A stretch of 64,000 nucleotides of DNA, from contig CANLQL010000004.1 in the NCBI GenBank assembly GCA_947493265.1, positions 434,001 through 498,000 of the forward strand. Reading direction: 5' to 3'. A program made the translations under genes and the position numbers. Positions within the stretch are counted from its first letter, which is position 1; each line of letters starts with the position of its first letter. Under the pieces are notes generated by a model that saw nothing but the letters and a program-made list of their open reading frames with translations, was not told the DNA's origin and ran no database searches. The DNA is from an uncultured Litoreibacter sp. Its GTDB lineage: Bacteria; Pseudomonadota; Alphaproteobacteria; Rhodobacterales; Rhodobacteraceae. Of this stretch, positions 1 to 64,000 are shown piece by piece.

Positions 1-272
1 GCGACTTCGTAGACCTCCGCCTGCGACATCCGCATTTCACTGGCCAAGGCGCAGATATGATCTGCCGACAGATGTTTGTAGCGGTCCTGAATGAGATGCA
101 GAAATTCGATCAAAAGGTCACTGCGGCGGGGCTTATCGCCCAACAGGGCCTGCACCTCTTCCAGCGCCCGATCAGAGGGCTGACGGCCCTTCGGTGTCTT
201 TCGCCCCTTCCCCGGAGCTGATTTCCAAACGCCTTTGCGGTCGTCGGCATTGCGCGTATCAAGTGGTGCCAT
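1..272 (-). CDS. NuoE-like part of NAD-dependent formate dehydrogenase (partial, C-terminus outside window)
   Basis: The first 90 residues are visible. After a basic, disordered N-terminus (KGVWKSAPGKGRK) comes the start of a thioredoxin-like NuoE domain ending in the family motif QAEVYEVA, which in NuoE and the soluble formate dehydrogenases leads into the ATFY segment and the 2Fe-2S cysteines. In Rhodobacteraceae this kind of N-terminus occurs on the NuoE or fused NuoE-NuoF subunit of formate dehydrogenase, which passes formate electrons to NAD+ in the cytoplasm. The ATG is preceded by GGGGAGG at good spacing. The LysR gene upstream on the same strand fits that locus. Complex I NuoE is the alternative, but the basic leader and neighbour argue against it. 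Confidence 0.65.
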   Translation of the reverse strand, partial: MAPLDTRNADDRKGVWKSAPGKGRKTPKGRQPSDRALEEVQALLGDKPRRSDLLIEFLHLIQDRYKHLSADHICALASEMRMSQAEVYEV

Positions 273-328
273 TTCGGTGCCTCCCCGGACTTAATTTCCG
301 GGACAAGACCATTTGCGAGGCGAATGAT

Positions 329-357
329 CAAATCGGATTTATCAATAAAGCGATTTG
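329..357. promoter_or_regulatory. Dyad between LysR gene and formate dehydrogenase gene
   Basis: CAAATCG and CGATTTG form perfect 7-bp arms around a 15-bp spacer, which itself holds a near-palindrome (TTATCAATAA). The dyad lies just after the LysR stop codon and about 60 bp before the formate dehydrogenase start. It could be a LysR-type operator for the downstream gene; no clear U-tract follows on the minus strand, so a terminator is less likely. Confidence 0.4.
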
Positions 358-359
358 TT

Positions 360-1244
360 TTACTTATTGCTCAGAAGCGTTTTTCTAAGCGCTTCGACCA
401 CCGGCAACTGCGGCTGCCTGCGGGCAAATATCAGGTCGATTTCCTTGGCCAATTCCGGCTCTTCAAGCGGCAAGACCACTGCCCCATTCAGGTTCCCGGT
501 AAATTCTGCCAAGACCTCTGGAATGATGGTCGCGGCAAAGCCTTCTCGCACTTGGACCAGCGCGGCCGTGAAGACATTGGTCTCCGAGACGATTTTCGGG
601 GTCTCCCCAAGTTCCTGAAACATCCGGTCCAGAATACGGCGGTTCAACATCCCCGGCTCCAGAAGGCTCAGCGGCAAGGCAGCGGCCTCTGACCAAGAGG
701 CAGAGCCAGATTTGCGGGGCGCGATATCCTTGGGGGCCACAAGCACGTAGCGCTCCTGATATAAAGGCTCCGCATCCATCAGATCGTTGGAAACACTGTC
801 ACTATAGGTAATCCCGGCATCCAGCGTATCATCCTCAATACCCTGCAGGATTTGTAGGGACGACGCGGATCGGATCGACACTTCAATGCCCGGATAGTCC
901 TCGGCCAGCAATGCCGGGATGCGGCCTGCGTAAACCAGTGCGGTCGGCACCACGCCGATATTCAAACCGCCAGCGACATTGCCTTTGGCTGATTGCACTT
1001 CCTGCTGAAGCGTCTTCGCCTCATCCAGCATCTTGCGCCCCCAGCGCAGGACCGTCTCGCCTTCGTCGGTAAAGCCTTGAAACCTGTTGCCGCGTTTGAC
1101 AATGGACACGTCCAGCTCGGTTTCCAGCTTGCGAATGCGCATTGAAAATGCGGGCTGCGAGATGCCGCACTCCGCCGCTGCGCGGGCAAAATGGTGATGC
1201 CGCGCCAAAGCCAGAAGCAGTTGCATGTCCCGAAGATCAATCAC
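360..1244 (-). CDS. LysR-family transcriptional regulator
   Basis: A 294-residue LysR regulator, normal length for the family. The N-terminal winged helix-turn-helix (about residues 3-60, FARAAAECGISQPAFSMRIRKLE) is intact and the rest matches the two-lobed effector-binding domain. I chose the GTG start (VIDLRDMQ) because it keeps the usual five to ten residues before the first helix and has AGGG upstream; an in-frame ATG lies six codons later. It sits directly upstream of the formate dehydrogenase gene on the same strand, so it probably controls that locus. The effector cannot be read from sequence. Confidence 0.9.
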   Translation of the reverse strand: MIDLRDMQLLLALARHHHFARAAAECGISQPAFSMRIRKLETELDVSIVKRGNRFQGFTDEGETVLRWGRKMLDEAKTLQQEVQSAKGNVAGGLNIGVVPTALVYAGRIPALLAEDYPGIEVSIRSASSLQILQGIEDDTLDAGITYSDSVSNDLMDAEPLYQERYVLVAPKDIAPRKSGSASWSEAAALPLSLLEPGMLNRRILDRMFQELGETPKIVSETNVFTAALVQVREGFAATIIPEVLAEFTGNLNGAVVLPLEEPELAKEIDLIFARRQPQLPVVEALRKTLLSNK

Positions 1245-1383
1245 GCGTTCAACCCTGTATCGTCTCAGGGCGCTATCTTGCCCGGATTTCGGCGGATGGA
1301 AACCCCTTTGACGGACTTCGCCTTGCAACCAAACCGACAGGCAGCTTAGATCGTGCCAAACCAGCATTTTCCGGGGGATACAA

Positions 1384-2367
1384 ATGACACTGCCAAGCGA
1401 AATGACAGCGATTGATATTCGCGAACCCGGTGGCCCGGATGTCCTGCAGCCCGTGCGCATCGCAGTTCCAGAGATCAAGGACCATGAAGTTCTGATCAAG
1501 GTCGCAGGTGCCGGGGTGAACGGGCCGGATTTGTTGCAACGCCGCGGACATTACCCTCCGCCCAAAGGGGCCTCCCCCTTGTTGGGGTTGGAAGTCGCAG
1601 GCCAGGTGGTCGCCGCGGGCGGCAACACCAGCTGGACGGTCGGTGACAAGATTTGTGCGCTGACCAATGGCGGCGGCTATGCAGAATATGTTGCCGTGGA
1701 TGGCAGCCATTGCCTGCCGATCCCGGACGGTGTGTCAGAGGTCGACGCCGCCGGGCTGCCCGAAACTTACTTCACCGTATGGAGCAACGTTTTCCACGGC
1801 CATGACGTCGCGAAAGACAGCCTTTTGCTGGTCCATGGTGGTGCGGGCGGCATCGGCTCGACCGCTATCCAGATGGGCCGGGCGATGGGGCTTCGGGTTT
1901 TTGCCACAGCGCGCACACCAGAAGCCTGCGCGTTTTGTGAAGACCTTGGCGCGGAACGGGCGATCAATTTCACGGACGAAGATTTCGTTCCGATCGTGCG
2001 CGACGCCGGTGGTGCCGATATTATTCTTGATATCGTTGGCGGGGACTATGTGGCCCGCAATATCAAAGCCAGCAGCCCGGACGCCCGGATTATCCAACTG
2101 GCCTTCAACCAAGGCTCAAAGATGGAACTGGATCTGATGCCTGTCATGCTGAAACGGTTGACCGTCACCGGCTCAACCCTCCGGTCTCGTCCCAGCGCGT
2201 TCAAATCGGCCGTGGCGGCGTCCTTAGGCCAGACAGTCTGGCCGCAGTTCGCGCAAAAGACTCTGCGGGTTGTGACAGACAAAACGATTCCTCTGGCCGA
2301 CGCTTCTGCCGCTCATCACCTGATGGAAACAGGCGTACATCGCGGTAAAATCGTCCTAATCCCCTGA
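1384..2367 (+). CDS. NAD(P)H quinone oxidoreductase, PIG3-like
   Basis: A 327-residue zinc-free medium-chain dehydrogenase. It has a GroES-like N-terminal half (GVNGPDLLQRRGHYPPP, typical of the PIG3/quinone reductase branch) and a Rossmann half with the nucleotide loop VHGGAGGIGSTA near residue 157. No structural-zinc cysteine cluster is present, as expected for quinone oxidoreductases, which reduce quinones or enone aldehydes with NADPH. GGGGGA precedes the ATG. It is divergent from the LysR gene with a 139-bp gap that probably holds both promoters. The true substrate is unknown. Confidence 0.88.
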   Translation: MTLPSEMTAIDIREPGGPDVLQPVRIAVPEIKDHEVLIKVAGAGVNGPDLLQRRGHYPPPKGASPLLGLEVAGQVVAAGGNTSWTVGDKICALTNGGGYAEYVAVDGSHCLPIPDGVSEVDAAGLPETYFTVWSNVFHGHDVAKDSLLLVHGGAGGIGSTAIQMGRAMGLRVFATARTPEACAFCEDLGAERAINFTDEDFVPIVRDAGGADIILDIVGGDYVARNIKASSPDARIIQLAFNQGSKMELDLMPVMLKRLTVTGSTLRSRPSAFKSAVAASLGQTVWPQFAQKTLRVVTDKTIPLADASAAHHLMETGVHRGKIVLIP

Positions 2368-2397
2368 TTTTCACCCTATTGGTGCCGATACGGAGCG

Positions 2398-2440
2398 ATT
2401 TGACAAAGTTTCGTCAAATTTGAGGTAAGGAGCCCCTTAC
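2398..2440 (+). promoter_or_regulatory. Promoter-like element with palindromic operator
   Basis: ATTTGAC and GTCAAAT (2398-2404, 2413-2419) form perfect arms around 8 bp and overlap a consensus -35 TTGACA at 2400. About 17 bp further is AGGTAA as a weak -10. A second small dyad, GTAAGG-AGCC-CCTTAC, spans 2425-2440 and could alternatively end quinone oxidoreductase transcription. The element faces the small transcription unit described next. Confidence 0.4.
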
Positions 2441-2517
2441 TTGTTGGAAATGCTGTCTCGGGGCAAATTTATCTCAAGCTGGTGGGGACCAAACAAACGA
2501 AACGATGGACCCGACCC

Positions 2518-2679
2518 ATGCAAATGAACCTGACAGAGAAATCCCGACTTCGTCGCATTCGTGCGATCCGGACGACACGGGCGCAGAAGAACTCGTTCAG
2601 CACCAAGCAATTCAAATTGTTCGTGGGCAACGTCTCGAAAAAACCGACACAAGAATTCGCTACCCCAGCGCGAGCGTGA
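2518..2679 (+). CDS. Possible small basic protein (53 aa)
   Basis: A short open frame rich in Arg and Lys (LRRIRAIRTTRAQK), with no recognisable domain and no convincing ribosome binding site before the ATG. Its stop codon lies exactly where a strong RNA stem begins. It may be a genuine small protein, a leader peptide, or a chance frame inside a non-coding RNA. I cannot assign a function. Confidence 0.25.
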   Translation: MQMNLTEKSRLRRIRAIRTTRAQKNSFSTKQFKLFVGNVSKKPTQEFATPARA

Positions 2680-2787
2680 CCTGAGAGCTGCCGCTTCAGG
2701 TCCTGACACAACGCTCGCAGATGTCTCCGACAGGACCGACATCAACGCCCGGCCTCAGTCGCACGCAGCGGAGGTCGGGCTTTTTCT
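2670..2787 (+). ncRNA. Structured RNA ending in a terminator (candidate sRNA or structured 3' UTR)
   Basis: Three consecutive foldable elements precede a terminator. The first is an outer stem GCGAGCGT/ACGCTCGC (2670-2677 with 2711-2718) directly stacked on an inner stem GACCTGA/TCAGGTC (2678-2684 with 2696-2702). The second is ATGTC/GACAT (2721-2725 with 2738-2742). The third is the terminator at 2747. The downstream gene on this strand is over 1 kb away and the next gene is convergent, so this is a self-contained unit and not a riboswitch for a neighbour. I do not recognise the family. Confidence 0.5.
2747..2785 (+). terminator. Rho-independent terminator
   Basis: GCCCGGCCTC pairs with GAGGTCGGGC (one G-U) over a 14-nt loop and is followed by TTTTT. 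It closes the small transcription unit and faces the convergent gene that ends at 2801. Confidence 0.9.
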
Positions 2788-2800
2788 TGTCTGATCGCTT

Positions 2801-3916
2801 CTAAAGCACCAATCGCGTCGGACGGAACGTCGTCAAAATCTGTTCGCTCTCAAAATCCATCACAAGCGGGCGCTGAATTCCCGGAATTGCCGCGACATCA
2901 TAAATTTCCGAGGCCGGCCCCTCAATCGTCAGCGTATGTTCAAGCTTTCCGGTCGCAAGGCTCACAACAGACAATTGGCATTGCGGATCGATTTTTTCCG
3001 CATTGAGACGAATATTCAGCGGCGTTGCATCATCGCCCTCAAAAACACCCTGCTGACGAGGTTTTGAGCTGCCGATAACAGCGTAATTCTTGATAAATGT
3101 AATGCCGCGCGTAAAGCCAGGCACCTCGCAAATTGCGGTATAAGCCCCTGTTTCAAGGTCGATTTTCCCGAACTCACCCTTGCCGCTATTGGTGACGTAA
3201 AGCGTATCGCGGTAAATTTGGGGGGAGTGCGGCATATGCAAGCCATCACAGATCACTTCATTGGTTTGAACGTCAATAACGACGCCTGAAGGCTCATCGC
3301 GGGCCAGCTCGCGCCAACCGTGAAAGCCATCCGTGGGCGAAAAGCAGGTCGCGTATTTCGGGACGCCATGTTCCAGCGCAATACTGTTGAGGTGACAACG
3401 GTCCCCATAGGCAAGTTCTGAGATGAATTTTGGCTTCCAGACGGGCTCAAAACTCCAGCGGGGATGCAATTTGCCAATACAGTTGAAGTTTGTCGCGACG
3501 AAATAGACGCCTTTGTCTGACGCGCGGACATCATGCAGGTTCACCATCCCGGTCGTGGTGGCCCCGACCGGGACGAAAATCCCGTCATGCCCATGCGAGG
3601 TCTGACCCTGATCCAGAAAATTTTCAAATCGGATGATCTGCGTCTCGGTCGCCATCCAAAGGGTCCCGTTGTGGTAGCTTATCCCCATAGACCGCCGGAA
3701 ACTGGCATCGGTGAAAGCAAGCTGGCCGATTTCGTCGACCCCCAGCATGAACAATTTGCCGATGTTATAGGTGTTGAAGGCCAGCGACGCGTGCATATCC
3801 GAAAGCCAGGCCTTGAACCCCGGTGACGGCTTCAATCCGATCCGCAACGCGCTTTTATCTACCGGTTTCGGCTTCTTCACGTCGAAATTCGTGGCGTCTG
3901 TGGTCTTCTTGCTCAT
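2801..3916 (-). CDS. TIGR03032 family protein
   Basis: A 371-residue protein whose pattern (MGISYHNGTLWMATETQI, then repeated blocks around HDVR, GTNF-like and HMPHSPQ segments) matches the TIGR03032 family as I remember it; this family is predicted to form a beta-propeller-like fold and has no established function. There is no signal peptide; the N-terminus is charged and disordered. It starts 88 bp from the divergent HlyC-like gene, so the two may share a promoter region and be functionally linked. Confidence 0.7.
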   Translation of the reverse strand: MSKKTTDATNFDVKKPKPVDKSALRIGLKPSPGFKAWLSDMHASLAFNTYNIGKLFMLGVDEIGQLAFTDASFRRSMGISYHNGTLWMATETQIIRFENFLDQGQTSHGHDGIFVPVGATTTGMVNLHDVRASDKGVYFVATNFNCIGKLHPRWSFEPVWKPKFISELAYGDRCHLNSIALEHGVPKYATCFSPTDGFHGWRELARDEPSGVVIDVQTNEVICDGLHMPHSPQIYRDTLYVTNSGKGEFGKIDLETGAYTAICEVPGFTRGITFIKNYAVIGSSKPRQQGVFEGDDATPLNIRLNAEKIDPQCQLSVVSLATGKLEHTLTIEGPASEIYDVAAIPGIQRPLVMDFESEQILTTFRPTRLVL

Positions 3917-4004
3917 TGTTTGTTCTTAACCATGCCCGATTGATGGAGTACAAACTCTTGTCATGCTAATCTAAGCCTTGGCAAGAAATTTTGAGATCGA
4001 CCAA

Positions 4005-4508
4005 ATGACAAAAGCTGAGCAAGAAGATACCGGCGGGATGGTTACTGTCTCCCCGCTTTACCCCAATGATGACGTGCTCAAGGTCATCGGGGAAGTGTGC
4101 TTCCTGTGCTTCCATTCCACGCTGTATCAGTCCTGGTCGATGACCGCGATTGCGAAGGTTTTCGAGCCGCCGATCTACCTGAAACAATTTCACGTCTACC
4201 GGGCGCATACGGTTCCCCGTGGCCTTGTCACCTGGGCGAAGCTGAGCCCTGAGGCAGAAGCCCAGCACATGTCCGGCAAAGGGCTGGATGAGTTTGAGGA
4301 TTGGCGGTCCGGGGATCAGTTCTGGATCATGGATCTGATGGCCCCTTGGGGCCACGGCAAGATGATCATCAACGATCTGTTGGCCAATCTGCCAACCAAC
4401 GATTTCAAAACCCTGCGTGAACGCAACGGCAAGCTGTTTGTCGTCCATTGGACCCGAAAATCCAAAACCGCGCGATGGAAAACCAAAACCCATTGGCTTG
4501 AGTCCTGA
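4005..4508 (+). CDS. HlyC/RtxC-like toxin-activating lysine acyltransferase, with altered active site
   Basis: A 167-residue protein of the HlyC family, whose members transfer an acyl chain from acyl carrier protein to lysines of RTX-type proteins. Visible landmarks are FHSTLYQSWSM near the N-terminus, TWAKLS, and the central GDQFWIMDLMAPWG, which aligns with HlyC GDRKWFIDWIAPFG and keeps the catalytic aspartate. In HlyC the catalytic histidine sits in SPLHRNW; here the matching position is Tyr (STLYQSW), with a His four residues earlier. A TTG start nine codons upstream is possible, but I used the ATG. The next gene encodes a Hint-domain protein, a possible partner. Confidence 0.75.
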   Translation: MTKAEQEDTGGMVTVSPLYPNDDVLKVIGEVCFLCFHSTLYQSWSMTAIAKVFEPPIYLKQFHVYRAHTVPRGLVTWAKLSPEAEAQHMSGKGLDEFEDWRSGDQFWIMDLMAPWGHGKMIINDLLANLPTNDFKTLRERNGKLFVVHWTRKSKTARWKTKTHWLES

Positions 4509-4625
4509 GATGCGAATTTCGACATTTTCCCCGCAAAAATCGCTCAATTTTCTTGATTTAGGCACATTTCTGCGCAAATCAGGCATGTGGGGAGCGTGCA
4601 ATAAAACGAATGAGCGAGGATCAAG

Positions 4626-5639
4626 ATGGTAGGATTGTCAGGGACATCCAGCGTCAACATCTACGAAGGCATCAACGGCGCAGGTGCCGTGTCCGCAACT
4701 GATGTGATCGTAAATACGGAATCCGCTTCTGCCCCCTACCCTTGGCTGGGCACCGGCAATGGCGGCTATGCGATCTTGACGCCCCCTTCGATCGGAACAC
4801 TGACAGCGACCCAGGACACTGCGACGGGTGAAGGCAGTGTGACCTGGGTTTATTCCATTGATTCCGATGATCCAGCACTTGATGCACTTGATGACGGGGA
4901 TTCGATGGTGGTCACATTCACCATTCGTGTCACCGACTTGTCCTGGTCCGGTGTGGCAGGCGACTATGTCTTGGCAGGCGGTACGGTTGTTGGTGAAACC
5001 TTCACGGTTTCAATCACAATCTTTGGCCGAAACGAGGTCTGCTTTACCCGCGGCACAGAAATTGAAACACCCGATGGCCCGCGCCGTGTCGAAGAATTGG
5101 CGGTTGGTGATCTGGTGCTGACCCGCGACAATGGCCCGATGCCGCTCAGATGGGTCGGCAAAACCCATGTCTCGAAGGCGCGCAGGCTGGGCAACAGCGC
5201 GTTGGAACCTGTTTCCATCGCCGCAGGTGCGATCAAACCGGGCGTGCCAAACCGCGACCTCAAGGTGTCCCCGCAGCACCGCATTTTGCTGGATGGGTAT
5301 GGCGTTGATTTGCTGTTTGCAGAACCGGTGATGCTGGCAAGCGCGAAAAGCCTGATCAACAACACCACAATTCGGCCCTGTGGCGAGGAATTTGAAAGCC
5401 TCGACTACTGGCACTTGATGTTCGAAGACCATGAGGTGGTCTTTGCGAACGGGTGCCCCACGGAAAGCCTGTATCTTGGGGATGTGCTGGAAGATTCCCT
5501 CAGCGCGCAACAACTTGAAGAATTGCGGCAGCTCTTCCCGAACAATTCTCTGGTTCAGAAAACCTTGGCGTTCCCCCAGCTCAAGCCGCATGAAGTTGCG
5601 ACATTGATGGCCCTGCCGGAACAGGCGCTTCAGGACTAA
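4626..5639 (+). CDS. Hint-domain protein
   Basis: A 337-residue protein. The first ~135 residues look like a beta-rich, Asp/Gly/Thr-rich extracellular module. From VCFTRGTEIETPDGP (about residue 138) it is a Hint domain of the hedgehog/intein type common in secreted Rhodobacteraceae proteins, with later blocks LKVSPQHRILLDG and VFANGCPTESLYLGD. Cys139 would be the N-terminal nucleophile. No classical signal peptide is present, which fits type I secretion. GAGG precedes the ATG. It follows the HlyC-like gene on the same strand with a 117-bp gap. The target of any autoprocessing is unknown. Confidence 0.82.
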   Translation: MVGLSGTSSVNIYEGINGAGAVSATDVIVNTESASAPYPWLGTGNGGYAILTPPSIGTLTATQDTATGEGSVTWVYSIDSDDPALDALDDGDSMVVTFTIRVTDLSWSGVAGDYVLAGGTVVGETFTVSITIFGRNEVCFTRGTEIETPDGPRRVEELAVGDLVLTRDNGPMPLRWVGKTHVSKARRLGNSALEPVSIAAGAIKPGVPNRDLKVSPQHRILLDGYGVDLLFAEPVMLASAKSLINNTTIRPCGEEFESLDYWHLMFEDHEVVFANGCPTESLYLGDVLEDSLSAQQLEELRQLFPNNSLVQKTLAFPQLKPHEVATLMALPEQALQD

Positions 5640-5643
5640 ATCG

Positions 5644-5685
5644 CAATACCAACCCGGTATTGGCCGCACCGCTGTTTCGACAGCG
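5644..5685 (+). terminator. Two small hairpins after the Hint gene
   Basis: CAATACC-aaccc-GGTATTG is followed by CGCTGT-TTCG-ACAGCG, the latter closed by a stable UUCG tetraloop. There is no strong U-tract, so this may be a weak terminator or an mRNA-stabilising 3' end. Confidence 0.4.
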
Positions 5686-5796
5686 CGGCTATCGTTGTGC
5701 AACGGCGCGCAATGCCGCCCCAGAAAGGTGGCTTGCAGATTGCGCTTCGGCGACGCTCTGGCTAAATAGGCGCGAACCTTTAGTCGGAGCATTCCC

Positions 5797-7452
5797 ATGG
5801 CAGCCAATCAATTCGTCTACTTTATGGACGGCGTCTCCAAAACCTATCCCGGTGGCAAGAAAGTCTTTGAGAATATCCGTCTGAACTTCCTGCCCGGTGT
5901 GAAGATTGGCGTCGTGGGGGTAAACGGCTCCGGTAAGTCGTCGCTGATGCGCATCATGGCGGGGCAAGACAAGGATTTCACCGGGGAAGCCTGGGCTGCC
6001 GAAGGCGCGCATGTCGGCTACTTGCCACAGGAACCTGCCTTGGATGAAAGCCTCGATGTGCGCGGCAATGTGATGCTGGGCGTGAAGCCCAAGAAAGACA
6101 TTCTCGACCGCTACAATGAGCTGGCGATGAACTACTCTGATGAAACCGCCGACGAAATGGCGAAGCTGCAAGACGAGATCGACAGCCAGAACCTCTGGGA
6201 TCTGGACGCGCAGATCGACGTCGCGATGGAAGCCCTGCGCTGCCCCCCTGATGACGCGGCCGTCGAAAGCCTGTCGGGGGGTGAACGCCGCCGGGTTGCC
6301 TTGTGCAAACTGCTTCTCGAAGAGCCTGACATGCTTCTGCTTGATGAGCCGACCAACCACCTCGACGCCGAAACCATCGCCTGGCTGCAAAAGCACCTGA
6401 TCGACTACAAGGGCACCTGCCTGATCGTGACCCACGACCGCTACTTCCTTGACGATATCACCGGCTGGATTCTGGAACTCGACCGGGGCCGCGGCATCCC
6501 TTACGAGGGCAATTACTCCAGCTGGCTGGAGCAGAAGGCCAAACGCCTGGAACGCGAGGCCAAGGAAGACAAATCCCGCCAGAAAACGCTGGAAAAAGAG
6601 CTTGAGTGGATCCGCGCCGGAGCCAAGGCCCGCCAGGCCAAATCCAAGGCCCGGATCAACGCCTATAATGAAATGGCCGGCCAGTCGGAACGCGACAAGC
6701 TGGGCCGCGCCCAGATCATCATCCCCAATGGCCCACGCCTCGGCAATAAAGTGATTGAGGTCGAGGGCATCTCCAAAGCCTATGGCGACAAGCTTCTGAT
6801 CGAAGACCTCAGCTTTTCGCTGCCACCGGGGGGCATTGTCGGCGTGATCGGCCCGAACGGCGCGGGTAAATCGACGCTGTTTCGGATGCTGACCGGGCAG
6901 GAACAGCCCGATGGCGGGGCCGTCAGCTATGGCGACACTGTTCAGCTCAGCTATGTTGACCAGTCGCGCGATGCGCTGGCCCCCGACGCCACTGTCTGGG
7001 AAGAGATTTCCGATGGCGGCGAGATCATCCAGCTGGGCGACGCACAGATGAACTCCCGCGCCTATTGCTCTGCCTTCAACTTCAAAGGTGGCGACCAGCA
7101 GAAGAAAGTCGGGCTTCTGTCTGGCGGGGAACGCAACCGTGTTCACATGGCCAAGCTGTTGAAATCCGGCGGCAATGTCCTGCTGTTGGATGAACCGACC
7201 AATGATCTGGACGTCGAAACCCTGCGGGCTTTGGAAGATGCGATCGAAGACTTCGCGGGCTGCGCTGTGGTCATATCACACGATCGTTTCTTCCTTGATC
7301 GGCTTTGCACGCATATCCTCGCGTTTGAGGGTGACGCCCATGTCGAATGGTTCGAAGGCAACTTCGAGGCATATGAAGAAGACAAAATCCGTCGTCTTGG
7401 CCCGGAAGCGGTCGAACCTACGCGGGTGAAGTACAAAAAATTCACGCGCTAA
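5797..7452 (+). CDS. ettA: Energy-dependent translational throttle protein EttA (ABC-F ATPase)
   Basis: A 551-residue soluble protein with two ABC ATPase domains and no membrane segment, the normal EttA length. Domain 1 has Walker A GVNGSGKSS, signature LSGGERRR and Walker B LLLLDEPTNHLD; domain 2 has GPNGAGKST, LSGGERNR and LLLDEPTNDLD. They are joined by the charged P-site tRNA interaction linker (around LERQAKEDKSRQ-like residues 240-300). EttA binds the ribosomal E site and gates the first peptide bond according to ATP/ADP ratio. It is a housekeeping gene with its own upstream region. Confidence 0.95.
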   Translation: MAANQFVYFMDGVSKTYPGGKKVFENIRLNFLPGVKIGVVGVNGSGKSSLMRIMAGQDKDFTGEAWAAEGAHVGYLPQEPALDESLDVRGNVMLGVKPKKDILDRYNELAMNYSDETADEMAKLQDEIDSQNLWDLDAQIDVAMEALRCPPDDAAVESLSGGERRRVALCKLLLEEPDMLLLDEPTNHLDAETIAWLQKHLIDYKGTCLIVTHDRYFLDDITGWILELDRGRGIPYEGNYSSWLEQKAKRLEREAKEDKSRQKTLEKELEWIRAGAKARQAKSKARINAYNEMAGQSERDKLGRAQIIIPNGPRLGNKVIEVEGISKAYGDKLLIEDLSFSLPPGGIVGVIGPNGAGKSTLFRMLTGQEQPDGGAVSYGDTVQLSYVDQSRDALAPDATVWEEISDGGEIIQLGDAQMNSRAYCSAFNFKGGDQQKKVGLLSGGERNRVHMAKLLKSGGNVLLLDEPTNDLDVETLRALEDAIEDFAGCAVVISHDRFFLDRLCTHILAFEGDAHVEWFEGNFEAYEEDKIRRLGPEAVEPTRVKYKKFTR

Positions 7453-7487
7453 TCCTGAGGCCAAATGGCCCGAAAACGGAGACAGTG

Positions 7488-7808
7488 ATGTGTAAATTGA
7501 CCGGACCCCTGGTGGTAGCGCTGTGCCTTGCCGCGCCCGCCTTCGCCGATGACCGAACCTACCACGGAGAATGGAGCGGCCCCGGCAGCTCCACCGCCAA
7601 AACCACCCTCGCGTTCCCCGGCGGCCCCCTGGTCGAATACTGCTACCAAGGCGGCTGCTTCGATTTCACCGAGAAGAATCTGGACAATTTCGGCTTCGCC
7701 AGCGGCGGCGCGAAATGGGCCTTCAAACGCACCGGCCCCGACACGATCAAAGGAACCTACACCAGCCCCAAAGGCGCGGTGTTCATGTCGGAGTATGTGG
7801 CGCGGTAG
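7488..7808 (+). CDS. Small secreted protein of unknown function
   Basis: A 106-residue protein with a clear signal peptide (hydrophobic LVVALCLAAPAFA followed by cleavage before DDRTYH). The mature part is about 85 residues, rich in Gly, with two cysteines in YCYQGGCF that could form a disulfide. GGAG lies at proper distance from the ATG; a GTG one codon earlier is less likely. It follows ettA by 35 bp and may be read through from it. I do not recognise the family. Confidence 0.7.
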   Translation: MCKLTGPLVVALCLAAPAFADDRTYHGEWSGPGSSTAKTTLAFPGGPLVEYCYQGGCFDFTEKNLDNFGFASGGAKWAFKRTGPDTIKGTYTSPKGAVFMSEYVAR

Positions 7809-7884
7809 GTGAAGAGCTTCTAGAGATCGAATGGGCCGAGATGCCCAAAATAGAAGCCACAGCCAGAGATCTTTTGAGAGTCCT

Positions 7885-8997
7885 ATGCCTATTCTACCAC
7901 TAGGAAGTCTTTGCTTTTGCGGCAGTGGAAAGGCATACGGAGAGTGCCACTTCAACAAACGATATTCGAACCAAAATCAGCTCTTCGTTGAGTTGGGAAA
8001 AAGCCAGTCGAATGGCAGCAGCTGTCTAGCAATTGGAAAAACCGGTTTTTGCGGCAAAAAGACGATCCGGTCACATTCAATTCAACGGGGCCGCACACTA
8101 GCAGCGATCGCACAAGATCATAAGGTCTACGCTTTCCCAACTTCGCCACATGGGAGTTTAGTCGGGCACAAAGAGGACGAGTTTAAGCCCGTATGGATTA
8201 AAGCAGCATCAACATTTTCGGGCTTTTGTCGCGAGCATGATATCGAACTATTTAGTAGTATCGAAAATCAAGGCCTGAAAAACAACTACGATTCCGCTAG
8301 GAAAACCGCCTACCGAGCGCATTGCTATGAAACATTGTCGCATACAAATGCTGCAGCAATAAGCAAGTTCTTTGAAGAAGATGCAATTCTGGACTTTCAG
8401 TGTAATCTTGATTTCACAAAACCAGAGACTGCGAACATGGTTCACTATGCTCGCTATTGCTGGGCCTTAAAAGAAACTTTCGAGAAAGTTCTGAAGAGAG
8501 CTTCAATGCGCAAATTTTACTTTTTCTCGGTGTTGTTTGACAAAATGCTTCCTTTTGCATCCACTGGTTCATTCTGTATCGAAACCGACTTCAATGGGGA
8601 ACGCGCACAAGATTTCAGATCTGTCGGCGGCAAATTTAACTATGCGCAAATATGGATAATCCCATTAAAAGACGGTGGGACTTACGCTGGAATATCTGGC
8701 ATTAACGATCGAAACCCAAAAGCACTGATACAGCTTCTTCAATCACTAAAGGGACAAGAACCAAAAAAACTAGCTAACTTGTTCCTAAAATTAGCAGTTG
8801 TGCATTCAGAGAACACCTTTTTTTCCCCCGCATACATTCAGGAATTGAAGACCGATCAACAGCAGTTTCTCCTAGACTACTTTAGTGAGACAACATTGGG
8901 AATGGTTAGCCAGATAAGGCTTGCCGATTCACTAAGTCGAGAAATTCCTCTTTCACTTAAAGCAAATCCGATTTCCATTTTTTCGAATTTCCGATGA
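7885..8997 (+). CDS. SEC-C motif protein of unknown function, probably acquired
   Basis: A 370-residue soluble protein. Residues 9-21 (CFCGSGKAYGECH) are a textbook SEC-C zinc-binding motif. Around residue 46 is a second Cys/His cluster, CLAIGKTGFCGKKTIRSHSIQ, followed by IAQDHKVYAF; I recall this C-C-SHxI-HVY arrangement from uncharacterised, patchily distributed proteins. The remaining ~290 residues match nothing I know. The gene is visibly more AT-rich than its neighbours and uses codons such as AAA, TTT and ATA freely, a sign of recent transfer. GAGAG precedes the chosen ATG. A defence role is conceivable but unsupported. Confidence 0.65.
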   Translation: MPILPLGSLCFCGSGKAYGECHFNKRYSNQNQLFVELGKSQSNGSSCLAIGKTGFCGKKTIRSHSIQRGRTLAAIAQDHKVYAFPTSPHGSLVGHKEDEFKPVWIKAASTFSGFCREHDIELFSSIENQGLKNNYDSARKTAYRAHCYETLSHTNAAAISKFFEEDAILDFQCNLDFTKPETANMVHYARYCWALKETFEKVLKRASMRKFYFFSVLFDKMLPFASTGSFCIETDFNGERAQDFRSVGGKFNYAQIWIIPLKDGGTYAGISGINDRNPKALIQLLQSLKGQEPKKLANLFLKLAVVHSENTFFSPAYIQELKTDQQQFLLDYFSETTLGMVSQIRLADSLSREIPLSLKANPISIFSNFR

Positions 8998-9010
8998 GAA
9001 ACCAATCCCC

Positions 9011-9373
9011 TCAAATCTCCCACCGTTTCATATCGCTTTCCGCCACTTTCGCGTTGAAGTTCTCTTGTTGGATTTCATTGATTTTCTGTTCCCATTCCAA
9101 AGCCTCGCCAATCTTCAGTTGCGCCCAGGTGCCCAGGATGCGGTTGATGCGGGCTTGATAGCCCGGTCCCATAGCGCGGAAAAACTTGGCTACGCTTTCA
9201 TCCAAGCGCAGGGTGACTTTCGTCTTCGGCTCCAGAACGTCCAGGTCCGTGGCCAGCCGGTACCAGGCCAGCAGCACCTCTGCGCGCATCGCCGTGGAAA
9301 TCTCCTCCTCCTGAGAGGCCAGCCACAGGTAATGGCTCAGCTTGTCGCGGGCGAGGCGTTGGGACTTGGTCAT
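9011..9373 (-). CDS. BrnA-like (DUF4415) protein, orphan
   Basis: About 120 residues. The C-terminal half carries the BrnA/DUF4415 signature [21 protein letters not shown] followed by ARINRIL, a ribbon-helix-helix-like DNA-binding module that in BrnT-BrnA systems is the antitoxin. No BrnT-like toxin lies upstream on this strand, so it is either an orphan regulator or has lost its partner. The start is uncertain: an in-frame GTG at 9457 would add 28 residues but has no better ribosome binding site. It converges on the AT-rich SEC-C gene. Confidence 0.65.
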
Positions 9374-9683
9374 GCGTTTGAGGGGGACATTCACGGGCCG
9401 GGTCTCCGAATTGGGCCGGAAGATCGTGACAAGCGCTGCTAAAAGTTTTGCAAACACACCGCGCGCCGGGGTCCGACAGAAGTCCGACGCAAAGCCGACG
9501 CGACGCCGACACCCCCGGAACCGCCTTTACATCCCGCAAAAAAGCGCGCATACGCATCCTTGCTACGTTTGCCTATTTCGACCCACTGTCTTCCCTCATA
9601 CGGCCGCCAGTCTTTCGTCACAGACCAATCGCGCCGGGTTGCCGCACTACCGCGGGCAGCATTTATTTAAGGAAAACAGAGAC

Positions 9684-9890
9684 ATGGCCACAGGCACAGT
9701 CAAATGGTTCAACACCACTAAAGGTTTCGGCTTTATCGCACCAGACGGCGGCTCCAAGGACGTCTTCGTACACATCTCCGCGGTTGAACGCGCAGGTCTG
9801 AGCTCGCTCGAAGACAACCAGAAGGTTACTTTCGACATTGAAGCAGGCCGCGACGGCCGCGAAAGCGCGTCGAACCTCGCACTGGCGTAA
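9684..9890 (+). CDS. Cold-shock protein (CspA family)
   Basis: A 68-residue single cold-shock domain with both RNA-binding motifs, KGFGFI and VFVHIS, and the start [10 protein letters not shown]. It binds single-stranded nucleic acid and melts RNA structure. AAGGAAAA lies upstream of the ATG. A long upstream gap (from 9458) is typical of cold-shock genes with extended leaders. A perfect palindrome TTTCGTTT-C-AAACGAAA sits just after the stop codon, followed by a terminator. Confidence 0.97.
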
Positions 9891-9925
9891 GCCTTTCGTT
9901 TCAAACGAAAAACACGATATTTCTG

Positions 9926-9949
9926 CGGGCTCCTTCGGGGGCCCGTTTT
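9926..9949 (+). terminator. Terminator of the cold-shock gene
   Basis: CGGGCTCC and GGGGCCCG pair around a TTC-type loop and are followed by TTTTG and a further T-rich stretch. Confidence 0.85.
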
Positions 9950-10079
9950 GCATTTTTGACTCACCTCGGCGAAACTCTGCCAATCCCCAGATTTGGGGGG
10001 TGGTTTTCTTTTTGTTAACCGATATCCTTTGTCAGATCAGGCAAGGAGGGAGACTTGCGCTGATATAGGGAGTGATGAG

Positions 10080-10259
10080 ATGGCGATTGTTGCGCTTGTC
10101 CTTAGTTCCTTAATGAGTGTCGCATCAGCTTTGGTTGCGTTGTTTTTATTGAATTTTGACGTCTCGACGGCGTTCTGGCTGTATCTGACAGGCGGAGTGC
10201 TTGGCGGCGCGTTTCTGATCGCGACAAGCCCCTACGATCCAACGCTCGATCAAGCCTGA
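10080..10259 (+). CDS. Small two-helix membrane protein (59 aa), copy 1
   Basis: A 59-residue protein with two predicted transmembrane helices (about residues 3-25 and 31-49). GGGAG precedes the ATG. It is followed 90 bp later by a second gene of exactly the same length and layout, with similar starts (MAIVALVLSS and MAVIGIICSG), so the two appear to be tandem paralogues. Function unknown. Confidence 0.6.
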   Translation: MAIVALVLSSLMSVASALVALFLLNFDVSTAFWLYLTGGVLGGAFLIATSPYDPTLDQA

Positions 10260-10261
10260 AA

Positions 10262-10299
10262 TTAACCTTCTTTACTGAAAATCCGCAAACTTAACCTTC
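10262..10299 (+). promoter_or_regulatory. Direct repeat before second small membrane gene
   Basis: TTAACCTTC occurs at 10262-10270 and again at 10291-10299, 29 bp apart. The second copy runs into TTCAC and so resembles a degenerate CtrA site (TTAA-N7-TTAA), but neither copy is a good match. Confidence 0.25.
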
Positions 10300-10349
10300 G
10301 GTTCACATTCGTGCCGTATTCTTGCCTTGGTGTGTGGTTAGGGTTTGGT

Positions 10350-10529
10350 ATGGCAGTTATTGGCATCATATGTTCAGGTTTCTTCGCGTTCCTCGCAGCG
10401 ATTGCAGCTTTGTTTGCATTTGACCTGACCTGGTGGATGGCAATCGGCATTTATTTCGCAATTGGGTCGACTTGCTTCGCGGTTACAATCCGGCAAATCC
10501 TCCTTCGGGCGGACACCGAAGACTTCTGA
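10350..10529 (+). CDS. Small two-helix membrane protein (59 aa), copy 2
   Basis: A 59-residue protein with two predicted transmembrane helices and a charged C-terminus (ILLRADTEDF). The start chosen matches the length of its upstream neighbour, to which it looks paralogous; an alternative start 13 codons earlier has no better ribosome binding site. Function unknown. Confidence 0.55.
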   Translation: MAVIGIICSGFFAFLAAIAALFAFDLTWWMAIGIYFAIGSTCFAVTIRQILLRADTEDF

Positions 10530-10551
10530 TCCCAAAAAACTCTACACTCCG

Positions 10552-10580
10552 CAAAAGAAAAGCCGCCAATCAATGGCGGC
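10552..10580 (-). terminator. Terminator of the 69-aa gene
   Basis: On the minus strand GCCGCCA-TTGAT-TGGCGGC is followed by TTTTCTTTT, a clear Rho-independent terminator for the gene ending at 10608. Confidence 0.88.
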
Positions 10581-10607
10581 TTCACATTTCTTGGCGGTAA
10601 TTTTGAC

Positions 10608-10817
10608 CTAAGCAGCGATAAGAACCTGCTCTGTTTCCACGACCCGTGTGGATTTGAAGACAGCAGATGGTGCAGCAACCATCGCGTCAGCATGTGGGAT
10701 ATCGGATGGTTTCAGCAAAAGAGGCGCGAGGCGTGCACTCTCTGGGTGGCGGCTTTTCAAGCTTTGCAATGCGTTGATCCGGCCTTCACGTGCTTTTTGT
10801 GTCATTGATACGTTCAT
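10608..10817 (-). CDS. Small protein of unknown function (69 aa)
   Basis: A 69-residue soluble protein with a basic N-terminal half (MTQKAREGRINALQSLKSRH) and an Ala/Val-rich end. A good ribosome binding site (AGAGGGG) precedes the ATG, and a strong terminator lies 28 bp after the stop, so this small gene is probably real and monocistronic. A perfect palindrome lies about 60 bp upstream. I do not recognise the family. Confidence 0.65.
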   Translation of the reverse strand: MNVSMTQKAREGRINALQSLKSRHPESARLAPLLLKPSDIPHADAMVAAPSAVFKSTRVVETEQVLIAA

Positions 10818-10879
10818 TGTATTTCCCCTCTGTTTTTATGAAGCAACTGAGACACTCTGAACTTTCAACTTCTCTACAC

Positions 10880-10899
10880 TCGAAAGTATATCCTTTCGA
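10880..10899. promoter_or_regulatory. Perfect palindrome upstream of the 69-aa gene
   Basis: TCGAAAG-TATATC-CTTTCGA has 7-bp perfect arms and lies in an AT-rich, gene-free stretch (10818-11068). It has the size and position of an operator. Nothing else stands out in this stretch. Confidence 0.4.
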
Positions 10900-11068
10900 A
10901 TTCTCAGCAAGTATGTTTCTCCATACCCTCTATTTTTGTAATTTTATTTCACAAAAGGAAACAAAGGATAGATTTTCAGGGGTTTGAACACAAGACGGGC
11001 GTCGAATGACGATTTTCGGCCCCAAGCACGCGCCAGACCAAAATCGCAGGTCAGAAAATTGCTACCTT

Positions 11069-11326
11069 TTAGACGACGCGAATAAACAGAATAACCGGGA
11101 CCACGATCCCAAACCAGATACAAAACCATTTGGCCGCGGTGGAGATTCTTCCAAAAAGGCCCGTTCCCAGCGATGCTTCACCATAGTTCATCGCGCCGCC
11201 GATCATTGCATAGCCCTGCGCTTCGACCTGCAGGTCTTTCGCCGCGATAGAGGCAAGTGCCCATTCGGTCTTCTCGGCAAACGCATTATTGGTTTTCGTC
11301 GCCATCGGCTTTTCGTCTTTGGGCAC
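11069..11326 (-). CDS. Small protein with C-terminal membrane anchor
   Basis: An 85-residue protein whose first ~60 residues are soluble and whose last ~22 (WFCIWFGIVVPVILFI) form one transmembrane helix. I chose the GTG start because AGGAG lies nine bases before it; an ATG seven codons later is the alternative. Function unknown. Confidence 0.55.
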   Translation of the reverse strand: MPKDEKPMATKTNNAFAEKTEWALASIAAKDLQVEAQGYAMIGGAMNYGEASLGTGLFGRISTAAKWFCIWFGIVVPVILFIRVV

Positions 11327-11448
11327 GTCGTCACTCCTATGTTCACTCTCTAGAAATGGGGCTAAGTCCCTGAAAGAAAAGGTCCTGCGACATTCCGTCA
11401 GCCCAATTTTGGTTTGAGTTTGCTCAAAATTGCCCCCATAACGCGCTG

Positions 11449-12636
11449 ATGGCTGAATTAACTACTTTTGATGTTGTTATTCTTGGTGCAGGACCGGCCG
11501 GATCAGCCGCAGCAAAGGTGGCCTGTGATCTTGGTTTGCGCGTGGCAATCCTCGATAAATCAGTATTTCCAAGGGAAAAGCTGTGCGGTGGATTGTTCAC
11601 CGGCCGTAGCGAGAAAGCCCTGGATCGCATTTTCGGATGCACCGTTACGCCAGACTTGTTCCTGACAACAAACCACATGCGGTTCACATCAGGTGAGACT
11701 GTCTTGGCCGACATCCCAAACGCCCCGCCTGTTCACCTGACCATGCGCCGCGACCTGGATGCAATGCTGGTTGAACACGCAATCAATGCAGGGGCGGCAC
11801 CGTATTTTGGGATATCCGTTTCCGATATCGACCTTCCAGCCAGCGTGATCATGTTGTCATCCGGCGAAACATTGAACTATGGCGTTCTGATCGGTGCAGA
11901 CGGGGCAAACTCCCTGACAGCGCGCACCTTATTTGGTGCTGCGTTTGACCCAGATACCATCGGGTTTGGGCTGGAGGTAGAAGTACCGCTGGCCCCACAG
12001 CAAGACAACAACAAGCCCGTAACTGTCGATTTCAGTGCTGCTGAATGGGGATATGGGTGGTCCTTTCCCAAACATGCCACGACAACGGTAGGTGTGGGCG
12101 GCATTCATGCGCGCAACGACAATATGAAAGCCCGGATGACCAGCTATGTGACGCAGCTGGAGGCTTGCACGGAAATCAAGTATAAAGGCCAGTATCTGCC
12201 GTTCGGCGATTTTCGGAAAAACCCTGGATACGGGAATGTTCTGTTGACCGGTGACGCGGCTGGGCTGGTCGATCCGATCACTGGTGAAGGGATCGCACTG
12301 GCAATGGAAAGCGGGGCGTTTGCCGCACAGGCAGCACAAACAGCAATATCGCAAGAAGCTGCGCATACCGCGCTTCGCCATTACAAGAAGCTTTTAAAGC
12401 CAATGCATTCTGAGATCAGGCGCGCCCGGATTTGGCGTTTGGCGATGTTCCACGAGGCATCTAAGCCCCATTTCCAACGCGCTTTTGCAAAAGCAGATGC
12501 GCTGCAGATGAAATACCTTCGCCTGCTTGCTGGTGAGGCCAGCTATCTTGATCTACGCGCTGAGTTGCTGGCGCGGCTTCCAAAACTGACCTGGCGCATC
12601 TTTAAGCACAGGCTCAAACGTCGCAACCAAGCCTAG
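11449..12636 (+). CDS. Geranylgeranyl reductase family flavoprotein
   Basis: A 395-residue FAD-dependent oxidoreductase. The N-terminal dinucleotide-binding motif is DVVILGAGPAGSAAA, and the second FAD motif LLTGDAAGLVDPITGEG is near residue 265, as in the geranylgeranyl reductase family. The conserved cysteine in REKLCGG is present. Family members saturate isoprenoid chains, for example of chlorophyll or archaeal-type lipids, but many non-photosynthetic bacteria have paralogues of unknown substrate. No bacteriochlorophyll genes are visible here, so a different role is likely. Confidence 0.85.
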   Translation: MAELTTFDVVILGAGPAGSAAAKVACDLGLRVAILDKSVFPREKLCGGLFTGRSEKALDRIFGCTVTPDLFLTTNHMRFTSGETVLADIPNAPPVHLTMRRDLDAMLVEHAINAGAAPYFGISVSDIDLPASVIMLSSGETLNYGVLIGADGANSLTARTLFGAAFDPDTIGFGLEVEVPLAPQQDNNKPVTVDFSAAEWGYGWSFPKHATTTVGVGGIHARNDNMKARMTSYVTQLEACTEIKYKGQYLPFGDFRKNPGYGNVLLTGDAAGLVDPITGEGIALAMESGAFAAQAAQTAISQEAAHTALRHYKKLLKPMHSEIRRARIWRLAMFHEASKPHFQRAFAKADALQMKYLRLLAGEASYLDLRAELLARLPKLTWRIFKHRLKRRNQA

Positions 12637-12678
12637 GTTTGCGCGGGCAGTCCTACCTATAAGACCGCCCAGATTTCT

Positions 12679-12882
12679 TTAGTCTTCCAATACGAAGGTC
12701 ACTTTCAAGATAACGCGGTACTCGGAGATCTTGCCGTCCTTGACCGTGCATTTCATATCCTGGACCCACGCCCCTTCGACGTTTTTGAGTGTTTTTGAGG
12801 CGCGAGATACCCCGGCTTCGATTGCATCCTCAAAACTCTTTTTCGATGAAGAGATAATTTCCGTTACGCGTGCGACAGACAT
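12679..12882 (-). CDS. Dodecin (flavin-storage protein)
   Basis: A 67-residue protein of dodecin length and pattern: VTEIISSSKKSFEDAI followed by VEGAWVQDM, with the Trp that stacks on flavin. Dodecins form hollow dodecamers that bind and shield FMN or riboflavin. It converges with the flavoprotein gene, with a 42-bp gap between the stops. Confidence 0.95.
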   Translation of the reverse strand: MSVARVTEIISSSKKSFEDAIEAGVSRASKTLKNVEGAWVQDMKCTVKDGKISEYRVILKVTFVLED

Positions 12883-13009
12883 GGCGTCCTCCCTGAGTTT
12901 GGTTAAAGTCGAATGCTACCTCACCGCGGTGACATCGCGAAATTGACGCTTACGGAAACCGGCGAAAATTAGCTTGCTTCCGGGAAAAATGCCGGGCCTA
13001 TTTGCGCGC

Positions 13010-13573
13010 ATGAAAGACCCATTTTTCTTTGGCTATGGTTCCTTGGTGAACAAGAAAACGCATGGCTACGACCGCACCCACAAAGCCCAGTTGAAGGGTT
13101 GGACCCGCATCTGGCGGCATACCAGCAACCGTGCTCAGGCATTTTTATCCGTCCATCCGATGGAGGGTCGAGTTTTGGAAGGGTTAATCGCCCATGTCCC
13201 CGACAATGACTGGAGCGCGCTGGATCTTCGCGAACACGGCTACGAGCGGCAGGCGTTGGACAGGGCGCAGATTGCCTATGATCACGATGCACCGATTGAC
13301 ATCCAGATGTATCAAGTCACGCATGATCTTCGGGATGCAGTAAAGCACCCGATATTGCTGAGCTATCTTGATGTTGTTGTGCAAGGCTACCTGCGCGTCT
13401 TTGGCGAGGCTGGTGTCGCGCGGTTTTTTGAAACGACCGAAGGCTGGGATGCGCCTATTCTAAACGATCGCAATGCGCCGAAATATCCGCGTCACCAGAC
13501 GTTGGACACCGCTGAGCTTGCGCTCGTAGATACGCATCTCGAAAACCTATCGGCGGAAATTAAACAGATTTAG
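13010..13573 (+). CDS. Gamma-glutamylcyclotransferase-like protein
   Basis: A 187-residue protein that opens with FFFGYGSLVNKKTH, the substrate-binding YGSL motif of the gamma-glutamylcyclotransferase fold. The catalytic Glu of the classical enzyme is not securely placed by eye. Homologues cleave gamma-glutamyl amino acids or related adducts. An upstream ATG at 12989 would add seven residues. Its last 27 bp overlap the 3' end of the convergent MATE gene. Confidence 0.75.
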   Translation: MKDPFFFGYGSLVNKKTHGYDRTHKAQLKGWTRIWRHTSNRAQAFLSVHPMEGRVLEGLIAHVPDNDWSALDLREHGYERQALDRAQIAYDHDAPIDIQMYQVTHDLRDAVKHPILLSYLDVVVQGYLRVFGEAGVARFFETTEGWDAPILNDRNAPKYPRHQTLDTAELALVDTHLENLSAEIKQI

Positions 13574-14944
13574 CAAACGGGACTGCCGTTTAAAGTGCTC
13601 GTCAGCGGGCAGATCTTCGACCGCGGCCTCGCGCGCGATGACTTTGCGGGCCAGGCCCCAGGCAATCGCTGCAAACACCACGCCACCCACTGCTTGCCCG
13701 ATCAGTATTCCCGGCGCGCCGAACAGGTACCCTCCGCCGATGACAAACGGAATGGTGCCTAAAGTGTGCCGACCCCAGTTGATCCAGGTTGAATAAAACG
13801 GGTGACCCAAATTGTTGAAAGCTGAGTTCGCGACAAAAATGACCCCATTGAAAAAGAACGCCAATGCGAGGGGGCCGCAGAAGAGCAAGATCAACTCAAG
13901 ACCGATCCCCTCGGCTTGAAACAAGGCGATGATCGGTCCGCGCAAGAAGAACAAAACCGTCGCGGCGAACACGACGTAGATCGCGATGAACAGCAAGCCG
14001 TCATTGAACGCTTGCTTGACCCGCCCATGCTGCCGCGCCCCGAAATTTTGACCGATGATCGGTCCCAGCGCGCCGGATAGGGCAAAGATCACGGCAAAGG
14101 ACAATGGGGTCAGGCGCGACACGACGGCCATGCCCGCCACGGCCAACTCGCCAAACTCTGCCATCGCGCGGGTGACATAGGCCTGCCCGATTGGTGTTGC
14201 CAGTTGGGTGAGGATTGCCGGGACCGCAATTGCCAAAACCGGTATGAGATCTTTCATGGCATGCGCGGGCGTCGGTCGGTCTATTCCGCCGTGGTGCTTG
14301 ATGATTGGCAGTAGGGCCACCGCCGCAATCGTGACACGCGCCGCAACGGAGGCTAGCGCCGCGCCGGTCAATTCTAGATCAAATCCGAAGATCAGGATCG
14401 GGTCGAGGACGGCATTCGCAAGTCCACCCCAAATCGTGGCCATCATCGCGCGCCTTGCGTCGCCGTAAGCCCGGAGGATTGCGCCACCCATCATCCCAAT
14501 CATCAACAAAGGCAGCGAAGGAATGATGATCGACAGATACAACACGGCCAGGTCTTGCGTGGCCCCGGTTGCCCCGATCAGCGCGGTAAGCGGTTCGAGG
14601 AAATTCCAGACAACAGCGGCAAATATCCCCCCGAAGATGACACCGTATAGCAACGCATTTGTTGTCAAACGACGCGCCTTGTCTTCATCACCCTCGCCTA
14701 AAGCACGGGCAACCAGGGCACCGCCGGCAATGGACATGCCGATCCCAAAACTGCTGGTGAAGAACAGGATCGCGCCCGCATACCCAACAGCCGCGGCAAG
14801 TTCGGCTTTGCCCAACATAGATATGAAAATCATATCGACGAAATCGACGAAGAAGATCGCCATCAATCCGACCGATGCCGTCAGCGACATCACCGAGATA
14901 TGGCGAAACAGATTGCCTTCTAAGAACTTGGCTTGCTCAGACAT
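13547..14944 (-). CDS. MATE family efflux transporter
   Basis: A 465-residue inner-membrane protein with about 12 transmembrane helices in two homologous halves, as in the MATE (DinF/NorM) antiporters that export cationic or other small molecules using Na+ or H+ gradients. It begins 13 bp after glpK on the same strand and is probably co-transcribed with glpD-glpK. That is the position where many bacteria place glpF; nothing here shows that it moves glycerol. Confidence 0.92.
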   Translation of the reverse strand: MSEQAKFLEGNLFRHISVMSLTASVGLMAIFFVDFVDMIFISMLGKAELAAAVGYAGAILFFTSSFGIGMSIAGGALVARALGEGDEDKARRLTTNALLYGVIFGGIFAAVVWNFLEPLTALIGATGATQDLAVLYLSIIIPSLPLLMIGMMGGAILRAYGDARRAMMATIWGGLANAVLDPILIFGFDLELTGAALASVAARVTIAAVALLPIIKHHGGIDRPTPAHAMKDLIPVLAIAVPAILTQLATPIGQAYVTRAMAEFGELAVAGMAVVSRLTPLSFAVIFALSGALGPIIGQNFGARQHGRVKQAFNDGLLFIAIYVVFAATVLFFLRGPIIALFQAEGIGLELILLFCGPLALAFFFNGVIFVANSAFNNLGHPFYSTWINWGRHTLGTIPFVIGGGYLFGAPGILIGQAVGGVVFAAIAWGLARKVIAREAAVEDLPADEHFKRQSRLLNLFNFRR

Positions 14945-14956
14945 GAGCGCAGAGTG

Positions 14957-16453
14957 TCACACAGACATGGTCGCGGCGACCGCCTTTTTCCATCCGCTGT
15001 ATTTTTGATCCCGAAGCTCTTCGCCCATCTCAGGCTCAAACCGGCGCTCCAACGCCCAATTCGCAGCAAACCCGGCTTGATCCGGGTAAAGCCCTGCTTT
15101 CATCCCAGCCAACCACGCAGCGCCCAAAGCCGTGGTTTCCAGAACTTCAGGTCGGTCTACTTGCGCGCCGATGATGTCGGCCAGAAACTGCATGGTCCAG
15201 TCAGATGCCGTCATGCCACCATCGACCCGCAGGACATTTTCACCGTCGCTGCTGGAGGTTTCTGACCAATCTGCGGTCATCGCCTCCAAAAGATCACGGG
15301 TTTGAAAGCCAACACTTTCCAGCGCCGCACGAGCCATTTCTTCGGGGCCAGAGCCGCGCGTCAGACCGAATACCGCACCACGGCATTCTGCGTTCCAATA
15401 AGGCGCGCCAAGCCCTGTAAATGCGGGTACAAGAATGACGTTCTGTTCCGCATCGGCAGCTTCCGCGAGCGGTTGTGTTTCCTTGGCTTCGCGGATCAGC
15501 TTCAGACCATCGCGCAGCCATTGCACAACAGCGCCAGCGATAAATATGGAGCCTTCGAGCGCATAAGTGGGCTTGCCGTCGAGCTGATATGCAATCGTTG
15601 TAAGCAACCGGTTTTCCGATGTGACAGGCGTGTCGCCTGTGTTCAGCAATGCAAAACACCCTGTTCCATAGGTCGATTTCAGCATTCCCGGTTCGAAACA
15701 TGCTTGGCCTACTGTTGCGGCCTGCTGGTCGCCTGCAACGCCAAGAATTGGAATTTCGCGACCAAACAGATCTGCACGGGACATTCCAAATTCCGCCGCA
15801 CAATCCTTGACCTCGGGCAGCATGCCCATCGGGATGCCCAGCATGTCGCACATCGTGGACGACCACCGGCCTTCGCGAATGTCGTACATCAACGTCCGCG
15901 CCGCATTGGTTGCATCGGTGACGTGTTGTGCGCCGCCTGTCAGCTTCCAGATCAGGTATGTATCGACGGTTCCAAAAAGGAGATCTCCCGCTTCTGCCCG
16001 CTCCCGAACACCGTCGACGTTTTCCAGGATCCAACGCAGTTTCGTTCCAGAGAAATAGGGATCAAGCAGCAAGCCCGTTTTGGCCGTAACCGTCGCTTCG
16101 TGCCCTGCAGCGCGCAATTCGTCGCAAAACTCAAAAGTTCTGCGATCTTGCCAAACGATGGCATTATAGACGGGCTCTCCGGTGGATTTATCCCAAACCA
16201 AGGTCGTTTCCCGCTGGTTGGTGATGCCAATCGCCGTGATGTGTTCTGCGGTCAATTTGGCCCGTTCAATCGCCGCACGGCAGGTTCCCGCAGTGGTGGA
16301 CCAGATATCAGCCGGATCATGCTCTACCCAACCCGATTTCGGGAAATATTGGGGAAACTCTTCTTGTGCAGACGCGACAATCTTCATGTCCTTGTCAAAC
16401 ACGATTGCCCGGCTGGAGGTCGTCCCCTGATCAATGGCCAGAATATGTGTCAT
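14957..16453 (-). CDS. glpK: Glycerol kinase
   Basis: A 498-residue FGGY-family kinase starting [17 protein letters not shown], the N-terminal phosphate-binding loop of glycerol kinase. It carries further hallmarks [16 protein letters not shown] and YGTGCF. It converts glycerol to sn-glycerol 3-phosphate in the cytoplasm. Length and motifs are canonical. It lies 12 bp downstream of glpD, so the two are one operon under GlpR control. Confidence 0.97.
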
Positions 16454-16465
16454 ATTGTTCCCCCT

Positions 16466-18034
16466 TTAGGCGCGGTTGTCTTGCATCCACTGATCAAGCA
16501 CTGTGATCTCAGCGGCACTCATCCGCAAGCCCAGTTTGGAGCGGCGCCAGACGACATCCTCGGCTTTGCGGGCGAATTCCTTGTCCATCAACCAGCGAAT
16601 TTCGGTTTCTGTCAGGGTCGCCCCAAAACCTTGCCCCAAATCTTTAGCCGCTTTTGCGTCCCCTAAGATGTCGCGGGCTTCTGTTCCATAGGCCCGGATC
16701 AAGCGGCGCGCCCAGAAGTGGTCCAAGAACGGGTAGTCGTTCTTCAATCCGTCCATCAGCTCATCGACTTGATGAACCTCAAAATCACCTCCGGGCATCG
16801 CGATGCCAGCTGTCCATTCTCCGGTCGCATTTGGGAAGAACGGTGTAATTTTTTCCAATGCGTGTTCGGCCAATTTTCGATAGGTGGTGATTTTCCCGCC
16901 GAAGACGTTCAACATCGGTGCTCCACCTTCTGAGTTTACTTTCAAAACGTAGTCTCGCGTGGCTGCGGTCGCGGAAGATGCCCCATCATCATAAAGCGGA
17001 CGAACACCGGAATAGGTCCAGACGATATCTTCGCTGGTCACTGCCTTTTTGAAATAGTTGGACGCAAATTTCAGCAAGTAATCCTGTTCCTGCGGTGTAC
17101 AAACAGGCTTTTCACTTGGGTCATGATGTTCCGCATCCGTTGTCCCGATTAGAGTGAAATCGGTCTCATAAGGGATAGCGAAGATGATCCGCCCGTCTTC
17201 ACCCTGGAAGAAATAGCATTTGTCATGATCATAGAGCTTGCGGGTCACAATGTGGCTACCCCGCACAAGCCTGACGCCTTCGGATGCATTGAGCCGGGCT
17301 GTATTCTTGATGACGTCTTCGACCCATGGCCCGCCTGCATTCACCAACATCTTGGCGTGCATTTGATATGTTTCGCCACTGTCGCGATCTTCCAGCGTGA
17401 TCAGCCAAAGCGGGCCTTGCCGCTCTGCGCTGACAACTTTGGTCTGCGTCATGATCTTGGCACCACGTGCTTCGGCGTCCCGGGCGTTCAGCACCACCAG
17501 ACGCGAGTCCTCAATCCAGCAGTCGCTATATTCAAATGCTTTGGCAAAACGATCTTCCAGCGGCAAACCGGCCGGATCATTCGTCAGATCGACAGTCTTT
17601 GTCCCAGGCAGGATGTCCCGCCCGCCCAGGTTGTCGTAAAGAAACAAGCCAAGCCGGATCAACCACGCGGGCCTGCGTCCCTTCATCCAAGGCATCACGA
17701 TGTTCAGGATTTTCGACGTCGGTGTCGTGCCTTCGAACCGCATGTCCTTGTGGTAGGGCAGCACAAACCGCATCGGCCAACTGATATGTGGCATGGCTTT
17801 CAGAAGACGCTCCCGTTCGATCAGGCTTTCGCGCACCAACCGCACTTCAAAATATTCAAGATAGCGCAAACCGCCGTGAAACAGTTTCGTCGACGCGCTT
17901 GATGTTGCGGACGCCAGGTCGTTCATCTCAGCCAAGGCAACCGAAAGCCCACGGCCCGATGCGTCGCGCGCGATCCCGCACCCATTGATGCCCCCGCCAA
18001 TGACAAACAGATCGACCGTTTCAATCTCAGACAT
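16466..18034 (-). CDS. glpD: Glycerol-3-phosphate dehydrogenase (FAD, quinone-linked)
   Basis: A 522-residue GlpD. The FAD-binding start is LFVIGGGINGCGIARDAS, followed by SSASTKLFHGGLRYLE. It oxidises glycerol 3-phosphate to dihydroxyacetone phosphate at the inner membrane and passes electrons to quinone. First gene of the glpD-glpK-MATE operon and divergent from glpR across a 102-bp control region with operator repeats. Complete and ordinary in length. Confidence 0.96.
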   Translation of the reverse strand: MSEIETVDLFVIGGGINGCGIARDASGRGLSVALAEMNDLASATSSASTKLFHGGLRYLEYFEVRLVRESLIERERLLKAMPHISWPMRFVLPYHKDMRFEGTTPTSKILNIVMPWMKGRRPAWLIRLGLFLYDNLGGRDILPGTKTVDLTNDPAGLPLEDRFAKAFEYSDCWIEDSRLVVLNARDAEARGAKIMTQTKVVSAERQGPLWLITLEDRDSGETYQMHAKMLVNAGGPWVEDVIKNTARLNASEGVRLVRGSHIVTRKLYDHDKCYFFQGEDGRIIFAIPYETDFTLIGTTDAEHHDPSEKPVCTPQEQDYLLKFASNYFKKAVTSEDIVWTYSGVRPLYDDGASSATAATRDYVLKVNSEGGAPMLNVFGGKITTYRKLAEHALEKITPFFPNATGEWTAGIAMPGGDFEVHQVDELMDGLKNDYPFLDHFWARRLIRAYGTEARDILGDAKAAKDLGQGFGATLTETEIRWLMDKEFARKAEDVVWRRSKLGLRMSAAEITVLDQWMQDNRA

Positions 18035-18079
18035 TTTAGTTCCCGACTCAGCCTTTTCGCTTTCGTCATATCCACAGGT

Positions 18080-18113
18080 TTACTTTCGTTTCGTCAAGCA
18101 TTACTTTCGTTTC
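18080..18113. promoter_or_regulatory. GlpR operator: two direct repeats
   Basis: TTACTTTCGTTTC occurs at 18080-18092 and 18101-18113, exactly 21 bp (two helical turns) apart, between divergent glpD and glpR. A looser third copy (AGTTTCCTTTCAG) follows. The TTTCG core is like known DeoR/GlpR operators. Binding would repress glpD and autoregulate glpR. Confidence 0.7.
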
Positions 18114-18136
18114 AGTTTCCTTTCAGCGATGCAACC

Positions 18137-18895
18137 ATGGCCGACAATTTCAGACAGACCGAAATTCTTGAGATCGCCCGTTCCGAGGGCCGGGTAGAGG
18201 TGGACACCCTCGCCCGCCGCTTTGGCATCTCCGTGCAGACCATTCGCAAGGACTTGGCGGAGCTGTCTTTGCAGGGCGCGTTGAAGCGTGTTCATGGCGG
18301 GGCAATGCTGCCAGCGCGCTTGACAAATATTGGCTACGAAGAACGCCGCGCCTTGAATGCAGACGCGAAAACACGCATCGGCAAGGCGTGCGCCGCCCTC
18401 ATCCCTGAGAACGCAACAGTGTTTCTAAACATCGGCACCACCACAGAGGCCGTCGCCCGCGCACTTCTTGGCCATCGCAATCTAATGGTGGTGACAAACA
18501 ATCTCAACATCGCGAATATCCTGTCCGCAAACCCGAGTTGCGACGTCATGGTTGCAGGCGGATTTCTGCGGCGTGCCGATGGCGGTCTTACAGGCGCTCA
18601 GACGACGCAAGTTATCGCGAATTTCAAATTTGATCTGGCTGTGATCGGATGTTCGGCATTAGACACAGACGGCGATATTCTTGACTTTGATCTGGAAGAA
18701 GTCAGCGTCAGCCAAATGATCATTCGGCAATCACGCAAAGTGATCCTGGCTGCAGATACCGCAAAGTTTGAGCGTACCGCGCCGGTTCGAATTGCGTCCT
18801 TGGAAGATGTTGATCAGATGGTTACCGATGCACCGCTGCCGCAAGCGATGACGCCGCCTCTTGGCAATTTTTCAACACAGATTACGATTGTCTAA
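18137..18895 (+). CDS. glpR: DeoR-family glycerol 3-phosphate regulon repressor
   Basis: A 252-residue DeoR regulator: N-terminal helix-turn-helix with DTLARRFGISVQTIRKDL (about residues 22-39) and a C-terminal phosphosugar-sensing domain (NIGTTTEAVARALL near 95). It sits divergent from glpD with operator repeats between, the usual GlpR arrangement; glycerol 3-phosphate is the expected inducer. Its stop lies 2 bp from the end of the convergent sdaA. Confidence 0.92.
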   Translation: MADNFRQTEILEIARSEGRVEVDTLARRFGISVQTIRKDLAELSLQGALKRVHGGAMLPARLTNIGYEERRALNADAKTRIGKACAALIPENATVFLNIGTTTEAVARALLGHRNLMVVTNNLNIANILSANPSCDVMVAGGFLRRADGGLTGAQTTQVIANFKFDLAVIGCSALDTDGDILDFDLEEVSVSQMIIRQSRKVILAADTAKFERTAPVRIASLEDVDQMVTDAPLPQAMTPPLGNFSTQITIV

Positions 18896-18897
18896 AC

Positions 18898-20313
18898 TCA
18901 GCACTCCGGCAGATTTACAGCCAGTCCGCCTTGGCTGGTTTCTTTGTATTTCGCGCTCATATCCAACCCAGTCTGACGCATCGCTTCTATGCAATTGTCC
19001 AGCGGCATGAAATGTGCCCCATCACCGCGCAATGCGAGCGATGCAGCAGAAACAGCCTTGATCGCACCAAGCCCGTTCCGCTCAATACAAGGCACCTGAA
19101 CCAGTCCAGCGACCGGATCGCATGTCATACCCAAGTGATGTTCCAGCGCGATCTCAGCAGCATTTTCAACCTGTTCCGGGGTTCCCCCCAACGCAGCACA
19201 AAGCCCAGCTGCCGCCATTGATGAGGCGGATCCAACTTCCCCCTGACATCCAACTTCAGCACCTGAAATGGACGCGTTGTGCTTGATCAAACCACCGATT
19301 GCTGCAGCCGTTAACAAAAACGTCCGTTGGCCGTCTTCGCTGGCACCGACACAATGGTCACGGTAGTAGCGCAACACGGCAGGCAGCACGCCCGCGGCTC
19401 CATTAGTGGGGGAGGTCACAACCTTCCCGCCCGCCGCGTTTTCTTCATTCACAGCCATCGCATAGACGCTCATCCAGTCATTGATCGTATGCGGTTGAGA
19501 TAGGTTTTGCCCCTGCTCCGCGACCAATTGCTGGTGGATGTTCTTCGCCCGCCTGCGCACCGAAAGCCCCCCCGGCAATATGCCGTCCATCCGCAGACCA
19601 CGGTCAATGCAATCAAACATGGCATCACGGATGCGCGCCAAAGACTGGTCAAGTTGGACCTTGGTCATCTGACTAAGCTCATTGACCTCTTTCATCTGCG
19701 AAATCGTTTTGCCGGAAGCCTTCGCCATTGCCAGCATTTCGGCAGCGGAACCGAACGGATAGGGAAAGCCTTGCGCTTCTTTTTGCGCATGAAGCGCGTC
19801 CGCATCCCCACGCGACATATCCTCCAGTTCGCGCGCTGTCAGGACAAACCCGCCCCCGATCGAGAAATAAGTTTCCTGCAAATACAAGTTTCCCGCCACA
19901 TCGAAGGCGCGCAAGACCATGCCATTCGGATGACCTTTGAGAACCTGATCGTAGTCAAAAACCAGATCTGTCTGAGGATCGAAACGCAATTCTCCAAGAC
20001 CTTCTGGGGAAACCCGCTTTGCAGAATTGACCTGAGCGACCAGATCTTCAACCTGATCCGGGTCCAGCGTTTCCGGCAGGAACCCCATCAGCCCCAGAAT
20101 AACCGCACGATCCGTTGCATGCCCTTTCCCAGTAAATGCCAGAGACCCATGCAGCGACGCACCTAGCCCACCCAATTCGCCCGCACCGGGCTCTTTATTT
20201 CGACCTGCACGCAATTCGTCCAGAAAGCGTCCAGCAGCCGTCATCGGCCCCATCGTGTGAGATGAGGACGGGCCAATGCCGATCTTGAAGATATCAAAAA
20301 TGCTCAGAAACAT
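18898..20313 (-). CDS. sdaA: L-serine ammonia-lyase, single-chain Fe-S type
   Basis: A 471-residue serine deaminase. It starts [20 protein letters not shown], the signature N-terminus of the family, and contains both alpha and beta domains with cysteines for the catalytic 4Fe-4S cluster ([24 protein letters not shown]). It converts L-serine to pyruvate and ammonia in the cytoplasm. The frame is open further upstream, but the chosen ATG gives the standard family start. Not obviously linked to taurine metabolism. Confidence 0.93.
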
Positions 20314-20425
20314 GTCCGCTCTATACGCCGCCAGTTTCGCAAACTCAAAGCTGGAAAAGACATCGAACAGCTCTGATACGACAAGGATCTTCTTCTTGCC
20401 AAAAATACCTCCCGCCGGAGGCACC

Positions 20426-20447
20426 GCGAGGCCCCGAAGGGCCTCGC
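20426..20447 (-). terminator. Strong hairpin after tauC
   Basis: GCGAGGCCC-CGAA-GGGCCTCGC is a perfect 9-bp stem. No U-tract follows on either strand, so it may stop transcription weakly or stabilise the tauABC mRNA end. Confidence 0.5.
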
Positions 20448-20477
20448 AATAAATCGCGTCGCGCAGCGGCTACTGTG

Positions 20478-21788
20478 TTAGCCGCGACCTTTCCAAGGAA
20501 CCAGTCTGTTCTCAGCACCGCGCATCAACATGTCGATCCCGTAGCCGATCACGCCGATGATGATGATGCCGATGATCACGATATCGGTCAGCTGGAATTT
20601 CGACGCGGCGATGATCATCTTGCCTGCACCCTTTTCCGCGGCAACAAGTTCTGCGGCCACAACTGTGCCCCAACAAACACCCATCGCAACCCGCGCGCCG
20701 GTGAAAATCTCTGGCAAGCTGTTTGGAAGGATCACTTTGGACAGGATCTGCTTCTTGGTCGCACCAAGCGAATACGCGGCATGCACTTTTGAAATGCTGA
20801 CACCAGAAACGCCCGCCCGGGCAGCAATCGTCATTATCCACAACGCGGCGAGGAACAGAAGCGAAATTTTGCCCTGCTCACCAATCCCGAACCAAATGAT
20901 GATCAACGGGATCAAGGCCAATGGCGGGACCGGGCGCATGAATTCCACGATTGGATCAAACCACCCGCGCAACCATCCGTTCAGACCCATCGCAAAGCCC
21001 AAGGGGATGCCGAAAAGACAGCCCAGCGCAAAGCCCACGACAACACGCACAAGCGACCAGAACACGTTTTCCCATAAACCGACGCCTTGGTAGCCGTTTT
21101 TGTTCAGGTCGATAAACCGGCTCCAAACCGCTTCTGGCGGTGGAAGATACAGCGCCTCCATCGTCATCCCGACATCAGGCTCCACCGATAGGGATCCCCG
21201 CTGGGTTACCAGGATCGATCCGTCCTTAAAACCAATAGTATCCCCGACATTGATCGGTTGGCCGTCAATTTCAGTGAACCGGAAGCCTTCATCCGCCTGC
21301 GTTTTGATCAACACCTTGCGGCGCTGGGCAACAGTTACGGACTGGTTCTGGGCAAAATCGCCATCCTCTGCAGCCGGGGCCGGTGCATCCGGCTTTTCAC
21401 CAAATTGATGAACCAGAAGATCAATTTGACCCTTGCCGGTTTCACCAGCGGCATTCACGGCGGTGTATTCGAACGACGTGCCACCTTCATGTGGACCAGG
21501 CAGGATTTTGAACGGCAACAGGCTGGAACCTGTGGCAATTGCCCAAAGCAGGAAGATCGTAATGACCGCGGCGACAGAGGCGACACGGTTGGCCACAACC
21601 GCACTTTCATCCCCAAACGTAACCGTCTTCAGCGACGTGTACCCCCGCGCTTTTTCGCGGCCCTGACTATAAAGATTCCATAGGAAATAACACAGGCCTG
21701 AAACGCCAACGTAAACGGCGAAGATAACGGCGATGCCGACAATCATCCAAAGGGATGAGCCGACCAGTTCTGCAATTTCTTGTCCCAT
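20478..21788 (-). CDS. tauC: Taurine ABC transporter permease with large extracytoplasmic insertion
   Basis: A 436-residue permease, clearly longer than the ~270-residue E. coli TauC. The C-terminal ~200 residues are the standard SsuC/TauC core with the ATPase-coupling loop SLGATKKQILSKVILP. The N-terminal half adds two membrane helices (about residues 12-40 and 70-90) and a ~125-residue hydrophilic segment before the core. This long form is, to my memory, usual in marine alphaproteobacterial TauC. Overlaps tauB by one base (TGATG). Confidence 0.85.
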   Translation of the reverse strand: MGQEIAELVGSSLWMIVGIAVIFAVYVGVSGLCYFLWNLYSQGREKARGYTSLKTVTFGDESAVVANRVASVAAVITIFLLWAIATGSSLLPFKILPGPHEGGTSFEYTAVNAAGETGKGQIDLLVHQFGEKPDAPAPAAEDGDFAQNQSVTVAQRRKVLIKTQADEGFRFTEIDGQPINVGDTIGFKDGSILVTQRGSLSVEPDVGMTMEALYLPPPEAVWSRFIDLNKNGYQGVGLWENVFWSLVRVVVGFALGCLFGIPLGFAMGLNGWLRGWFDPIVEFMRPVPPLALIPLIIIWFGIGEQGKISLLFLAALWIMTIAARAGVSGVSISKVHAAYSLGATKKQILSKVILPNSLPEIFTGARVAMGVCWGTVVAAELVAAEKGAGKMIIAASKFQLTDIVIIGIIIIGVIGYGIDMLMRGAENRLVPWKGRG

Positions 21789-22591
21789 CAGGCTGTCTCC
21801 GTTCGTCCCATAATTTCTTCTTCCATGTCCCAGATCATGTTCAGGATCTCGTCACGGGTTGGCCCAAAATCTTTGTGCCGTTTCACTTCGCGCAAATCAG
21901 CGCCGACGCCCATTTCTGCAAATGGCAGGCGATATTCCTTGTGAACACGACCAGGCCGCGGAGCCATCACCAAAAGCCGCTCCCCGAGCAGAAGCGCTTC
22001 TTCCACAGAGTGAGTGATCAGGATGATCGTCTTACCGGTCTTTTTCCAGATATCCAGCACGAGGCTTTGCATCTTTTCCCGGGTCAGCGCATCTAGCGCA
22101 CCCAAGGGTTCGTCCATCAAAATGACGTCAGGGTCGTTACACAGACAGCGGGCCAAAGCGACACGCTGTTGCATCCCGCCTGACAGCTCATAAATCATCT
22201 TTTCGCCGAAATCCTGCAGACCGACGATGCCAAGCAATTCTTGAACCCGGTCATTGATTTCGCCTTTGGGTGTGCCCTTCATCGATGGACCAAACCCGAT
22301 ATTTTCAGAGACATTCATCCATTCAAACAATGCGCCTTGCTGGAAAACCATTCCCCGTTCCGGATGTGGCCCGACAACATTGTGCCCGTTAAGGTCAATC
22401 ACGCCTGCCGTGGGTGCCAAGAAGCCTGCAAGGATATTGAGCAGCGTCGTCTTCCCGCAGCCCGACGGACCTAGGACTGACAGAAGCTCTCCGCCTTTGA
22501 TGTTGAGATTAATGTTTTTGAGTGCCTCGACCGATCCGCCATTTGGAAGATCAAAGGTCATTGAGACGTCATTGATTGTCAGCCCTGACAT
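21788..22591 (-). CDS. tauB: Taurine ABC transporter ATP-binding protein
   Basis: A 267-residue ABC ATPase with Walker A LGPSGCGKTT, signature ELSGGMQQRVA and Walker B VILMDEPLGALD, in the nitrate/sulfonate/taurine class. It energises taurine import with TauA and TauC. The gene follows tauA after an 82-bp gap that holds a terminator-like attenuator. Confidence 0.9.
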   Translation of the reverse strand: MSGLTINDVSMTFDLPNGGSVEALKNINLNIKGGELLSVLGPSGCGKTTLLNILAGFLAPTAGVIDLNGHNVVGPHPERGMVFQQGALFEWMNVSENIGFGPSMKGTPKGEINDRVQELLGIVGLQDFGEKMIYELSGGMQQRVALARCLCNDPDVILMDEPLGALDALTREKMQSLVLDIWKKTGKTIILITHSVEEALLLGERLLVMAPRPGRVHKEYRLPFAEMGVGADLREVKRHKDFGPTRDEILNMIWDMEEEIMGRTETA

Positions 22592-22610
22592 GACAACTCC
22601 TGTCCCCGAT

Positions 22611-22649
22611 TTGAAATAAAAAGGCGTGGCACCGTATTGACGCCACGCC
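22611..22649 (-). terminator. Intra-operon attenuator between tauA and tauB
   Basis: On the minus strand the perfect 8-bp stem GGCGTGGC/GCCACGCC is followed by TTTTTATTT. It lies after tauA, so it should give more binding-protein mRNA than permease mRNA. Confidence 0.8.
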
Positions 22650-22673
22650 CGGTATTAAGAAGCCAAGACCGGC

Positions 22674-23678
22674 TTACATTTTGGACGCAGCTTCCAGGTA
22701 AGATCCGTCAACCAGTGGCGCATAATCATCCAGCGCTGTGATTTGACCAGCTTCCTGCAGGGACGCAGCGGAAGATGTCAGGTAGTCCTGAACACCACCA
22801 GCCATCCAGTAGTCAGACAGCTTTTCTTCCATTGTTGGGTAGCCAAACTCAGCAGCTGTTGAGCGGACTGCGTCTACATCCATACCAGCCGCTTTCGCGA
22901 TATCTGGGAACATAGCTTCGCTGTCTGTCACGTATCTTGCTTCCATGTCGGCGTTGACCTTCAGGAATTTTGCAACCAGCTCTGGGTTTTCTGCGCCGAA
23001 GGCTGCCGGGATGGACACAACGTCAAAGACGCGGCCAACAACAGCTTCTTTTTCTGCACCTTCAAGCAACACGTTGCCGTGCTCTTTCATGCGCTGCAGT
23101 GGGCCAGACCAACCGCATGCCATGTCCAGCTCGCCTGCGGCGAATGCAGCTGCGGAGTCGACTGGTGCCATGTCAACGATTTTCATGGAATCCACGTCCA
23201 CGCCGAAATGCTTCATCTGCGCGAGGAAACCAGAATGTGCAGCAGTGCCAAGCGGGACACCGACCTGCTTGCCTGGAAGTTCAGCACCAGCGTTTGACTT
23301 GTCGATTTCCAGTGAAGACCGGACAACACAGTTGTCGTTGTCAGAGTAAGAAACCGCAACGTCGACCGCTTTGAGGTCTTGGCCAGCAGCTGTTGCCACC
23401 AAGAACGGTGTCACACCTTGGCTGTAGGAAATATGAACATCGCCGGATGCCATTGCGGCGGACATCGCTGTACCTGCGTCAAAGGAGACCCAGTTGATTT
23501 TGACGCCCATGGCTTCTTCATACAGTTTGTTTTGCTGCGCGTACTGGTTTGGCGTTGGCCATTCCAGGAAGTAAGCAACTGTGATTTCTTCGAGGTGGCC
23601 GTCCGCGAACGCAGTTTGCGCGCCAGTCAGCATGGCCACGGACGCAACTGCGCCCATCAATTTTGTTGTGAGTTTCAT
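22674..23678 (-). CDS. tauA: Taurine-binding periplasmic protein
   Basis: A 334-residue solute-binding protein of the SsuA/TauA class. Signal peptide with cleavage in TAFA-DGHLEE; the ADGH start is common in Rhodobacterales binding proteins. It delivers taurine to TauBC. First gene of the tauABC operon, divergent from tpa across a 395-bp region holding predicted TauR sites. Confidence 0.9.
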   Translation of the reverse strand: MKLTTKLMGAVASVAMLTGAQTAFADGHLEEITVAYFLEWPTPNQYAQQNKLYEEAMGVKINWVSFDAGTAMSAAMASGDVHISYSQGVTPFLVATAAGQDLKAVDVAVSYSDNDNCVVRSSLEIDKSNAGAELPGKQVGVPLGTAAHSGFLAQMKHFGVDVDSMKIVDMAPVDSAAAFAAGELDMACGWSGPLQRMKEHGNVLLEGAEKEAVVGRVFDVVSIPAAFGAENPELVAKFLKVNADMEARYVTDSEAMFPDIAKAAGMDVDAVRSTAAEFGYPTMEEKLSDYWMAGGVQDYLTSSAASLQEAGQITALDDYAPLVDGSYLEAASKM

Positions 23679-23935
23679 TCAGATTTTCTCCCAGTAATAA
23701 CGATTAGCGCGTTTTTTCGCGCCTTTTTCTGCAAGAATTGACAGGGATCAGTATGGTCCCCCCCGCCTTTGCAGATTGCAGTGGAGGAAAATTAGGCCAG
23801 TGAGTCAATGGTTAGATTTGGCTTTCGCGTTTTCCGAAAGATCATCCACAACTATCACAAAATGTTCGGTAATCGGCTCGTTTTATTGATTTTTTCGTTT
23901 TGGGGTCTGATTGGACGGTGCCGCGCAAACGCCTT

Positions 23936-23967
23936 CTGGACTGATCCATATAGGATTTCTGGCCCTA
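23936..23967. promoter_or_regulatory. Predicted TauR-binding direct repeat, tauA/tpa region
   Basis: CTGGACTGA (23936) and CTGGCCCTA (23959) are 23 bp apart. They match the CTGGAC-TAA direct-repeat element reported for TauR. The repeat lies between divergent tauA and tpa; the rest of the 395-bp gap is AT-rich with no gene visible. Confidence 0.6.
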
Positions 23968-24073
23968 TTGTCCGCTCAACCTATATGCAGCTTGGAAAAA
24001 GACCTAAAATATTAGGGTTCGCGACAGAATCAGTCGCTTCACTCTCGTTTACTTTTCAACCCCGGAGGCTCCG

Positions 24074-25459
24074 ATGGACGGCAATCTGCAACCAAACGAT
24101 ATTAGCGGCATCGTTGAAGCTGACCGCGCTCATGTCTGGCATCACCTGATCCAACACAAACCTTTTGAAACTGTCGATCCACGGATCATTGTCGAAGGCA
24201 AAGGCATGCGTGTCTGGGACCAGAACGGCAAGGAACACCTTGATGCGGTGTCGGGCGGTGTTTGGACGGTGAACGTGGGCTACGGCCGCGAAAGCATTGC
24301 CAATGCAGTGCGCGATCAGTTGGTCAAGATGAACTATTTCGCAGGCTCCGCAGGATCGATCCCGGGCGCGATGTTCTCTGAGCGTCTGATCTCGAAAATG
24401 CCGGGCCTGACCCGCGTCTATTTCGCGAATTCCGGCTCGGAAGCGAATGAGAAGGCGTTCAAGATGGTTCGCCAGATCAGCCACAACAAATATGGTGGCA
24501 AGAAAAACAAGATTTTGTATCGCGAACGTGACTACCACGGCACGACAATCACCACATTGTCCGCAGGTGGTCAGCCTGAGCGGAATGCGCAATACGGACC
24601 GTTCACACCAGGCTTTATCGAAGTCCCACACTGCCTTGAATATCGCGCGCAATGGGACCTGACCGGCGCGGAATACGGCAAACGTGCCGCTGACGCGATC
24701 GAAGAGGTTATTCTGCGCGAGGGCCCGGACACTGTCGGCGCCCTGTGCCTTGAGCCAGTGACAGCGGGCGGCGGCGTGATCACGCCACCGGAAGGCTATT
24801 GGGAGCGTGTTCAGGAAATTTGCACCAAGTACGACATCCTGCTGCATATCGACGAAGTTGTCTGCGGTGTTGGCCGGACTGGAACATGGTTTGGCTATCA
24901 GAACTACGGCATCAAGCCAGATTTCGTGACAATGGCGAAAGGCGTTGCGTCTGGCTACGCCGCGATTTCGTGCTGTGTAACGTCCGAGCGCGTCTTTGAG
25001 ATGTTCAAGGAAAACGCTGACGATCCGATGAGCTATTTCCGCGACATCTCCACCTTTGGCGGATGTACAGCGGGCCCAGCAGCTGCGTTGGAAAACATGC
25101 GTATCATCGAGGATGAGAACCTGTTGGAGAACACCATCAAGATGGGTGATCGGATGGTTGCCAACCTTGAGGCTCTGTCAGAAAAGCACGAAGTTATCGG
25201 CCAAGTCCGCGGCAAAGGGCTGTTCTGCGGCGCGGAACTTGTCGCGGATCGCGGTACCAAAGAACCATTGGCTGAGAAACTTGTTCAGGCGATTGTCGGA
25301 GATTGCATGAAGCAAGGCACAATCATCGGGGCGACGAACCGGTCGCTGCCAGGCTTCAACAATACGCTGTGCTTTTCGCCTGCTTTGATTGCTACGGCGG
25401 ACGATATCGACGAAATCACAAACAGCGTTGATGAGGCTTTGACACGCGTCCTTGCCTAG
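24074..25459 (+). CDS. tpa: Taurine:pyruvate aminotransferase
   Basis: A 461-residue class III aminotransferase with the PLP lysine in TMAKGVASGYA (about residue 290) and the DEVVCGVGRTG motif. Tpa converts taurine and pyruvate to sulfoacetaldehyde and alanine, the first step of taurine dissimilation. The assignment rests on family plus neighbours tauABC, tauR and xsc. Has its own terminator. Confidence 0.93.
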   Translation: MDGNLQPNDISGIVEADRAHVWHHLIQHKPFETVDPRIIVEGKGMRVWDQNGKEHLDAVSGGVWTVNVGYGRESIANAVRDQLVKMNYFAGSAGSIPGAMFSERLISKMPGLTRVYFANSGSEANEKAFKMVRQISHNKYGGKKNKILYRERDYHGTTITTLSAGGQPERNAQYGPFTPGFIEVPHCLEYRAQWDLTGAEYGKRAADAIEEVILREGPDTVGALCLEPVTAGGGVITPPEGYWERVQEICTKYDILLHIDEVVCGVGRTGTWFGYQNYGIKPDFVTMAKGVASGYAAISCCVTSERVFEMFKENADDPMSYFRDISTFGGCTAGPAAALENMRIIEDENLLENTIKMGDRMVANLEALSEKHEVIGQVRGKGLFCGAELVADRGTKEPLAEKLVQAIVGDCMKQGTIIGATNRSLPGFNNTLCFSPALIATADDIDEITNSVDEALTRVLA

Positions 25460-25475
25460 TCCTGAGACAGAACAC

Positions 25476-25509
25476 AAAAAAAAGCCCGCGCCATTTGGTG
25501 CGGGCTTTT
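25476..25509. terminator. Bidirectional terminator between tpa and TetR gene
   Basis: AAAAGCCCGCGCC pairs with GGTGCGGGCTTTT and is A-rich on one side and T-rich on the other, so it works for tpa on plus and the TetR gene on minus. Confidence 0.92.
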
Positions 25510-25528
25510 GCATTAAAATATCTGAGAT

Positions 25529-26134
25529 TTACCGCGTTGCGATGCTGCGAAGAACCAGTTTCACGGCCGTCTCATAAGGTGCGGCGAAGGTGCCGTTAGA
25601 AATCGCGAAGGCCGCACGATCAAACATCGCCGCCAGAAGTTCTGATAAAGCATCAAGCGGCAGGTTAATGCCCTCCGCACGCGCGATATTTGCAAGACCC
25701 TCGCGCAGCGCAGGCGCACCGGTCGCCGCATCAATGCGTGACATCTCAACAGCGCCCAAAACGGATGGCCCTTCGATCAGCAGAAGCTTGCTGCGGCCAG
25801 CGACTTTCATCGCCTCGAAATAGGCTTTCGCCCCTTCCATCATCGCCTTCTGCGGCGTGTCACTTGCGGGGGACGCAAAACTGACATCACGGGCGACTAT
25901 CTTGGCCTCTTGGGTGACAACGGCGCGGAACAAATCAGTTTTGTTTTCGAAATAGTGATAGAGCGCGCCACGGGTGAGGCCTGCCCTGCGCACGATTTCA
26001 GGTGTGCTGGCATGGGCGAATCCATTCGCCACGAAGATCTCACGGGCGGCGGCAATCAACGCGTCGCGCGTATCTAAAGCCTCGAAATCACTGATTTTTT
26101 GGGCATTACTGTTCTGAACTGGAAGCAGTTCCAT
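25529..26134 (-). CDS. TetR/AcrR family regulator
   Basis: A 201-residue TetR regulator. The helix-turn-helix is near residues 40-66 (TPEIVRRAGLTRGALYHYFENKTDLF) in two contiguous stretches; the C-terminal ligand domain is unassignable. It is divergent from tauR, with an AcrR-like operator in the gap, and inserted between tpa and tauR. It may control itself or the taurine genes, but a link is unproven. Confidence 0.88.
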   Translation of the reverse strand: MELLPVQNSNAQKISDFEALDTRDALIAAAREIFVANGFAHASTPEIVRRAGLTRGALYHYFENKTDLFRAVVTQEAKIVARDVSFASPASDTPQKAMMEGAKAYFEAMKVAGRSKLLLIEGPSVLGAVEMSRIDAATGAPALREGLANIARAEGINLPLDALSELLAAMFDRAAFAISNGTFAAPYETAVKLVLRSIATR

Positions 26135-26158
26135 AAGACGTCACCATTTAACAAACAC

Positions 26159-26176
26159 GATACATACATAGTGTAG
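26159..26176. promoter_or_regulatory. Possible TetR operator
   Basis: GATACATACATAGTGTAG is an imperfect palindrome that resembles the TACATACAT half of AcrR operators and lies 25 bp upstream of the TetR gene start. Confidence 0.4.
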
Positions 26177-26248
26177 GCGGTTTTCCGCCGCAGAGTCAAA
26201 GAAACGGACTGTTGCGAAAAACGTGACGTCGCTTCCCTTTCTTGTATC

Positions 26249-26291
26249 GGTCTGGCATGTATATCCAGACCAGTTTCAATTTATATCCAGA
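26249..26291. promoter_or_regulatory. Predicted TauR sites upstream of tauR
   Basis: TATATCCAGA occurs at 26260-26269 and 26282-26291, 22 bp apart; read on the minus strand it is TCTGGATATA, the CTGGA-TA element seen at tauA/tpa and xsc. The first copy also forms a perfect palindrome GGTCTGG-N9-CCAGACC (26249-26271). It lies 10-50 bp before the tauR start, so autoregulation is likely. Confidence 0.6.
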
Positions 26292-26300
26292 GTTAGCCCG

Positions 26301-27764
26301 ATGCCCATCGCTGTAGAGACGTTCTTCCTCGACCCGAACTTCGACGGAACCCTGCAACAGCAGATCCAGCAGATGGTTGCGGGCGGTATTCTTTCCGGAC
26401 GGTTCCGTCCCGGTGAGAAATTGCCGTCCTCCCGAAAACTGGCGCAACATCTTGGTGTCAGCCGGATCACGGTTACGCTGGCCTACAACGAATTAATGGC
26501 TGATGACTACCTGTCATCGGCAGGTCGGTCAGGGTATTTCGTTTCTGAGAATGCGCCCGAACCACCCGAGCTTGCCCAGCGCTCGTCCCAAGATACGGTT
26601 GATTGGAGCCGCGCGATTGGAAACAAGTTTTCCGGCAATCTGTCTATTGAAAAACCAACGGATTGGCGGCGTTACAAATACCCGTTTCTTTATGGGCAAG
26701 TTGACCCGAACTTGTTTGACCGACAGAACTGGCGACTTTGTGCGGTCCGGGCATTGGGGCAACGGGACTATGATAGCCTGACGTCCGACCAAGGAGATCG
26801 CGACGACGCACAGCTTTTGGAATTTATCGCGCGCCACACGTTGCCGCGGCGGGGAATTTTGGCAAATTCAGATGAGATCCTCATTACAATGGGCGCGCAG
26901 AACGCGCTTTGGCTGACCGCCCAGGTTTTGCTGACACAGCGCCGAACAGCCACGCATGAAGATCCGTGCTACCCGGGACTGCGCCATATTTTGAAGCAAT
27001 CACGGTGTCATCGCGTGGCTTTACCCGTTGATCACGAGGGCCTGCAACCCGATATGATCCCCGCTGAAACAGATGTTGTTTTCACTACACCCAGCCATCA
27101 ATGCCCCACCACATCCACGATGCCGTTTGAGCGGCGTAAAGCCTTATTGGCTGCCGCATCTCGCGATGATTTCTTGATCGTCGAAGACGACTACGAATTT
27201 GAAATGTCATTTCTCAAACCCCCGTCCCCAGCGCTGAAATCGCTGGATGAAGATGGACGTGTGATCTATGTGGGCAGCTTCTCAAAGTCCCTGTTTCCGG
27301 GTTTGCGGCTCGGGTATCTGGTCGGACCGGCCCCGTTCATTCGTGAAGCGCGGGCGTTGCGGTCAGCAGTGTTTCGGCACCCCCCTGGGCATATGCAGCG
27401 CACCGCCGCGTATTTCTTATCGCTTGGGCATTACGACGCTTTGGTCCGACGTTTGCGTAATGCATTTCATGACCGCCGCCGCATTATGGACAATGCCCTC
27501 GAGGCCCACGGCCTAGAGGTTGCAGGTGCTGGGACATTCGGCGGGTCAAGCTATTGGATGCGGGCCGCAGAAGGGGTCGACACAGAGATTTTGGCCGAAG
27601 CGCTACGCACGAAATCCGTCCTGATTGAACCGGGGCCCGCATTTTGTGAGCGTGAAGACAGGCAGAATCGGCACTTTCGGATCGCCTATTCGTCGATCAC
27701 GACACCGCAGATCGCACCGGGGGTCTCATTGATTGCCGAAACCATGGCTGAGTTGCAGCGCTGA
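26301..27764 (+). CDS. tauR: MocR/GntR-type taurine regulator
   Basis: A 487-residue MocR regulator. The N-terminal GntR winged helix (LPSSRKLAQHLGVSRITV, about residues 42-59) is joined to a fold-type I aminotransferase-like domain with the PLP lysine in VGSFSKSLFPGLRLGY. Such proteins sense a PLP adduct; TauR activates taurine genes. I chose the ATG at MPIAVETFF since it gives the normal TauR N-terminus. Followed at once by xsc. Confidence 0.92.
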   Translation: MPIAVETFFLDPNFDGTLQQQIQQMVAGGILSGRFRPGEKLPSSRKLAQHLGVSRITVTLAYNELMADDYLSSAGRSGYFVSENAPEPPELAQRSSQDTVDWSRAIGNKFSGNLSIEKPTDWRRYKYPFLYGQVDPNLFDRQNWRLCAVRALGQRDYDSLTSDQGDRDDAQLLEFIARHTLPRRGILANSDEILITMGAQNALWLTAQVLLTQRRTATHEDPCYPGLRHILKQSRCHRVALPVDHEGLQPDMIPAETDVVFTTPSHQCPTTSTMPFERRKALLAAASRDDFLIVEDDYEFEMSFLKPPSPALKSLDEDGRVIYVGSFSKSLFPGLRLGYLVGPAPFIREARALRSAVFRHPPGHMQRTAAYFLSLGHYDALVRRLRNAFHDRRRIMDNALEAHGLEVAGAGTFGGSSYWMRAAEGVDTEILAEALRTKSVLIEPGPAFCEREDRQNRHFRIAYSSITTPQIAPGVSLIAETMAELQR

Positions 27765-27765
27765 A

Positions 27766-27797
27766 CTGGCCTTACCAACGACACCTTCTGGACATAA
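27766..27797 (+). promoter_or_regulatory. Predicted TauR-binding direct repeat upstream of xsc
   Basis: CTGGCCTTAC (27766) and CTGGACATAA (27788) are 22 bp apart, the best match in this window to the TauR element. They begin two bases after the tauR stop and about 90 bp before xsc. Confidence 0.65.
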
Positions 27798-27884
27798 CAC
27801 TTTTGCACCTCGCGCACTAACTGTATCCGAGACGCAGCGCCACCGACTCGTGCTGCCCGTATTCATGTCCAGGGAGCCATTCTC

Positions 27885-29654
27885 ATGAAAATGACCACCG
27901 AAGAAGCCTTCGTAAAAACACTGCAAATGCACGGCATCCGCCACGCATTCGGAATCATCGGCTCTGCCATGATGCCAATTTCCGACCTTTTCCCATCCTC
28001 CGGTATCAAATTCTGGGACTGCGCCCATGAGATGACCGCAGGCATGATGGCCGACGGCTACACACGCGCCACGGGCGAAATGTCCATGATGATCGCGCAA
28101 AACGGTCCCGGCATCACCAACTTCGTCACATCCGTAAAAACAGCCTACTGGAACCACACACCGCTTCTGTTGGTCACGCCACAGGCGGCCAACAAAACCA
28201 TCGGCCAGGGCGGCTTCCAGGAAATGGAACAGATGAACCTGTTCGCTGACTGCGTCGCATATCAAGAAGAAGTGCGGGACCCATCGCGTATCGCCGAAAC
28301 GCTGAACCGCGTGATCATGCAAGCGTACCGCGCGTCTGCCCCTGCACAGATCAACGTCCCACGTGATTTCTGGACACAGGTCATCGACATCGAACTGCCA
28401 GTGAAAGTCGAGTTTGAGCGTCCATCGGGCGGCGAAGAAGCTGTTAAGAAGGCCGCTGACTTGCTGTCCACTGCCAAGTTCCCAGTAATCCTGAACGGTG
28501 CTGGTGTTGTTCTTGCCGGTGGTATCGAAGCTTCTGCGAAGCTTGCTGAAACACTCGACGCGCCTGTCTGTGTTGGCTACCAGCACAATGACGCATTCCC
28601 GGGCAACCACCCGCTGTTTGCCGGTCCTTTGGGCTATAACGGCTCAAAAGCGGGGATGGAGTTGATCTCAAAAGCTGACGTTGTCTTGGCATTGGGCACA
28701 CGCCTGAACCCGTTCTCAACGTTGCCAGGCTACGGCATTGATTACTGGCCAACAGAGGCCAAAGTCATTCAGGTTGATATCAACCCTGACCGTATTGGGC
28801 TGACCAAGAAAGTAACCGTCGGCATCGTTGGCGACGCTAAGAAAGTCGCAGAAGGCATCATGGCCAATCTTGGTGCCGGTGCAGGTGACGCAGGTCGCGA
28901 AGAGCGTAAGAACCTGATCGCGCAGACGAAATCTGCATGGGCGCAGGAGCTGACCTCTCTGGATCATGAAGAAGACGATCCAGGCACAACCTGGAACGAG
29001 CGTGCCCGCACGGCAGAGCCAAACAAAATGTCACCACGTATGGCTTGGCGCGCGATTCAGTCTGCGCTGCCAAAGAACGCGATCATTTCGTCCGACATTG
29101 GTAACAATTGCGCAATCGGCAACGCCTATCCATCCTTCGAGGAAAGCCGCAAATATCTTGCACCGGGTCTCTTTGGTCCGTGCGGTTATGGCTTCCCGGC
29201 GATCGCTGGTGCGAAAATCGGCTGCCCAGACGTCCCGGTTGTTGGTTTTGCTGGCGACGGCGCTTTCGGTATCTCGATGAACGAAATGGTGTCTGTTGGA
29301 CGCGGTGACTGGCCAGCCATGACCATGATCATCTTCCGCAACTACCAGTGGGGTGCGGAAAAGCGGAACACCACGCTTTGGTTCGATGACAACTTCGTTG
29401 GTACAGAGCTAGACACAAATGTCTCCTACGCAAAAATCGCTGATGCGTGTGGCCTGACAGGTGTTCAGGTGTCCACAATGGACGAGCTGACAGATGCGCT
29501 AGCGACAGCGGTGAAAGGCCAGATGGAAGACAATGTCACCACCTTCATCGAAGTTCTGTTGAACAAAGAACTGGGTGAGCCTTTCCGTCGTGATGCGATG
29601 AAAAAGCCAGTTGCTGTTGCAGGTGTTTCTGCATCCGATATGGCGGCCGAGTAA
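27885..29654 (+). CDS. xsc: Sulfoacetaldehyde acetyltransferase
   Basis: A 589-residue thiamine-diphosphate enzyme of the Xsc family. The start MKMTTEEAFVKTLQMHGI, the central AFGIIGSAMMPISD segment and the ThDP motif GDGAFGISMNE are all Xsc hallmarks. It splits sulfoacetaldehyde with phosphate into acetyl phosphate and sulfite. Lies between tauR and pta; a terminator separates it from pta. Confidence 0.97.
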   Translation: MKMTTEEAFVKTLQMHGIRHAFGIIGSAMMPISDLFPSSGIKFWDCAHEMTAGMMADGYTRATGEMSMMIAQNGPGITNFVTSVKTAYWNHTPLLLVTPQAANKTIGQGGFQEMEQMNLFADCVAYQEEVRDPSRIAETLNRVIMQAYRASAPAQINVPRDFWTQVIDIELPVKVEFERPSGGEEAVKKAADLLSTAKFPVILNGAGVVLAGGIEASAKLAETLDAPVCVGYQHNDAFPGNHPLFAGPLGYNGSKAGMELISKADVVLALGTRLNPFSTLPGYGIDYWPTEAKVIQVDINPDRIGLTKKVTVGIVGDAKKVAEGIMANLGAGAGDAGREERKNLIAQTKSAWAQELTSLDHEEDDPGTTWNERARTAEPNKMSPRMAWRAIQSALPKNAIISSDIGNNCAIGNAYPSFEESRKYLAPGLFGPCGYGFPAIAGAKIGCPDVPVVGFAGDGAFGISMNEMVSVGRGDWPAMTMIIFRNYQWGAEKRNTTLWFDDNFVGTELDTNVSYAKIADACGLTGVQVSTMDELTDALATAVKGQMEDNVTTFIEVLLNKELGEPFRRDAMKKPVAVAGVSASDMAAE

Positions 29655-29671
29655 GCAACAATTCACACTTT

Positions 29672-29700
29672 GCCCGTCCGGATTTTCCGGGCGGGCTTTT
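29672..29700 (+). terminator. Terminator or attenuator between xsc and pta
   Basis: GCCCGTCCGGA pairs with TCCGGGCGGGC (one G-U) around TTT and is followed by TTTTCTCGTTTT. Partial readthrough would make xsc mRNA more abundant than pta-soe mRNA. Confidence 0.88.
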
Positions 29701-29728
29701 CTCGTTTTAACACTCAGGATGAGTTTTT

Positions 29729-30688
29729 ATGTCTGACCGCTCCCCCTTTCTGTCTACACGCGAAGCGGTTTGTCCTGAAAATTTGCTGAACCTCGCGCGC
29801 AAAGCGCAAACACCCCGCGTCGCAATTGCGCGCGCGGGAAGCCCCTTGCCTATGGAGGCCGCAAAAGACGCGGTTGAAGCCGGGATCATGGTCCCGGTTT
29901 TTACCGGGGAGCGTGCCTTGATCGAAGCAGAGGCCGACGCGCTGAACTGGGATATCTCTGGCTTTGAGATCATTGAGGCTGACGGCGAACTGGCGGCCGG
30001 ACAAGCTGCCGCCTTTGCCTGTGGTGAAGGCAAGGCAGATGTCTTGATGAAGGGTCAGTTGCATACGGATGTCTTCATGAAGTCCGCACTGAACCGGGAT
30101 GCGGGTTTGCGCACAGGCAATCGTTTGGTTCACATCTTCCATATTTCGCATCCGGATGGTGGAAAGCCGTTTGTGATTTCGGATGCGGCGGTAAATGTCA
30201 CACCCAATGTTGAAACCCGCCACGACGCAACGCGGGAGGTTGTGAAACTGCTGCATGCGCTTGGAAATGCCCGCCCGAAAGTTGCTTTCCTGAGCGCGAC
30301 CGAAAGCGTCATCCCGTCCGTTCCGTCTTCCGTTGAGGCGAAAGAGCTTTCTGATTGGGCGCGTGAAAACATTGAAAACGCAGATTTTTCCGGCCCGCTG
30401 GCGATGGATTTGATCCTGTCACCCGACGCCGTAGCCACGAAGGGACTGACAGATGATCCCGTGGCTGGTCAGGCCGATGCTGTGATCGTTCCCGACATTG
30501 TTGCAGGCAATGCGATCTTCAAATCACTTGTCTATTTGTCTGGTGGGTGTGCCGGTGGGATCGTTATGGGGGCGAAAGTTCCAATTCTTTTGACGTCTCG
30601 CGCAGATCCACCCGCTGCCCGTCTTGCCTCTATCGCGCTTGCCGCTATCGTCAGCGCCACCGCGTCCGCCCCGAAAGGAACATCATGA
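29729..30688 (+). CDS. pta: Phosphate acetyltransferase
   Basis: A 319-residue short-form Pta of the type found next to xsc. Domain hallmarks include DVLMKGQLHTDVFM and the C-terminal SGGCAGGIVMGAKVPI. It turns the acetyl phosphate made by Xsc into acetyl-CoA. It overlaps soeA by four bases (ATGA), coupling acetyl handling with sulfite oxidation. Confidence 0.93.
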   Translation: MSDRSPFLSTREAVCPENLLNLARKAQTPRVAIARAGSPLPMEAAKDAVEAGIMVPVFTGERALIEAEADALNWDISGFEIIEADGELAAGQAAAFACGEGKADVLMKGQLHTDVFMKSALNRDAGLRTGNRLVHIFHISHPDGGKPFVISDAAVNVTPNVETRHDATREVVKLLHALGNARPKVAFLSATESVIPSVPSSVEAKELSDWARENIENADFSGPLAMDLILSPDAVATKGLTDDPVAGQADAVIVPDIVAGNAIFKSLVYLSGGCAGGIVMGAKVPILLTSRADPPAARLASIALAAIVSATASAPKGTS

Positions 30689-33504
30689 ACCAGCCCGTTA
30701 TCGACCTGTCGCCGAAAGTCAGCGACGAGATCCGCAAGACAACGTGCTACATGTGCGCCTGCCGGTGCGGGATTAACGTGCATATGAAAGACGGCAAAGT
30801 TGCCTATATCGAAGGCAACCGGGATCACCCCGTCAATAAAGGCGTGCTTTGCGCCAAGGGCAGCGCTGGCATCATGCAGGTTAATGCGCCGTCGCGCTTG
30901 CGCGCGCCTTTGAAACGCGTGGGTCCGCGTGGGTCTGGCGAGTTTGAAGAGATCAGCTGGGAAGAAGCCCTGAGTATCGCAACCGATACGCTGGCACCTA
31001 TTCGCGCCGAAGCACCACAAAAGCTGGCGTTTTTCACAGGACGCGACCAATCGCAAAGCTTCACGTCCTTCTTCGCGCAGGCGTTTGGGACGCCGAACTA
31101 CGCAGCCCATGGCGGCTTCTGTTCGGTCAATATGGCCGCTGCAGGCATCTACACGATGGGCGGCGCGTTTTGGGAGTTCGGTCAACCCGACTGGGACCGC
31201 ACCAAGATGTTCATGCTGTTTGGTGTCGCCGAAGACCATGACAGCAACCCGATCAAGATGGGTCTGGGCAAACTGAAAGCGCGCGGCGCGAAGGTTATCG
31301 GCGTCAATCCGATCCGGTCCGGCTATAACGCGATTGCGGATGAATGGGTCGGCATCACACCCGGCACGGATGGTCTGTTCATCCTCGCGCTGGTGCATGA
31401 GTTGATGAAAGCGGGCAAGATCGATCTGGATTATCTTGCTAACCTGACCAACGCGCCTGTGTTGGTGAACGGCGATCCGAAATCGGAAGATTACGGTCTT
31501 CTGATGCGCGACAAAGACAACAAGTATCTGGTTATCGACCGCGTCACCGGTAAACCTGCCGCCTATGACAAAAAGGGCGTACGTCCTGATCTACGCGGGT
31601 CATTGCGCGAAAAGGGCAATTCGCACCGTTCCGTCTTTCATTTGGTGATCGAAAAATACCTCGACCCGCAATATGCCCCAGAGGCTGTGGCAGAGCGGAC
31701 CGGGATCAATGCTGAGCGTATCAAGCGTATCGCGGCCGAACTGGCCGATGTCGCGTTCAATCAAGCAATTGAAATTGATCAGGAATGGACAGATTTCCGC
31801 GGCGAGAAGCATGCCAAGATGGTCGGGCGGCCAGTCTCTTTCCACTCCATGCGAGGCGTCTCGGCGCATTCCAACGGCTTCCAAACCTGCCGAGCGCTGC
31901 ACATCTTGCAGATCATTTTGGGCAGCGTTGAGGTCCCCGGTGGCTTCCGCTTCAAGCCACCCTATCCCAAACCACCAGAAGCACACCCCAAACCTCATTG
32001 CGGTGTAACGCCCGGCCAGCCGCTGGACGGCCCACATCTGGGCTTTGTGCATGGTCCTGATGATCTTTGCCTGGACGCGGATGGAAACCCGGCCCGCATC
32101 GATAAGGCGTTTACATGGGAAAACCCGATGTCAGCCCATGGGCTGATGCATATGGTGATCTCGAACGCCCATGCCGGTGTGCCCTACAAGATCGACACGC
32201 TGTTTATGTATATGGCGAACATGTCATGGAATTCGTCGATGAACACACGCGGTGTGATCGACATGTTGACCGATCAGGATGAGGATGGGAATTACGTGAT
32301 CCCGAACATCATCTATTCGGACGCTTACTCGTCGGAAATGGTGGCTTATGCCGACCTGATCCTGCCTGACACAACGTATCTGGAACGCCACGACTGCATC
32401 TCGCTTCTGGACCGCCCAATTTGTGAGGCTGAGGCCGCAGCCGATGCAATCCGCTGGCCGGTGATTGAGCCTGATCGCGACGTGCGTGGCTTCCAATCTG
32501 CGCTGTGTGATCTCGGTGGACGTCTTGGTCTGCCAGGCTTCGTAAATGACGATGGCAGCCAGAAATATGCCGATTACGCGGACTACATCACGAACCACCA
32601 GCGCCGTCCGGGCGTCGGGCCTTTGTCAGGGTTCCGAGGTGAGAACGGAGATCAGAACGGTCGGGGCGATGTAAACCCGAACCAGATTCAGGACTATATC
32701 GACAATGGCGGCTTCTGGGTCCACCACATCCCGGAAGAAGCGCAGTTCTACAAGCCATGGAACAAGGCCTATCAGGATTGGGCTGTTGAAACCGGCATCT
32801 ATGACGCACCGCAGCCCTATATCTTCAACCTCTATGTGGAACCGATGCGTAAGTTCCAGCTTGCTGCGGAAGGTATCGGCACACGTCAACCGCCTGATCA
32901 CCTGCGGGAACGGATCAAAGCCACTATGGACCCGCTGCCGATCTGGTATGCACCCTTCGAGGATGGCCATGTCGATCCGGAGGAATTTCCTATCCACGCC
33001 CTGACACAACGCCCGATGGCGATGTATCACTCCTGGGGCTCGCAAAACGCGTGGTTGCGCCAAATTCATGGTCGCAACCCATTGTATTTGCCGACAAAAC
33101 TTTGGGAGCAAAACGGGTTTAGTGACGGCGATTGGGCAGAAGTAACGTCCGCCCACGGTACAATCACGGTGCCTGTCGCCCACCAAGCCGCATTGAACGA
33201 GAATACAATCTGGACCTGGAACGCCATCGGTAAACGAAAAGGGGCTTGGGCGCTGGAAAACGACGCGCCAGAAGCCACGAAAGGCTTCCTGCTGAACCAC
33301 TTGATCCATGAGCTTTTGCCACCCAAGGGCGACGGGCTGCGATGGGCAAATTCCGACCCGATCACTGGTCAGGCCGCTTGGTTCGATCTGCGGGTTAAAC
33401 TGCGCAAAGTCCCTGCCCCGGCCGAGGCATCGCCAGGCTTTGAGCCGATCAAATCTCCGGTGGGCAAAGGCCCCAAGAACCTGACATGGGAGTCCGGCAA
33501 ATGA
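30685..33504 (+). CDS. soeA: Sulfite dehydrogenase (quinone), molybdopterin subunit
   Basis: A 939-residue molybdopterin oxidoreductase of the DMSO-reductase superfamily. The N-terminal 4Fe-4S motif is CYMCACRCGINV with the last ligand in GVLCAKG; no twin-arginine signal precedes it, so the enzyme is cytoplasmic. With SoeB and SoeC next door and xsc/pta upstream, the best fit is SoeA, which oxidises sulfite released from taurine to sulfate. Other DMSO-reductase-type functions are possible but context favours sulfite. Confidence 0.88.
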   Translation: MNQPVIDLSPKVSDEIRKTTCYMCACRCGINVHMKDGKVAYIEGNRDHPVNKGVLCAKGSAGIMQVNAPSRLRAPLKRVGPRGSGEFEEISWEEALSIATDTLAPIRAEAPQKLAFFTGRDQSQSFTSFFAQAFGTPNYAAHGGFCSVNMAAAGIYTMGGAFWEFGQPDWDRTKMFMLFGVAEDHDSNPIKMGLGKLKARGAKVIGVNPIRSGYNAIADEWVGITPGTDGLFILALVHELMKAGKIDLDYLANLTNAPVLVNGDPKSEDYGLLMRDKDNKYLVIDRVTGKPAAYDKKGVRPDLRGSLREKGNSHRSVFHLVIEKYLDPQYAPEAVAERTGINAERIKRIAAELADVAFNQAIEIDQEWTDFRGEKHAKMVGRPVSFHSMRGVSAHSNGFQTCRALHILQIILGSVEVPGGFRFKPPYPKPPEAHPKPHCGVTPGQPLDGPHLGFVHGPDDLCLDADGNPARIDKAFTWENPMSAHGLMHMVISNAHAGVPYKIDTLFMYMANMSWNSSMNTRGVIDMLTDQDEDGNYVIPNIIYSDAYSSEMVAYADLILPDTTYLERHDCISLLDRPICEAEAAADAIRWPVIEPDRDVRGFQSALCDLGGRLGLPGFVNDDGSQKYADYADYITNHQRRPGVGPLSGFRGENGDQNGRGDVNPNQIQDYIDNGGFWVHHIPEEAQFYKPWNKAYQDWAVETGIYDAPQPYIFNLYVEPMRKFQLAAEGIGTRQPPDHLRERIKATMDPLPIWYAPFEDGHVDPEEFPIHALTQRPMAMYHSWGSQNAWLRQIHGRNPLYLPTKLWEQNGFSDGDWAEVTSAHGTITVPVAHQAALNENTIWTWNAIGKRKGAWALENDAPEATKGFLLNHLIHELLPPKGDGLRWANSDPITGQAAWFDLRVKLRKVPAPAEASPGFEPIKSPVGKGPKNLTWESGK

Positions 33505-34241
33505 CCACCCTTCCGCAAAGTACTGAGCGCAAGCTTGGCCTTGTCATCGACCTTGATACCTGCGTGGGCTGCCATGCTTGTGTCGTGTCCTGCAAGGGCT
33601 GGAACACCGAAAACTACGGTGCACCGCTCAGCGATCAGAACGCCTATGGCAAGGACCCCGTCGGCACGTTTCTGAACCGGGTGCATTCGTACGAAGTGAC
33701 GCCCGATGTCGGGGCCACGCAAACAGTACACTTCCCGAAAAGTTGTCTGCATTGCGAGGACGCGCCCTGTGTGACCGTGTGCCCAACTGGGGCCAGCTAC
33801 AAACGCGTCGAGGACGGTATTGTCTTGGTTAACGAGAAAGACTGCATCGGCTGTGGCCTGTGCGCTTGGGCCTGTCCCTACGGCGCGCGCGAGTTGGACG
33901 CAGCAGAGGGCGTGATGAAGAAATGCACGCTCTGCGTTGACCGGATTTACAACGAAAATCTGCCCGAAGAAGATCGGGAGCCCGCCTGCGTGCGCACCTG
34001 CCCTGCCAATGCGCGCCATTTCGGGGATTTCGCAGATCCGGACAGCAATGTCAGTCAGCTAGTCGCCGAACGGGGTGGCATTGATCTTATGGCCGAGCAA
34101 GGCACCAAACCCGTCAACAAATACCTGCCGCCGCGCCCAAAGGACGAGGCCATTGATATCCTCGCGCCCCTTCTCGCCCCCATCGCAGAAGAGCCGAAAG
34201 GCTTTTTGGGCTGGCTCGACCGCACTTTGGAGAAACTCTGA
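33501..34241 (+). CDS. soeB: Sulfite dehydrogenase, iron-sulfur subunit
   Basis: A 246-residue ferredoxin-like subunit with four cysteine clusters (CVGCHACVVSC, CLHCEDAPCVTVC, CIGCGLCAWAC, CTLC with CVRTC), as in DmsB-type electron-transfer subunits. It overlaps soeA by four bases and soeC by one (TGATG). It relays electrons from SoeA to SoeC. Confidence 0.9.
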   Translation: MTTLPQSTERKLGLVIDLDTCVGCHACVVSCKGWNTENYGAPLSDQNAYGKDPVGTFLNRVHSYEVTPDVGATQTVHFPKSCLHCEDAPCVTVCPTGASYKRVEDGIVLVNEKDCIGCGLCAWACPYGARELDAAEGVMKKCTLCVDRIYNENLPEEDREPACVRTCPANARHFGDFADPDSNVSQLVAERGGIDLMAEQGTKPVNKYLPPRPKDEAIDILAPLLAPIAEEPKGFLGWLDRTLEKL

Positions 34242-35116
34242 TGCATCCAGCTCCTTCCATCATTTTCTTCACAGTTTTCAGTGGCCTAGGCTTCGGTATG
34301 CTGAGCTTTCTGGGCCTCGGAAAACCTGACGTCTCAGGATTTACGGCGTTTGTTTTCTTCGCAATTGCATTTGCGATGGCAGTGGGTGGGCTTGCCGCCT
34401 CAAGCCTGCATTTGGGTAACCCACAACGCGCGTTGAAAGCATTTACACAGTGGCGTTCAAGCTGGCTCTCGCGGGAAGCTTGCCTTGCGGTCGCCGCACT
34501 GGCGACGATGGGGCTCTATGCAATCGGGGTGGTCTTCTTTGACACACGCATCGCAATTCTTGGCCTGCTTGGCTCAAGCCTGTCGATCCTGACAGTCTTT
34601 GCAACCTCCATGATCTATGCCCAACTAAAAACTGTGCCGCGTTGGAACCAATGGACTACGCCGGTCCTGTTTCTTCTTTACGCCATGACAGGGGGCGCAT
34701 TTTTCACAGCGCAAATGTGGTTAATGCCGTGGCTCTTCCCGCTTCTTACGGTCGTGCAAATTGTTGCCTGGGTCTTGGGGGATCGTCGCTTTGCAAACGC
34801 CGGGCATACGCTTGAAACAGCCACAGGACTAGGCCGCATCGGTAAAGTGCGCATGTTCGAGGCCCCGCATTCCAGCGACAATTACTTGACCAAGGAAATG
34901 GTGCATATCGTGGGGCGCAAACATGTTTCAACACTGCGCATTATCGGTCTTCTTAGCCTGACATTCCTGCCATGGTTCGCGATGGTGTTCCTACCATTTG
35001 GGCATATGCTTGCGCTTGCCGCGGCGCTGCTTCACATCCTCGGGGCTTTGACGACCCGTTGGCTGTTTTTCGCACAAGCCGAGCACACAGTCGGGCTTTA
35101 TTACGGTCAGCGGTAA
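34241..35116 (+). CDS. soeC: Sulfite dehydrogenase, membrane anchor subunit
   Basis: A 291-residue DmsC-like integral membrane protein with about eight transmembrane helices. It anchors SoeAB on the cytoplasmic side of the inner membrane and reduces quinone. Last gene of the pta-soeABC run. Confidence 0.88.
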   Translation: MHPAPSIIFFTVFSGLGFGMLSFLGLGKPDVSGFTAFVFFAIAFAMAVGGLAASSLHLGNPQRALKAFTQWRSSWLSREACLAVAALATMGLYAIGVVFFDTRIAILGLLGSSLSILTVFATSMIYAQLKTVPRWNQWTTPVLFLLYAMTGGAFFTAQMWLMPWLFPLLTVVQIVAWVLGDRRFANAGHTLETATGLGRIGKVRMFEAPHSSDNYLTKEMVHIVGRKHVSTLRIIGLLSLTFLPWFAMVFLPFGHMLALAAALLHILGALTTRWLFFAQAEHTVGLYYGQR

Positions 35117-35121
35117 AGACT

Positions 35122-35150
35122 AGAAGCGCGCGCGATTTGCGCCCGCTTCT
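35122..35150 (+). terminator. Hairpin after soeC
   Basis: AGAAGCG and CGCTTCT pair around an inner GCGC/GCGC stem; a short T-rich stretch follows. Probable end of the soe operon. Confidence 0.6.
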
Positions 35151-35181
35151 ATTGACAAATATTCAATTCGGTCGGTTGCGG

Positions 35182-36489
35182 TTAAGCGTAACGCTCTTGC
35201 TCTGCAACTTCGAAATCAAAGCTTTGATCACCGGCGAATTTCTGCAAACGCCAATCACAGGCGCGCGCATGACCATCCATACCTTCGACACGGCTTAGGC
35301 GGGAGGCGACAGATGACATTTCCGTATCGGCATCTGTCTTGATTTCTTGCCAAGTCAGAATTTTCAGAAACTTCATGACGTTCAAACCACCCGTGTATCG
35401 CGCGGCTTGACGGGTCGGAAGAATGTGGTTTGTCCCTGAACATTTGTCCCCGTGCGCAACGGTTGAGCCTTCTCCCAAAAACAGCGATCCATAATTGCGC
35501 AGGCGGTTTTTCCACCATTCCAGATCTTCTGCCTGAACCTGCAAATGCTCGCAGGCGTAGCGGTCCGAAACCTCAGCGATTTCTTCGCGCGTATCACACA
35601 AAACCACTTCGCCAACATTGTTCCAGGCCTGCAATGCGACTTCTCCCGTGGGCCAATCTGCGGCGACCATCGGAATAATCTTCGACACTGTTTCTGCCAT
35701 CTCGGCGGAGTTTGTGAATAGCCATACGGGCGAGTTTGTTCCGTGCTCGGCCTGGCTGAGCAGATCAATGGCAACCGTCATCGGGTCGGCCGTTTCATCT
35801 GCAATCACAGCGCTTTCCGTCGGCCCTGCGAAAAGGTCGATCCCCACGCCGCCGAACAGCTGTAGTTTTGCTTCTGCCACGAATGCGTTGCCAGGACCAA
35901 CCAAGATGTCCGCTGCCCGCGTCCCGAAAAGTCCAAACGCCATGGAGGCAACAGCTTGCACGCCTCCCATTTCTAAAATGGCATCAGCACCGGCAAGATC
36001 CATCGCGTAGGCGACCGCCGGATCGATCGCATCACCCCGAGGGGGGGATGCCGCAACGACGAAAGGAACACCAGCGGCGCGTGCTGTCGTAACGCTCATC
36101 AAAGCGGAAGCGACGTGGGCGTAACGCCCGCCGGGCACATAGCAGCCCGCACAATCCACGGGGACGCATTTTTGCCCGAGGGTGACACCCGGCTCTGTAT
36201 CAAGCGAGAAATCAGTCAGGCTGGCGCGTTGTGCTTCGGCAAATCGTTTGATCTGGCGATGGGCATATTCGATATCCGCTTTCGCCTGCGCGGGAACTTG
36301 CGCGATCAGCTCGGCCTTCTTTTCGTCACTCAGAACAAATGGGGCAGTCCAGCCGTCCAGCTTTTCGGCGTAGCGTTTGACAGCTGCTTCACCATCCTTG
36401 CGGATATCGATCAGCATTGCTTCAACCAAGTCACGCGTGTTGCGGTTTTCGGTTTGCATGTCCAGCGAAGGGGATTTGATATGTTTCAT
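35182..36489 (-). CDS. Histidinol dehydrogenase-like enzyme, HpsN-like (dihydroxypropanesulfonate dehydrogenase candidate)
   Basis: A 435-residue HisD-family enzyme. Landmarks are CYVPGGRY, LVGPGNAFVAEAK, FAGPTESAVIADE, the zinc-ligand block LLSQAEHG and GTNHILPTRQAARYTGG. HisD family members oxidise an alcohol to an acid in two NAD+ steps. The paralogue HpsN does this with 2,3-dihydroxypropane-1-sulfonate, giving sulfolactate. The sulfonate neighbourhood and the GTNHILPT form (biosynthetic HisD usually has GPSHVLPT) favour a catabolic role. No hpsO, hpsP, suyAB or cuyA is visible here, so the substrate is unproven. It is 116 bp downstream of the unknown pair and may have its own promoter. 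Confidence 0.65.
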   Translation of the reverse strand: MKHIKSPSLDMQTENRNTRDLVEAMLIDIRKDGEAAVKRYAEKLDGWTAPFVLSDEKKAELIAQVPAQAKADIEYAHRQIKRFAEAQRASLTDFSLDTEPGVTLGQKCVPVDCAGCYVPGGRYAHVASALMSVTTARAAGVPFVVAASPPRGDAIDPAVAYAMDLAGADAILEMGGVQAVASMAFGLFGTRAADILVGPGNAFVAEAKLQLFGGVGIDLFAGPTESAVIADETADPMTVAIDLLSQAEHGTNSPVWLFTNSAEMAETVSKIIPMVAADWPTGEVALQAWNNVGEVVLCDTREEIAEVSDRYACEHLQVQAEDLEWWKNRLRNYGSLFLGEGSTVAHGDKCSGTNHILPTRQAARYTGGLNVMKFLKILTWQEIKTDADTEMSSVASRLSRVEGMDGHARACDWRLQKFAGDQSFDFEVAEQERYA

Positions 36490-36577
36490 GACGACCGCCT
36501 TGGTAGCTATTGGGTTGATAGTACTTGCGGCCTCCGCGTGCGTCTTCGCAATCTATATTCGCAACTCAGCTTTTATT

Positions 36578-36592
36578 TTCGGAAAAACCGAA
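36578..36592. promoter_or_regulatory. Small palindrome upstream of the HisD-like gene
   Basis: TTCGG-AAAAA-CCGAA is a perfect 5-bp dyad about 90 bp before the HisD-like start, within the 116-bp gap. It is a possible operator and weak evidence for a separate promoter. Confidence 0.25.
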
Positions 36593-36605
36593 TTAACCCT
36601 GCTGT

Positions 36606-37211
36606 CTAGTCATTATCATTCAGCCCGGCACCCGCGCCTTTTTCCCGCGACGCGGCCGTTGCGGGGACAAATGTTTTGGCTGCCAAAGACGAAAGAGCAT
36701 CGATTGCAGCTTGTGGGACCAATTCAAGCTCGCCCGCTTCCCGCCGCTCACCGGTTTTTGCTACGGAAACGTTCATCGCGCCTGACGCCGTCGTTTCAAC
36801 GGCAAAATAGACGTCATAGTCTCGCTGCGCTTTGTCCAACAAGGCCCTCAGAACGTCTGGAAAATCCACCCGATCCAGGCGAACCGTCTTGGTGTTATCC
36901 ATCAACGCATCGACAACTGCTGGGGCTGCCATCGCAGCGCCGCATTCCTCTATTTCCAGCGTGTCACCTTCTTCATGAGAAACGAGCGGAGTATGCTCGC
37001 ACATCACGGCCCCGACGACACTGATCATCAAGTCCGGAGAGCTTGCGAACCAACCGGCAGCTGCGGCAAGCGCTTGTGTGTGGCCAAGCGGTAACCCACT
37101 TCCGATACCCGCTTTCAGGAGAAGCGCAAAAACCTCGGACAGCGACGCGCGAACTTTAGGACCCATTCCGATTTCGCGTTGTTTCTTTGCCCAGATTTCG
37201 CCTGCGGTCAT
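36606..37211 (-). CDS. DUF3726-like protein of unknown function
   Basis: A 201-residue soluble protein. The segment SLSEVFALLLKAGIGSGLP then AAAAGWFA resembles the start of DUF3726 proteins as I remember them; that link is tentative. There is no signal peptide, metal motif or membrane helix. It overlaps the upstream 545-residue gene by four bases (ATGA), so the two are translationally coupled, and it precedes the HisD-like gene. Function unknown. Confidence 0.6.
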   Translation of the reverse strand: MTAGEIWAKKQREIGMGPKVRASLSEVFALLLKAGIGSGLPLGHTQALAAAAGWFASSPDLMISVVGAVMCEHTPLVSHEEGDTLEIEECGAAMAAPAVVDALMDNTKTVRLDRVDFPDVLRALLDKAQRDYDVYFAVETTASGAMNVSVAKTGERREAGELELVPQAAIDALSSLAAKTFVPATAASREKGAGAGLNDND

Positions 37212-38845
37212 GCTGGAAACACCGGCAACCACCAGTCATCGGCATTGTGTAATTCATCCGCAAGTGGAGCACCTTGCGCCAATGTGATCCGGGTCCAGCG
37301 GTCGGACTTCGGATCAAACTTTGCGGCGCCAAAAAACGACAGCTTGCACCGCAGCATATCAATCGGCTTGCAGTCCTCACAAATCAGATTGTCCTGAATT
37401 TCGGAGTAAGGATGCGTCGCGTTGAGTTGGACCCGGTAGACTGCAGCGCGGTGTTGGGGATGTTTGCGCAAAAACGCAGAGAGGCTACCGTGAGCGCCCT
37501 CCAAATCACGGTAGAGTGCCTGTACTTGCCGAGCGATATCCAAGGGGCTCTCCAGCTCAGCCCCCGGTTCTTCAAACCGCAATCCCAATCTAGGCTCCTG
37601 CTTTTCTTCGCTGACATACCAAAACTGCCAAGTCTCTGTTTTATCGTTGAAATTACAGCTCAAAGCAAAATCGAAATTGCGCGATATCAAGTCCCGCAAA
37701 TCTCGCGCATCCATCCCCGAATTCAGCGGCTGGACCGGCGATCCGACCATGCACTCGGTCAGTTCATCGACCAGATCGCCAAAGGGTTCGAGTATCAACG
37801 CCACAGTCAGCTCTTGGCAGTCTGTCCCAAGATCGGAGGCAAAATTGATGAGCTGGTCGAGCGGCATGCGTTGCGCAAGCAGACCTTCCAATGAGGCCAG
37901 TACTTGTGACCATTCCACCTTCAACGCTTCAATACGCTGCTGATGTTCAGCGTCGGGGACTTGCCATTGCGACAGATGTGCTTTGGCGCGGTCAGCCAGT
38001 TCAACTATATGGCGGGCTTTCGCCTCTTCCAGACGCGGAAGCTCGCGCACACGTGCCAAGGCGGTTTCGCGCACGATCATCCAGTTATTGAGCAGATCAG
38101 GATGCGACACTAAAAACGGTGCCATCCCTAGCCCTGTAGAATTTCCGATCCCCAAATGCTGTTTCAAATCCCGGTCCAGTGGGTGTCCACCGATATGTTC
38201 AACCAGATCATGGGTAAATCCGCGGATCAGCCAGACGGTCAACATTTCCGCCATGAATGGACCATCAAGGCCCGGGCGATCCTGAATAATATCTCGATCT
38301 GCGATACCAAACTTACCGTTGCCGTATACCGCAGTGGTGCGCATCAGATATCCTGTTCTGGCCACCAATTGCCGGTCCGGCTGCTGGCCTGCGCGCAGGC
38401 GCGTCACCACATGATCAAACAATCGAACCGACTTGTTTGCGCGGCTTAGAACCAGATCCCGGTCAGTAAAACGCCCAGCCTCTTGTAAAGGTGCGTTGGC
38501 TTTCAGACGGGAGATTTCTTCAGCGTCAGGGACACCATCGTATAAAACATAGGCGCTGTCCCAAGCGGTTGCGATCACACGGTCTGTGCGGTCTTCGGGG
38601 TCCAATTCATTCGCAAACGCGACCAGAGAATAAACATTTCCACCCAGCTCAACCGAATAAACCGCGTGTCCGTAGCCATCATCCGACATTTCCCACACCG
38701 GGCGGGTCACCTGCGCGTTATCTTGCCCCAAACGTCTTAGAAGGGTTCGCAAAAAGCTGAGCCGCGTTGGGAACATTGATCCCATCCGCGACAACTTCAT
38801 GACTACCTTGGGGCTTCGCAACAGGGCCTGAGAAATGTTTTGCAT
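37208..38845 (-). CDS. Large conserved-looking protein of unknown function (545 aa)
   Basis: A 545-residue soluble protein that I cannot place in a family. It has a basic N-terminus (LRSPKVVMKLSRMGSMFP), a DEDR-type stretch NELDPEDRTDRVIATAWD, alternating Trp-rich segments (WYVSEEKQEPRLGLRFEEPG) and a C-terminal block with two close cysteines (CEDCKPIDMLRC). No known cofactor motif is visible. I chose the ATG that has AGGGG six bases upstream; the frame is open further out. It begins its own transcription unit, since a terminator lies upstream. Confidence 0.6.
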   Translation of the reverse strand: MQNISQALLRSPKVVMKLSRMGSMFPTRLSFLRTLLRRLGQDNAQVTRPVWEMSDDGYGHAVYSVELGGNVYSLVAFANELDPEDRTDRVIATAWDSAYVLYDGVPDAEEISRLKANAPLQEAGRFTDRDLVLSRANKSVRLFDHVVTRLRAGQQPDRQLVARTGYLMRTTAVYGNGKFGIADRDIIQDRPGLDGPFMAEMLTVWLIRGFTHDLVEHIGGHPLDRDLKQHLGIGNSTGLGMAPFLVSHPDLLNNWMIVRETALARVRELPRLEEAKARHIVELADRAKAHLSQWQVPDAEHQQRIEALKVEWSQVLASLEGLLAQRMPLDQLINFASDLGTDCQELTVALILEPFGDLVDELTECMVGSPVQPLNSGMDARDLRDLISRNFDFALSCNFNDKTETWQFWYVSEEKQEPRLGLRFEEPGAELESPLDIARQVQALYRDLEGAHGSLSAFLRKHPQHRAAVYRVQLNATHPYSEIQDNLICEDCKPIDMLRCKLSFFGAAKFDPKSDRWTRITLAQGAPLADELHNADDWWLPVFPA

Positions 38846-38993
38846 GTTCATCCCCTGCGCCACCAGTAATTGGCGGCGTGGACAAGCCCGGAACGTCTGC
38901 GACGCACGGGGGAAGAACAGCTGATTTTCTTTGTTTGCACTGGTCGCAATTTCGACATGCGCGGACTCTTTCATATTTCTTTGCAAAGGCAAG

Positions 38994-39024
38994 AAAAAGG
39001 GGCAGCCAAAGCCACCCCTTTTTT
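38994..39024. terminator. Bidirectional terminator ending the seven-gene operon
   Basis: AAAAAGGGG pairs with CCCCTTTTT around a 12-nt loop; both strands end in T-tracts. It lies 35 bp past the aldehyde dehydrogenase stop, so the operon ends here. Confidence 0.92.
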
Positions 39025-39058
39025 GAAACACTTTGTTTTTCCGAAAGAATTTATCCGG

Positions 39059-40501
39059 CTAGAAATCCACAGCTGTGTATTTTACTTCCAGATAGTCTTC
39101 CAAACCTTGGCTGCCACCCTCTTTGCCGAGCCCGCTGTCTTTGACCCCACCGAACGGCGCTTCAACCGTTGTAATCAAGCCGGAGTTAATGCCAATCATC
39201 CCGTATTGCAGCTGGTCATTGAGACGCCAGATACGGCCGATATCGCGCGTGTAAGCGTAGGAAGCGAGCCCGAATTCGGTGTCATTCGCCCACGCAATCG
39301 CCTCTTCTTCTTTTTCAAATTTGAAAACGGGAGCGATTGGTCCAAAAATCTCTTCCTTTGCGAACATCATATCTTGTGTGGCCTGTGTGATGATTGTTGG
39401 CTCAAAGAAGCTTTGCCCATTGTCGTGGCGCGCACCGCCCAAAGCCACTTCACCGCCTTTGGAGGTCGCATCAGCAACGAATTCTTCCACTTTCTCGACC
39501 GCATCCATGTCGATCATTGGGCCTTGTTCGACTCCGTCTTCCAGACCGTTGCCAACCTTCATCTTCTTGGTTTCAACGATCAGCTTTTCGACAAACTCGT
39601 CATAGACACCTGCTTGAACATAGATCCGGTTGGCGCAAACGCAGGTCTGTCCTGCGTTGCGGAATTTCGACACGATTGCACCCTGAACTGCCTTGTCGAT
39701 ATCGGCGTCGTCAAAGACGATAAACGGTGCGTTGCCACCCAGCTCCATGGAGACCTTTTTCACCGTATCCGCAGATTGCCGGATCAGTTCTTTGCCAACC
39801 TCAGTGGAGCCTGTGAAGGTCAGTTTGCGGACGCGCGCGTCTTCCATAATTGCGCCACCAATCTTGCGGGCGGACCCGGTCACGATGTTCACTGACCCGG
39901 ACGGGAAACCCACTTCTTCGCAAAGCGCGCCCCACGCAAGCCCGGAATAGGGTGTTGCTGTTGCAGGTTTTGCTACGACCGTACAGCCGACAGCCAGTGC
40001 TGGGGCGATCTTGCGGGCGAGCATGGAAGACGGGAAGTTCCACGGAGTGATCATTCCAACTACGCCAATCGGGTGTTTGGTCACAAGAATGCGGCGGTCG
40101 CCACCGGGTGCAGGTACAATTTCCCCCTTCGCGCGACGGGCTTCTTCTGCGAACCAGCGGACATAGGCGGCACCAATTGTAATCTCACCTTTGGCTTCGA
40201 ATAGCGGCTTGCCTTGCTCAACAGTCAAGAGCTCGGCCAGCGTATCGCGGTTGTCCAAGAGCGCGTCATGAAGCTTCCAGAGAAGATCAAGGCGGTCCAT
40301 CAATCCCATTGATGCAAGACCAGGAAACGCGGCTGCCGCGGCATCGATTGCACGGGATGTTTCCGCACCGCCGCAGTTTGGAATTGTGCCAATAACGTCG
40401 CCAGTGGCTGGGTTTGTTACGTCAATCGTTTCGCCACTATCAGCGGAAATCCATTTTCCACCGACAAGGTTCGTGTCTTTCAAGTACTTGGAGTAGCTCA
40501 T
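39059..40501 (-). CDS. Aldehyde dehydrogenase, candidate sulfolactaldehyde (or succinate-semialdehyde) dehydrogenase
   Basis: A 480-residue NAD(P)-dependent aldehyde dehydrogenase of the GabD class, with catalytic Cys in NAGQTCVCANR (about residue 285) and Glu in ELGGNAPF. By sequence alone the best name is succinate-semialdehyde dehydrogenase. Its place as last gene of an operon with a YihV-like kinase and a YihT-like aldolase suggests sulfolactaldehyde oxidation to sulfolactate, a job known to be done by GabD-like enzymes in other sulfoglycolytic bacteria. Sulfoacetaldehyde dehydrogenase is another option given the taurine genes. Confidence 0.8.
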   Translation of the reverse strand: MSYSKYLKDTNLVGGKWISADSGETIDVTNPATGDVIGTIPNCGGAETSRAIDAAAAAFPGLASMGLMDRLDLLWKLHDALLDNRDTLAELLTVEQGKPLFEAKGEITIGAAYVRWFAEEARRAKGEIVPAPGGDRRILVTKHPIGVVGMITPWNFPSSMLARKIAPALAVGCTVVAKPATATPYSGLAWGALCEEVGFPSGSVNIVTGSARKIGGAIMEDARVRKLTFTGSTEVGKELIRQSADTVKKVSMELGGNAPFIVFDDADIDKAVQGAIVSKFRNAGQTCVCANRIYVQAGVYDEFVEKLIVETKKMKVGNGLEDGVEQGPMIDMDAVEKVEEFVADATSKGGEVALGGARHDNGQSFFEPTIITQATQDMMFAKEEIFGPIAPVFKFEKEEEAIAWANDTEFGLASYAYTRDIGRIWRLNDQLQYGMIGINSGLITTVEAPFGGVKDSGLGKEGGSQGLEDYLEVKYTAVDF

Positions 40502-40504
40502 CTT

Positions 40505-41491
40505 TTATCCTTTTGAGAACGCGAACTGCGTATGCTGTATGTAGGTCTCACCCGGTCTGAGGACCATATTGGGGAAACCGTCGTGATTAATTCCATCGGG
40601 CCAGGCTTGCGGTTCTAGCGCGACACCTGCGTTCTTTGCGTAGCGGCGACCACCAAGACCTGGTGGCGATACGTCCAGCTTGAAGCCATCATAAACTTGC
40701 AAGCCAGGCTCCGTCGTTCGCATTTGCATCGTGATACCAGATTTGGACGACTGTAAGCTGCCAATATTGCGTAACGATCGCTGAGCATCTGAGAGGCAAA
40801 GATTATGGTCAATGATTTCACTATCGGCGATCGGTCGCGGCTCACGAAAATCGAACCTGGTGCCGGTGACATCTTGCGTATGTCCCGTCGGGATGAACGC
40901 CTCGTCAATCGCGGTAAACCGGTCCGCATCAACCTGTAAGATATGGTCATCTGTGGTCGGCCCCCCGTCCAGATTCCAATAACTGTGATGGGCCAAGTTG
41001 CACAGTGTTGGCTTGTCTGTCGTCGCGGTCATCAGAATATCAAAAACACCGTCGTCCTGAAGCGCGTAGGTAACAGAAATTTCCATCGCTCCGGGAAACC
41101 CCATTTCACCGTCTTCAACGGAAATTCCCAAACGCATCGAGGTCGGACTAACATCTTCGACCCGCCAATTGCGTTTGCCAATCCCTTTTGACCCGCCATG
41201 CAGCAGGTGCTGGCCAAGAAAGTTCTGATCCGCTTGATAAGTGATCCCGTCGATGGAAAACCTGCCATCGCCGATGCGGTTGGCGCAGCGACCCGCTATC
41301 GCGCCGAAATAGGGAGAGTCGCTCAGATAAGGGGCAAACTCATCAAATCCCAACACCAGCGGCGGCTCATGACCGGCAAGCCGCAAATCTTGCAGGACGG
41401 CACCATAACTCAGGATATCAGCGCTTAGCCGACCGCCCGTAATCCGGTGTCGCAGCACGTCTTCCCCGTCTGGCATTTGCCCAAATTTCAA
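40505..41491 (-). CDS. Aldose 1-epimerase (mutarotase) family protein
   Basis: A 328-residue galactose mutarotase-like protein with the family blocks GRCANRIG, the histidine motif LAHHSYWNL and an acidic residue near GVALEPQAWPD. It interconverts alpha and beta anomers; in sulfoquinovose operons a homologue acts on sulfoquinovose. The TTG start overlaps the upstream stop (TTGA) and has AGAGG at good spacing; an ATG five codons in is the alternative. Confidence 0.88.
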   Translation of the reverse strand: MKFGQMPDGEDVLRHRITGGRLSADILSYGAVLQDLRLAGHEPPLVLGFDEFAPYLSDSPYFGAIAGRCANRIGDGRFSIDGITYQADQNFLGQHLLHGGSKGIGKRNWRVEDVSPTSMRLGISVEDGEMGFPGAMEISVTYALQDDGVFDILMTATTDKPTLCNLAHHSYWNLDGGPTTDDHILQVDADRFTAIDEAFIPTGHTQDVTGTRFDFREPRPIADSEIIDHNLCLSDAQRSLRNIGSLQSSKSGITMQMRTTEPGLQVYDGFKLDVSPPGLGGRRYAKNAGVALEPQAWPDGINHDGFPNMVLRPGETYIQHTQFAFSKG

Positions 41492-42582
41492 GGACCTTTT
41501 CCTCTTAGATCAATCGCTTGGCCGGACCTTGCGCTTTCCTCAGCAGCTTCGCCAACGAGGACTGACCAGTAGCCATCCGACAGACTTACTTCTGGCGCAC
41601 CCTTGCCCGTTCGCACAAGGTCCAGAAACCGTTCATGTTGGAAAAAAGTGGACCCATGGTGGTCGCCTGCGTTCAGAATCTTTTCATCGACATGGATTTC
41701 TTCACGGATTTCCTCTTTCAACGCACGGATCGACATCGCAAATTCTGATTTGCGTTCCTGCCCATCCGGAGAAAACCGTGCAGGTCCTGGGACGAAGGCT
41801 TCAAGACGGGCTTTTTCTCCGGTCACCGCGACAGTTTCTTGCCAATAGGAACCTTCCGCAAACATGCAAAGGTCCAACATCCCGCGCGCGCCGTTTTCGA
41901 AGTCCACAACAACATAGGCATTGTCGAGGATATCCGGCATTTTGCCATAATACCTCTCGTCCCGGTGGTTCACATCAACGCCGCCGCTGGCATAAACCCG
42001 CACCGGATCGCTTTTCAGAACCAGACGCATCAGGTCCCAGAAATGGCAACATTTCTCGGTTAGTGTTCCTCCTGTACGGGCGTTGAACCTGTTCCAGTCC
42101 CCAACTTTTTCCAGAAACGGAAACCGATGTTCGCGGATCGACATCATTCTTGGTGTACCCGCTGCACCTTGCTCCACGGCCTGCAGCAAACGTTGCAGAG
42201 GGGGCATATAACGGTATTCCATCGCCACCCAGATTGGAGCCGTGCGGCCTTGCGCCATATTCAGCAAATCCCGACAATCCGCCGAAGATGTTGCCAGCGG
42301 CTTTTCAACAAGGATTGGTTTGTCGGTCGCCAAGACCTGCTGGACGATACCTGCGTGCAAATCATTTGGCGCAGCAATAAGATAAACGTCGCAGACATCT
42401 GCGGCTAAAAGTTCCGATGTGTCTGCGAAGCTATGCTGTGCGCCAGATGCACTGACCGAAGCCTCACGCATTTGCGTGTCTGGATCCGCAACCGCGCTTA
42501 CGCTGGCCCCATCCAAAAGTGAGATATTCCGGATATGTTCCTGGCCCATCATGCCAGCACCGATCAACCCGTAGCGGATCAT
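41488..42582 (-). CDS. Gfo/Idh/MocA family oxidoreductase, candidate NAD-dependent sulfoquinovosidase (GH188-like)
   Basis: A 364-residue protein with an N-terminal NAD fold (IGAGMMGQEHI), the family EKPLA motif and a C-terminal half with GGTLTEKCCHFWDLM. The family includes sugar dehydrogenases and NAD+-dependent glycosidases. In this operon no classical GH31 sulfoquinovosidase is present, so a GH188-type enzyme that frees sulfoquinovose from glycosides by transient oxidation is an attractive fit. That is inference; inositol or sugar dehydrogenase activity is possible. It overlaps its neighbours on both sides by four bases. Confidence 0.8.
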   Translation of the reverse strand: MIRYGLIGAGMMGQEHIRNISLLDGASVSAVADPDTQMREASVSASGAQHSFADTSELLAADVCDVYLIAAPNDLHAGIVQQVLATDKPILVEKPLATSSADCRDLLNMAQGRTAPIWVAMEYRYMPPLQRLLQAVEQGAAGTPRMMSIREHRFPFLEKVGDWNRFNARTGGTLTEKCCHFWDLMRLVLKSDPVRVYASGGVDVNHRDERYYGKMPDILDNAYVVVDFENGARGMLDLCMFAEGSYWQETVAVTGEKARLEAFVPGPARFSPDGQERKSEFAMSIRALKEEIREEIHVDEKILNAGDHHGSTFFQHERFLDLVRTGKGAPEVSLSDGYWSVLVGEAAEESARSGQAIDLRGKGP

Positions 42583-43937
42583 CTTGCAGCCCCCAACTCC
42601 ACAACTTTCATGTTCATTCCTGCGGCAATGCTGCGCAGCATTTCTGCATGATCGCCATAGGCCAGCGCCATATGATGTTCCAGCCCGCTATCCATAACAT
42701 CACGCAAAACTGCTTCTGCGCCATTGTCAAAACGGACCACACCGGAGGTCCCGGTAAAGGCCATTTCGCTGCGCAGCATTTCTGCTGTTCCAATGACAAT
42801 TTTTGGCTGTCCAAACGCTTGGCTCAGGCGGAAGAAAGTGACCCTTCCGGGCTTCAGCGTGAACTCATAGAGCAACGCTTGCTTGCGGTTTGTGTGAACG
42901 GTCGCACGGGGTTCATCGTCGGTCATAGACAGCGGAGCTTGCCCACAATGCCAAACCACACCAGTATCATCACCAACATCCATATCCACCAAATCGGCAA
43001 GAAAAACGGGAGCATCCGCGATTTTCTGCAAGATCGCTTGCGTGACTGCGCCGTAGACATCTGCCTCACAAGCGCATGGAACGCGCGCCTCCCCCATCAT
43101 CGAAACGGGTCCGCAGACGGCGCCGCCATATTCGGTAAATGTCTCTGGCCAGCACCGAATGGCGAACGCATCAAACTTATTTTCGCTGCGCAGCATTTCC
43201 AGTGCTCCGGCCAGCCTAAGTGAGCGGTCCAATTCGCCTGCATCCATCTCTGACAAATTGGGGAGTTGCGCGGCTTTCTTTCGGTAAGGTTCAACCTTTT
43301 TATCTTCAAGCCCTCTGGCCATTTCAAACAATGGCTCCAAGCTCATCTCGGTGACATCAGCCCCCGTAAGCGCCTTCAATTCACCCTTGTCATACGCACA
43401 TGTATCAAAACCGTCAGGATGCATCCCGATACGAGCTATCTTGAGGTTGGGAACGGGAAATTCACGAGGCTGGGTAGTTGGAGTGTCCCCTGAAATAGGA
43501 TTTACATTACGCTGCCCTGCTAGAAGCGCAGCTAGACCGTCAGGGGTCGTCGCGTCCTTTGGGTCAGCGTAGAGCCAACCAGGGTTAATTTCGTTTCGGC
43601 CCAACGCATGGTTGGCAAGGTTCAAACCACAAAACGCATTCAGCCTAAGCCGGCCACCCAACCGAGGTTCCGGAACAGCCCAGATCGCGATTGGAAGGCC
43701 AAGCTTTGACGCTTCGACGACGAAACTTGCGTCCGTAAATGTCACTTGCAATACAAGAACAAGATCAGCGCCACGAACCGCGTCCAGTGCCGCCAGGTCT
43801 GCTTCCATTAAAAGACTGCGGGGGCCAATGACGTCATGACTTGACGCATCAAGCACGCTGAGCATGCCAGACAACATTTCTTCAGCATAAGGGACGTCGA
43901 AGGTCGGCCGCGCAAGCGGCAGAATACCAATTTTCAT
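42579..43937 (-). CDS. L-fucose/arabinose isomerase-like protein, candidate sulfoquinovose isomerase
   Basis: A 452-residue protein resembling the FucI/AraA superfamily (COG2407 type). It has an N-terminal Rossmann-like half (MKIGILPLARPTFDVPYAE) and a C-terminal half with WPETFTEYGG and LEHHMALAYGDH, where metal-binding Glu and His residues of the family are expected. The operon context needs an aldose-ketose isomerase before the kinase, so sulfoquinovose to sulfofructose is proposed; fucose-type 6-deoxy sugars are the alternative. It is not related to the YihS isomerase of E. coli. Confidence 0.72.
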   Translation of the reverse strand: MKIGILPLARPTFDVPYAEEMLSGMLSVLDASSHDVIGPRSLLMEADLAALDAVRGADLVLVLQVTFTDASFVVEASKLGLPIAIWAVPEPRLGGRLRLNAFCGLNLANHALGRNEINPGWLYADPKDATTPDGLAALLAGQRNVNPISGDTPTTQPREFPVPNLKIARIGMHPDGFDTCAYDKGELKALTGADVTEMSLEPLFEMARGLEDKKVEPYRKKAAQLPNLSEMDAGELDRSLRLAGALEMLRSENKFDAFAIRCWPETFTEYGGAVCGPVSMMGEARVPCACEADVYGAVTQAILQKIADAPVFLADLVDMDVGDDTGVVWHCGQAPLSMTDDEPRATVHTNRKQALLYEFTLKPGRVTFFRLSQAFGQPKIVIGTAEMLRSEMAFTGTSGVVRFDNGAEAVLRDVMDSGLEHHMALAYGDHAEMLRSIAAGMNMKVVELGAAR

Positions 43938-43940
43938 CTG

Positions 43941-44969
43941 CTAGATCTCGGAATATTCGTGTCGGAAACTGGCATCGCTTGGCGTGAAGGACGCACCACC
44001 TTGGCCATAGCATTCATGCGTCACCCAAGGGGTTGCCTTTTCATCCGTTAAAGCACTGATTTCTTTCATATAAGACGCGCTTTCGCCAACTAGACCGGCG
44101 TGAATTTTTTCCCAATCTGGGAAAGCTTGAAACGCATCCAGCCAAATAGCGCGACCCGCCAGATAGCCTGACGCACCTGCTTTGTAGGCGTGCTCAAGAA
44201 TGGTTTTGAATTCCGGCTTACCAGCACCTGCAGACAACATCACCCAGGGCCTGCCTGCAAGCCTGCCAAGTTCGTCGAACATGGCCTGAACACCATCTGT
44301 TTCGGCGACATCCTTTGCAGCTACTGGGCTTTCCAATTTGAAGACGTCGACACCGAAATCTGCACCCGAGAAAGCCTCAACAGATTTCAAAACATCGTCT
44401 GAGCGTTTGGTTTTCATCTCGATATAATCTTGTGTCTGCTCTGCGTCGGTATCGATCGGATGGACAAGCAATTCGAACAGGAATGGAATGTCGTATTTTG
44501 CGCAGGCCTCACCAATGCGCTTCGTCCAATCCTGCTGATATTGGTTAATTTCGGGAGAGGCATCAGGGCGATACCAAGCCAAAACCTTAACAGCGTCGCC
44601 TCCCATTCGCTTGATCTTGCCAACGCTCCAATCGTCGATCTGCGACGATTTTCGGCCCATTCCGGTTTCTTCAAACAAGGAGTCTTCTAGCGTTACAATC
44701 AGCCCTTTGGTGGGGGATAGATACTTGAGCCCGCGCGGGATTGCGTAATGTGGGTCCAACAGCATCGCCGAAGACGCTTCTTGCAGAGTTTCGACAAGCA
44801 TCGCCTTGAACCGCGCAACATCTTCGTAAGGTGCCTCATCTGTTCCATAATGCGCAGCAATAGGCCCTTTAATCGGCGGTCGCTGATCGACGGCAGTCAT
44901 TTTGAACAAACCGTTTGCATCGGCCATACGACGCATCCCCCAAAGCTTACCTGCGGTGAGTTCGATCAT
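43941..44969 (-). CDS. Class I ketose-bisphosphate aldolase of LacD/YihT type, candidate sulfofructose-phosphate aldolase
   Basis: A 342-residue TIM-barrel aldolase. The Schiff-base lysine is K211 in VDVFKLESPVA, and the phosphate/sulfonate-binding C-terminal block is AGASGYLAGRAIW. That block is nearer to E. coli YihT (AGASGFLAGRAVW) than to staphylococcal LacD, from memory. It would cleave sulfofructose 1-phosphate to dihydroxyacetone phosphate and sulfolactaldehyde. Tagatose 1,6-bisphosphate is the alternative substrate. I start at MIELTAGK, which overlaps the kinase stop by four bases. Confidence 0.78.
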   Translation of the reverse strand: MIELTAGKLWGMRRMADANGLFKMTAVDQRPPIKGPIAAHYGTDEAPYEDVARFKAMLVETLQEASSAMLLDPHYAIPRGLKYLSPTKGLIVTLEDSLFEETGMGRKSSQIDDWSVGKIKRMGGDAVKVLAWYRPDASPEINQYQQDWTKRIGEACAKYDIPFLFELLVHPIDTDAEQTQDYIEMKTKRSDDVLKSVEAFSGADFGVDVFKLESPVAAKDVAETDGVQAMFDELGRLAGRPWVMLSAGAGKPEFKTILEHAYKAGASGYLAGRAIWLDAFQAFPDWEKIHAGLVGESASYMKEISALTDEKATPWVTHECYGQGGASFTPSDASFRHEYSEI

Positions 44970-45844
44970 GTGTTTTCCTTCAAAAAGAGTTCTACTTGGG
45001 CCCGGTTCGGAGTCGCTTTTCGCCCGCCAGGTCCTGTACATTTCAAAGCGGCCGCAGCGTTGGCGCAGCGCATCGCTTCCATTTCAGACATCGTCTCTGC
45101 AAGACACAACGCGAACGCGCCGTGCCAAACGTCTCCGGCCCCAAGCGTATCGACAACTTCAACGTTGAAACCGCCTAGGGATTTGATTTCATTGTCTTCG
45201 ACCCACTTCACACCGTCTGCGCCGCATGTCACTGCGACCCATCCCGGCAGTAATTTAGCTGCGTTTCTCAGGGCTGCTTCCGTGTCCGTCGATCCTGCGA
45301 ACGCGTGCAGACCTTGTTCTGAAAAGACGACATGACTGGCAAGTCTTGCCAGTGTTTCCGGGACAGGTTCTTCCCCATCAAGGATTGTGTGGCAGCCAGG
45401 GGGCGCGGCTTCGAAGGCAGCGCGAGCCGCCTCTGGCCATCTTGTATCGGCAAGAATTGCTGCGCAGCGAAGGTCGGTGATATCACCCGGAGCGGCCGGC
45501 AAGCCTTCCCCTCGAAACGCCATGATCTGGCGTTCCCCTTTGGCATCTACATAGACTGACGAAACGGCGGAGCGGCCTGCTTGCGCGACTATTAGGCGGG
45601 AAAGGTCGACGCCTTCCTCGCGCAGATCATTCGTTACCAGATCACGGACCTCATCCTGACCAAACCTGGCCAAAAGCTGCGCACGTCCACCCAACCGCGC
45701 AATCGCAACACTCGCGTTTGCGGCACATCCACCCCCAACGACATTCAACGCACCAGCTTGAAATTTCTGCGCAGTTTTTGGCAGTTCATCGACCGAATAG
45801 ACGAAGTCCAGAACCGCACTGCCAACGACAAGAACCTCCGCCAT
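44966..45844 (-). CDS. PfkB-family kinase, YihV-like (candidate sulfofructose kinase)
   Basis: A 292-residue ribokinase-fold kinase with GGGCAANASVA near residue 37, ILADTRW at 130-136 and the catalytic VDTLGAGDVWHGAF. Aligned by eye to E. coli YihV it keeps Lys27 at the same number and Arg135 (YihV Arg138), recalled as sulfonate contacts; the YihV Asn109 position is Ala. The end ALKCTGPGGRKATP also matches YihV ALKCTRPGGR. These points favour sulfofructose over fructose or tagatose phosphate. The ATG overlaps the peroxidase stop (TGATG). Confidence 0.78.
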   Translation of the reverse strand: MAEVLVVGSAVLDFVYSVDELPKTAQKFQAGALNVVGGGCAANASVAIARLGGRAQLLARFGQDEVRDLVTNDLREEGVDLSRLIVAQAGRSAVSSVYVDAKGERQIMAFRGEGLPAAPGDITDLRCAAILADTRWPEAARAAFEAAPPGCHTILDGEEPVPETLARLASHVVFSEQGLHAFAGSTDTEAALRNAAKLLPGWVAVTCGADGVKWVEDNEIKSLGGFNVEVVDTLGAGDVWHGAFALCLAETMSEMEAMRCANAAAALKCTGPGGRKATPNRAQVELFLKENT

Positions 45845-47100
45845 CAATCCACGTCCAATCCGCTGGGAACCGCTTTCGGGCGACCCAAGCGTCCATATCG
45901 GCTGTCCCCACCATTCAGGGTTTTCAAGAATGAAACGAGGTCATTAATTTCTTCATCAGATATATTTACAGGTTTTATATCAATCGCTTGGGAAACGCGC
46001 TCCATTTCTCTGCTGTCAGACTGGATCACAAAATCAATCGCTGCCAGCCATGGTGCGGGCGGCAAAGCCGCAAGATCAGGCGTCCAATTCTTCAACGCAT
46101 CTTGGGGATTGAGATGGTGGCGGATGATCCCTTCCAGCGTTGGGTAGGCCCCGTTATGTCCGTAGGGTGCTGTTAATGCGACGTTCCGCAAAGACGGTGT
46201 TCGAAAGCGATATGCGTCGGCCAAATCGTTGCTTTCCGCCATGCGGCCGGTGTCGCGTGGGATCGGATCAAACCGTCGCGTACGACCAGGGCCGAATGGC
46301 GGCAGACCAATTGAATGAAACGCGTGATCTGTTTGGAACGGGCCGGAATGGCAGCTGCTGCAATTTGCTTTGCCGTAGAATAGATCAAGGCCGCGAAGTT
46401 CACTTTCGGAAAGTCCACCCTTGCCCTCAAGATATTGGTCAAACGGGCTGTCGGCGCTGCGCCATTCGCTATCCATGAAAGCGGCCAGACTATTGGCGAT
46501 GTGGGCGATTGTGACGTCCTCCGGCTTGGCCAGATCAAATGCGTCGACAAAAGCATCGCCATAGGCAGGTATCGTCCGTACACGCTTGGCCAAGATTGGC
46601 CAGGCTGCGTCAATTCGGTCATGGATAGCGCCCGCGATTTCGTTTTCTTTTGGGTTTCCTGCCATCTCAAACTGGGCAACCAGCGGAAAGATGGCTTGTG
46701 CGGCCAACAAAGATGCTAACCCTTTTGGCAACCATTCCTCAGCCGGTGAATTCACCCCGTTTCCGTAGTCCTCTGACGCGCTGACCCTGCCGTCATGGAA
46801 AAACACCTGAAATTCCATTGCACCGATATTCCACAGTGCAGGAGCATGGCGGGGCACACGTTTTTTGATCCGATTTGGACCGGTGTCTGCGATCCGTTTT
46901 GGACCTACCCCGATGCCACCTTCGCCGATCCCAAGGCTCAACCCATCAGCAGAAAAGAAGTCGTGGTGATGACATGTTCCGCAGCTGATATTCCGGTTCC
47001 CCGATAGGATCGGGTCGTAGAACAAAAGCTGTCCAAGAGCGGCTTGCGCTTCATTGATTTCAGGGAACATATCTTGCGTGATTGGCACAGGGTCAGCCAT
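45844..47100 (-). CDS. Di-heme cytochrome c peroxidase/MauG family protein
   Basis: 418 residues from the ATG, with two c-type heme motifs, CGTCHH (about residue 41) and CSSCHS (about residue 230), and the family segment TPSLRNVALTAPYGHNG. The family reduces peroxide or oxidises partner proteins in the periplasm. In frame before the ATG there is a convincing signal sequence (LLPLAVCLGLGGPAMA before DPVP) but no ATG, GTG or TTG ahead of it, so the true start is unresolved; an unusual start codon, or a sequencing or frameshift problem, is possible. It is the first gene of the operon leading into the kinase. Confidence 0.82.
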   Translation of the reverse strand: MADPVPITQDMFPEINEAQAALGQLLFYDPILSGNRNISCGTCHHHDFFSADGLSLGIGEGGIGVGPKRIADTGPNRIKKRVPRHAPALWNIGAMEFQVFFHDGRVSASEDYGNGVNSPAEEWLPKGLASLLAAQAIFPLVAQFEMAGNPKENEIAGAIHDRIDAAWPILAKRVRTIPAYGDAFVDAFDLAKPEDVTIAHIANSLAAFMDSEWRSADSPFDQYLEGKGGLSESELRGLDLFYGKANCSSCHSGPFQTDHAFHSIGLPPFGPGRTRRFDPIPRDTGRMAESNDLADAYRFRTPSLRNVALTAPYGHNGAYPTLEGIIRHHLNPQDALKNWTPDLAALPPAPWLAAIDFVIQSDSREMERVSQAIDIKPVNISDEEINDLVSFLKTLNGGDSRYGRLGRPKAVPSGLDVD

Positions 47101-47148
47101 TGCAGGCCCGCCAAGACCAAGGCAAACTGCAAGCGGAAGGAGACCCTG

Positions 47149-47613
47149 ATGCGTGCGTTTATTTTCGCCCTTTTGCTTGCGAGCCCGGCCGTTGCCGATA
47201 TTGAAAAAGCTCGTGACTTGATGGAAACCAACAAATTTGTCGAAGCTCGTGAAGCGCTCTGGCCCGCGGCCAGATCCGGCAACGCCGATGCCGAGGAACT
47301 GATCGGCGTCATGTATGCCCTTGGGCTTGGTGTTGAAAAAGACCCCGTGCGCGCGTTTGAATGGTATCTTCGCGCCTCCATGAAGGGGCACCCCGGCGCG
47401 CAGTCGGGAATTGGCTGGTACTACGAGGTCGGGATCGGCACGCAGATTGATCTGGTCCGCGCGTATATGTGGTACGCGCTCAGCGCGATAGGCGGCGACC
47501 CTGATGCCGCGATTAGCCAGGAAGAGGTCGTCAAGAAGATGACCAAAGATCAGATTGAACATGCGCATGAGCTGATCGCCGATTACAAAGTCTGGATGTA
47601 TCCGTTTCGGTGA
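47149..47613 (+). CDS. Sel1-repeat secreted protein
   Basis: A 154-residue protein with a short signal peptide (FALLLASPAVA before DIEKA) and two Sel1-like repeats (GVMYALGLGVEKDPVRAFEWY and GWYYEVGIGTQIDLVRAYMWY, each read in two parts). Such alpha-helical repeats mediate protein contacts. AAGGAGA precedes the ATG. Its 5' end lies opposite the signal-sequence region of the peroxidase gene, so the two are divergent and overlap in control DNA. Confidence 0.85.
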   Translation: MRAFIFALLLASPAVADIEKARDLMETNKFVEAREALWPAARSGNADAEELIGVMYALGLGVEKDPVRAFEWYLRASMKGHPGAQSGIGWYYEVGIGTQIDLVRAYMWYALSAIGGDPDAAISQEEVVKKMTKDQIEHAHELIADYKVWMYPFR

Positions 47614-47668
47614 TGTCTTTGTTCTGGAAAGCGTCAAACCGCTTGAACCTTTCCGGAGCAAAGACGTA

Positions 47669-47695
47669 AAGGCGTGGCCATGACAGCCACGCCTT
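47669..47695. terminator. Terminator between Sel1 gene and TRAP operon
   Basis: AAGGCGTGGC and GCCACGCCTT form a perfect 10-bp stem with a 7-nt loop. It ends the converging Sel1 (plus) and dctP (minus) transcripts. The GGCGTGGC core is the same as in the tauA attenuator. Confidence 0.8.
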
Positions 47696-47705
47696 CTTCG
47701 TTAAT

Positions 47706-48779
47706 TTACTGCGTATCTGCCATACGCGCGGCGTCGATCTCGGCTTCAGCTGCCGCAACAGATGCGTTCAACGCATCATAGGCCGCCTGACCGCCATCAA
47801 CATTGGCTGTGAACCACTCGTAGACCGGTGTTGCCGCTTCTTTGAAAGCCGCTTTTTCATCCGGTGTTGGAACATAAAGATCGCCACCACCTGCTTGGAA
47901 GTCTTGGTAAGCTTGAATGGATTTCCGCTTAGGTGACGCAAATGTCGCCTGTTGCAGCTGGTAGAAACCATCGGACACAACCTGGCGAAGCTCTGGTGAC
48001 ATGCTCATCAGTTTTTCGTTGTTCATAAACCACAGCGCACCCATGTAGGCGTGACCATCCAGCGTGACGTATTGCAGACCAGCATCCGGGAACTTCATGC
48101 CCATGATGTCTGTGATGCCGTTTTTGGATCCTTCAACAACGCCCGTCTGGAACGATGTGAACAGCTCCGGCCACGGGATCGGTGTCGGGGACGCACCAAG
48201 GGCTTTCACAAGCTCCTGCGGAAGGTCAGCAACAACGGTCCGGATTTTCAAGCCAGCCATATCTTCAGGCGATTGTACGCGACGCTTGGTGTTGGCAAAG
48301 TTTCTCCAGCCACCTGTGTTGCCGATCGTCATCAGACGCATTGTGTCGCCAGATACCTCGCGCACCATGCCCTGCATCGTTTTCATGAATTCAGAACCGT
48401 TTTTGAGAACAGCTTCTGCAACCCGGTCATCGGCCATCAGATATGGCAGGTCGAGAACTTGCACGAACGGGAAGATGCCCGATACGCCACCGGACGTGGA
48501 GATATAGACGTCAATCGTCCCATCGCCGATGCCTTGCAGACATTCCGCACCGTTGCCGCAAAGCTGGGTGCCGATGAACATCTCAACTTCGATGGCACCG
48601 TTGGAGGCTTGCTCCACATAGTTTTTGAAGACGACCAGACCATCATAGTCTTCGTCGTTTTCATTTGAGTTGGCAGTCGCACGGATTTTGATGGCGTGAC
48701 CATCAGCGTAGGACGCAAAGCCAATAGCTGACAGCGCTGTCGCAACAACCGCACTTTTCAGGATGGTTCCGAGTTTCAT
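47706..48779 (-). CDS. TRAP transporter substrate-binding protein (DctP family)
   Basis: A 357-residue periplasmic binding protein with a signal peptide ending SYADGHAIK. The DctP fold is supported by ANSNENDEDYDGL-like and FTSFQTGVVEGSKNG segments; the conserved Arg for carboxylate binding is near KIRTVVADLP. Substrate unknown; position beside a sulfosugar operon makes a sulfonate or sugar acid plausible. Third gene of the dctQ-dctM-dctP run. Confidence 0.9.
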   Translation of the reverse strand: MKLGTILKSAVVATALSAIGFASYADGHAIKIRATANSNENDEDYDGLVVFKNYVEQASNGAIEVEMFIGTQLCGNGAECLQGIGDGTIDVYISTSGGVSGIFPFVQVLDLPYLMADDRVAEAVLKNGSEFMKTMQGMVREVSGDTMRLMTIGNTGGWRNFANTKRRVQSPEDMAGLKIRTVVADLPQELVKALGASPTPIPWPELFTSFQTGVVEGSKNGITDIMGMKFPDAGLQYVTLDGHAYMGALWFMNNEKLMSMSPELRQVVSDGFYQLQQATFASPKRKSIQAYQDFQAGGGDLYVPTPDEKAAFKEAATPVYEWFTANVDGGQAAYDALNASVAAAEAEIDAARMADTQ

Positions 48780-48810
48780 GTAGTGTTTCCTCCCATTTGA
48801 AACGTCTTGG

Positions 48811-50286
48811 TTAGTTTATGAAGCCAAAGAAACGTGGCACGAACAATGAAATTGCCGGCACGTAAGTAATAAGGAATATGACCGCGATTTCGATCGCAAG
48901 GAAAGGCATGATTGCTTTCGCGATCGCCTCGACCCTTTCGCCTGACACCGAGGACGCGACAAATAACACCAATCCCATCGGGGGTGTTGCAAGTCCCACA
49001 GTCAGGTTCACGCTCATAATGATCGCGAAATGGACCGGATGAATTCCCAGATCCAGAAAGATCGGTGCCAAGATTGGCCCAAGGATGATGATCGCTGGGC
49101 CTGCGTCCAAAAACATGCCAACGATGAACAAGAGCAGGTTGATCAGGAACAGCAGGATCAACGGGTTTTCGCTGAGGCTGAGGATATACGCCGCCAGAGT
49201 TTCCGGCGCGTGGCTAAGCGAGACAACCGTCTTGAAGGCCATCGCTGCACCGACCAGAAGCAAAACCACGGCAGAGGTGATGCCCGCATTGATCAGCACT
49301 TCGGGCAGGTCTTTCAGTTTCAGCGTTCTCAGGATGAAGAACCCTGCCAGCAGCGCATATGCAACAGCCACAGCTGCAGCTTCAGTCGGCGTAAATATAC
49401 CTGCCAGGATACCACCGAGGATCAGGACCGGAGTTTGCAAAGGCACAGTGGCGCGCTTGCAAACCATCCGGAAATCGTGGCCCACCATGCGGCGCAGACC
49501 AAGGAAGAACGCATGTGCAATCAACAGCGCAATGCCCAGCATTAGCCATGGCATTGTCGCGCTTGCGTCCTCCCCAACCGGCATGAATGTCCAGATCAGC
49601 AGCCCAAGATTCAAACGGACCAGCAGGAAGGATGCCCACCATTCGAGCACTCCCAGTGTTGTACCTTTCAGCACGACACGCTTGGCTTTTGGCAAATCGT
49701 AGCGGTCAGCGACGACGCGTACCATGACCATCAAACCGACACCAACCAAGACGCCCGGTACGATGCCCGCCAGAAACAGCGCTGCGACGCTTTCGCCCAT
49801 GACATAGGCATAGATAATCATGATGCCGGAGGGCGGGATGATTGGACCGATAACCGAACTTGCGGCAGTAATCGCTGCGGCGAATTTCCGTGTGTAGCCT
49901 TCCTTCTCCATCGCGGGGATCAGCATGGACCCCAGCGCGGAGGTATCAGCTACAGCCGACCCTGAAAGGCCAGCAAACAACATGGAGGACAAGATATTCA
50001 CTTGCGCCAAACCACCCCGTAGGTGGCCCATCAGGGCTTGGCTAAACTCAACCAGGCGCATCGTTATGCCGCCTCGGTTCATAACCTCCCCCGCTAACAT
50101 GAAAAACGGGATTGCCATCAACGGGAAGCTGTCCATCCCGTTGTAGACGTTGCGGTACAAAAGCGTGATGTCTTTTTCTTGGCCGTTTAGCCAAAGCAAT
50201 ATACCCGGTGCGGCCAAAAGGCCGAAAAATACCGGCAACCCGACCATCAGGAAAACTAGGAAAAGCGGAAGGAACCATACAAGCAT
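48811..50286 (-). CDS. TRAP transporter large permease (DctM family)
   Basis: A 491-residue membrane protein, longer than the common ~430 residues, with roughly 12-14 transmembrane helices and an extra hydrophilic stretch near residues 200-260. Family motifs include GLSGSAVADTSALGS and TVGLATPPMG. It forms the Na+-coupled transport channel with DctQ. Overlaps dctQ by one base. Confidence 0.9.
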   Translation of the reverse strand: MLVWFLPLFLVFLMVGLPVFFGLLAAPGILLWLNGQEKDITLLYRNVYNGMDSFPLMAIPFFMLAGEVMNRGGITMRLVEFSQALMGHLRGGLAQVNILSSMLFAGLSGSAVADTSALGSMLIPAMEKEGYTRKFAAAITAASSVIGPIIPPSGIMIIYAYVMGESVAALFLAGIVPGVLVGVGLMVMVRVVADRYDLPKAKRVVLKGTTLGVLEWWASFLLVRLNLGLLIWTFMPVGEDASATMPWLMLGIALLIAHAFFLGLRRMVGHDFRMVCKRATVPLQTPVLILGGILAGIFTPTEAAAVAVAYALLAGFFILRTLKLKDLPEVLINAGITSAVVLLLVGAAMAFKTVVSLSHAPETLAAYILSLSENPLILLFLINLLLFIVGMFLDAGPAIIILGPILAPIFLDLGIHPVHFAIIMSVNLTVGLATPPMGLVLFVASSVSGERVEAIAKAIMPFLAIEIAVIFLITYVPAISLFVPRFFGFIN

Positions 50287-50876
50287 TATTCTGCTCCCGC
50301 CGCGGCTGAATCTGGGATAATCGGCAAGTCGTCACCACCGCCCAACATGGTGATCAGCTGCCTCAAGATCAGCTCGACCGTGATGACCGCCATCAGGAAG
50401 ACGCCAACCAACAAAGAGGCCATCATCCAGCTTCGCGGAACGCGGAACCAGTCAGTGAAACCGATATCTGTCGGGATCCAAAGCGCTGCGGTTTTGAATT
50501 TGCCACCGAAGCCTGTGACCTCGCTCCAGCCAATCTGAACGGCCGTGACAAGAACAATCATCGCAAGGAATAGCAGGAACATCGAAAGGACTGCGGCAAC
50601 GCGTTTTGGCATCATCAGAACAAGCATATCAATCGCGACGAACCCGCCACGACGATAAGCGGTTGGCGCGACCAGACCTGTGAGCCAAAGCATCATGAAG
50701 CGCGCAGCTTCGTCTGGCCATGGAAGTGCGTTGTTGAGGATATAGCGGTAGAAAACCTGGATCAGGATAAACAGCACCATCAGCACCATCAAACCGACCG
50801 AAATATATCGTCCGATCGCCAGTACAAAGGCATTCACCGTTGCCAGGAGCCTACTCAGACCAAGTAATGCTGTCAT
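50286..50876 (-). CDS. TRAP transporter small permease (DctQ family)
   Basis: A 196-residue protein with four transmembrane helices and the DctQ pattern ALPWPDEAARFMMLWLTGLVAP. GGGAAG before the chosen ATG supports this start; the frame also opens at 50918. Upstream is an operator-like site for the DeoR-family regulator. Confidence 0.88.
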   Translation of the reverse strand: MTALLGLSRLLATVNAFVLAIGRYISVGLMVLMVLFILIQVFYRYILNNALPWPDEAARFMMLWLTGLVAPTAYRRGGFVAIDMLVLMMPKRVAAVLSMFLLFLAMIVLVTAVQIGWSEVTGFGGKFKTAALWIPTDIGFTDWFRVPRSWMMASLLVGVFLMAVITVELILRQLITMLGGGDDLPIIPDSAAAGAE

Positions 50877-50934
50877 ATGCTTCCCAAATTCGCGGCTTTG
50901 ACCTCGCGAACCTCCCAAGGCGCCCTCCAGCGCG

Positions 50935-50961
50935 TTACTTTCGATTAGGTTTCAAACGAAA
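50935..50961. promoter_or_regulatory. DeoR-type operator before the TRAP genes
   Basis: TTACTTTCGATT (50935-50946) and the inverted AAACGAAA (50954-50961) share the TTTCG core with the glp and deoR-upstream sites. They sit between the regulator gene and dctQ. Confidence 0.5.
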
Positions 50962-50995
50962 AAACAAGTCAAGCCGAGATTGGTCCGGAAAACGC

Positions 50996-51766
50996 TTAGC
51001 TTGTTTTTGCGACGATCAGGTCGACATCCATGGAAGCGCAGAGGGGTTTGACCCAATCCGGAAGCCCGTTGTCGGTGACAACAGTGTTCACATCGCGCAG
51101 GTCGCCCAATAGAACCGGCGCTGACCTTGTGAACTTGCCTGAATCAAGCGCCAGGATCGTATGGCGCGCGCCTGCCATCATTGCGCGGCAGACCTGAACT
51201 TCCGCCAGATCATAGTCAAGCATTGCGCCGTCTTCCGAAACTGCCGCTGCACCGATAACGGCAAAATCCACGCGGAACTGACGGATGTAGTCGACAGCGT
51301 CCGCACCTAGGATTGCGCCATCAGTCCGACGTACGGCCCCGCTTGGAACAACAACCTCAACACCTGGGTAAGGTCTTGTTTCTGATGCTAAATCAACATT
51401 GTCGGTAATCACCTTAAGCTGTTTATGGCCGGACAACATCTTTGCGACGTGTTGCGTGGTTGAACCTGCGTTTAGAAAGATCGCGCAGTTCATTGGGACG
51501 CGACCTGCGACTGCGGCACCGATAGCCTGCTTTTGGTCAAACGCAACAGTTTCACGCTGTGAAAGCGTCGTGTATTCGACTCCGCCAACAACTGTCGCAC
51601 CCCCATGAAATCGGACGATATGGTGCAGTTCTGCGAGCCGCTGCAAGTCCTTGCGAATGGTTTGCGGGGTTGTTGAGAACTGTTCAGCAAGATCATCCAC
51701 ACGCACGCGCTGGTGATCTTCGATCAAGGTCAGAATGTGTTGCTGTCTTAGACTTAGGGCCATCAT
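50996..51766 (-). CDS. DeoR-family regulator
   Basis: A 256-residue DeoR regulator. The recognition-helix stretch PQTIRKDL is almost the same as in GlpR (VQTIRKDL), and operator-like copies of CTTTCGTTT lie on both sides of the gene. The C-terminal phosphosugar domain has NAGSTTQHVAKML. In E. coli the sulfoquinovose regulator is also DeoR-family, so it may sense a sulfosugar phosphate and control the TRAP and sulfosugar genes. That role is inferred from position only. Confidence 0.88.
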   Translation of the reverse strand: MMALSLRQQHILTLIEDHQRVRVDDLAEQFSTTPQTIRKDLQRLAELHHIVRFHGGATVVGGVEYTTLSQRETVAFDQKQAIGAAVAGRVPMNCAIFLNAGSTTQHVAKMLSGHKQLKVITDNVDLASETRPYPGVEVVVPSGAVRRTDGAILGADAVDYIRQFRVDFAVIGAAAVSEDGAMLDYDLAEVQVCRAMMAGARHTILALDSGKFTRSAPVLLGDLRDVNTVVTDNGLPDWVKPLCASMDVDLIVAKTS

Positions 51767-51800
51767 AAACTCTTCTTTAAGTGAGTTTAGGAAAGCATTA

Positions 51801-51844
51801 AAACGAAAGAAACGAAAGCTTTAATACTTCCGCAACTTTCGTTT
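51801..51844. promoter_or_regulatory. DeoR-family operator cluster upstream of its gene
   Basis: AAACGAAAG is repeated in tandem (51801-51809, 51810-51818) and its inverse CTTTCGTTT lies at 51836-51844. The same ACTTTCGTTTC word occurs twice in the glpD/glpR region. Confidence 0.6.
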
Positions 51845-51863
51845 CAAATTTCTTAAGCGCGAC

Positions 51864-52922
51864 TCAGCGGATGCGCATTTCCGTTTCGCCGTCAAACAGC
51901 ATAGAGGTCGCGGTGTCGAAGTTCAGGCCCACGCGGTCGCCCTCGCCCGAGCGGATATCGCCACGTTCCTCGACCACGATCCTCTCGCCCGTGTCAGAAA
52001 CAAGATATGCATAAGACACGCCGCCCAAGGCTTCGGTGATATCCACCGTGTGGGTCGATCCGTTGGGATCAACCGAAAGATGCTCCGGACGAAGACCCAG
52101 AGTTACCTTGGTTCCATCAGCGGGCACGTTCATCGGGACGTCCAATGTGCTTTGCAGCGCGGGGCAATTGACTTTGCCACCTTCGGCGACCGCATCAAGG
52201 AAATTCATCGCAGGGGAGCCGATAAAGCCCGCAACGAATTTGTTATCCGGATTGCGGTAAAGCTCAAGTGGCGCACCGACCTGTTCGATCCGACCTGCAC
52301 GCAGAACGACAATCTTGTCCGCCAGTGTCATGGCCTCCACCTGATCATGGGTCACGTAGATCATCGTCGCACCGATTTCCTTGTGGAGACGGGCAATCTC
52401 CACGCGCATTTCGACACGCAATTCTGCGTCAAGGTTCGACAGGGGTTCGTCAAATAGGAACACTTCCGGGCCGCGAACAATCGCACGGCCAATCGACACC
52501 CTCTGACGTTGTCCACCTGACAAAGCGGCAGGCTTGCGCGCCAAATATTCTTCAAGCTTCAGAATTCGGGTGGCTTCAGCGACCTTTTCATCGATGACAT
52601 TCTTCGGGTGGCCATTCATCTTGAGGCCAAAACCCATGTTTTCCTTCACAGTCATATGCGGATAGAGCGCATAGGTCTGGAACACCATCGCAACCCCGCG
52701 TTCGGCTGGATCCATATGTGTTACGTCTCGTTCGCCGATATACATGACGCCTTCGGTGGTTTCTTCAAGCCCCGCGACCATGCGCAGAAGTGTGGACTTG
52801 CCACATCCGGACGGACCAACAAAGACGCAGAATTCGCCGTCTGCGATATCAAGGTCGATCCCATGGATGACCTGCACATCTCCGTAACGTTTGATCGCTT
52901 TTCTGATCGTAAGTCCTGACAT
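51864..52922 (-). CDS. Sugar ABC transporter ATP-binding protein (MalK/UgpC type)
   Basis: A 352-residue ATPase with Walker A VGPSGCGKST, signature ALSGGQRQRV, Walker B VFLFDEPLSNLD and a C-terminal TOBE domain, as in MalK/MsmK/UgpC. It most likely energises the permease pair at 55268-57038; binding protein and permeases lie across the IclR gene on the other strand. Confidence 0.92.
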   Translation of the reverse strand: MSGLTIRKAIKRYGDVQVIHGIDLDIADGEFCVFVGPSGCGKSTLLRMVAGLEETTEGVMYIGERDVTHMDPAERGVAMVFQTYALYPHMTVKENMGFGLKMNGHPKNVIDEKVAEATRILKLEEYLARKPAALSGGQRQRVSIGRAIVRGPEVFLFDEPLSNLDAELRVEMRVEIARLHKEIGATMIYVTHDQVEAMTLADKIVVLRAGRIEQVGAPLELYRNPDNKFVAGFIGSPAMNFLDAVAEGGKVNCPALQSTLDVPMNVPADGTKVTLGLRPEHLSVDPNGSTHTVDITEALGGVSYAYLVSDTGERIVVEERGDIRSGEGDRVGLNFDTATSMLFDGETEMRIR

Positions 52923-52925
52923 GGT

Positions 52926-53738
52926 CTATCTCCCCGTCGCTTCTGCGTTTTCAGTAATTTCGTCTGGGAAGCGCCATGTTTCGACGTCTTCCGAAATGCG
53001 GCTCACCGCGGTTTTGATGTTCGGCAACAAACCCTCGAGGGTCGAAAGGCTTTGTCTTCCGGTTGTGGATGTCAGGGACAATCCGCCCAACACCCGACCC
53101 GCCTGCGATAAGATCGGTACAGCGATACAGATGATACCGGGCTCGTGTTCTTCGTCATCGAAGGCGAAACCGCGGTTGCGAATGTCATCCAACTCAGCTG
53201 TCAACGCAGCGGCGGACGTCAAAGTCTTTTCGGTAAACTTGTGGAACGATTGTTGTTCGATGATTCGCTGCTGCTCTTCCTTGGGAAGAAATGCCAGCAT
53301 CGCTTTACCGACACCTGTGCAATAAACAGGACCAACTTTGCCTGCCTGTGAATACATCTCAACAGGGACAGCCGCGTTGCGCTTGTCGACATATAGAACC
53401 TGCGCATTGTCGATCTGGGCAAGGTGGATCGTCTCACCGGCAAGGCGGGACAGCTCGTCAACATAAGGGCGCGCAACTGGGGCAAGCGATGACTGCCTCC
53501 AGGCTTGGTGGGCCAGCCTTACAAGGCGCACACCAAGAGAATAGGTCTGCCAATCTGGGTCGAATGACACCATTCCCTGATGCACTAAAGTTTGAAGCAA
53601 ACGATAAAGCGTCGCCTTCGGGTAGTCGCTTTTCTCAAGCAGTTCACCAAAGCGAACAGGTCGGCCAAACCCAGCCACCTGATCCAGAACGTCCAATGCT
53701 TTGCCAACGGTTCCGTCACCGTTTCGCGTCGCGCTCAT
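52926..53738 (-). CDS. IclR-family regulator
   Basis: A 270-residue IclR regulator: N-terminal winged helix (FGELLEKSDYPKATLYRLLQ, about residues 25-44) and the GAF-like effector domain (YCTGVGKAMLAFL). It is divergent from the sugar ABC/galactosidase operon and 3 bp upstream of the ATPase gene, so it probably controls both. Two operator-like sites lie in the gap. Confidence 0.92.
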   Translation of the reverse strand: MSATRNGDGTVGKALDVLDQVAGFGRPVRFGELLEKSDYPKATLYRLLQTLVHQGMVSFDPDWQTYSLGVRLVRLAHQAWRQSSLAPVARPYVDELSRLAGETIHLAQIDNAQVLYVDKRNAAVPVEMYSQAGKVGPVYCTGVGKAMLAFLPKEEQQRIIEQQSFHKFTEKTLTSAAALTAELDDIRNRGFAFDDEEHEPGIICIAVPILSQAGRVLGGLSLTSTTGRQSLSTLEGLLPNIKTAVSRISEDVETWRFPDEITENAEATGR

Positions 53739-53760
53739 TTACGTGTAACCTCCCATGAGG

Positions 53761-53852
53761 TCCCCGACACGTTTCGGGGAAACCTGTTGACAAGCCTAAC
53801 CCGTTTGCGGTTAGTATTTCAATATGTAAAACTAAGTTTCACATAGTGGAAC
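53761..53852. promoter_or_regulatory. Promoter and operators between IclR gene and sugar ABC operon
   Basis: A palindrome TCCCCGA-CACGTT-TCGGGGA (53761-53780) is followed by -35 TTGACA at 53787 and a weak -10 near 53811. Then come two copies of TTTCA-N1/0-ATA spaced exactly 20 bp (53817, 53837). The second is nearly palindromic, GTTTCAC-ATA-GTGGAAC (53836-53852), as expected for IclR sites. Confidence 0.5.
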
Positions 53853-53876
53853 CACGCATTACTCTGGGAGGATCTC

Positions 53877-55139
53877 ATGCGTTCATACTTCAAGGCGTCC
53901 GTTGCGGCGCTTGGCCTTGTTGCTGCAATGACAACTGGTGCGTCTGCGGATGGACACGCGTTGTCTGGCGATCTGGTCATTTTCTCTGACATGTCTAACC
54001 CGGCGCCACGCGCAGTTATGGAAGGCATGGTCGAGCGTTTTGGTGAAATGCACCCTGACCTGAACATCGAGCTGACGATCATTGATCGTGAAGCCTACAA
54101 GACACAAATCCGTAACTTCCTGACGGCCAACACACCGGACGTTGCGAACTGGTACGCAGCCAACCGCATGCGTCCTTATGTAGACGCGGGCCTGTTTGAA
54201 GACATTTCAGACGTTTGGGCTGATGAAGAGCTTGCCGGTCTTGCGTCCACAAAAGGCGCGATGACCCTGGATGGTAAGCAATGGGGCGTTCCATACACAT
54301 ACTACCAATGGGGCGTATACTACCGCAAAGACATCTATGAAGAGCTGGGCCTGAATGAGCCTGCGACCTTCGACGAGATGAAGTCCAACTGCCAAGCCAT
54401 TCTGGATTCTGGTCGTAAATGCTACACCATTGGCACCAAGTTCCTTTGGACCGCAGGTGGCTGGTTTGACTACCTCAACATGCGCACAAATGGTTATGAT
54501 TTCCATTCGGAGCTGATGGCCGGCAAGCACAAATGGGACAGCGACGAAGTTCGTGCAACATTTGCGAACTGGCGTGAGCTGCTCGATATGGGTGCGTTTG
54601 TTGACAACCACACATCTTACAGCTGGCAAGAGTCGCTGCCATTCATCGTATCTGGTGATGCAGCTGCGATCCTGAAAGGTAACTTTGCGGTTCCACCACT
54701 TCGTGAAGCCGGTCTGGACGACAGCAAGCTGGACTTCTACCAGTTCCCATCCATCAACGCTGACGTCGAATTGGCAGAAGATGCGCCAACAGATACGTTC
54801 CACATCCCATCCGGGGCAGCGAATAAAGATAACGCAAAAGCGTTCTTGAAGTTTGTTGTCTCTGCTGAGAACCAGACAATGATCAACGCAGGCGACGCGT
54901 TGGGTCAGCTTCCGGTTAACGCAAACTCTTCCGTGGATGACGACAAGTTCCTGAAGGAAGGCTTTGAAATGTTGTCCTCCAACAGCCCAGGCGGCGTGGC
55001 ACAGTTCTTCGACCGTGACGCACCGGCTGAAATGGCGAAAGTTGGCATGGAAGGCTTGCAGGAGTTCATGGTCAAGCCGGACAACCTGGACAAGATCCTG
55101 GCCCGCTTGGACAAAGCAGCTTCGCGTATCTACAAATAA
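53877..55139 (+). CDS. Sugar ABC transporter substrate-binding protein
   Basis: A 420-residue family 1 solute-binding protein, signal peptide ending ASADGHALS. The fold pattern (FLTANTPDVANWY, KGNFAVPPLREAG) is that of oligosaccharide or glycoside binders. With GH36 and GH42 enzymes in the same run, a galactoside is the likely ligand. GGGAGG precedes the ATG. Confidence 0.9.
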   Translation: MRSYFKASVAALGLVAAMTTGASADGHALSGDLVIFSDMSNPAPRAVMEGMVERFGEMHPDLNIELTIIDREAYKTQIRNFLTANTPDVANWYAANRMRPYVDAGLFEDISDVWADEELAGLASTKGAMTLDGKQWGVPYTYYQWGVYYRKDIYEELGLNEPATFDEMKSNCQAILDSGRKCYTIGTKFLWTAGGWFDYLNMRTNGYDFHSELMAGKHKWDSDEVRATFANWRELLDMGAFVDNHTSYSWQESLPFIVSGDAAAILKGNFAVPPLREAGLDDSKLDFYQFPSINADVELAEDAPTDTFHIPSGAANKDNAKAFLKFVVSAENQTMINAGDALGQLPVNANSSVDDDKFLKEGFEMLSSNSPGGVAQFFDRDAPAEMAKVGMEGLQEFMVKPDNLDKILARLDKAASRIYK

Positions 55140-55147
55140 AATCTCTT

Positions 55148-55174
55148 GCCGGGGCGGGCGCGCCTCGTCCCGGC
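55148..55174 (+). terminator. Hairpin between binding-protein and permease genes
   Basis: GCCGGGGCG pairs with CGTCCCGGC (one G-U). No clean U-tract follows, so it may act as an mRNA stabiliser or attenuator that raises binding-protein yield. Confidence 0.6.
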
Positions 55175-55267
55175 ATCCCTTTCAAAAGCGCTCATCTGCA
55201 AGTCCAAGGCCGGGTTTTCAAATGCGCGATTTATCGCATCAACATCTGAATTCGGGAGATATTCACG

Positions 55268-56191
55268 ATGGCAGATACAGCCTTTACGTCGTCCAGTGCG
55301 AATCAGCAAAGCTGGATGAAACGAAACAAGCTGATCATAACGCCCTGGATGTTCTTGCTGCCGGGCATTCTGTTTTTTGCCGTCTATGTCATCATCCCGA
55401 TTTTCCAATCGTTCTACTATTCCACGCTGGATTGGGACGGGCTCGGTGCCGCCGAATATGTGGGTATGGCCAACTATGCTGAACTTTGGGACGATGACGC
55501 ATTCTATGTCAGCTTGCGAAACAACTTTATCTGGCTGTTTTTGTACCTGCTGGCGATCCCTGGTGGCTTGACGATTGCGCTATTGCTGAACCAGAAGGTC
55601 TTCGGAATTCGTCTGTATAAGTCTCTGTTCTTCTTCCCCTTCGTTATTTCTCAGGTCGTTGTGGGGCTAGTGTTTACGTGGTTCTACGATCCGACATTCG
55701 GACTTCTGAACATTATTCTGGGATGGGTCGGGCTGGGTCCGATCAACGTTCTAGGGGATGAAGCTTACGTGACCTACGGCATCATCGCCGCTGGTCTTTG
55801 GCCGCAAACGGCCTATTGCATGATCTTGTATCTGACTGGATTGAACGCTGTTGACCCCGAGCAGATTGAGGCGGGGCGTCTTGATGGTGCCAAGCGCCTG
55901 AAGATGCTGTGGTATGTCGTCATCCCACAATTAAAACCAGCGACCTTCATTGCCTTCGTCGTCACGATTATCGGGGCTTTGCGCTCGTTTGATTTGATCT
56001 CGATTATGACCAATGGCGGGCCGTTTGGCGAAAGCCGGGTCTTGAGCTTCTACATGTTCGAGGTCGCCTTGTCCGAATACGGCTTCCGAATGGGATATGG
56101 CGCGGCTATCGCCGTTGTCTTGTTCCTGATCATGCTGGTCTTCATCGCGTCGTTCCTGCGCTCGATGTACAAAGAAGAGAAGGGACGCTGA
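55268..56191 (+). CDS. Sugar ABC transporter permease 1 (MalF type)
   Basis: A 307-residue inner-membrane permease with six helices and the ATPase-coupling loop EAGRLDGAKRLKMLWYVVIPQ. A ribosome binding site (GGGAG) lies ahead of the ATG. One base separates it from the second permease. Confidence 0.92.
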   Translation: MADTAFTSSSANQQSWMKRNKLIITPWMFLLPGILFFAVYVIIPIFQSFYYSTLDWDGLGAAEYVGMANYAELWDDDAFYVSLRNNFIWLFLYLLAIPGGLTIALLLNQKVFGIRLYKSLFFFPFVISQVVVGLVFTWFYDPTFGLLNIILGWVGLGPINVLGDEAYVTYGIIAAGLWPQTAYCMILYLTGLNAVDPEQIEAGRLDGAKRLKMLWYVVIPQLKPATFIAFVVTIIGALRSFDLISIMTNGGPFGESRVLSFYMFEVALSEYGFRMGYGAAIAVVLFLIMLVFIASFLRSMYKEEKGR

Positions 56192-56192
56192 G

Positions 56193-57038
56193 ATGTTTCC
56201 GACCCCAATTGAAAAATCGTCCCCCGCAGCACAGCTTGGCTACAAAATACTGCTTCCAGCCTCGTTGATCGTTTGGCTTCTGCCATTGATCGCGGTCGCA
56301 GTCTTCTCGATCAAGCCGGACTCAGATTTCACGAGCGGCAACTACTGGGGCTTTCCGTCTTCGTTTGAAGGCCTAACGAATTACGGCCTGGTATTTGGCT
56401 CGGACATGCCGCGCTACATGCTGAATTCCGTGCTGATCACAGTGCCTACTGTGATCGGCTGTATCATTTTGTCGTCGATGACCGGGTTTGCGCTTGGCGT
56501 CTATAAATTCAAGGCGAATATCTGGGTCTTCTTCATGTTTGTGGCGGGGAATTTTGTGCCGTTCCAAATTTTGATGGTGCCGGTTCGCGATCTGACCCTG
56601 GACCTTGGGCTTTACAATACGATTCCAGGGCTTGTGTTGTTTCATATCGCCTTCCAGACAGGGTTCTGCACGCTATTCATGCGGAACTTCATTCGCGCCC
56701 TGCCGTTTGAGCTGATTGAAGCCGCGCGTGTCGAAGGCATCTCGGAAGTGCGTATTTTCTGGTATGTGATCATGCCGTTGATGAAGCCTGCATTGGCTGC
56801 ACTTGCAGTGCTGATCTTCACATTCATCTGGAACGACTACTTCTGGGCCGTTGTGTTAACCCAAGGTGTCGAAAGCCAGCCAGTGACCGCTGGGATTACG
56901 TCCTTCAACGCGCAGTTCCGGGCAGCGTATCATCTGATGAGCGCCGGATCGATCGTGGCAGCCCTTCCACCCGTTGCCATGTTCTTCCTGATGCAGAAAC
57001 ATTTCATCGCCGGGCTTACGCTTGGCGCAGTTAAGTGA
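56193..57038 (+). CDS. Sugar ABC transporter permease 2 (MalG type)
   Basis: A 281-residue permease with six helices and coupling loop EAARVEGISEVRIFWYVIMP. It pairs with the preceding permease and the MalK-type ATPase for sugar import. The alpha-galactosidase gene starts 9 bp after it. Confidence 0.92.
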   Translation: MFPTPIEKSSPAAQLGYKILLPASLIVWLLPLIAVAVFSIKPDSDFTSGNYWGFPSSFEGLTNYGLVFGSDMPRYMLNSVLITVPTVIGCIILSSMTGFALGVYKFKANIWVFFMFVAGNFVPFQILMVPVRDLTLDLGLYNTIPGLVLFHIAFQTGFCTLFMRNFIRALPFELIEAARVEGISEVRIFWYVIMPLMKPALAALAVLIFTFIWNDYFWAVVLTQGVESQPVTAGITSFNAQFRAAYHLMSAGSIVAALPPVAMFFLMQKHFIAGLTLGAVK

Positions 57039-57047
57039 CCTGAATAT

Positions 57048-59144
57048 ATGATTGACGAAACGTTCCAGGCTTGGCGTCTGGATGACGGGCGGCAGACACT
57101 TGTCCTTGCCGCCCGCCGCACAAGATTGCCAGAAGTTGTCTATTGGGGCGTCCCGCTTCCGATGGACGATGATTTGACGGTGTTGGCCGAGGCACAACTG
57201 ATTGATGTCACCGGTGGCATGCTGGACGAAAACCCAGACCTGTCGATTTGCCCCGAGGCTGTGCGCACCTTTCCCGGCCAACCCGGACTGATCCTGCGGG
57301 ACAATGACGGCACGCCGCTCTTGCCGAAGTTCTGTTTCGAAAGTGAAGAGCGGGACGATACAAGCCTTGCTTTGCACTATACCGATGACGCCAGCAATCT
57401 GCGTTATTCGGCATATTTTTCAACCGACACCCATACCCGTGTGATCACCACCCGAGCGGTTCTGGAGGCTGACCGTCCAGTGCATTTGCATTGGTTGGCC
57501 GCACCAGTTTTGCCCGCACCCCAGCTTAGCGATGAAATGATTGATGTCGCGGGTCGGTGGTGCGGTGAATTTCAGCTCAACCGCACTGCGTGGTCGGCCG
57601 GGATGCGCTACCGCGAAAATAGGACCGGGCGCACCGGCCATGAGCATTTTCCAGGTCTGATCGTCCCTTGTCGCGGTGCAACAAATACCCAAGGGCAGGC
57701 CTACGCATTCCACTACGGATGGTCTGGCGGCCACAAGATGATCGCTGAGGAGCTGCCCGATGGCCGCCGCCAAATACAGTTTGGCCATGCTGCCCGGATG
57801 GAAACCAAAGCCGCGACACGGTTTGAAACTTCACCCTTATATGTGACGTTCTCCATCGATGGGTCAAACGGCTGCGCGGTCGCGTTCCAACGGCATCTGC
57901 GCGACCGGGTCGTCAAAATGCCTAACCCTGATCGCCCCCGGCCCGTTCACTACAATTGCTGGGAAGCGGTCTATTTCGATCACAAACTTCCGATCCTCAA
58001 AGACATCGCAGATCGTGCTGCCAACCTTGGGGCGGAACGGTTCGTCTTGGATGACGGATGGTTTGGCCAACGCGACGATGACACAACGTCTTTGTCTGAT
58101 TGGGAAGTTGATCCTCGCAAATACCCTGACGGGCTTGGCCCTTTGATTAGCCATGTGCACGGGCTGGGGATGAGCTTTGGGATCTGGTTTGAGCCCGAAA
58201 TGATTAACCCGGATTCCGACCTGCACCGGGCCCATCCCGATTGGGCGCTTGGTTCAGAAGATCAAACTTTGGGGCGACAGCAAAAAGCGCTGAATATGGC
58301 GCTGCCGGAGGTGCGGGACTTCATCTACGACCGGATGAGTGCGATCCTGTCCGCCCATGAAATTGACTACATCAAATGGGACCACAACCGGGTGTTGCCT
58401 GCACCGGATGCGGCCCAGACCCGTGGCTCCTACGCTTTGATTGATCGGCTCCGCGCTGATTTCCCGCATGTAGAGATCGAAAGCTGCGCATCGGGCGGGG
58501 GCCGGATCGATTTTGGCATTCTGTCACGTACGCAGCGGGTTTGGCTGTCTGACAGCAACGATGCACTTGAGCGGTTGAAAATGCAGCACAACGCGGCACT
58601 GTTTTTGCCTGCAGCTGTAACCGGGTCCCATGTTGGACCGCGCAAATGCCATACCTCGGGACGCATATTGGATATGTCCTTCCGGGCCTGGGTCGCCGCC
58701 CAGCGTCACCTGGGGTTCGAAATGGACCCCCGCGAGCTGACCCCCGAGGAAGAGACGGTTCTCCAGGAAGTCACGCAATGGTGGAAATTTAACCGCGACT
58801 GGATGATGCGCGCAGACATTTTGCGGTTGGATGCAGCCGATCCTTCGATCATCGCCGAGCAACAGATGGCAGAGGATGGCAGCAGGTTCGTCGCCTTCGT
58901 CGGGCGCGCTGGCACCAGCGCACAAATCGCACCACGCCCGATCCGGTTGACGCGTCTGCAGCCTGACGCAAAATACGAGATTACGTTGGTCAATCGCAAT
59001 TCGGCCTCAACGCTGTCTCGCGGTACGCCAGCTTTGAAAGAACAACCAATCACAGTCTCAGGGGCCTATTTGATGAACCAGGGCCTTACATTGCCTTGGA
59101 GTTTCCCAGAATCGATGTGGGTATTGGAAGGAAGACGCCTTTGA
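57048..59144 (+). CDS. Alpha-galactosidase (GH36)
   Basis: A 698-residue GH36 enzyme of normal length. The catalytic nucleophile is the Asp of YIKWDHNR (about residue 443) and the acid/base Asp lies in LSDSNDALERLKMQ (about residue 502); WFEPEMINPDSDL and SCASGGGRIDFG are further family blocks. No signal peptide, so it acts on imported alpha-galactosides such as melibiose-type sugars or digalactosyl glycerol. Part of the ABC operon. Confidence 0.95.
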   Translation: MIDETFQAWRLDDGRQTLVLAARRTRLPEVVYWGVPLPMDDDLTVLAEAQLIDVTGGMLDENPDLSICPEAVRTFPGQPGLILRDNDGTPLLPKFCFESEERDDTSLALHYTDDASNLRYSAYFSTDTHTRVITTRAVLEADRPVHLHWLAAPVLPAPQLSDEMIDVAGRWCGEFQLNRTAWSAGMRYRENRTGRTGHEHFPGLIVPCRGATNTQGQAYAFHYGWSGGHKMIAEELPDGRRQIQFGHAARMETKAATRFETSPLYVTFSIDGSNGCAVAFQRHLRDRVVKMPNPDRPRPVHYNCWEAVYFDHKLPILKDIADRAANLGAERFVLDDGWFGQRDDDTTSLSDWEVDPRKYPDGLGPLISHVHGLGMSFGIWFEPEMINPDSDLHRAHPDWALGSEDQTLGRQQKALNMALPEVRDFIYDRMSAILSAHEIDYIKWDHNRVLPAPDAAQTRGSYALIDRLRADFPHVEIESCASGGGRIDFGILSRTQRVWLSDSNDALERLKMQHNAALFLPAAVTGSHVGPRKCHTSGRILDMSFRAWVAAQRHLGFEMDPRELTPEEETVLQEVTQWWKFNRDWMMRADILRLDAADPSIIAEQQMAEDGSRFVAFVGRAGTSAQIAPRPIRLTRLQPDAKYEITLVNRNSASTLSRGTPALKEQPITVSGAYLMNQGLTLPWSFPESMWVLEGRRL

Positions 59145-59256
59145 TCACTGTTCGCGAATACGATGCAAGAAGCCCGAGTTGCGACGCTGCGCTATGCCTT
59201 TATCCTGTTGCGCCATTGTGCAAAAATCGTTCTACCCAGAAAACCGGAGTGCTCCA

Positions 59257-60030
59257 ATGACCAGCCCTGTCGCGACCTTTCACGACCTCAGAGACGCGTC
59301 CGTTTTCATCACGGGTGGCGGTTCTGGCATCGGTGCGTCGCTGACAGATGGATTTATGGCGCAAGGGGCCAATGTCGCGTTTATCGGGCGTTCTGGTGCA
59401 AGCGACTTCGTCTCCGAAATGGCCGAGAAGCACGGGCGTAAACCGCTGTTTTTCCAAGGTGATATCACAGACAACGCCGAATTGACGCAGGCAATCAAAG
59501 AAAGCGCCGCCGCCCACGGGCCGATCACAGCATTGGTCAACAATGCTGCAAATGACAAACGTCACACGGTCGAAGAAGTGGACAGCGACTTCTGGGATTG
59601 GATGATGGCGGTTAACCTCAAGGCGTATTTCTTTGCCTGCCAGGCCGTTGCGCCGATGATGAAGCAGGCGGGCTTCGGGTCAATCATCAACTTCAGCTCC
59701 ATCAGCTATATGATGGGCAATGCGGGCTACCCTTTGTACACAACCGCAAATTCCGGGATTAACGGAATGACCCGTAGCCTTGCGCGCGAATTTGGACCGG
59801 ATCGTATCCGTGTGAATGCGCTGGCTCCGGGGTGGGTTCTAACGCAAAAGCAAAAGGACCTCTGGGTGACACCAGAAGGACTTGAAGCGCATTTGGATCG
59901 TCAATGCCTCAAGGATACGCTGGACCCTGACGACATGATCAATGGGGCCCTGTTTCTTGCCTCGACAGCGTCCAAGATGATGACCGGCCAAGCATTGGTC
60001 ATCGACGGCGGCGTGGTGGTCACAGGTTGA
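59257..60030 (+). CDS. SDR-family dehydrogenase, candidate galactose dehydrogenase, with altered catalytic lysine
   Basis: A 257-residue short-chain dehydrogenase: cofactor loop ITGGGSGIGAS, NNAA motif and catalytic Ser in NFSSISY. The active-site YxxxK reads YTTAN: Lys is replaced by Asn (codon AAT). By position it should oxidise D-galactose to galactonolactone. The Lys change makes activity uncertain. I start at MTSPVATF, which has GGAG upstream. Stop overlaps dgoK (TGATG). Confidence 0.8.
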   Translation: MTSPVATFHDLRDASVFITGGGSGIGASLTDGFMAQGANVAFIGRSGASDFVSEMAEKHGRKPLFFQGDITDNAELTQAIKESAAAHGPITALVNNAANDKRHTVEEVDSDFWDWMMAVNLKAYFFACQAVAPMMKQAGFGSIINFSSISYMMGNAGYPLYTTANSGINGMTRSLAREFGPDRIRVNALAPGWVLTQKQKDLWVTPEGLEAHLDRQCLKDTLDPDDMINGALFLASTASKMMTGQALVIDGGVVVTG

Positions 60031-60947
60031 TGGCAGAGCGCAGCAACACGGCTAATTGGATCGCAGTTGATTGGGGAACCACCAATTTACGTGCCTGGTC
60101 GATGAGCTCTGACGGTACCGTTCTAGCCAAGGCGAACTCCTCCAAAGGGATGGGCGGTTTGTCCAAGACTGAATTTGAACCTGCGTTGCTGGAGTTGATT
60201 GCGCCTTGGTTGGGTGCTGGTGTGACTGAGGTTTTGGCCTGCGGGATGGTTGGCTCCCGCCAAGGTTGGGCGGAAGCGTCCTACAGAAGCGTGCCGACGA
60301 AAGCGACAGGCAGCGTGACCAAAGTTGCCTGCCTCGACAAGCGTTTGGATGTCTCCATTTTGCCGGGGATCAAACAAACCAGCCCTGCCGACGTTATGCG
60401 CGGGGAGGAAACCCAAATTGCAGGCCTTTTGCGGTCAGACCCGAGTTTTGACGGGGTAGTTTGCATGCCCGGATCACACTCGAAATGGGCCCATATTTCG
60501 GCCGAAGAGGTCGTGAGTTTTCAAACCTTCATGACCGGCGAGTTGTTTCATGCGCTATCCGCACATACTGTGTTGCGCCATTCGGTCGATACATCCGATT
60601 GGGATGAGGATGCATTCACCACCGCTGTTGCTGATGCCTTGTCACGTCCCGAAGCGATTGCCGCAAAGCTCTTTCAACTTCGCGCGGGAGAATTGCTGGA
60701 TGACACGCCAAAAGCGGCTTCGCGTGCGCGCTTATCTGGATATCTGATCGGTTTGGAACTGGCAGGGGCGCGTCCCTACTGGCTCGGCCAAAACGTGGCA
60801 ATCATCGGGGATCCGAAACTGGCAGAACTCTATGGCAAAGCCCTTGCTGAACTTAGTGTCGATTCCAAACAGTTTGATGGTGACGTGATGACACTCGGCG
60901 GGCTAACCGCTGCATATAAGGATCATATGGCATGTCTCGAAACCTGA
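60030..60947 (+). CDS. dgoK: 2-dehydro-3-deoxygalactonokinase
   Basis: A 305-residue kinase with the phosphate loop [23 protein letters not shown] and MPGSHSKW, typical of DgoK. It phosphorylates 2-keto-3-deoxygalactonate at C6 in the De Ley-Doudoroff pathway. Overlaps dgoA by 16 bp, with dgoA in another frame. Confidence 0.93.
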
Positions 60948-61537
60948 TTGCGATTTTGCGCGGGATCACACCTGCGGAAGCTGTTCCGGTGACAGGAGCG
61001 TTGATCGCTGCGGGCATCACCAAGATTGAGGTGCCGCTCAACTCCCCCCAGCCACTGGACAGTATCGAACAGATGGTCAAAAATTTCGGCAATCAGGCTT
61101 TGATCGGCGCTGGCACCGTATTGTCGGCAGCTGATGTTGGTGCCGTTGCATCTGTGGGTGGGAGATTAATCGTCTCCCCCAATGCAGACCCTGAGGTGAT
61201 CAGCGCAACTGTGGCTGCAGGTCTGGAAAGCTGGCCGGGTGTTTTGACACCCACCGATTGCTTTGCCGCCTTGAAGGCCGGTGCCACGGGATTGAAAGTT
61301 TTCCCGGCTTTTCAAATGGGAATTGAAGGTTTGAAAGCCGTTCGCGCAGTCATCCCGCCCACGGTTGAGATGTATATGGTCGGTGGTGTGGGACCAGACG
61401 GGTTTGCGGATTGGAAAACCGCTGGCGCAAACGGGTTCGGGATTGGATCTGCGCTTTATAAGCCTGGGAGAAGTGCCGCCGAAATAGGTCCAATTGCCAG
61501 CGCTATGGTTGAGGCCTACGACGCCGCTTTCACATGA
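60932..61537 (+). CDS. dgoA: 2-dehydro-3-deoxy-6-phosphogalactonate aldolase
   Basis: A 201-residue KDPG/KDPGal aldolase: active-site Glu/Arg in [13 protein letters not shown], Schiff-base lysine in [11 protein letters not shown]. It splits KDPGal to pyruvate and glyceraldehyde 3-phosphate. Four-base overlap (ATGA) with the next gene. Confidence 0.93.
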
Positions 61538-62391
61538 CGAGTTTTCAAATTCACGATGCGCGAGCGTGTCAGCTTGGTGAAGGCCTGCTGTGGCATCCAT
61601 CGCTCAACAAGTTGTTCTGGTTCGATATAATGGCACGAAAGCTTCTTTGTGACGATGGGCGTGAATGGCAGTTCGATGAACATGTTTCAGCAACCGGGTG
61701 GTTGAATGATGACGCATTGATCATCGCCAGCGAAACCGCGCTTTTGCAGTTTGACCTAACAAATGGAACCCATACCGCGATCTGCCCGCTGGATGCTGCG
61801 AACACCGGAACACGGTCCAATGATGGCCGTGCCGATCCTTGGGGCGGTTTCTGGATTGGCACGATGGGCAAGAATGCCGACCCGGGGCAAGGCGCAATTT
61901 ACCGGTATTACCGGGGCGAGCTGCGCACGCTCTATGCGCCCATTTCGATTTCCAATGCGATCTGTTTTGCCCCTGATGGCAGCCACGCCTATTTCGCGGA
62001 CACAGCGACGTCGCAAGTGATGAAGGTTGCTTTGCGCAGCGGCGACGGCTGGCCTGATGGCGACCCGGAGGTCTTTCTGGATTTCAGGGGTGAAAACCTG
62101 AAGCCAGACGGCGCTGTCGTTACTGCGGATGGGTTGTTTGTTAACGCCCAGTGGGGCAGTGCGCGTGTTGCGTGTTATGATGCCGACGGGTCCATGACCC
62201 AAAGCTTCGAGCTGCTGACAGATAACATTACATGTCCTGCCTTTGGTGGTCCCGCGCGCAATCAGCTATTTGCGACTTCTGCGAAACAAGGTCTCAACGC
62301 CGAACAGAAAGAGGCACAGTCGGATGCAGGGAAAACCTTCGTCATCAATACGGGGCTAGAGGGCCAAAAAGAACATCAGGTGATCTTATGA
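61534..62391 (+). CDS. SMP-30/gluconolactonase family lactonase
   Basis: A 285-residue six-bladed propeller lactonase with metal-binding Glu in LGEGLLWHP, the Asn/Asp pair in [17 protein letters not shown] and [10 protein letters not shown]. In this run it most likely hydrolyses galactonolactone from the dehydrogenase step. Four-base overlap with the beta-galactosidase gene. Confidence 0.9.
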
Positions 62392-64000
62392 AACGCAGTC
62401 TTGGCGTTTGTTACTATCCTGAGCACTGGCCGGAAGAGATTTGGCCAGAGGATGCGGCCCGTATGGTTGATGCAGGCTTGTCTTGGGTCCGTATCGGCGA
62501 GTTTGCGTGGTCAGTCATGGAACCCAAGCCAGGGGACTTGCAGCTGGATTGGCTGGACCGGGCAATAGATGTTTTGGGCAATACCGGACTGAAAGTCATC
62601 CTTGGTACCCCGACTGCGACACCTCCAAGGTGGGTGGGGACGAAGTATCCCGACATGTATGCCCGTGACGCCCTAGGCAATGTGCGCGGGTTCGGATCGC
62701 GCCGGCATTATTGCTTTAGCCATGAAGGCTACCGCACCGAAAGCCGACGTATCACAGAAATACTTGCCAAAAGGTATGGACAAAATCCCCACATCGCGGC
62801 GTGGCAGACGGATAATGAATATGGCTGCCATGATACGGTCTTGTCCTATTCCGATGCCGCAAAGACAGCGTTTCAAAATTGGCTTTCGCAAAAATATCAA
62901 TCCCCGCAGGCGCTCAATAAAGCTTGGGGGAATGTCTTCTGGTCGATGGACTACGCTGAATTCAACGAGATTGAGTTGCCGAACCTAACAGTGACAGAAC
63001 CCAACCCTGCACATGCGCTGGCGTTCAGGCGGTTTTCCTCAGATCAGGTTGTGTCGTTCAATCGCGAACAAGCAGACATTTTGCGAAAATACTCTGACGC
63101 GCCGCTGATCCACAATTACATGGGGCGCGAAACCGATTTTGACCATTTCGCAATGGGCACGGATTTGGACATCGCATCGTGGGACAGCTACCCGCTTGGA
63201 TTCTTGGAAGATCGGGTGGGTGACGGGCCCGCGCATCAACGGGCCTTCGCCCAGCAAGGTGATCCTGATTTTCAGGCGTTTCACAATGATTTGTATCGCG
63301 CGGTGGGCCGAGGCCGCTGGTGGATCATGGAACAACAGCCAGGTCCGGTAAACTGGGCGCCGGTCAATCCATCACCACTGCCTGGAATGTGCAGGCTTTG
63401 GGCCTGGGAGGCTTTTGCCCATGGTGCCGAAACCGTGTGCTTCTTTCGCTGGCGTCAGGCTCCGTTTGCTCAAGAGCAGATGCATGCCGGTTTGCTTCGT
63501 CCCGACAGTGTCGCTGCGCCTGGACTAGACGAAGTCAAAGCAGTCGCGGCTGAACTGTCGCAGATGCCTGATGTTGAAACGGCGCAGGCGCGTGTGGGTC
63601 TTGTTTTTGACTACGCCTCGGAATGGGCTTGGAAGGTTCAACCGCAAGGCAAGGATTTCTCCTATTTCCGATTGGTTTTTGAGATCTACCGCGCGCTAAG
63701 GAAACTTGGGCTGGACGTTGATATTCTTCCCCCAGATACGAAAGATTTGTCGCCTTATAACTTGGTACTTGCGCCTGGAATATTAAGCCTTAGCGATCCA
63801 CTGTTGTCCGCGATCAAGACATTTGAAGGGCGCGTGATTTTTGGCCCGAGGGCGAACTCAAAAACAACTGAGCTTTCAATTACGGACCCGCTGCCACCCG
63901 CCATCCCTGGATTAGATGTGACCGTCGCCCGGGTGGAGACGTTTCGGGCGGATCAACCGCGCCCTTTGGAAGGTTGCGGCCATGCCAAGCACTGGATGGA
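62388..64000 (+). CDS. Beta-galactosidase (GH42), C-terminus beyond window
   Basis: The first ~537 residues of a GH42 enzyme (full length usually ~650). The start GVCYYPEHWPEEIW is the family signature. The acid/base Glu is in WQTDNEYG (about residue 142) and the nucleophile Glu in IMEQQPGPVNW (about residue 314). No signal peptide; it acts on imported beta-galactosides. Last gene seen of the galactoside operon. Confidence 0.96.
   Translation, partial: MKRSLGVCYYPEHWPEEIWPEDAARMVDAGLSWVRIGEFAWSVMEPKPGDLQLDWLDRAIDVLGNTGLKVILGTPTATPPRWVGTKYPDMYARDALGNVRGFGSRRHYCFSHEGYRTESRRITEILAKRYGQNPHIAAWQTDNEYGCHDTVLSYSDAAKTAFQNWLSQKYQSPQALNKAWGNVFWSMDYAEFNEIELPNLTVTEPNPAHALAFRRFSSDQVVSFNREQADILRKYSDAPLIHNYMGRETDFDHFAMGTDLDIASWDSYPLGFLEDRVGDGPAHQRAFAQQGDPDFQAFHNDLYRAVGRGRWWIMEQQPGPVNWAPVNPSPLPGMCRLWAWEAFAHGAETVCFFRWRQAPFAQEQMHAGLLRPDSVAAPGLDEVKAVAAELSQMPDVETAQARVGLVFDYASEWAWKVQPQGKDFSYFRLVFEIYRALRKLGLDVDILPPDTKDLSPYNLVLAPGILSLSDPLLSAIKTFEGRVIFGPRANSKTTELSITDPLPPAIPGLDVTVARVETFRADQPRPLEGCGHAKHWM

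Follow-up and report, generated by a model that had tools for sequence, protein, structure and literature searches.

An operon in the genome of an uncultured Litoreibacter sp. very probably supports the uptake of sulfoquinovose glycosides and their breakdown by a sulfo-EMP pathway, joined to C3-sulfonate breakdown in the same cell. We are highly confident in the narrower assignment of the operon to sulfo-EMP of sulfoquinovose, and full mineralization of the sugar by this strain is probable. The conversion of sulfoquinovose, a plant sulfur sugar, to sulfate is usually thought to be a job for two bacteria. The computed evidence consists of gene families, residue conservation and conserved clustering; every substrate, the import, the regulation and the linkage of the two pathway halves are inferred from it. 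The original prediction, a sulfo-EMP pathway with every step covered, is supported by agreeing sequence, fold, active-site and neighbourhood evidence. Candidates for the isomerase, the kinase, the aldolase and the sulfolactaldehyde enzyme all lie in one cluster, and the first three occur together in 26 of the 32 loci examined.

Operon layout and conservation

Coordinates refer to the window, the whole 64,000-nucleotide stretch analysed (assembly GCA_947493265.1, contig CANLQL010000004.1, positions 434,001–498,000 of the forward strand). The seven operon genes all lie on the minus strand and belong, by profile searches, to the families first named for them; the tight spacing also claimed is confirmed by coordinates, with 1- or 4-bp overlaps and 3-bp gaps throughout. 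The aldehyde dehydrogenase gene (39059–40501) is followed after 3 bp by the mutarotase gene (40505–41491), which overlaps the Gfo/Idh gene (41488–42582) by 4 bp, as the latter does the isomerase gene (42579–43937). A further 3-bp gap precedes the aldolase gene (43941–44969), which overlaps the kinase gene (44966–45844) by 4 bp, and the kinase gene overlaps a MauG-like gene by 1 bp. The aldolase start is an ATG within a longer mechanical open reading frame. At the proposed terminator lies a 13-pair hairpin (38994–39023, minus strand), whose stem is longer than any other in the scan, but terminator-like sites overall show no excess over chance (25 in the whole scan versus 24.0 in shuffles). The conserved unit exceeds 39059–47100, continuing through an opposite-strand Sel1 gene and then dctP, dctM, dctQ and deoR up to 51766.

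Among 394 sampled genomes of the family, 32 encode the kinase and isomerase together, and 26 of these also have a LacD-type aldolase. The 32 loci examined include the present one. The expectation of a conserved block held for the kinase and isomerase (32/32) and for the aldolase and SqgA (26/32 each), less so for the mutarotase and dehydrogenase (15/32 each) and the MauG-like gene (18/32); an slcC-like gene is present at 24 loci. The clustering of the kinase, isomerase, aldolase and SqgA genes exceeds chance.

Sulfoquinovosidase, mutarotase and isomerase

The Gfo/Idh protein is, from its sequence, assigned as a GH188-type sulfoquinovosidase (SqgA) using NAD. It matched the SqgA structures 8qc3 and 8qc2 at 2.3e-112 and 2.2e-110 in a PDB search. 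Alignment to ArSqgA, with the contact-residue list taken from PMC10755693, showed that all eight checked sulfoquinovose-contacting residues are retained (K107, Y136, R166, L170, K172, E189, H193 and H321), including the sulfonate triad and the residue binding O4. Glu163 of that paper is Val in the present ArSqgA numbering, and the adjacent Glu164 is retained. The enzyme would split the glycoside by temporarily oxidizing C3 with its bound NAD+. The neighbouring aldose 1-epimerase (PF01263, 3.3e-76) is the proposed sulfoquinovose mutarotase, which would equilibrate the anomers.

The isomerase appears from its profile matches and predicted structure (pLDDT 87.7) to be an SqvD/SftI-like sulfoquinovose isomerase with the arabinose/fucose-isomerase fold. 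Its sole NCBIfam match is the SQ isomerase model NF048012, at 238.8 bits, far under the cut-off of 700 bits; the PF02952 domain scores 37.4 bits (threshold 29.3). Foldseek matched the model to arabinose/fucose isomerases at 1e-20 to 5e-10 (AraA 1.2e-20, FucI 8.6e-13), and the isomerase alignment contains invariant Glu, Asp and His columns, which may include the metal ligands. A metal isomerase of this kind would convert sulfoquinovose to sulfofructose.

Kinase and aldolase

The PfkB kinase (PF00294) is the proposed sulfofructose kinase, which would form sulfofructose-1-phosphate. Its top match among all PDB chains is the sulfofructose kinase 7ag6 (9e-50), and it shares 38% identity with Escherichia coli YihV. 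Three YihV residues, Lys27, Asn109 and Arg138, are presumably sulfonate-binding; Lys and Arg are retained at the first and last of these positions, and the Asn109 position is Ala (Asn in locus L060).

These features bear on the possibility of an ordinary sugar operon, of the tagatose, fucose, inositol or arabinose type and with no sulfonate role. Generic Pfam names (PfkB, DeoC/LacD, Fucose_iso_C, GFO_IDH_MocA and Aldedh) would suit such an operon, but the GH188 sulfonate residues, an isomerase matched in NCBIfam by the SQ isomerase model alone, YihV as best kinase match, and the slcC-like and comDE genes of related clusters make it extremely improbable.

The class I aldolase (PF01791) belongs to the LacD/PRK12858 branch and is proposed to cleave sulfofructose-1-phosphate to DHAP and sulfolactaldehyde. 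It scores 329.1 bits against NF009498 (cut-off 184), whose curated name is tagatose-bisphosphate aldolase. YihT is not its closest family, the LacD/PRK12858 branch scoring far higher: in the PDB it matches 8tnf at 1e-88 and YihT (7ag7) at 8.2e-18, with 27.6% identity to YihT over the tblastn match. We know of no function for 8tnf, the closest structure. A lysine aligns with the YihT Schiff-base Lys193. At 6 of the 32 loci, the kinase and isomerase occur without a nearby LacD-type, YihT-like or FbaA-like aldolase.

The annotation of this family as tagatose 1,6-bisphosphate aldolase raises the question of another 6-sulfo sugar as the true substrate, for instance sulfofucose, processed via sulfotagatose and a tagatose-type aldolase. 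A PfkB–PF01791 pair has been considered for sulfofucose in Paracoccus, but was not raised in sulfofucose-grown cells (PMC12421959). SqgA moreover retains the checked sulfoquinovose contacts, that to O4 included, and the TRAP block of the locus is common to sulfo-SMO clusters. Sulfoquinovose is preferred, and we consider a different sulfo sugar very unlikely.

Dehydrogenase and C3-sulfonate genes

The GabD-like aldehyde dehydrogenase (TIGR01780, 640.9 bits, cut-off 646.35) would oxidize sulfolactaldehyde to sulfolactate. Its Arg171/Arg289 pair, proposed to bind the sulfonate and located by its distances to the WNF motif and the catalytic Cys, is shared with succinate-semialdehyde dehydrogenases, from which the enzyme cannot be told apart by sequence. 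A homologue of at least 60% identity is absent at 17 of the 32 loci.

Elsewhere in the window, the plus strand encodes the sulfoacetaldehyde acetyltransferase Xsc (27885–29654; TIGR03457, 921.6 bits, cut-off 676.4), a Pta-like phosphate acyltransferase (29729–30688; NF006045, 278.7 bits, cut-off 282) and a SoeABC-like sulfite dehydrogenase (30685–35116). The last comprises proteins of molybdopterin, 4Fe-4S and DmsC-type anchor families (soeA 30685–33504, soeB 33501–34241, soeC 34241–35116), which we take to be Soe, as did the original prediction; they matched no Soe model in the profile search. On the minus strand follows an HpsN-type sulfopropanediol (DHPS) 3-dehydrogenase (35182–36489), with 8v35 matched at 2.4e-148 versus 1.2e-64 for the best histidinol dehydrogenase. 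The suggestion that soeABC could oxidize sulfite formed later is strengthened by the adjoining xsc, pta-like and hpsN genes and by slcC-like and comDE genes elsewhere in the genome. Some 170 kb separate these slcC-like and comDE genes from the operon; ComE scores above its cut-off and ComD slightly below. An SlcC-like dehydrogenase would convert sulfolactate to sulfopyruvate, ComDE sulfopyruvate to sulfoacetaldehyde, and Xsc sulfoacetaldehyde to sulfite and acetyl phosphate, with SoeABC oxidizing the sulfite; all four are encoded outside the operon. As a SuyB candidate, the sole PF04295 protein was rejected, as it resembles galactarate dehydratase.

Alternatively, sulfo-EMP may run only to DHAP and sulfolactate, exported as in Arthrobacter, with ComDE, Xsc and SoeABC serving taurine, cysteate, DHPS or external sulfolactate. 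Arthrobacter AK01 yielded sulfolactate only (PMC10755693). In the window, xsc and soeABC are placed among taurine-type genes and so may serve taurine, and comDE is distant. ComE is missing from 16 of the 32 isomerase-positive genomes (13 of the 26 with a LacD-type aldolase), and the nearest relative, G171, the only same-genus genome sampled, has the cluster and Xsc without ComE. Against export, comDE lies inside the sulfo-EMP cluster at 8 of the 32 loci, and the slcC-like gene is found at most loci. ComE occurs in 16/32 isomerase-positive versus 68/362 other genomes, and all 16 ComE-positive cluster genomes have Xsc. One contig of genome G197 carries comDE, slcC-like, sulfo-EMP, TRAP, sel1, mauG, xsc and soeABC genes at about 586.5–613 kb, a span of about 27 kb. 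We favour breakdown within the cell and judge export of sulfolactate unlikely, at perhaps a minority chance.

Uptake genes shared with sulfo-SMO clusters

On the minus strand, the TRAP genes encode the periplasmic binding protein DctP (47706–48779; PF03480, 1.1e-51), the large permease DctM (48811–50286; PF06808, 2.1e-113) and the small permease DctQ (50286–50873, reading frame open to 50918; PF04290, 9.4e-23). DctQ homologues occur at 23 of the 32 loci and DctM homologues at 24, as well as at 13/13 sulfo-SMO loci. DctPQM is a candidate importer of free sulfoquinovose or sulfoquinovosyl glycerol. Beyond it, a DeoR-family regulator (50996–51766, minus strand; PF00455/PF08220), with homologues of at least 40% identity at 21/32 loci, is the likely local repressor.

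Between the TRAP genes and the operon, the plus strand encodes a Sel1-repeat protein with an apparent signal peptide (47149–47613; PF08238, 2.1e-15; 19/32 loci). The MauG-like di-haem peroxidase (45844–about 47100, minus strand; PF03150, 2.5e-34) has two CxxCH motifs; its start is uncertain because no in-frame ATG, GTG or TTG lies just before the apparent signal peptide. The mechanical open reading frame extends to 47661 and is antisense to sel1 in that stretch. MauG-like matches at E 1e-3 occur in 291 of the 394 genomes, and the peroxidase is a member of the conserved neighbourhood without an evident pathway step.

The TRAP-sel1-mauG block also flanks sulfo-SMO clusters, which indicates a shared uptake end with a differing core; in a dctP tree, sequences from the two cluster types are partly intermixed. 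SmoC homologues were found in 2/32 isomerase-positive versus 161/362 other genomes, and the sulfo-SMO monooxygenase in none of the 26 genomes with kinase, isomerase and LacD-type aldolase. We lean towards a modular Roseobacter-type system, in which a common front end for uptake and deglycosylation (DctPQM, as a TRAP importer of either free sulfoquinovose or the glycerol glycoside, and SqgA, with sel1-mauG alongside) would be combined with either a sulfo-SMO or a hybrid sulfo-EMP core, the latter joined to SlcC-ComDE-Xsc-Soe or SlcC-ComC-SuyB-like genes that would mineralize the sulfonate in the same cell.

Some 10 billion tons of sulfoquinovose are made each year (PMC10755693). The route described for marine Roseobacters is sulfo-SMO, which depends on oxygen (PMC13372026). 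If the present reading is true, about 1 in 12 family genomes (32/394 by isomerase; 26 with LacD-type aldolase) combines the same importer with a different core, one that depends on ATP, and those with ComDE and Xsc (16/32) would manage the second step without a partner. A PF02952 isomerase adjoining a PfkB kinase is offered as a marker; surveys based on YihS or SmoC could miss such clusters. DctPQM provides a testable candidate for a sulfoquinovose TRAP importer.

Comparison with known systems

By its gene content, the locus is classed as a hybrid sulfo-EMP pathway. Hybrids as such are already known, and this mix with a TRAP importer was not found in the literature searched. GH188 and SqvD have been reported from sulfoquinovose clusters (PMC10755693, PMC9594981), so that the different protein families are not in themselves new.

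The E. coli yih pathway would share its intermediates with the present one, and has in common a YihV-like kinase, a PF01263 mutarotase, a class I aldolase in which the Schiff-base lysine is conserved, and a DeoR-type regulator, CsqR in E. coli. The isomerase is of the FucI fold here and YihS there, the glycosidase GH188 here and GH31 there; the LacD-branch aldolase and TRAP importer are further differences, and sulfolactaldehyde would be oxidized rather than reduced.

Firmicutes sulfo-EMP2 (SqvD, SqiK, SqiA) shares the SqvD-type isomerase (PMC9594981). Its kinase is SqiK (PF00365), whereas a PfkB kinase (PF00294) is present here, and its aldolase, SqiA (PF01116), is class II, unlike the class I aldolase (PF01791) here. 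Yersiniaceae hybrids also have an SqvD-type isomerase in the cluster, paired with a YihV-type kinase in the Yersinia and Chimaeribacter loci L040–L042, but their aldolase is class II; no match for SqgA, TRAP, slcC-like or comDE genes was found at these three loci. The Vibrio hybrid differs too, with an SqiA aldolase.

The Arthrobacter pathway shares GH188, a GabD-like dehydrogenase, a YihV-type kinase and a class I aldolase (PMC8873060, PMC10755693), but has a YihS-type isomerase and no mutarotase, and excretes sulfolactate. Roseobacter sulfo-SMO clusters with GH188 share the DctPQM-sel1-mauG block, and 7 of 13 stretches encode an SqgA homologue (49–54%); their core, in contrast, consists of a monooxygenase, an aldo-keto reductase and a flavin reductase. 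Sugar cleavage and sulfonate breakdown within one bacterium have been called unusual, and are combined in the tandem sulfofucose pathway of Paracoccus wurundjeri (PMC12421959). That pathway is of the Entner–Doudoroff type, acts on sulfofucose and uses the SuyAB lyase, whereas ComDE and Xsc would take this part here.

Operon architecture and gene neighbourhood

The proposed sulfoquinovose operon occupies the minus strand from 39059 to approximately 47100. Its tightly packed genes encode a MauG-like di-haem protein, a PfkB kinase, a DeoC/LacD aldolase, an isomerase carrying an L-fucose isomerase C-terminal domain, a Gfo/Idh protein, an aldose 1-epimerase and an aldehyde dehydrogenase. The operon ends at a terminator hairpin of 13 pairs (38994–39023). 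The seven-gene, single-strand unit of the original prediction stands. Upstream are a short, oppositely oriented gene for a Sel1-repeat protein (47149–47613) and, beyond it, three TRAP transporter parts and a DeoR regulator (47706–51766; Pfam scans of DctM and DctQ). Farther upstream, a separate sugar operon (51864–62391) encodes a sugar ABC transporter, an IclR regulator, a xylose-dehydrogenase-like SDR and a KDPGal-type aldolase; its transporter part also adjoins a sulfo-EMP cluster in one other locus (L055).

Downstream of the operon lie two unmatched genes, hpsN, soeABC-like genes, a pta-like gene, xsc and taurine-type genes. The protein encoded at 36606–37232 matched no family in Pfam or NCBIfam scans, and that at 37208–39031 none in a Pfam scan; this pair (36606–39031) separates hpsN from the operon, and the same-genus genome has the same gene order, with approximately 30% identity. 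The protein encoded at 35182–36489 was ruled out as a histidinol dehydrogenase (1.2e-64, versus 2.4e-148 to HpsN structures), and two more HisD-family copies occur in the genome. This HpsN-type dehydrogenase gene adjoins soeABC, and judged by sequence the region likely also encodes DHPS degradation. A taurine-type island (20478–30688) comprises an ABC transporter, an aminotransferase, a MocR-type regulator, xsc and a pta-like gene. The FGGY kinase, DAO-type FAD oxidoreductase and DeoR regulator encoded at 14957–18895 resemble glycerol catabolism, and their substrate could be glycerol released from sulfoquinovosyl glycerol.

Enzyme assignments

The Gfo/Idh protein matches the GH188 NAD-dependent sulfoquinovosidases (SqgA) in the PDB (8qc3, 2.3e-112; 8qc2, 2.2e-110) and entry 8zn9, titled 'oxidoreductase, putative' (1.4e-125), with other Gfo/Idh dehydrogenases following only from 8.1e-23. 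Eight residues of ArSqgA that touch sulfoquinovose (Lys107, Tyr136, Arg166, Leu170, Lys172, Glu189, His193 and His321) are named in the GH188 paper (PMC10755693), and a scripted check of the alignment found all eight conserved in the window protein. Glu163, also named in that paper, corresponds to Val in the ArSqgA numbering used here; the adjacent Glu164 is conserved.

The single NCBIfam match of the isomerase is the sulfoquinovose isomerase model NF048012; it spans the whole length and scores 238.8 bits (cut-off 700). The isomerase sequence had no match in the PDB. A structure search with its AlphaFold2 model (mean pLDDT 87.7) returned L-arabinose isomerases (1.2e-20) and E. coli L-fucose isomerase (8.6e-13), with no match beyond these two groups better than 5e-4. 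The top PDB chain for the kinase is the sulfofructose kinase YihV (9e-50), and identity to E. coli YihV is 38%. The aldolase belongs to the LacD/PRK12858 branch (329.1 bits, cut-off 184) and is distantly related to YihT (8.2e-18, 27.6% identity), with the Schiff-base lysine aligned; a search of the open-licence literature for the identity of its closest structure, PDB entry 8tnf, yielded nothing relevant. The aldehyde dehydrogenase is GabD-like and scores slightly below the succinate-semialdehyde cut-off. Two arginines are proposed to hold the sulfonate in the rhizobial sulfolactaldehyde dehydrogenase, according to PMC10599462; by motif spacing both are present in the window enzyme, a feature that is shared with succinate-semialdehyde enzymes and not diagnostic.

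Taken from these sequence matches, the predicted core is a hybrid sulfo-EMP pathway comprising an SqvD-like isomerase, a YihV-type kinase and a LacD-branch class I aldolase. The GH188 enzyme would open the pathway by splitting the glycoside ahead of this core, and oxidation of sulfolactaldehyde would close it. A sulfo-EMP operon with different families for glycoside release and isomerisation had been predicted, and the GH188 and SqvD-like assignments agree with it.

Conservation of the cluster

The cluster was traced in 394 genomes of the family, about one per genus and the window's own genome included. The isomerase was matched in 54 (E of 1e-3 or better) and has a close orthologue in 32, about one genome in twelve (at least 47% identity, E < 1e-80); the other 22, with best matches of at most 31% identity, were left out of the neighbourhood counts. 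The neighbourhoods of the 32 isomerase genes, at most 20 kb each, were compared at identity thresholds chosen by the analyst. This search for a conserved block, of the kind proposed with the original prediction, found the kinase at all 32 isomerase loci and the LacD-type aldolase and SqgA at 26 each. They are accompanied by an SlcC-like dehydrogenase (24), DctM (24), DctP (24), DctQ (23), DeoR (21), Sel1 (19), MauG (18), the mutarotase (15) and the aldehyde dehydrogenase (15, at 60% identity or more), counts that are depressed by contig ends and the 20-kb limit, with mauG of two genomes (G099, G351) just beyond the fetched stretch.

No such cluster was found in six stretches around weak isomerase matches (L077–L082), three of them from left-out genomes (G283, G211, G333) and three from genomes that also have an orthologue. 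One of the six (L079; G211:C12:27000-45000) has weak matches (24–40%) to the aldolase, aldehyde dehydrogenase, isomerase and SqgA, and is perhaps a distant, other sugar pathway.

A named collection contributed 14 further loci, several truncated by contig ends, with the kinase in 10, the LacD-type aldolase in nine and SqgA in seven. They span Rhodospirillales, Hoeflea, Hyphomicrobiales, Beijerinckiaceae, Methylocystis, SAR324, Parvularcula and others. A Rhodospirillales MAG (L031) keeps the full order dctQMP, sel1 (reverse), mauG, kinase, aldolase, isomerase and SqgA; the Chloroflexi and Desulfococcaceae loci have the isomerase and lack the kinase and LacD-type aldolase.

Six of the 32 genomes (G201, G256, G332, G014, G209 and G059; loci L059 and L071–L075) keep the kinase and isomerase with no LacD-type, YihT-like or FbaA-like aldolase nearby. 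Because a recognisable aldolase is missing from the surroundings in these six, some isomerase clusters may serve another purpose. The six include both isomerase genomes that carry the sulfo-SMO monooxygenase SmoC (G256, G332), and one of the loci (L059) contains a TauD-type dioxygenase gene.

Candidate genes for a route from sulfolactate to sulfate

ComE (TIGR03846, E < 1e-45) was found in 84 of the 394 genomes, and more often with the isomerase (16/32) than without it (68/362; Fisher p 1.6e-4); it occurs in 13 of the 26 genomes with the LacD-type aldolase. Xsc is present in 245 of 394 genomes: 27 of the 32 isomerase genomes and 218 of the other 362 (p 0.007). Every one of the 16 genomes with both isomerase and ComE has it. 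At eight of the 32 loci, slcC-like and comDE genes lie inside the cluster (L053, L054, L056, L058, L063, L064, L067 and, from G314, L130). In one genome (G197), approximately 27 kb of a single contig holds comDE, slcC-like, dehydrogenase, mutarotase, SqgA, isomerase, aldolase and kinase genes together with deoR, TRAP, sel1, mauG, xsc and soeABC.

Five isomerase genomes lack Xsc. Two (G040, G057) have slcC-like, ComC-family and SuyB-like genes in its stead, two (G015, G074) have only the slcC-like gene among these, and one (G209) has not even that. Sulfo-EMP-type clusters with SlcC-like, ComC-family and SuyB-like genes were seen at L035, L057 and L070, where the gene content indicates an alternative second half, putatively through sulfolactate lyase.

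The window's own genome encodes comD (144.2 bits, cut-off 147.95), comE (236.1 bits, cut-off 221.5), SlcC-like and GlcD-like genes approximately 170 kb from the operon. SuyAB was ruled out there: the sole PF04295 protein looks like a galactarate dehydratase (374.4 of 730.85 bits), and its gene has KDG-kinase-like and TRAP genes close by. ComC was likewise rejected, as the sole PF02615 protein reaches 158.1 of 500 bits against the L-sulfolactate dehydrogenase model. Putative candidates for each step from sulfolactate to sulfate are present, in keeping with the suggestion that the nearby soeABC may oxidise sulfite; in G197 soeABC lies in the same stretch as the cluster. By analogy with relatives in which the two halves share one locus, we infer that both would work together in this strain. 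Against this second half counts the sample's only same-genus genome (G171), which has no ComE though the cluster and Xsc are present.

A front end shared with sulfo-SMO clusters

MauG-like proteins were matched in 291 of 394 genomes, which rules out MauG as a sulfoquinovose-specific gene. Stretches around mauG were taken from 18 other genomes, hand-picked from the matches rather than at random and including three that also carry the isomerase (G326, G332, G057), and from two places in the window's own genome. Thirteen of the 18 (L099–L104, L106, L108, L109, L112, L113, L115, L116) show SMO genes, dctQMP, sel1 (reverse) and mauG in that order, and seven of these contain an SqgA homologue (49–54%). 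In L101 the flavin reductase is the only SMO gene before the stretch edge, with the SmoC homologue of its genome just past it. L107 has reductase genes and no TRAP genes; L097, L098, L105 and L111 have sel1-mauG alone. The L112 core comprises an alkanesulfonate-type monooxygenase, an aldo-keto reductase and a flavin reductase, with TRAP parts including DctM and DctP; from this make-up, we infer the published sulfo-SMO set.

A SmoC homologue (E < 1e-130) was found in 163 of the 394 genomes. Among these are two of the 32 isomerase genomes (G256, G332); the 26 genomes that have the LacD-type aldolase all lack one. That the same importer type accompanies both sulfo-EMP and sulfo-SMO is independent evidence that the imported substrate is sulfoquinovose or its glycoside. 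In a quick tree of dctP from 27 sulfo-EMP and 13 sulfo-SMO loci, the two pathways are intermixed in part (seven label changes, against a shuffled mean of 11.1; at least two forced by well-supported branches), whereas a quick mauG tree (18 and 13 rows) splits by pathway with one change; any count of gene swaps from these trees is therefore tentative.

MauG-like and Sel1 proteins

The MauG-like and Sel1 proteins have no evident place in the pathway chemistry. MauG and MbnH modify partner proteins. By analogy, the idea was considered that the MauG-like protein might be a modifier with Sel1 as its substrate; several Trp and Tyr residues of Sel1 are conserved across 39 sequences. The 5' ends of mauG and sel1 overlap on opposite strands in the window (45844–47149) and in L031 and L045–L116. 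The mauG frame has an apparent signal peptide, but many relatives lack an ATG, GTG or TTG immediately ahead of it, and there is often an in-frame CAT; in the window this CAT reads, on the other strand, as the ATG of sel1.

At 45844–50918 a same-strand run is broken by one reversed gene (dctP, reversed sel1, mauG). The arrangement recurs at many loci of both pathway types, sulfo-EMP and sulfo-SMO, and resembles a non-contiguous operon. The window's own genome has a second MauG-like gene (G000:C3:586083-587330, L110; 49% identity) with no adjacent sel1.

Comparison with known systems

GH188, SqvD in hybrid clusters and every downstream enzyme are already known; PMC12330013 lists the second-half enzymes among known DHPS routes. 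A search of the open-licence literature yielded no paper linking sulfoquinovose to a TRAP importer and none with sulfo-EMP and ComDE in one bacterium; the 2023 Roseobacter sulfoquinovose paper might already describe the TRAP genes or such a core. A similar core may already be drawn in Fig. 5 of PMC10755693, in whose legend Jannaschia faecimaris stands second, after the sulfo-EMP organism Arthrobacter. The Yersinia and Chimaeribacter loci represent the published hybrid, whose aldolase is instead of class II. The enzyme set of the window differs from those of both E. coli sulfo-EMP and sulfo-EMP2, whereas its intermediates would be those of sulfo-EMP.
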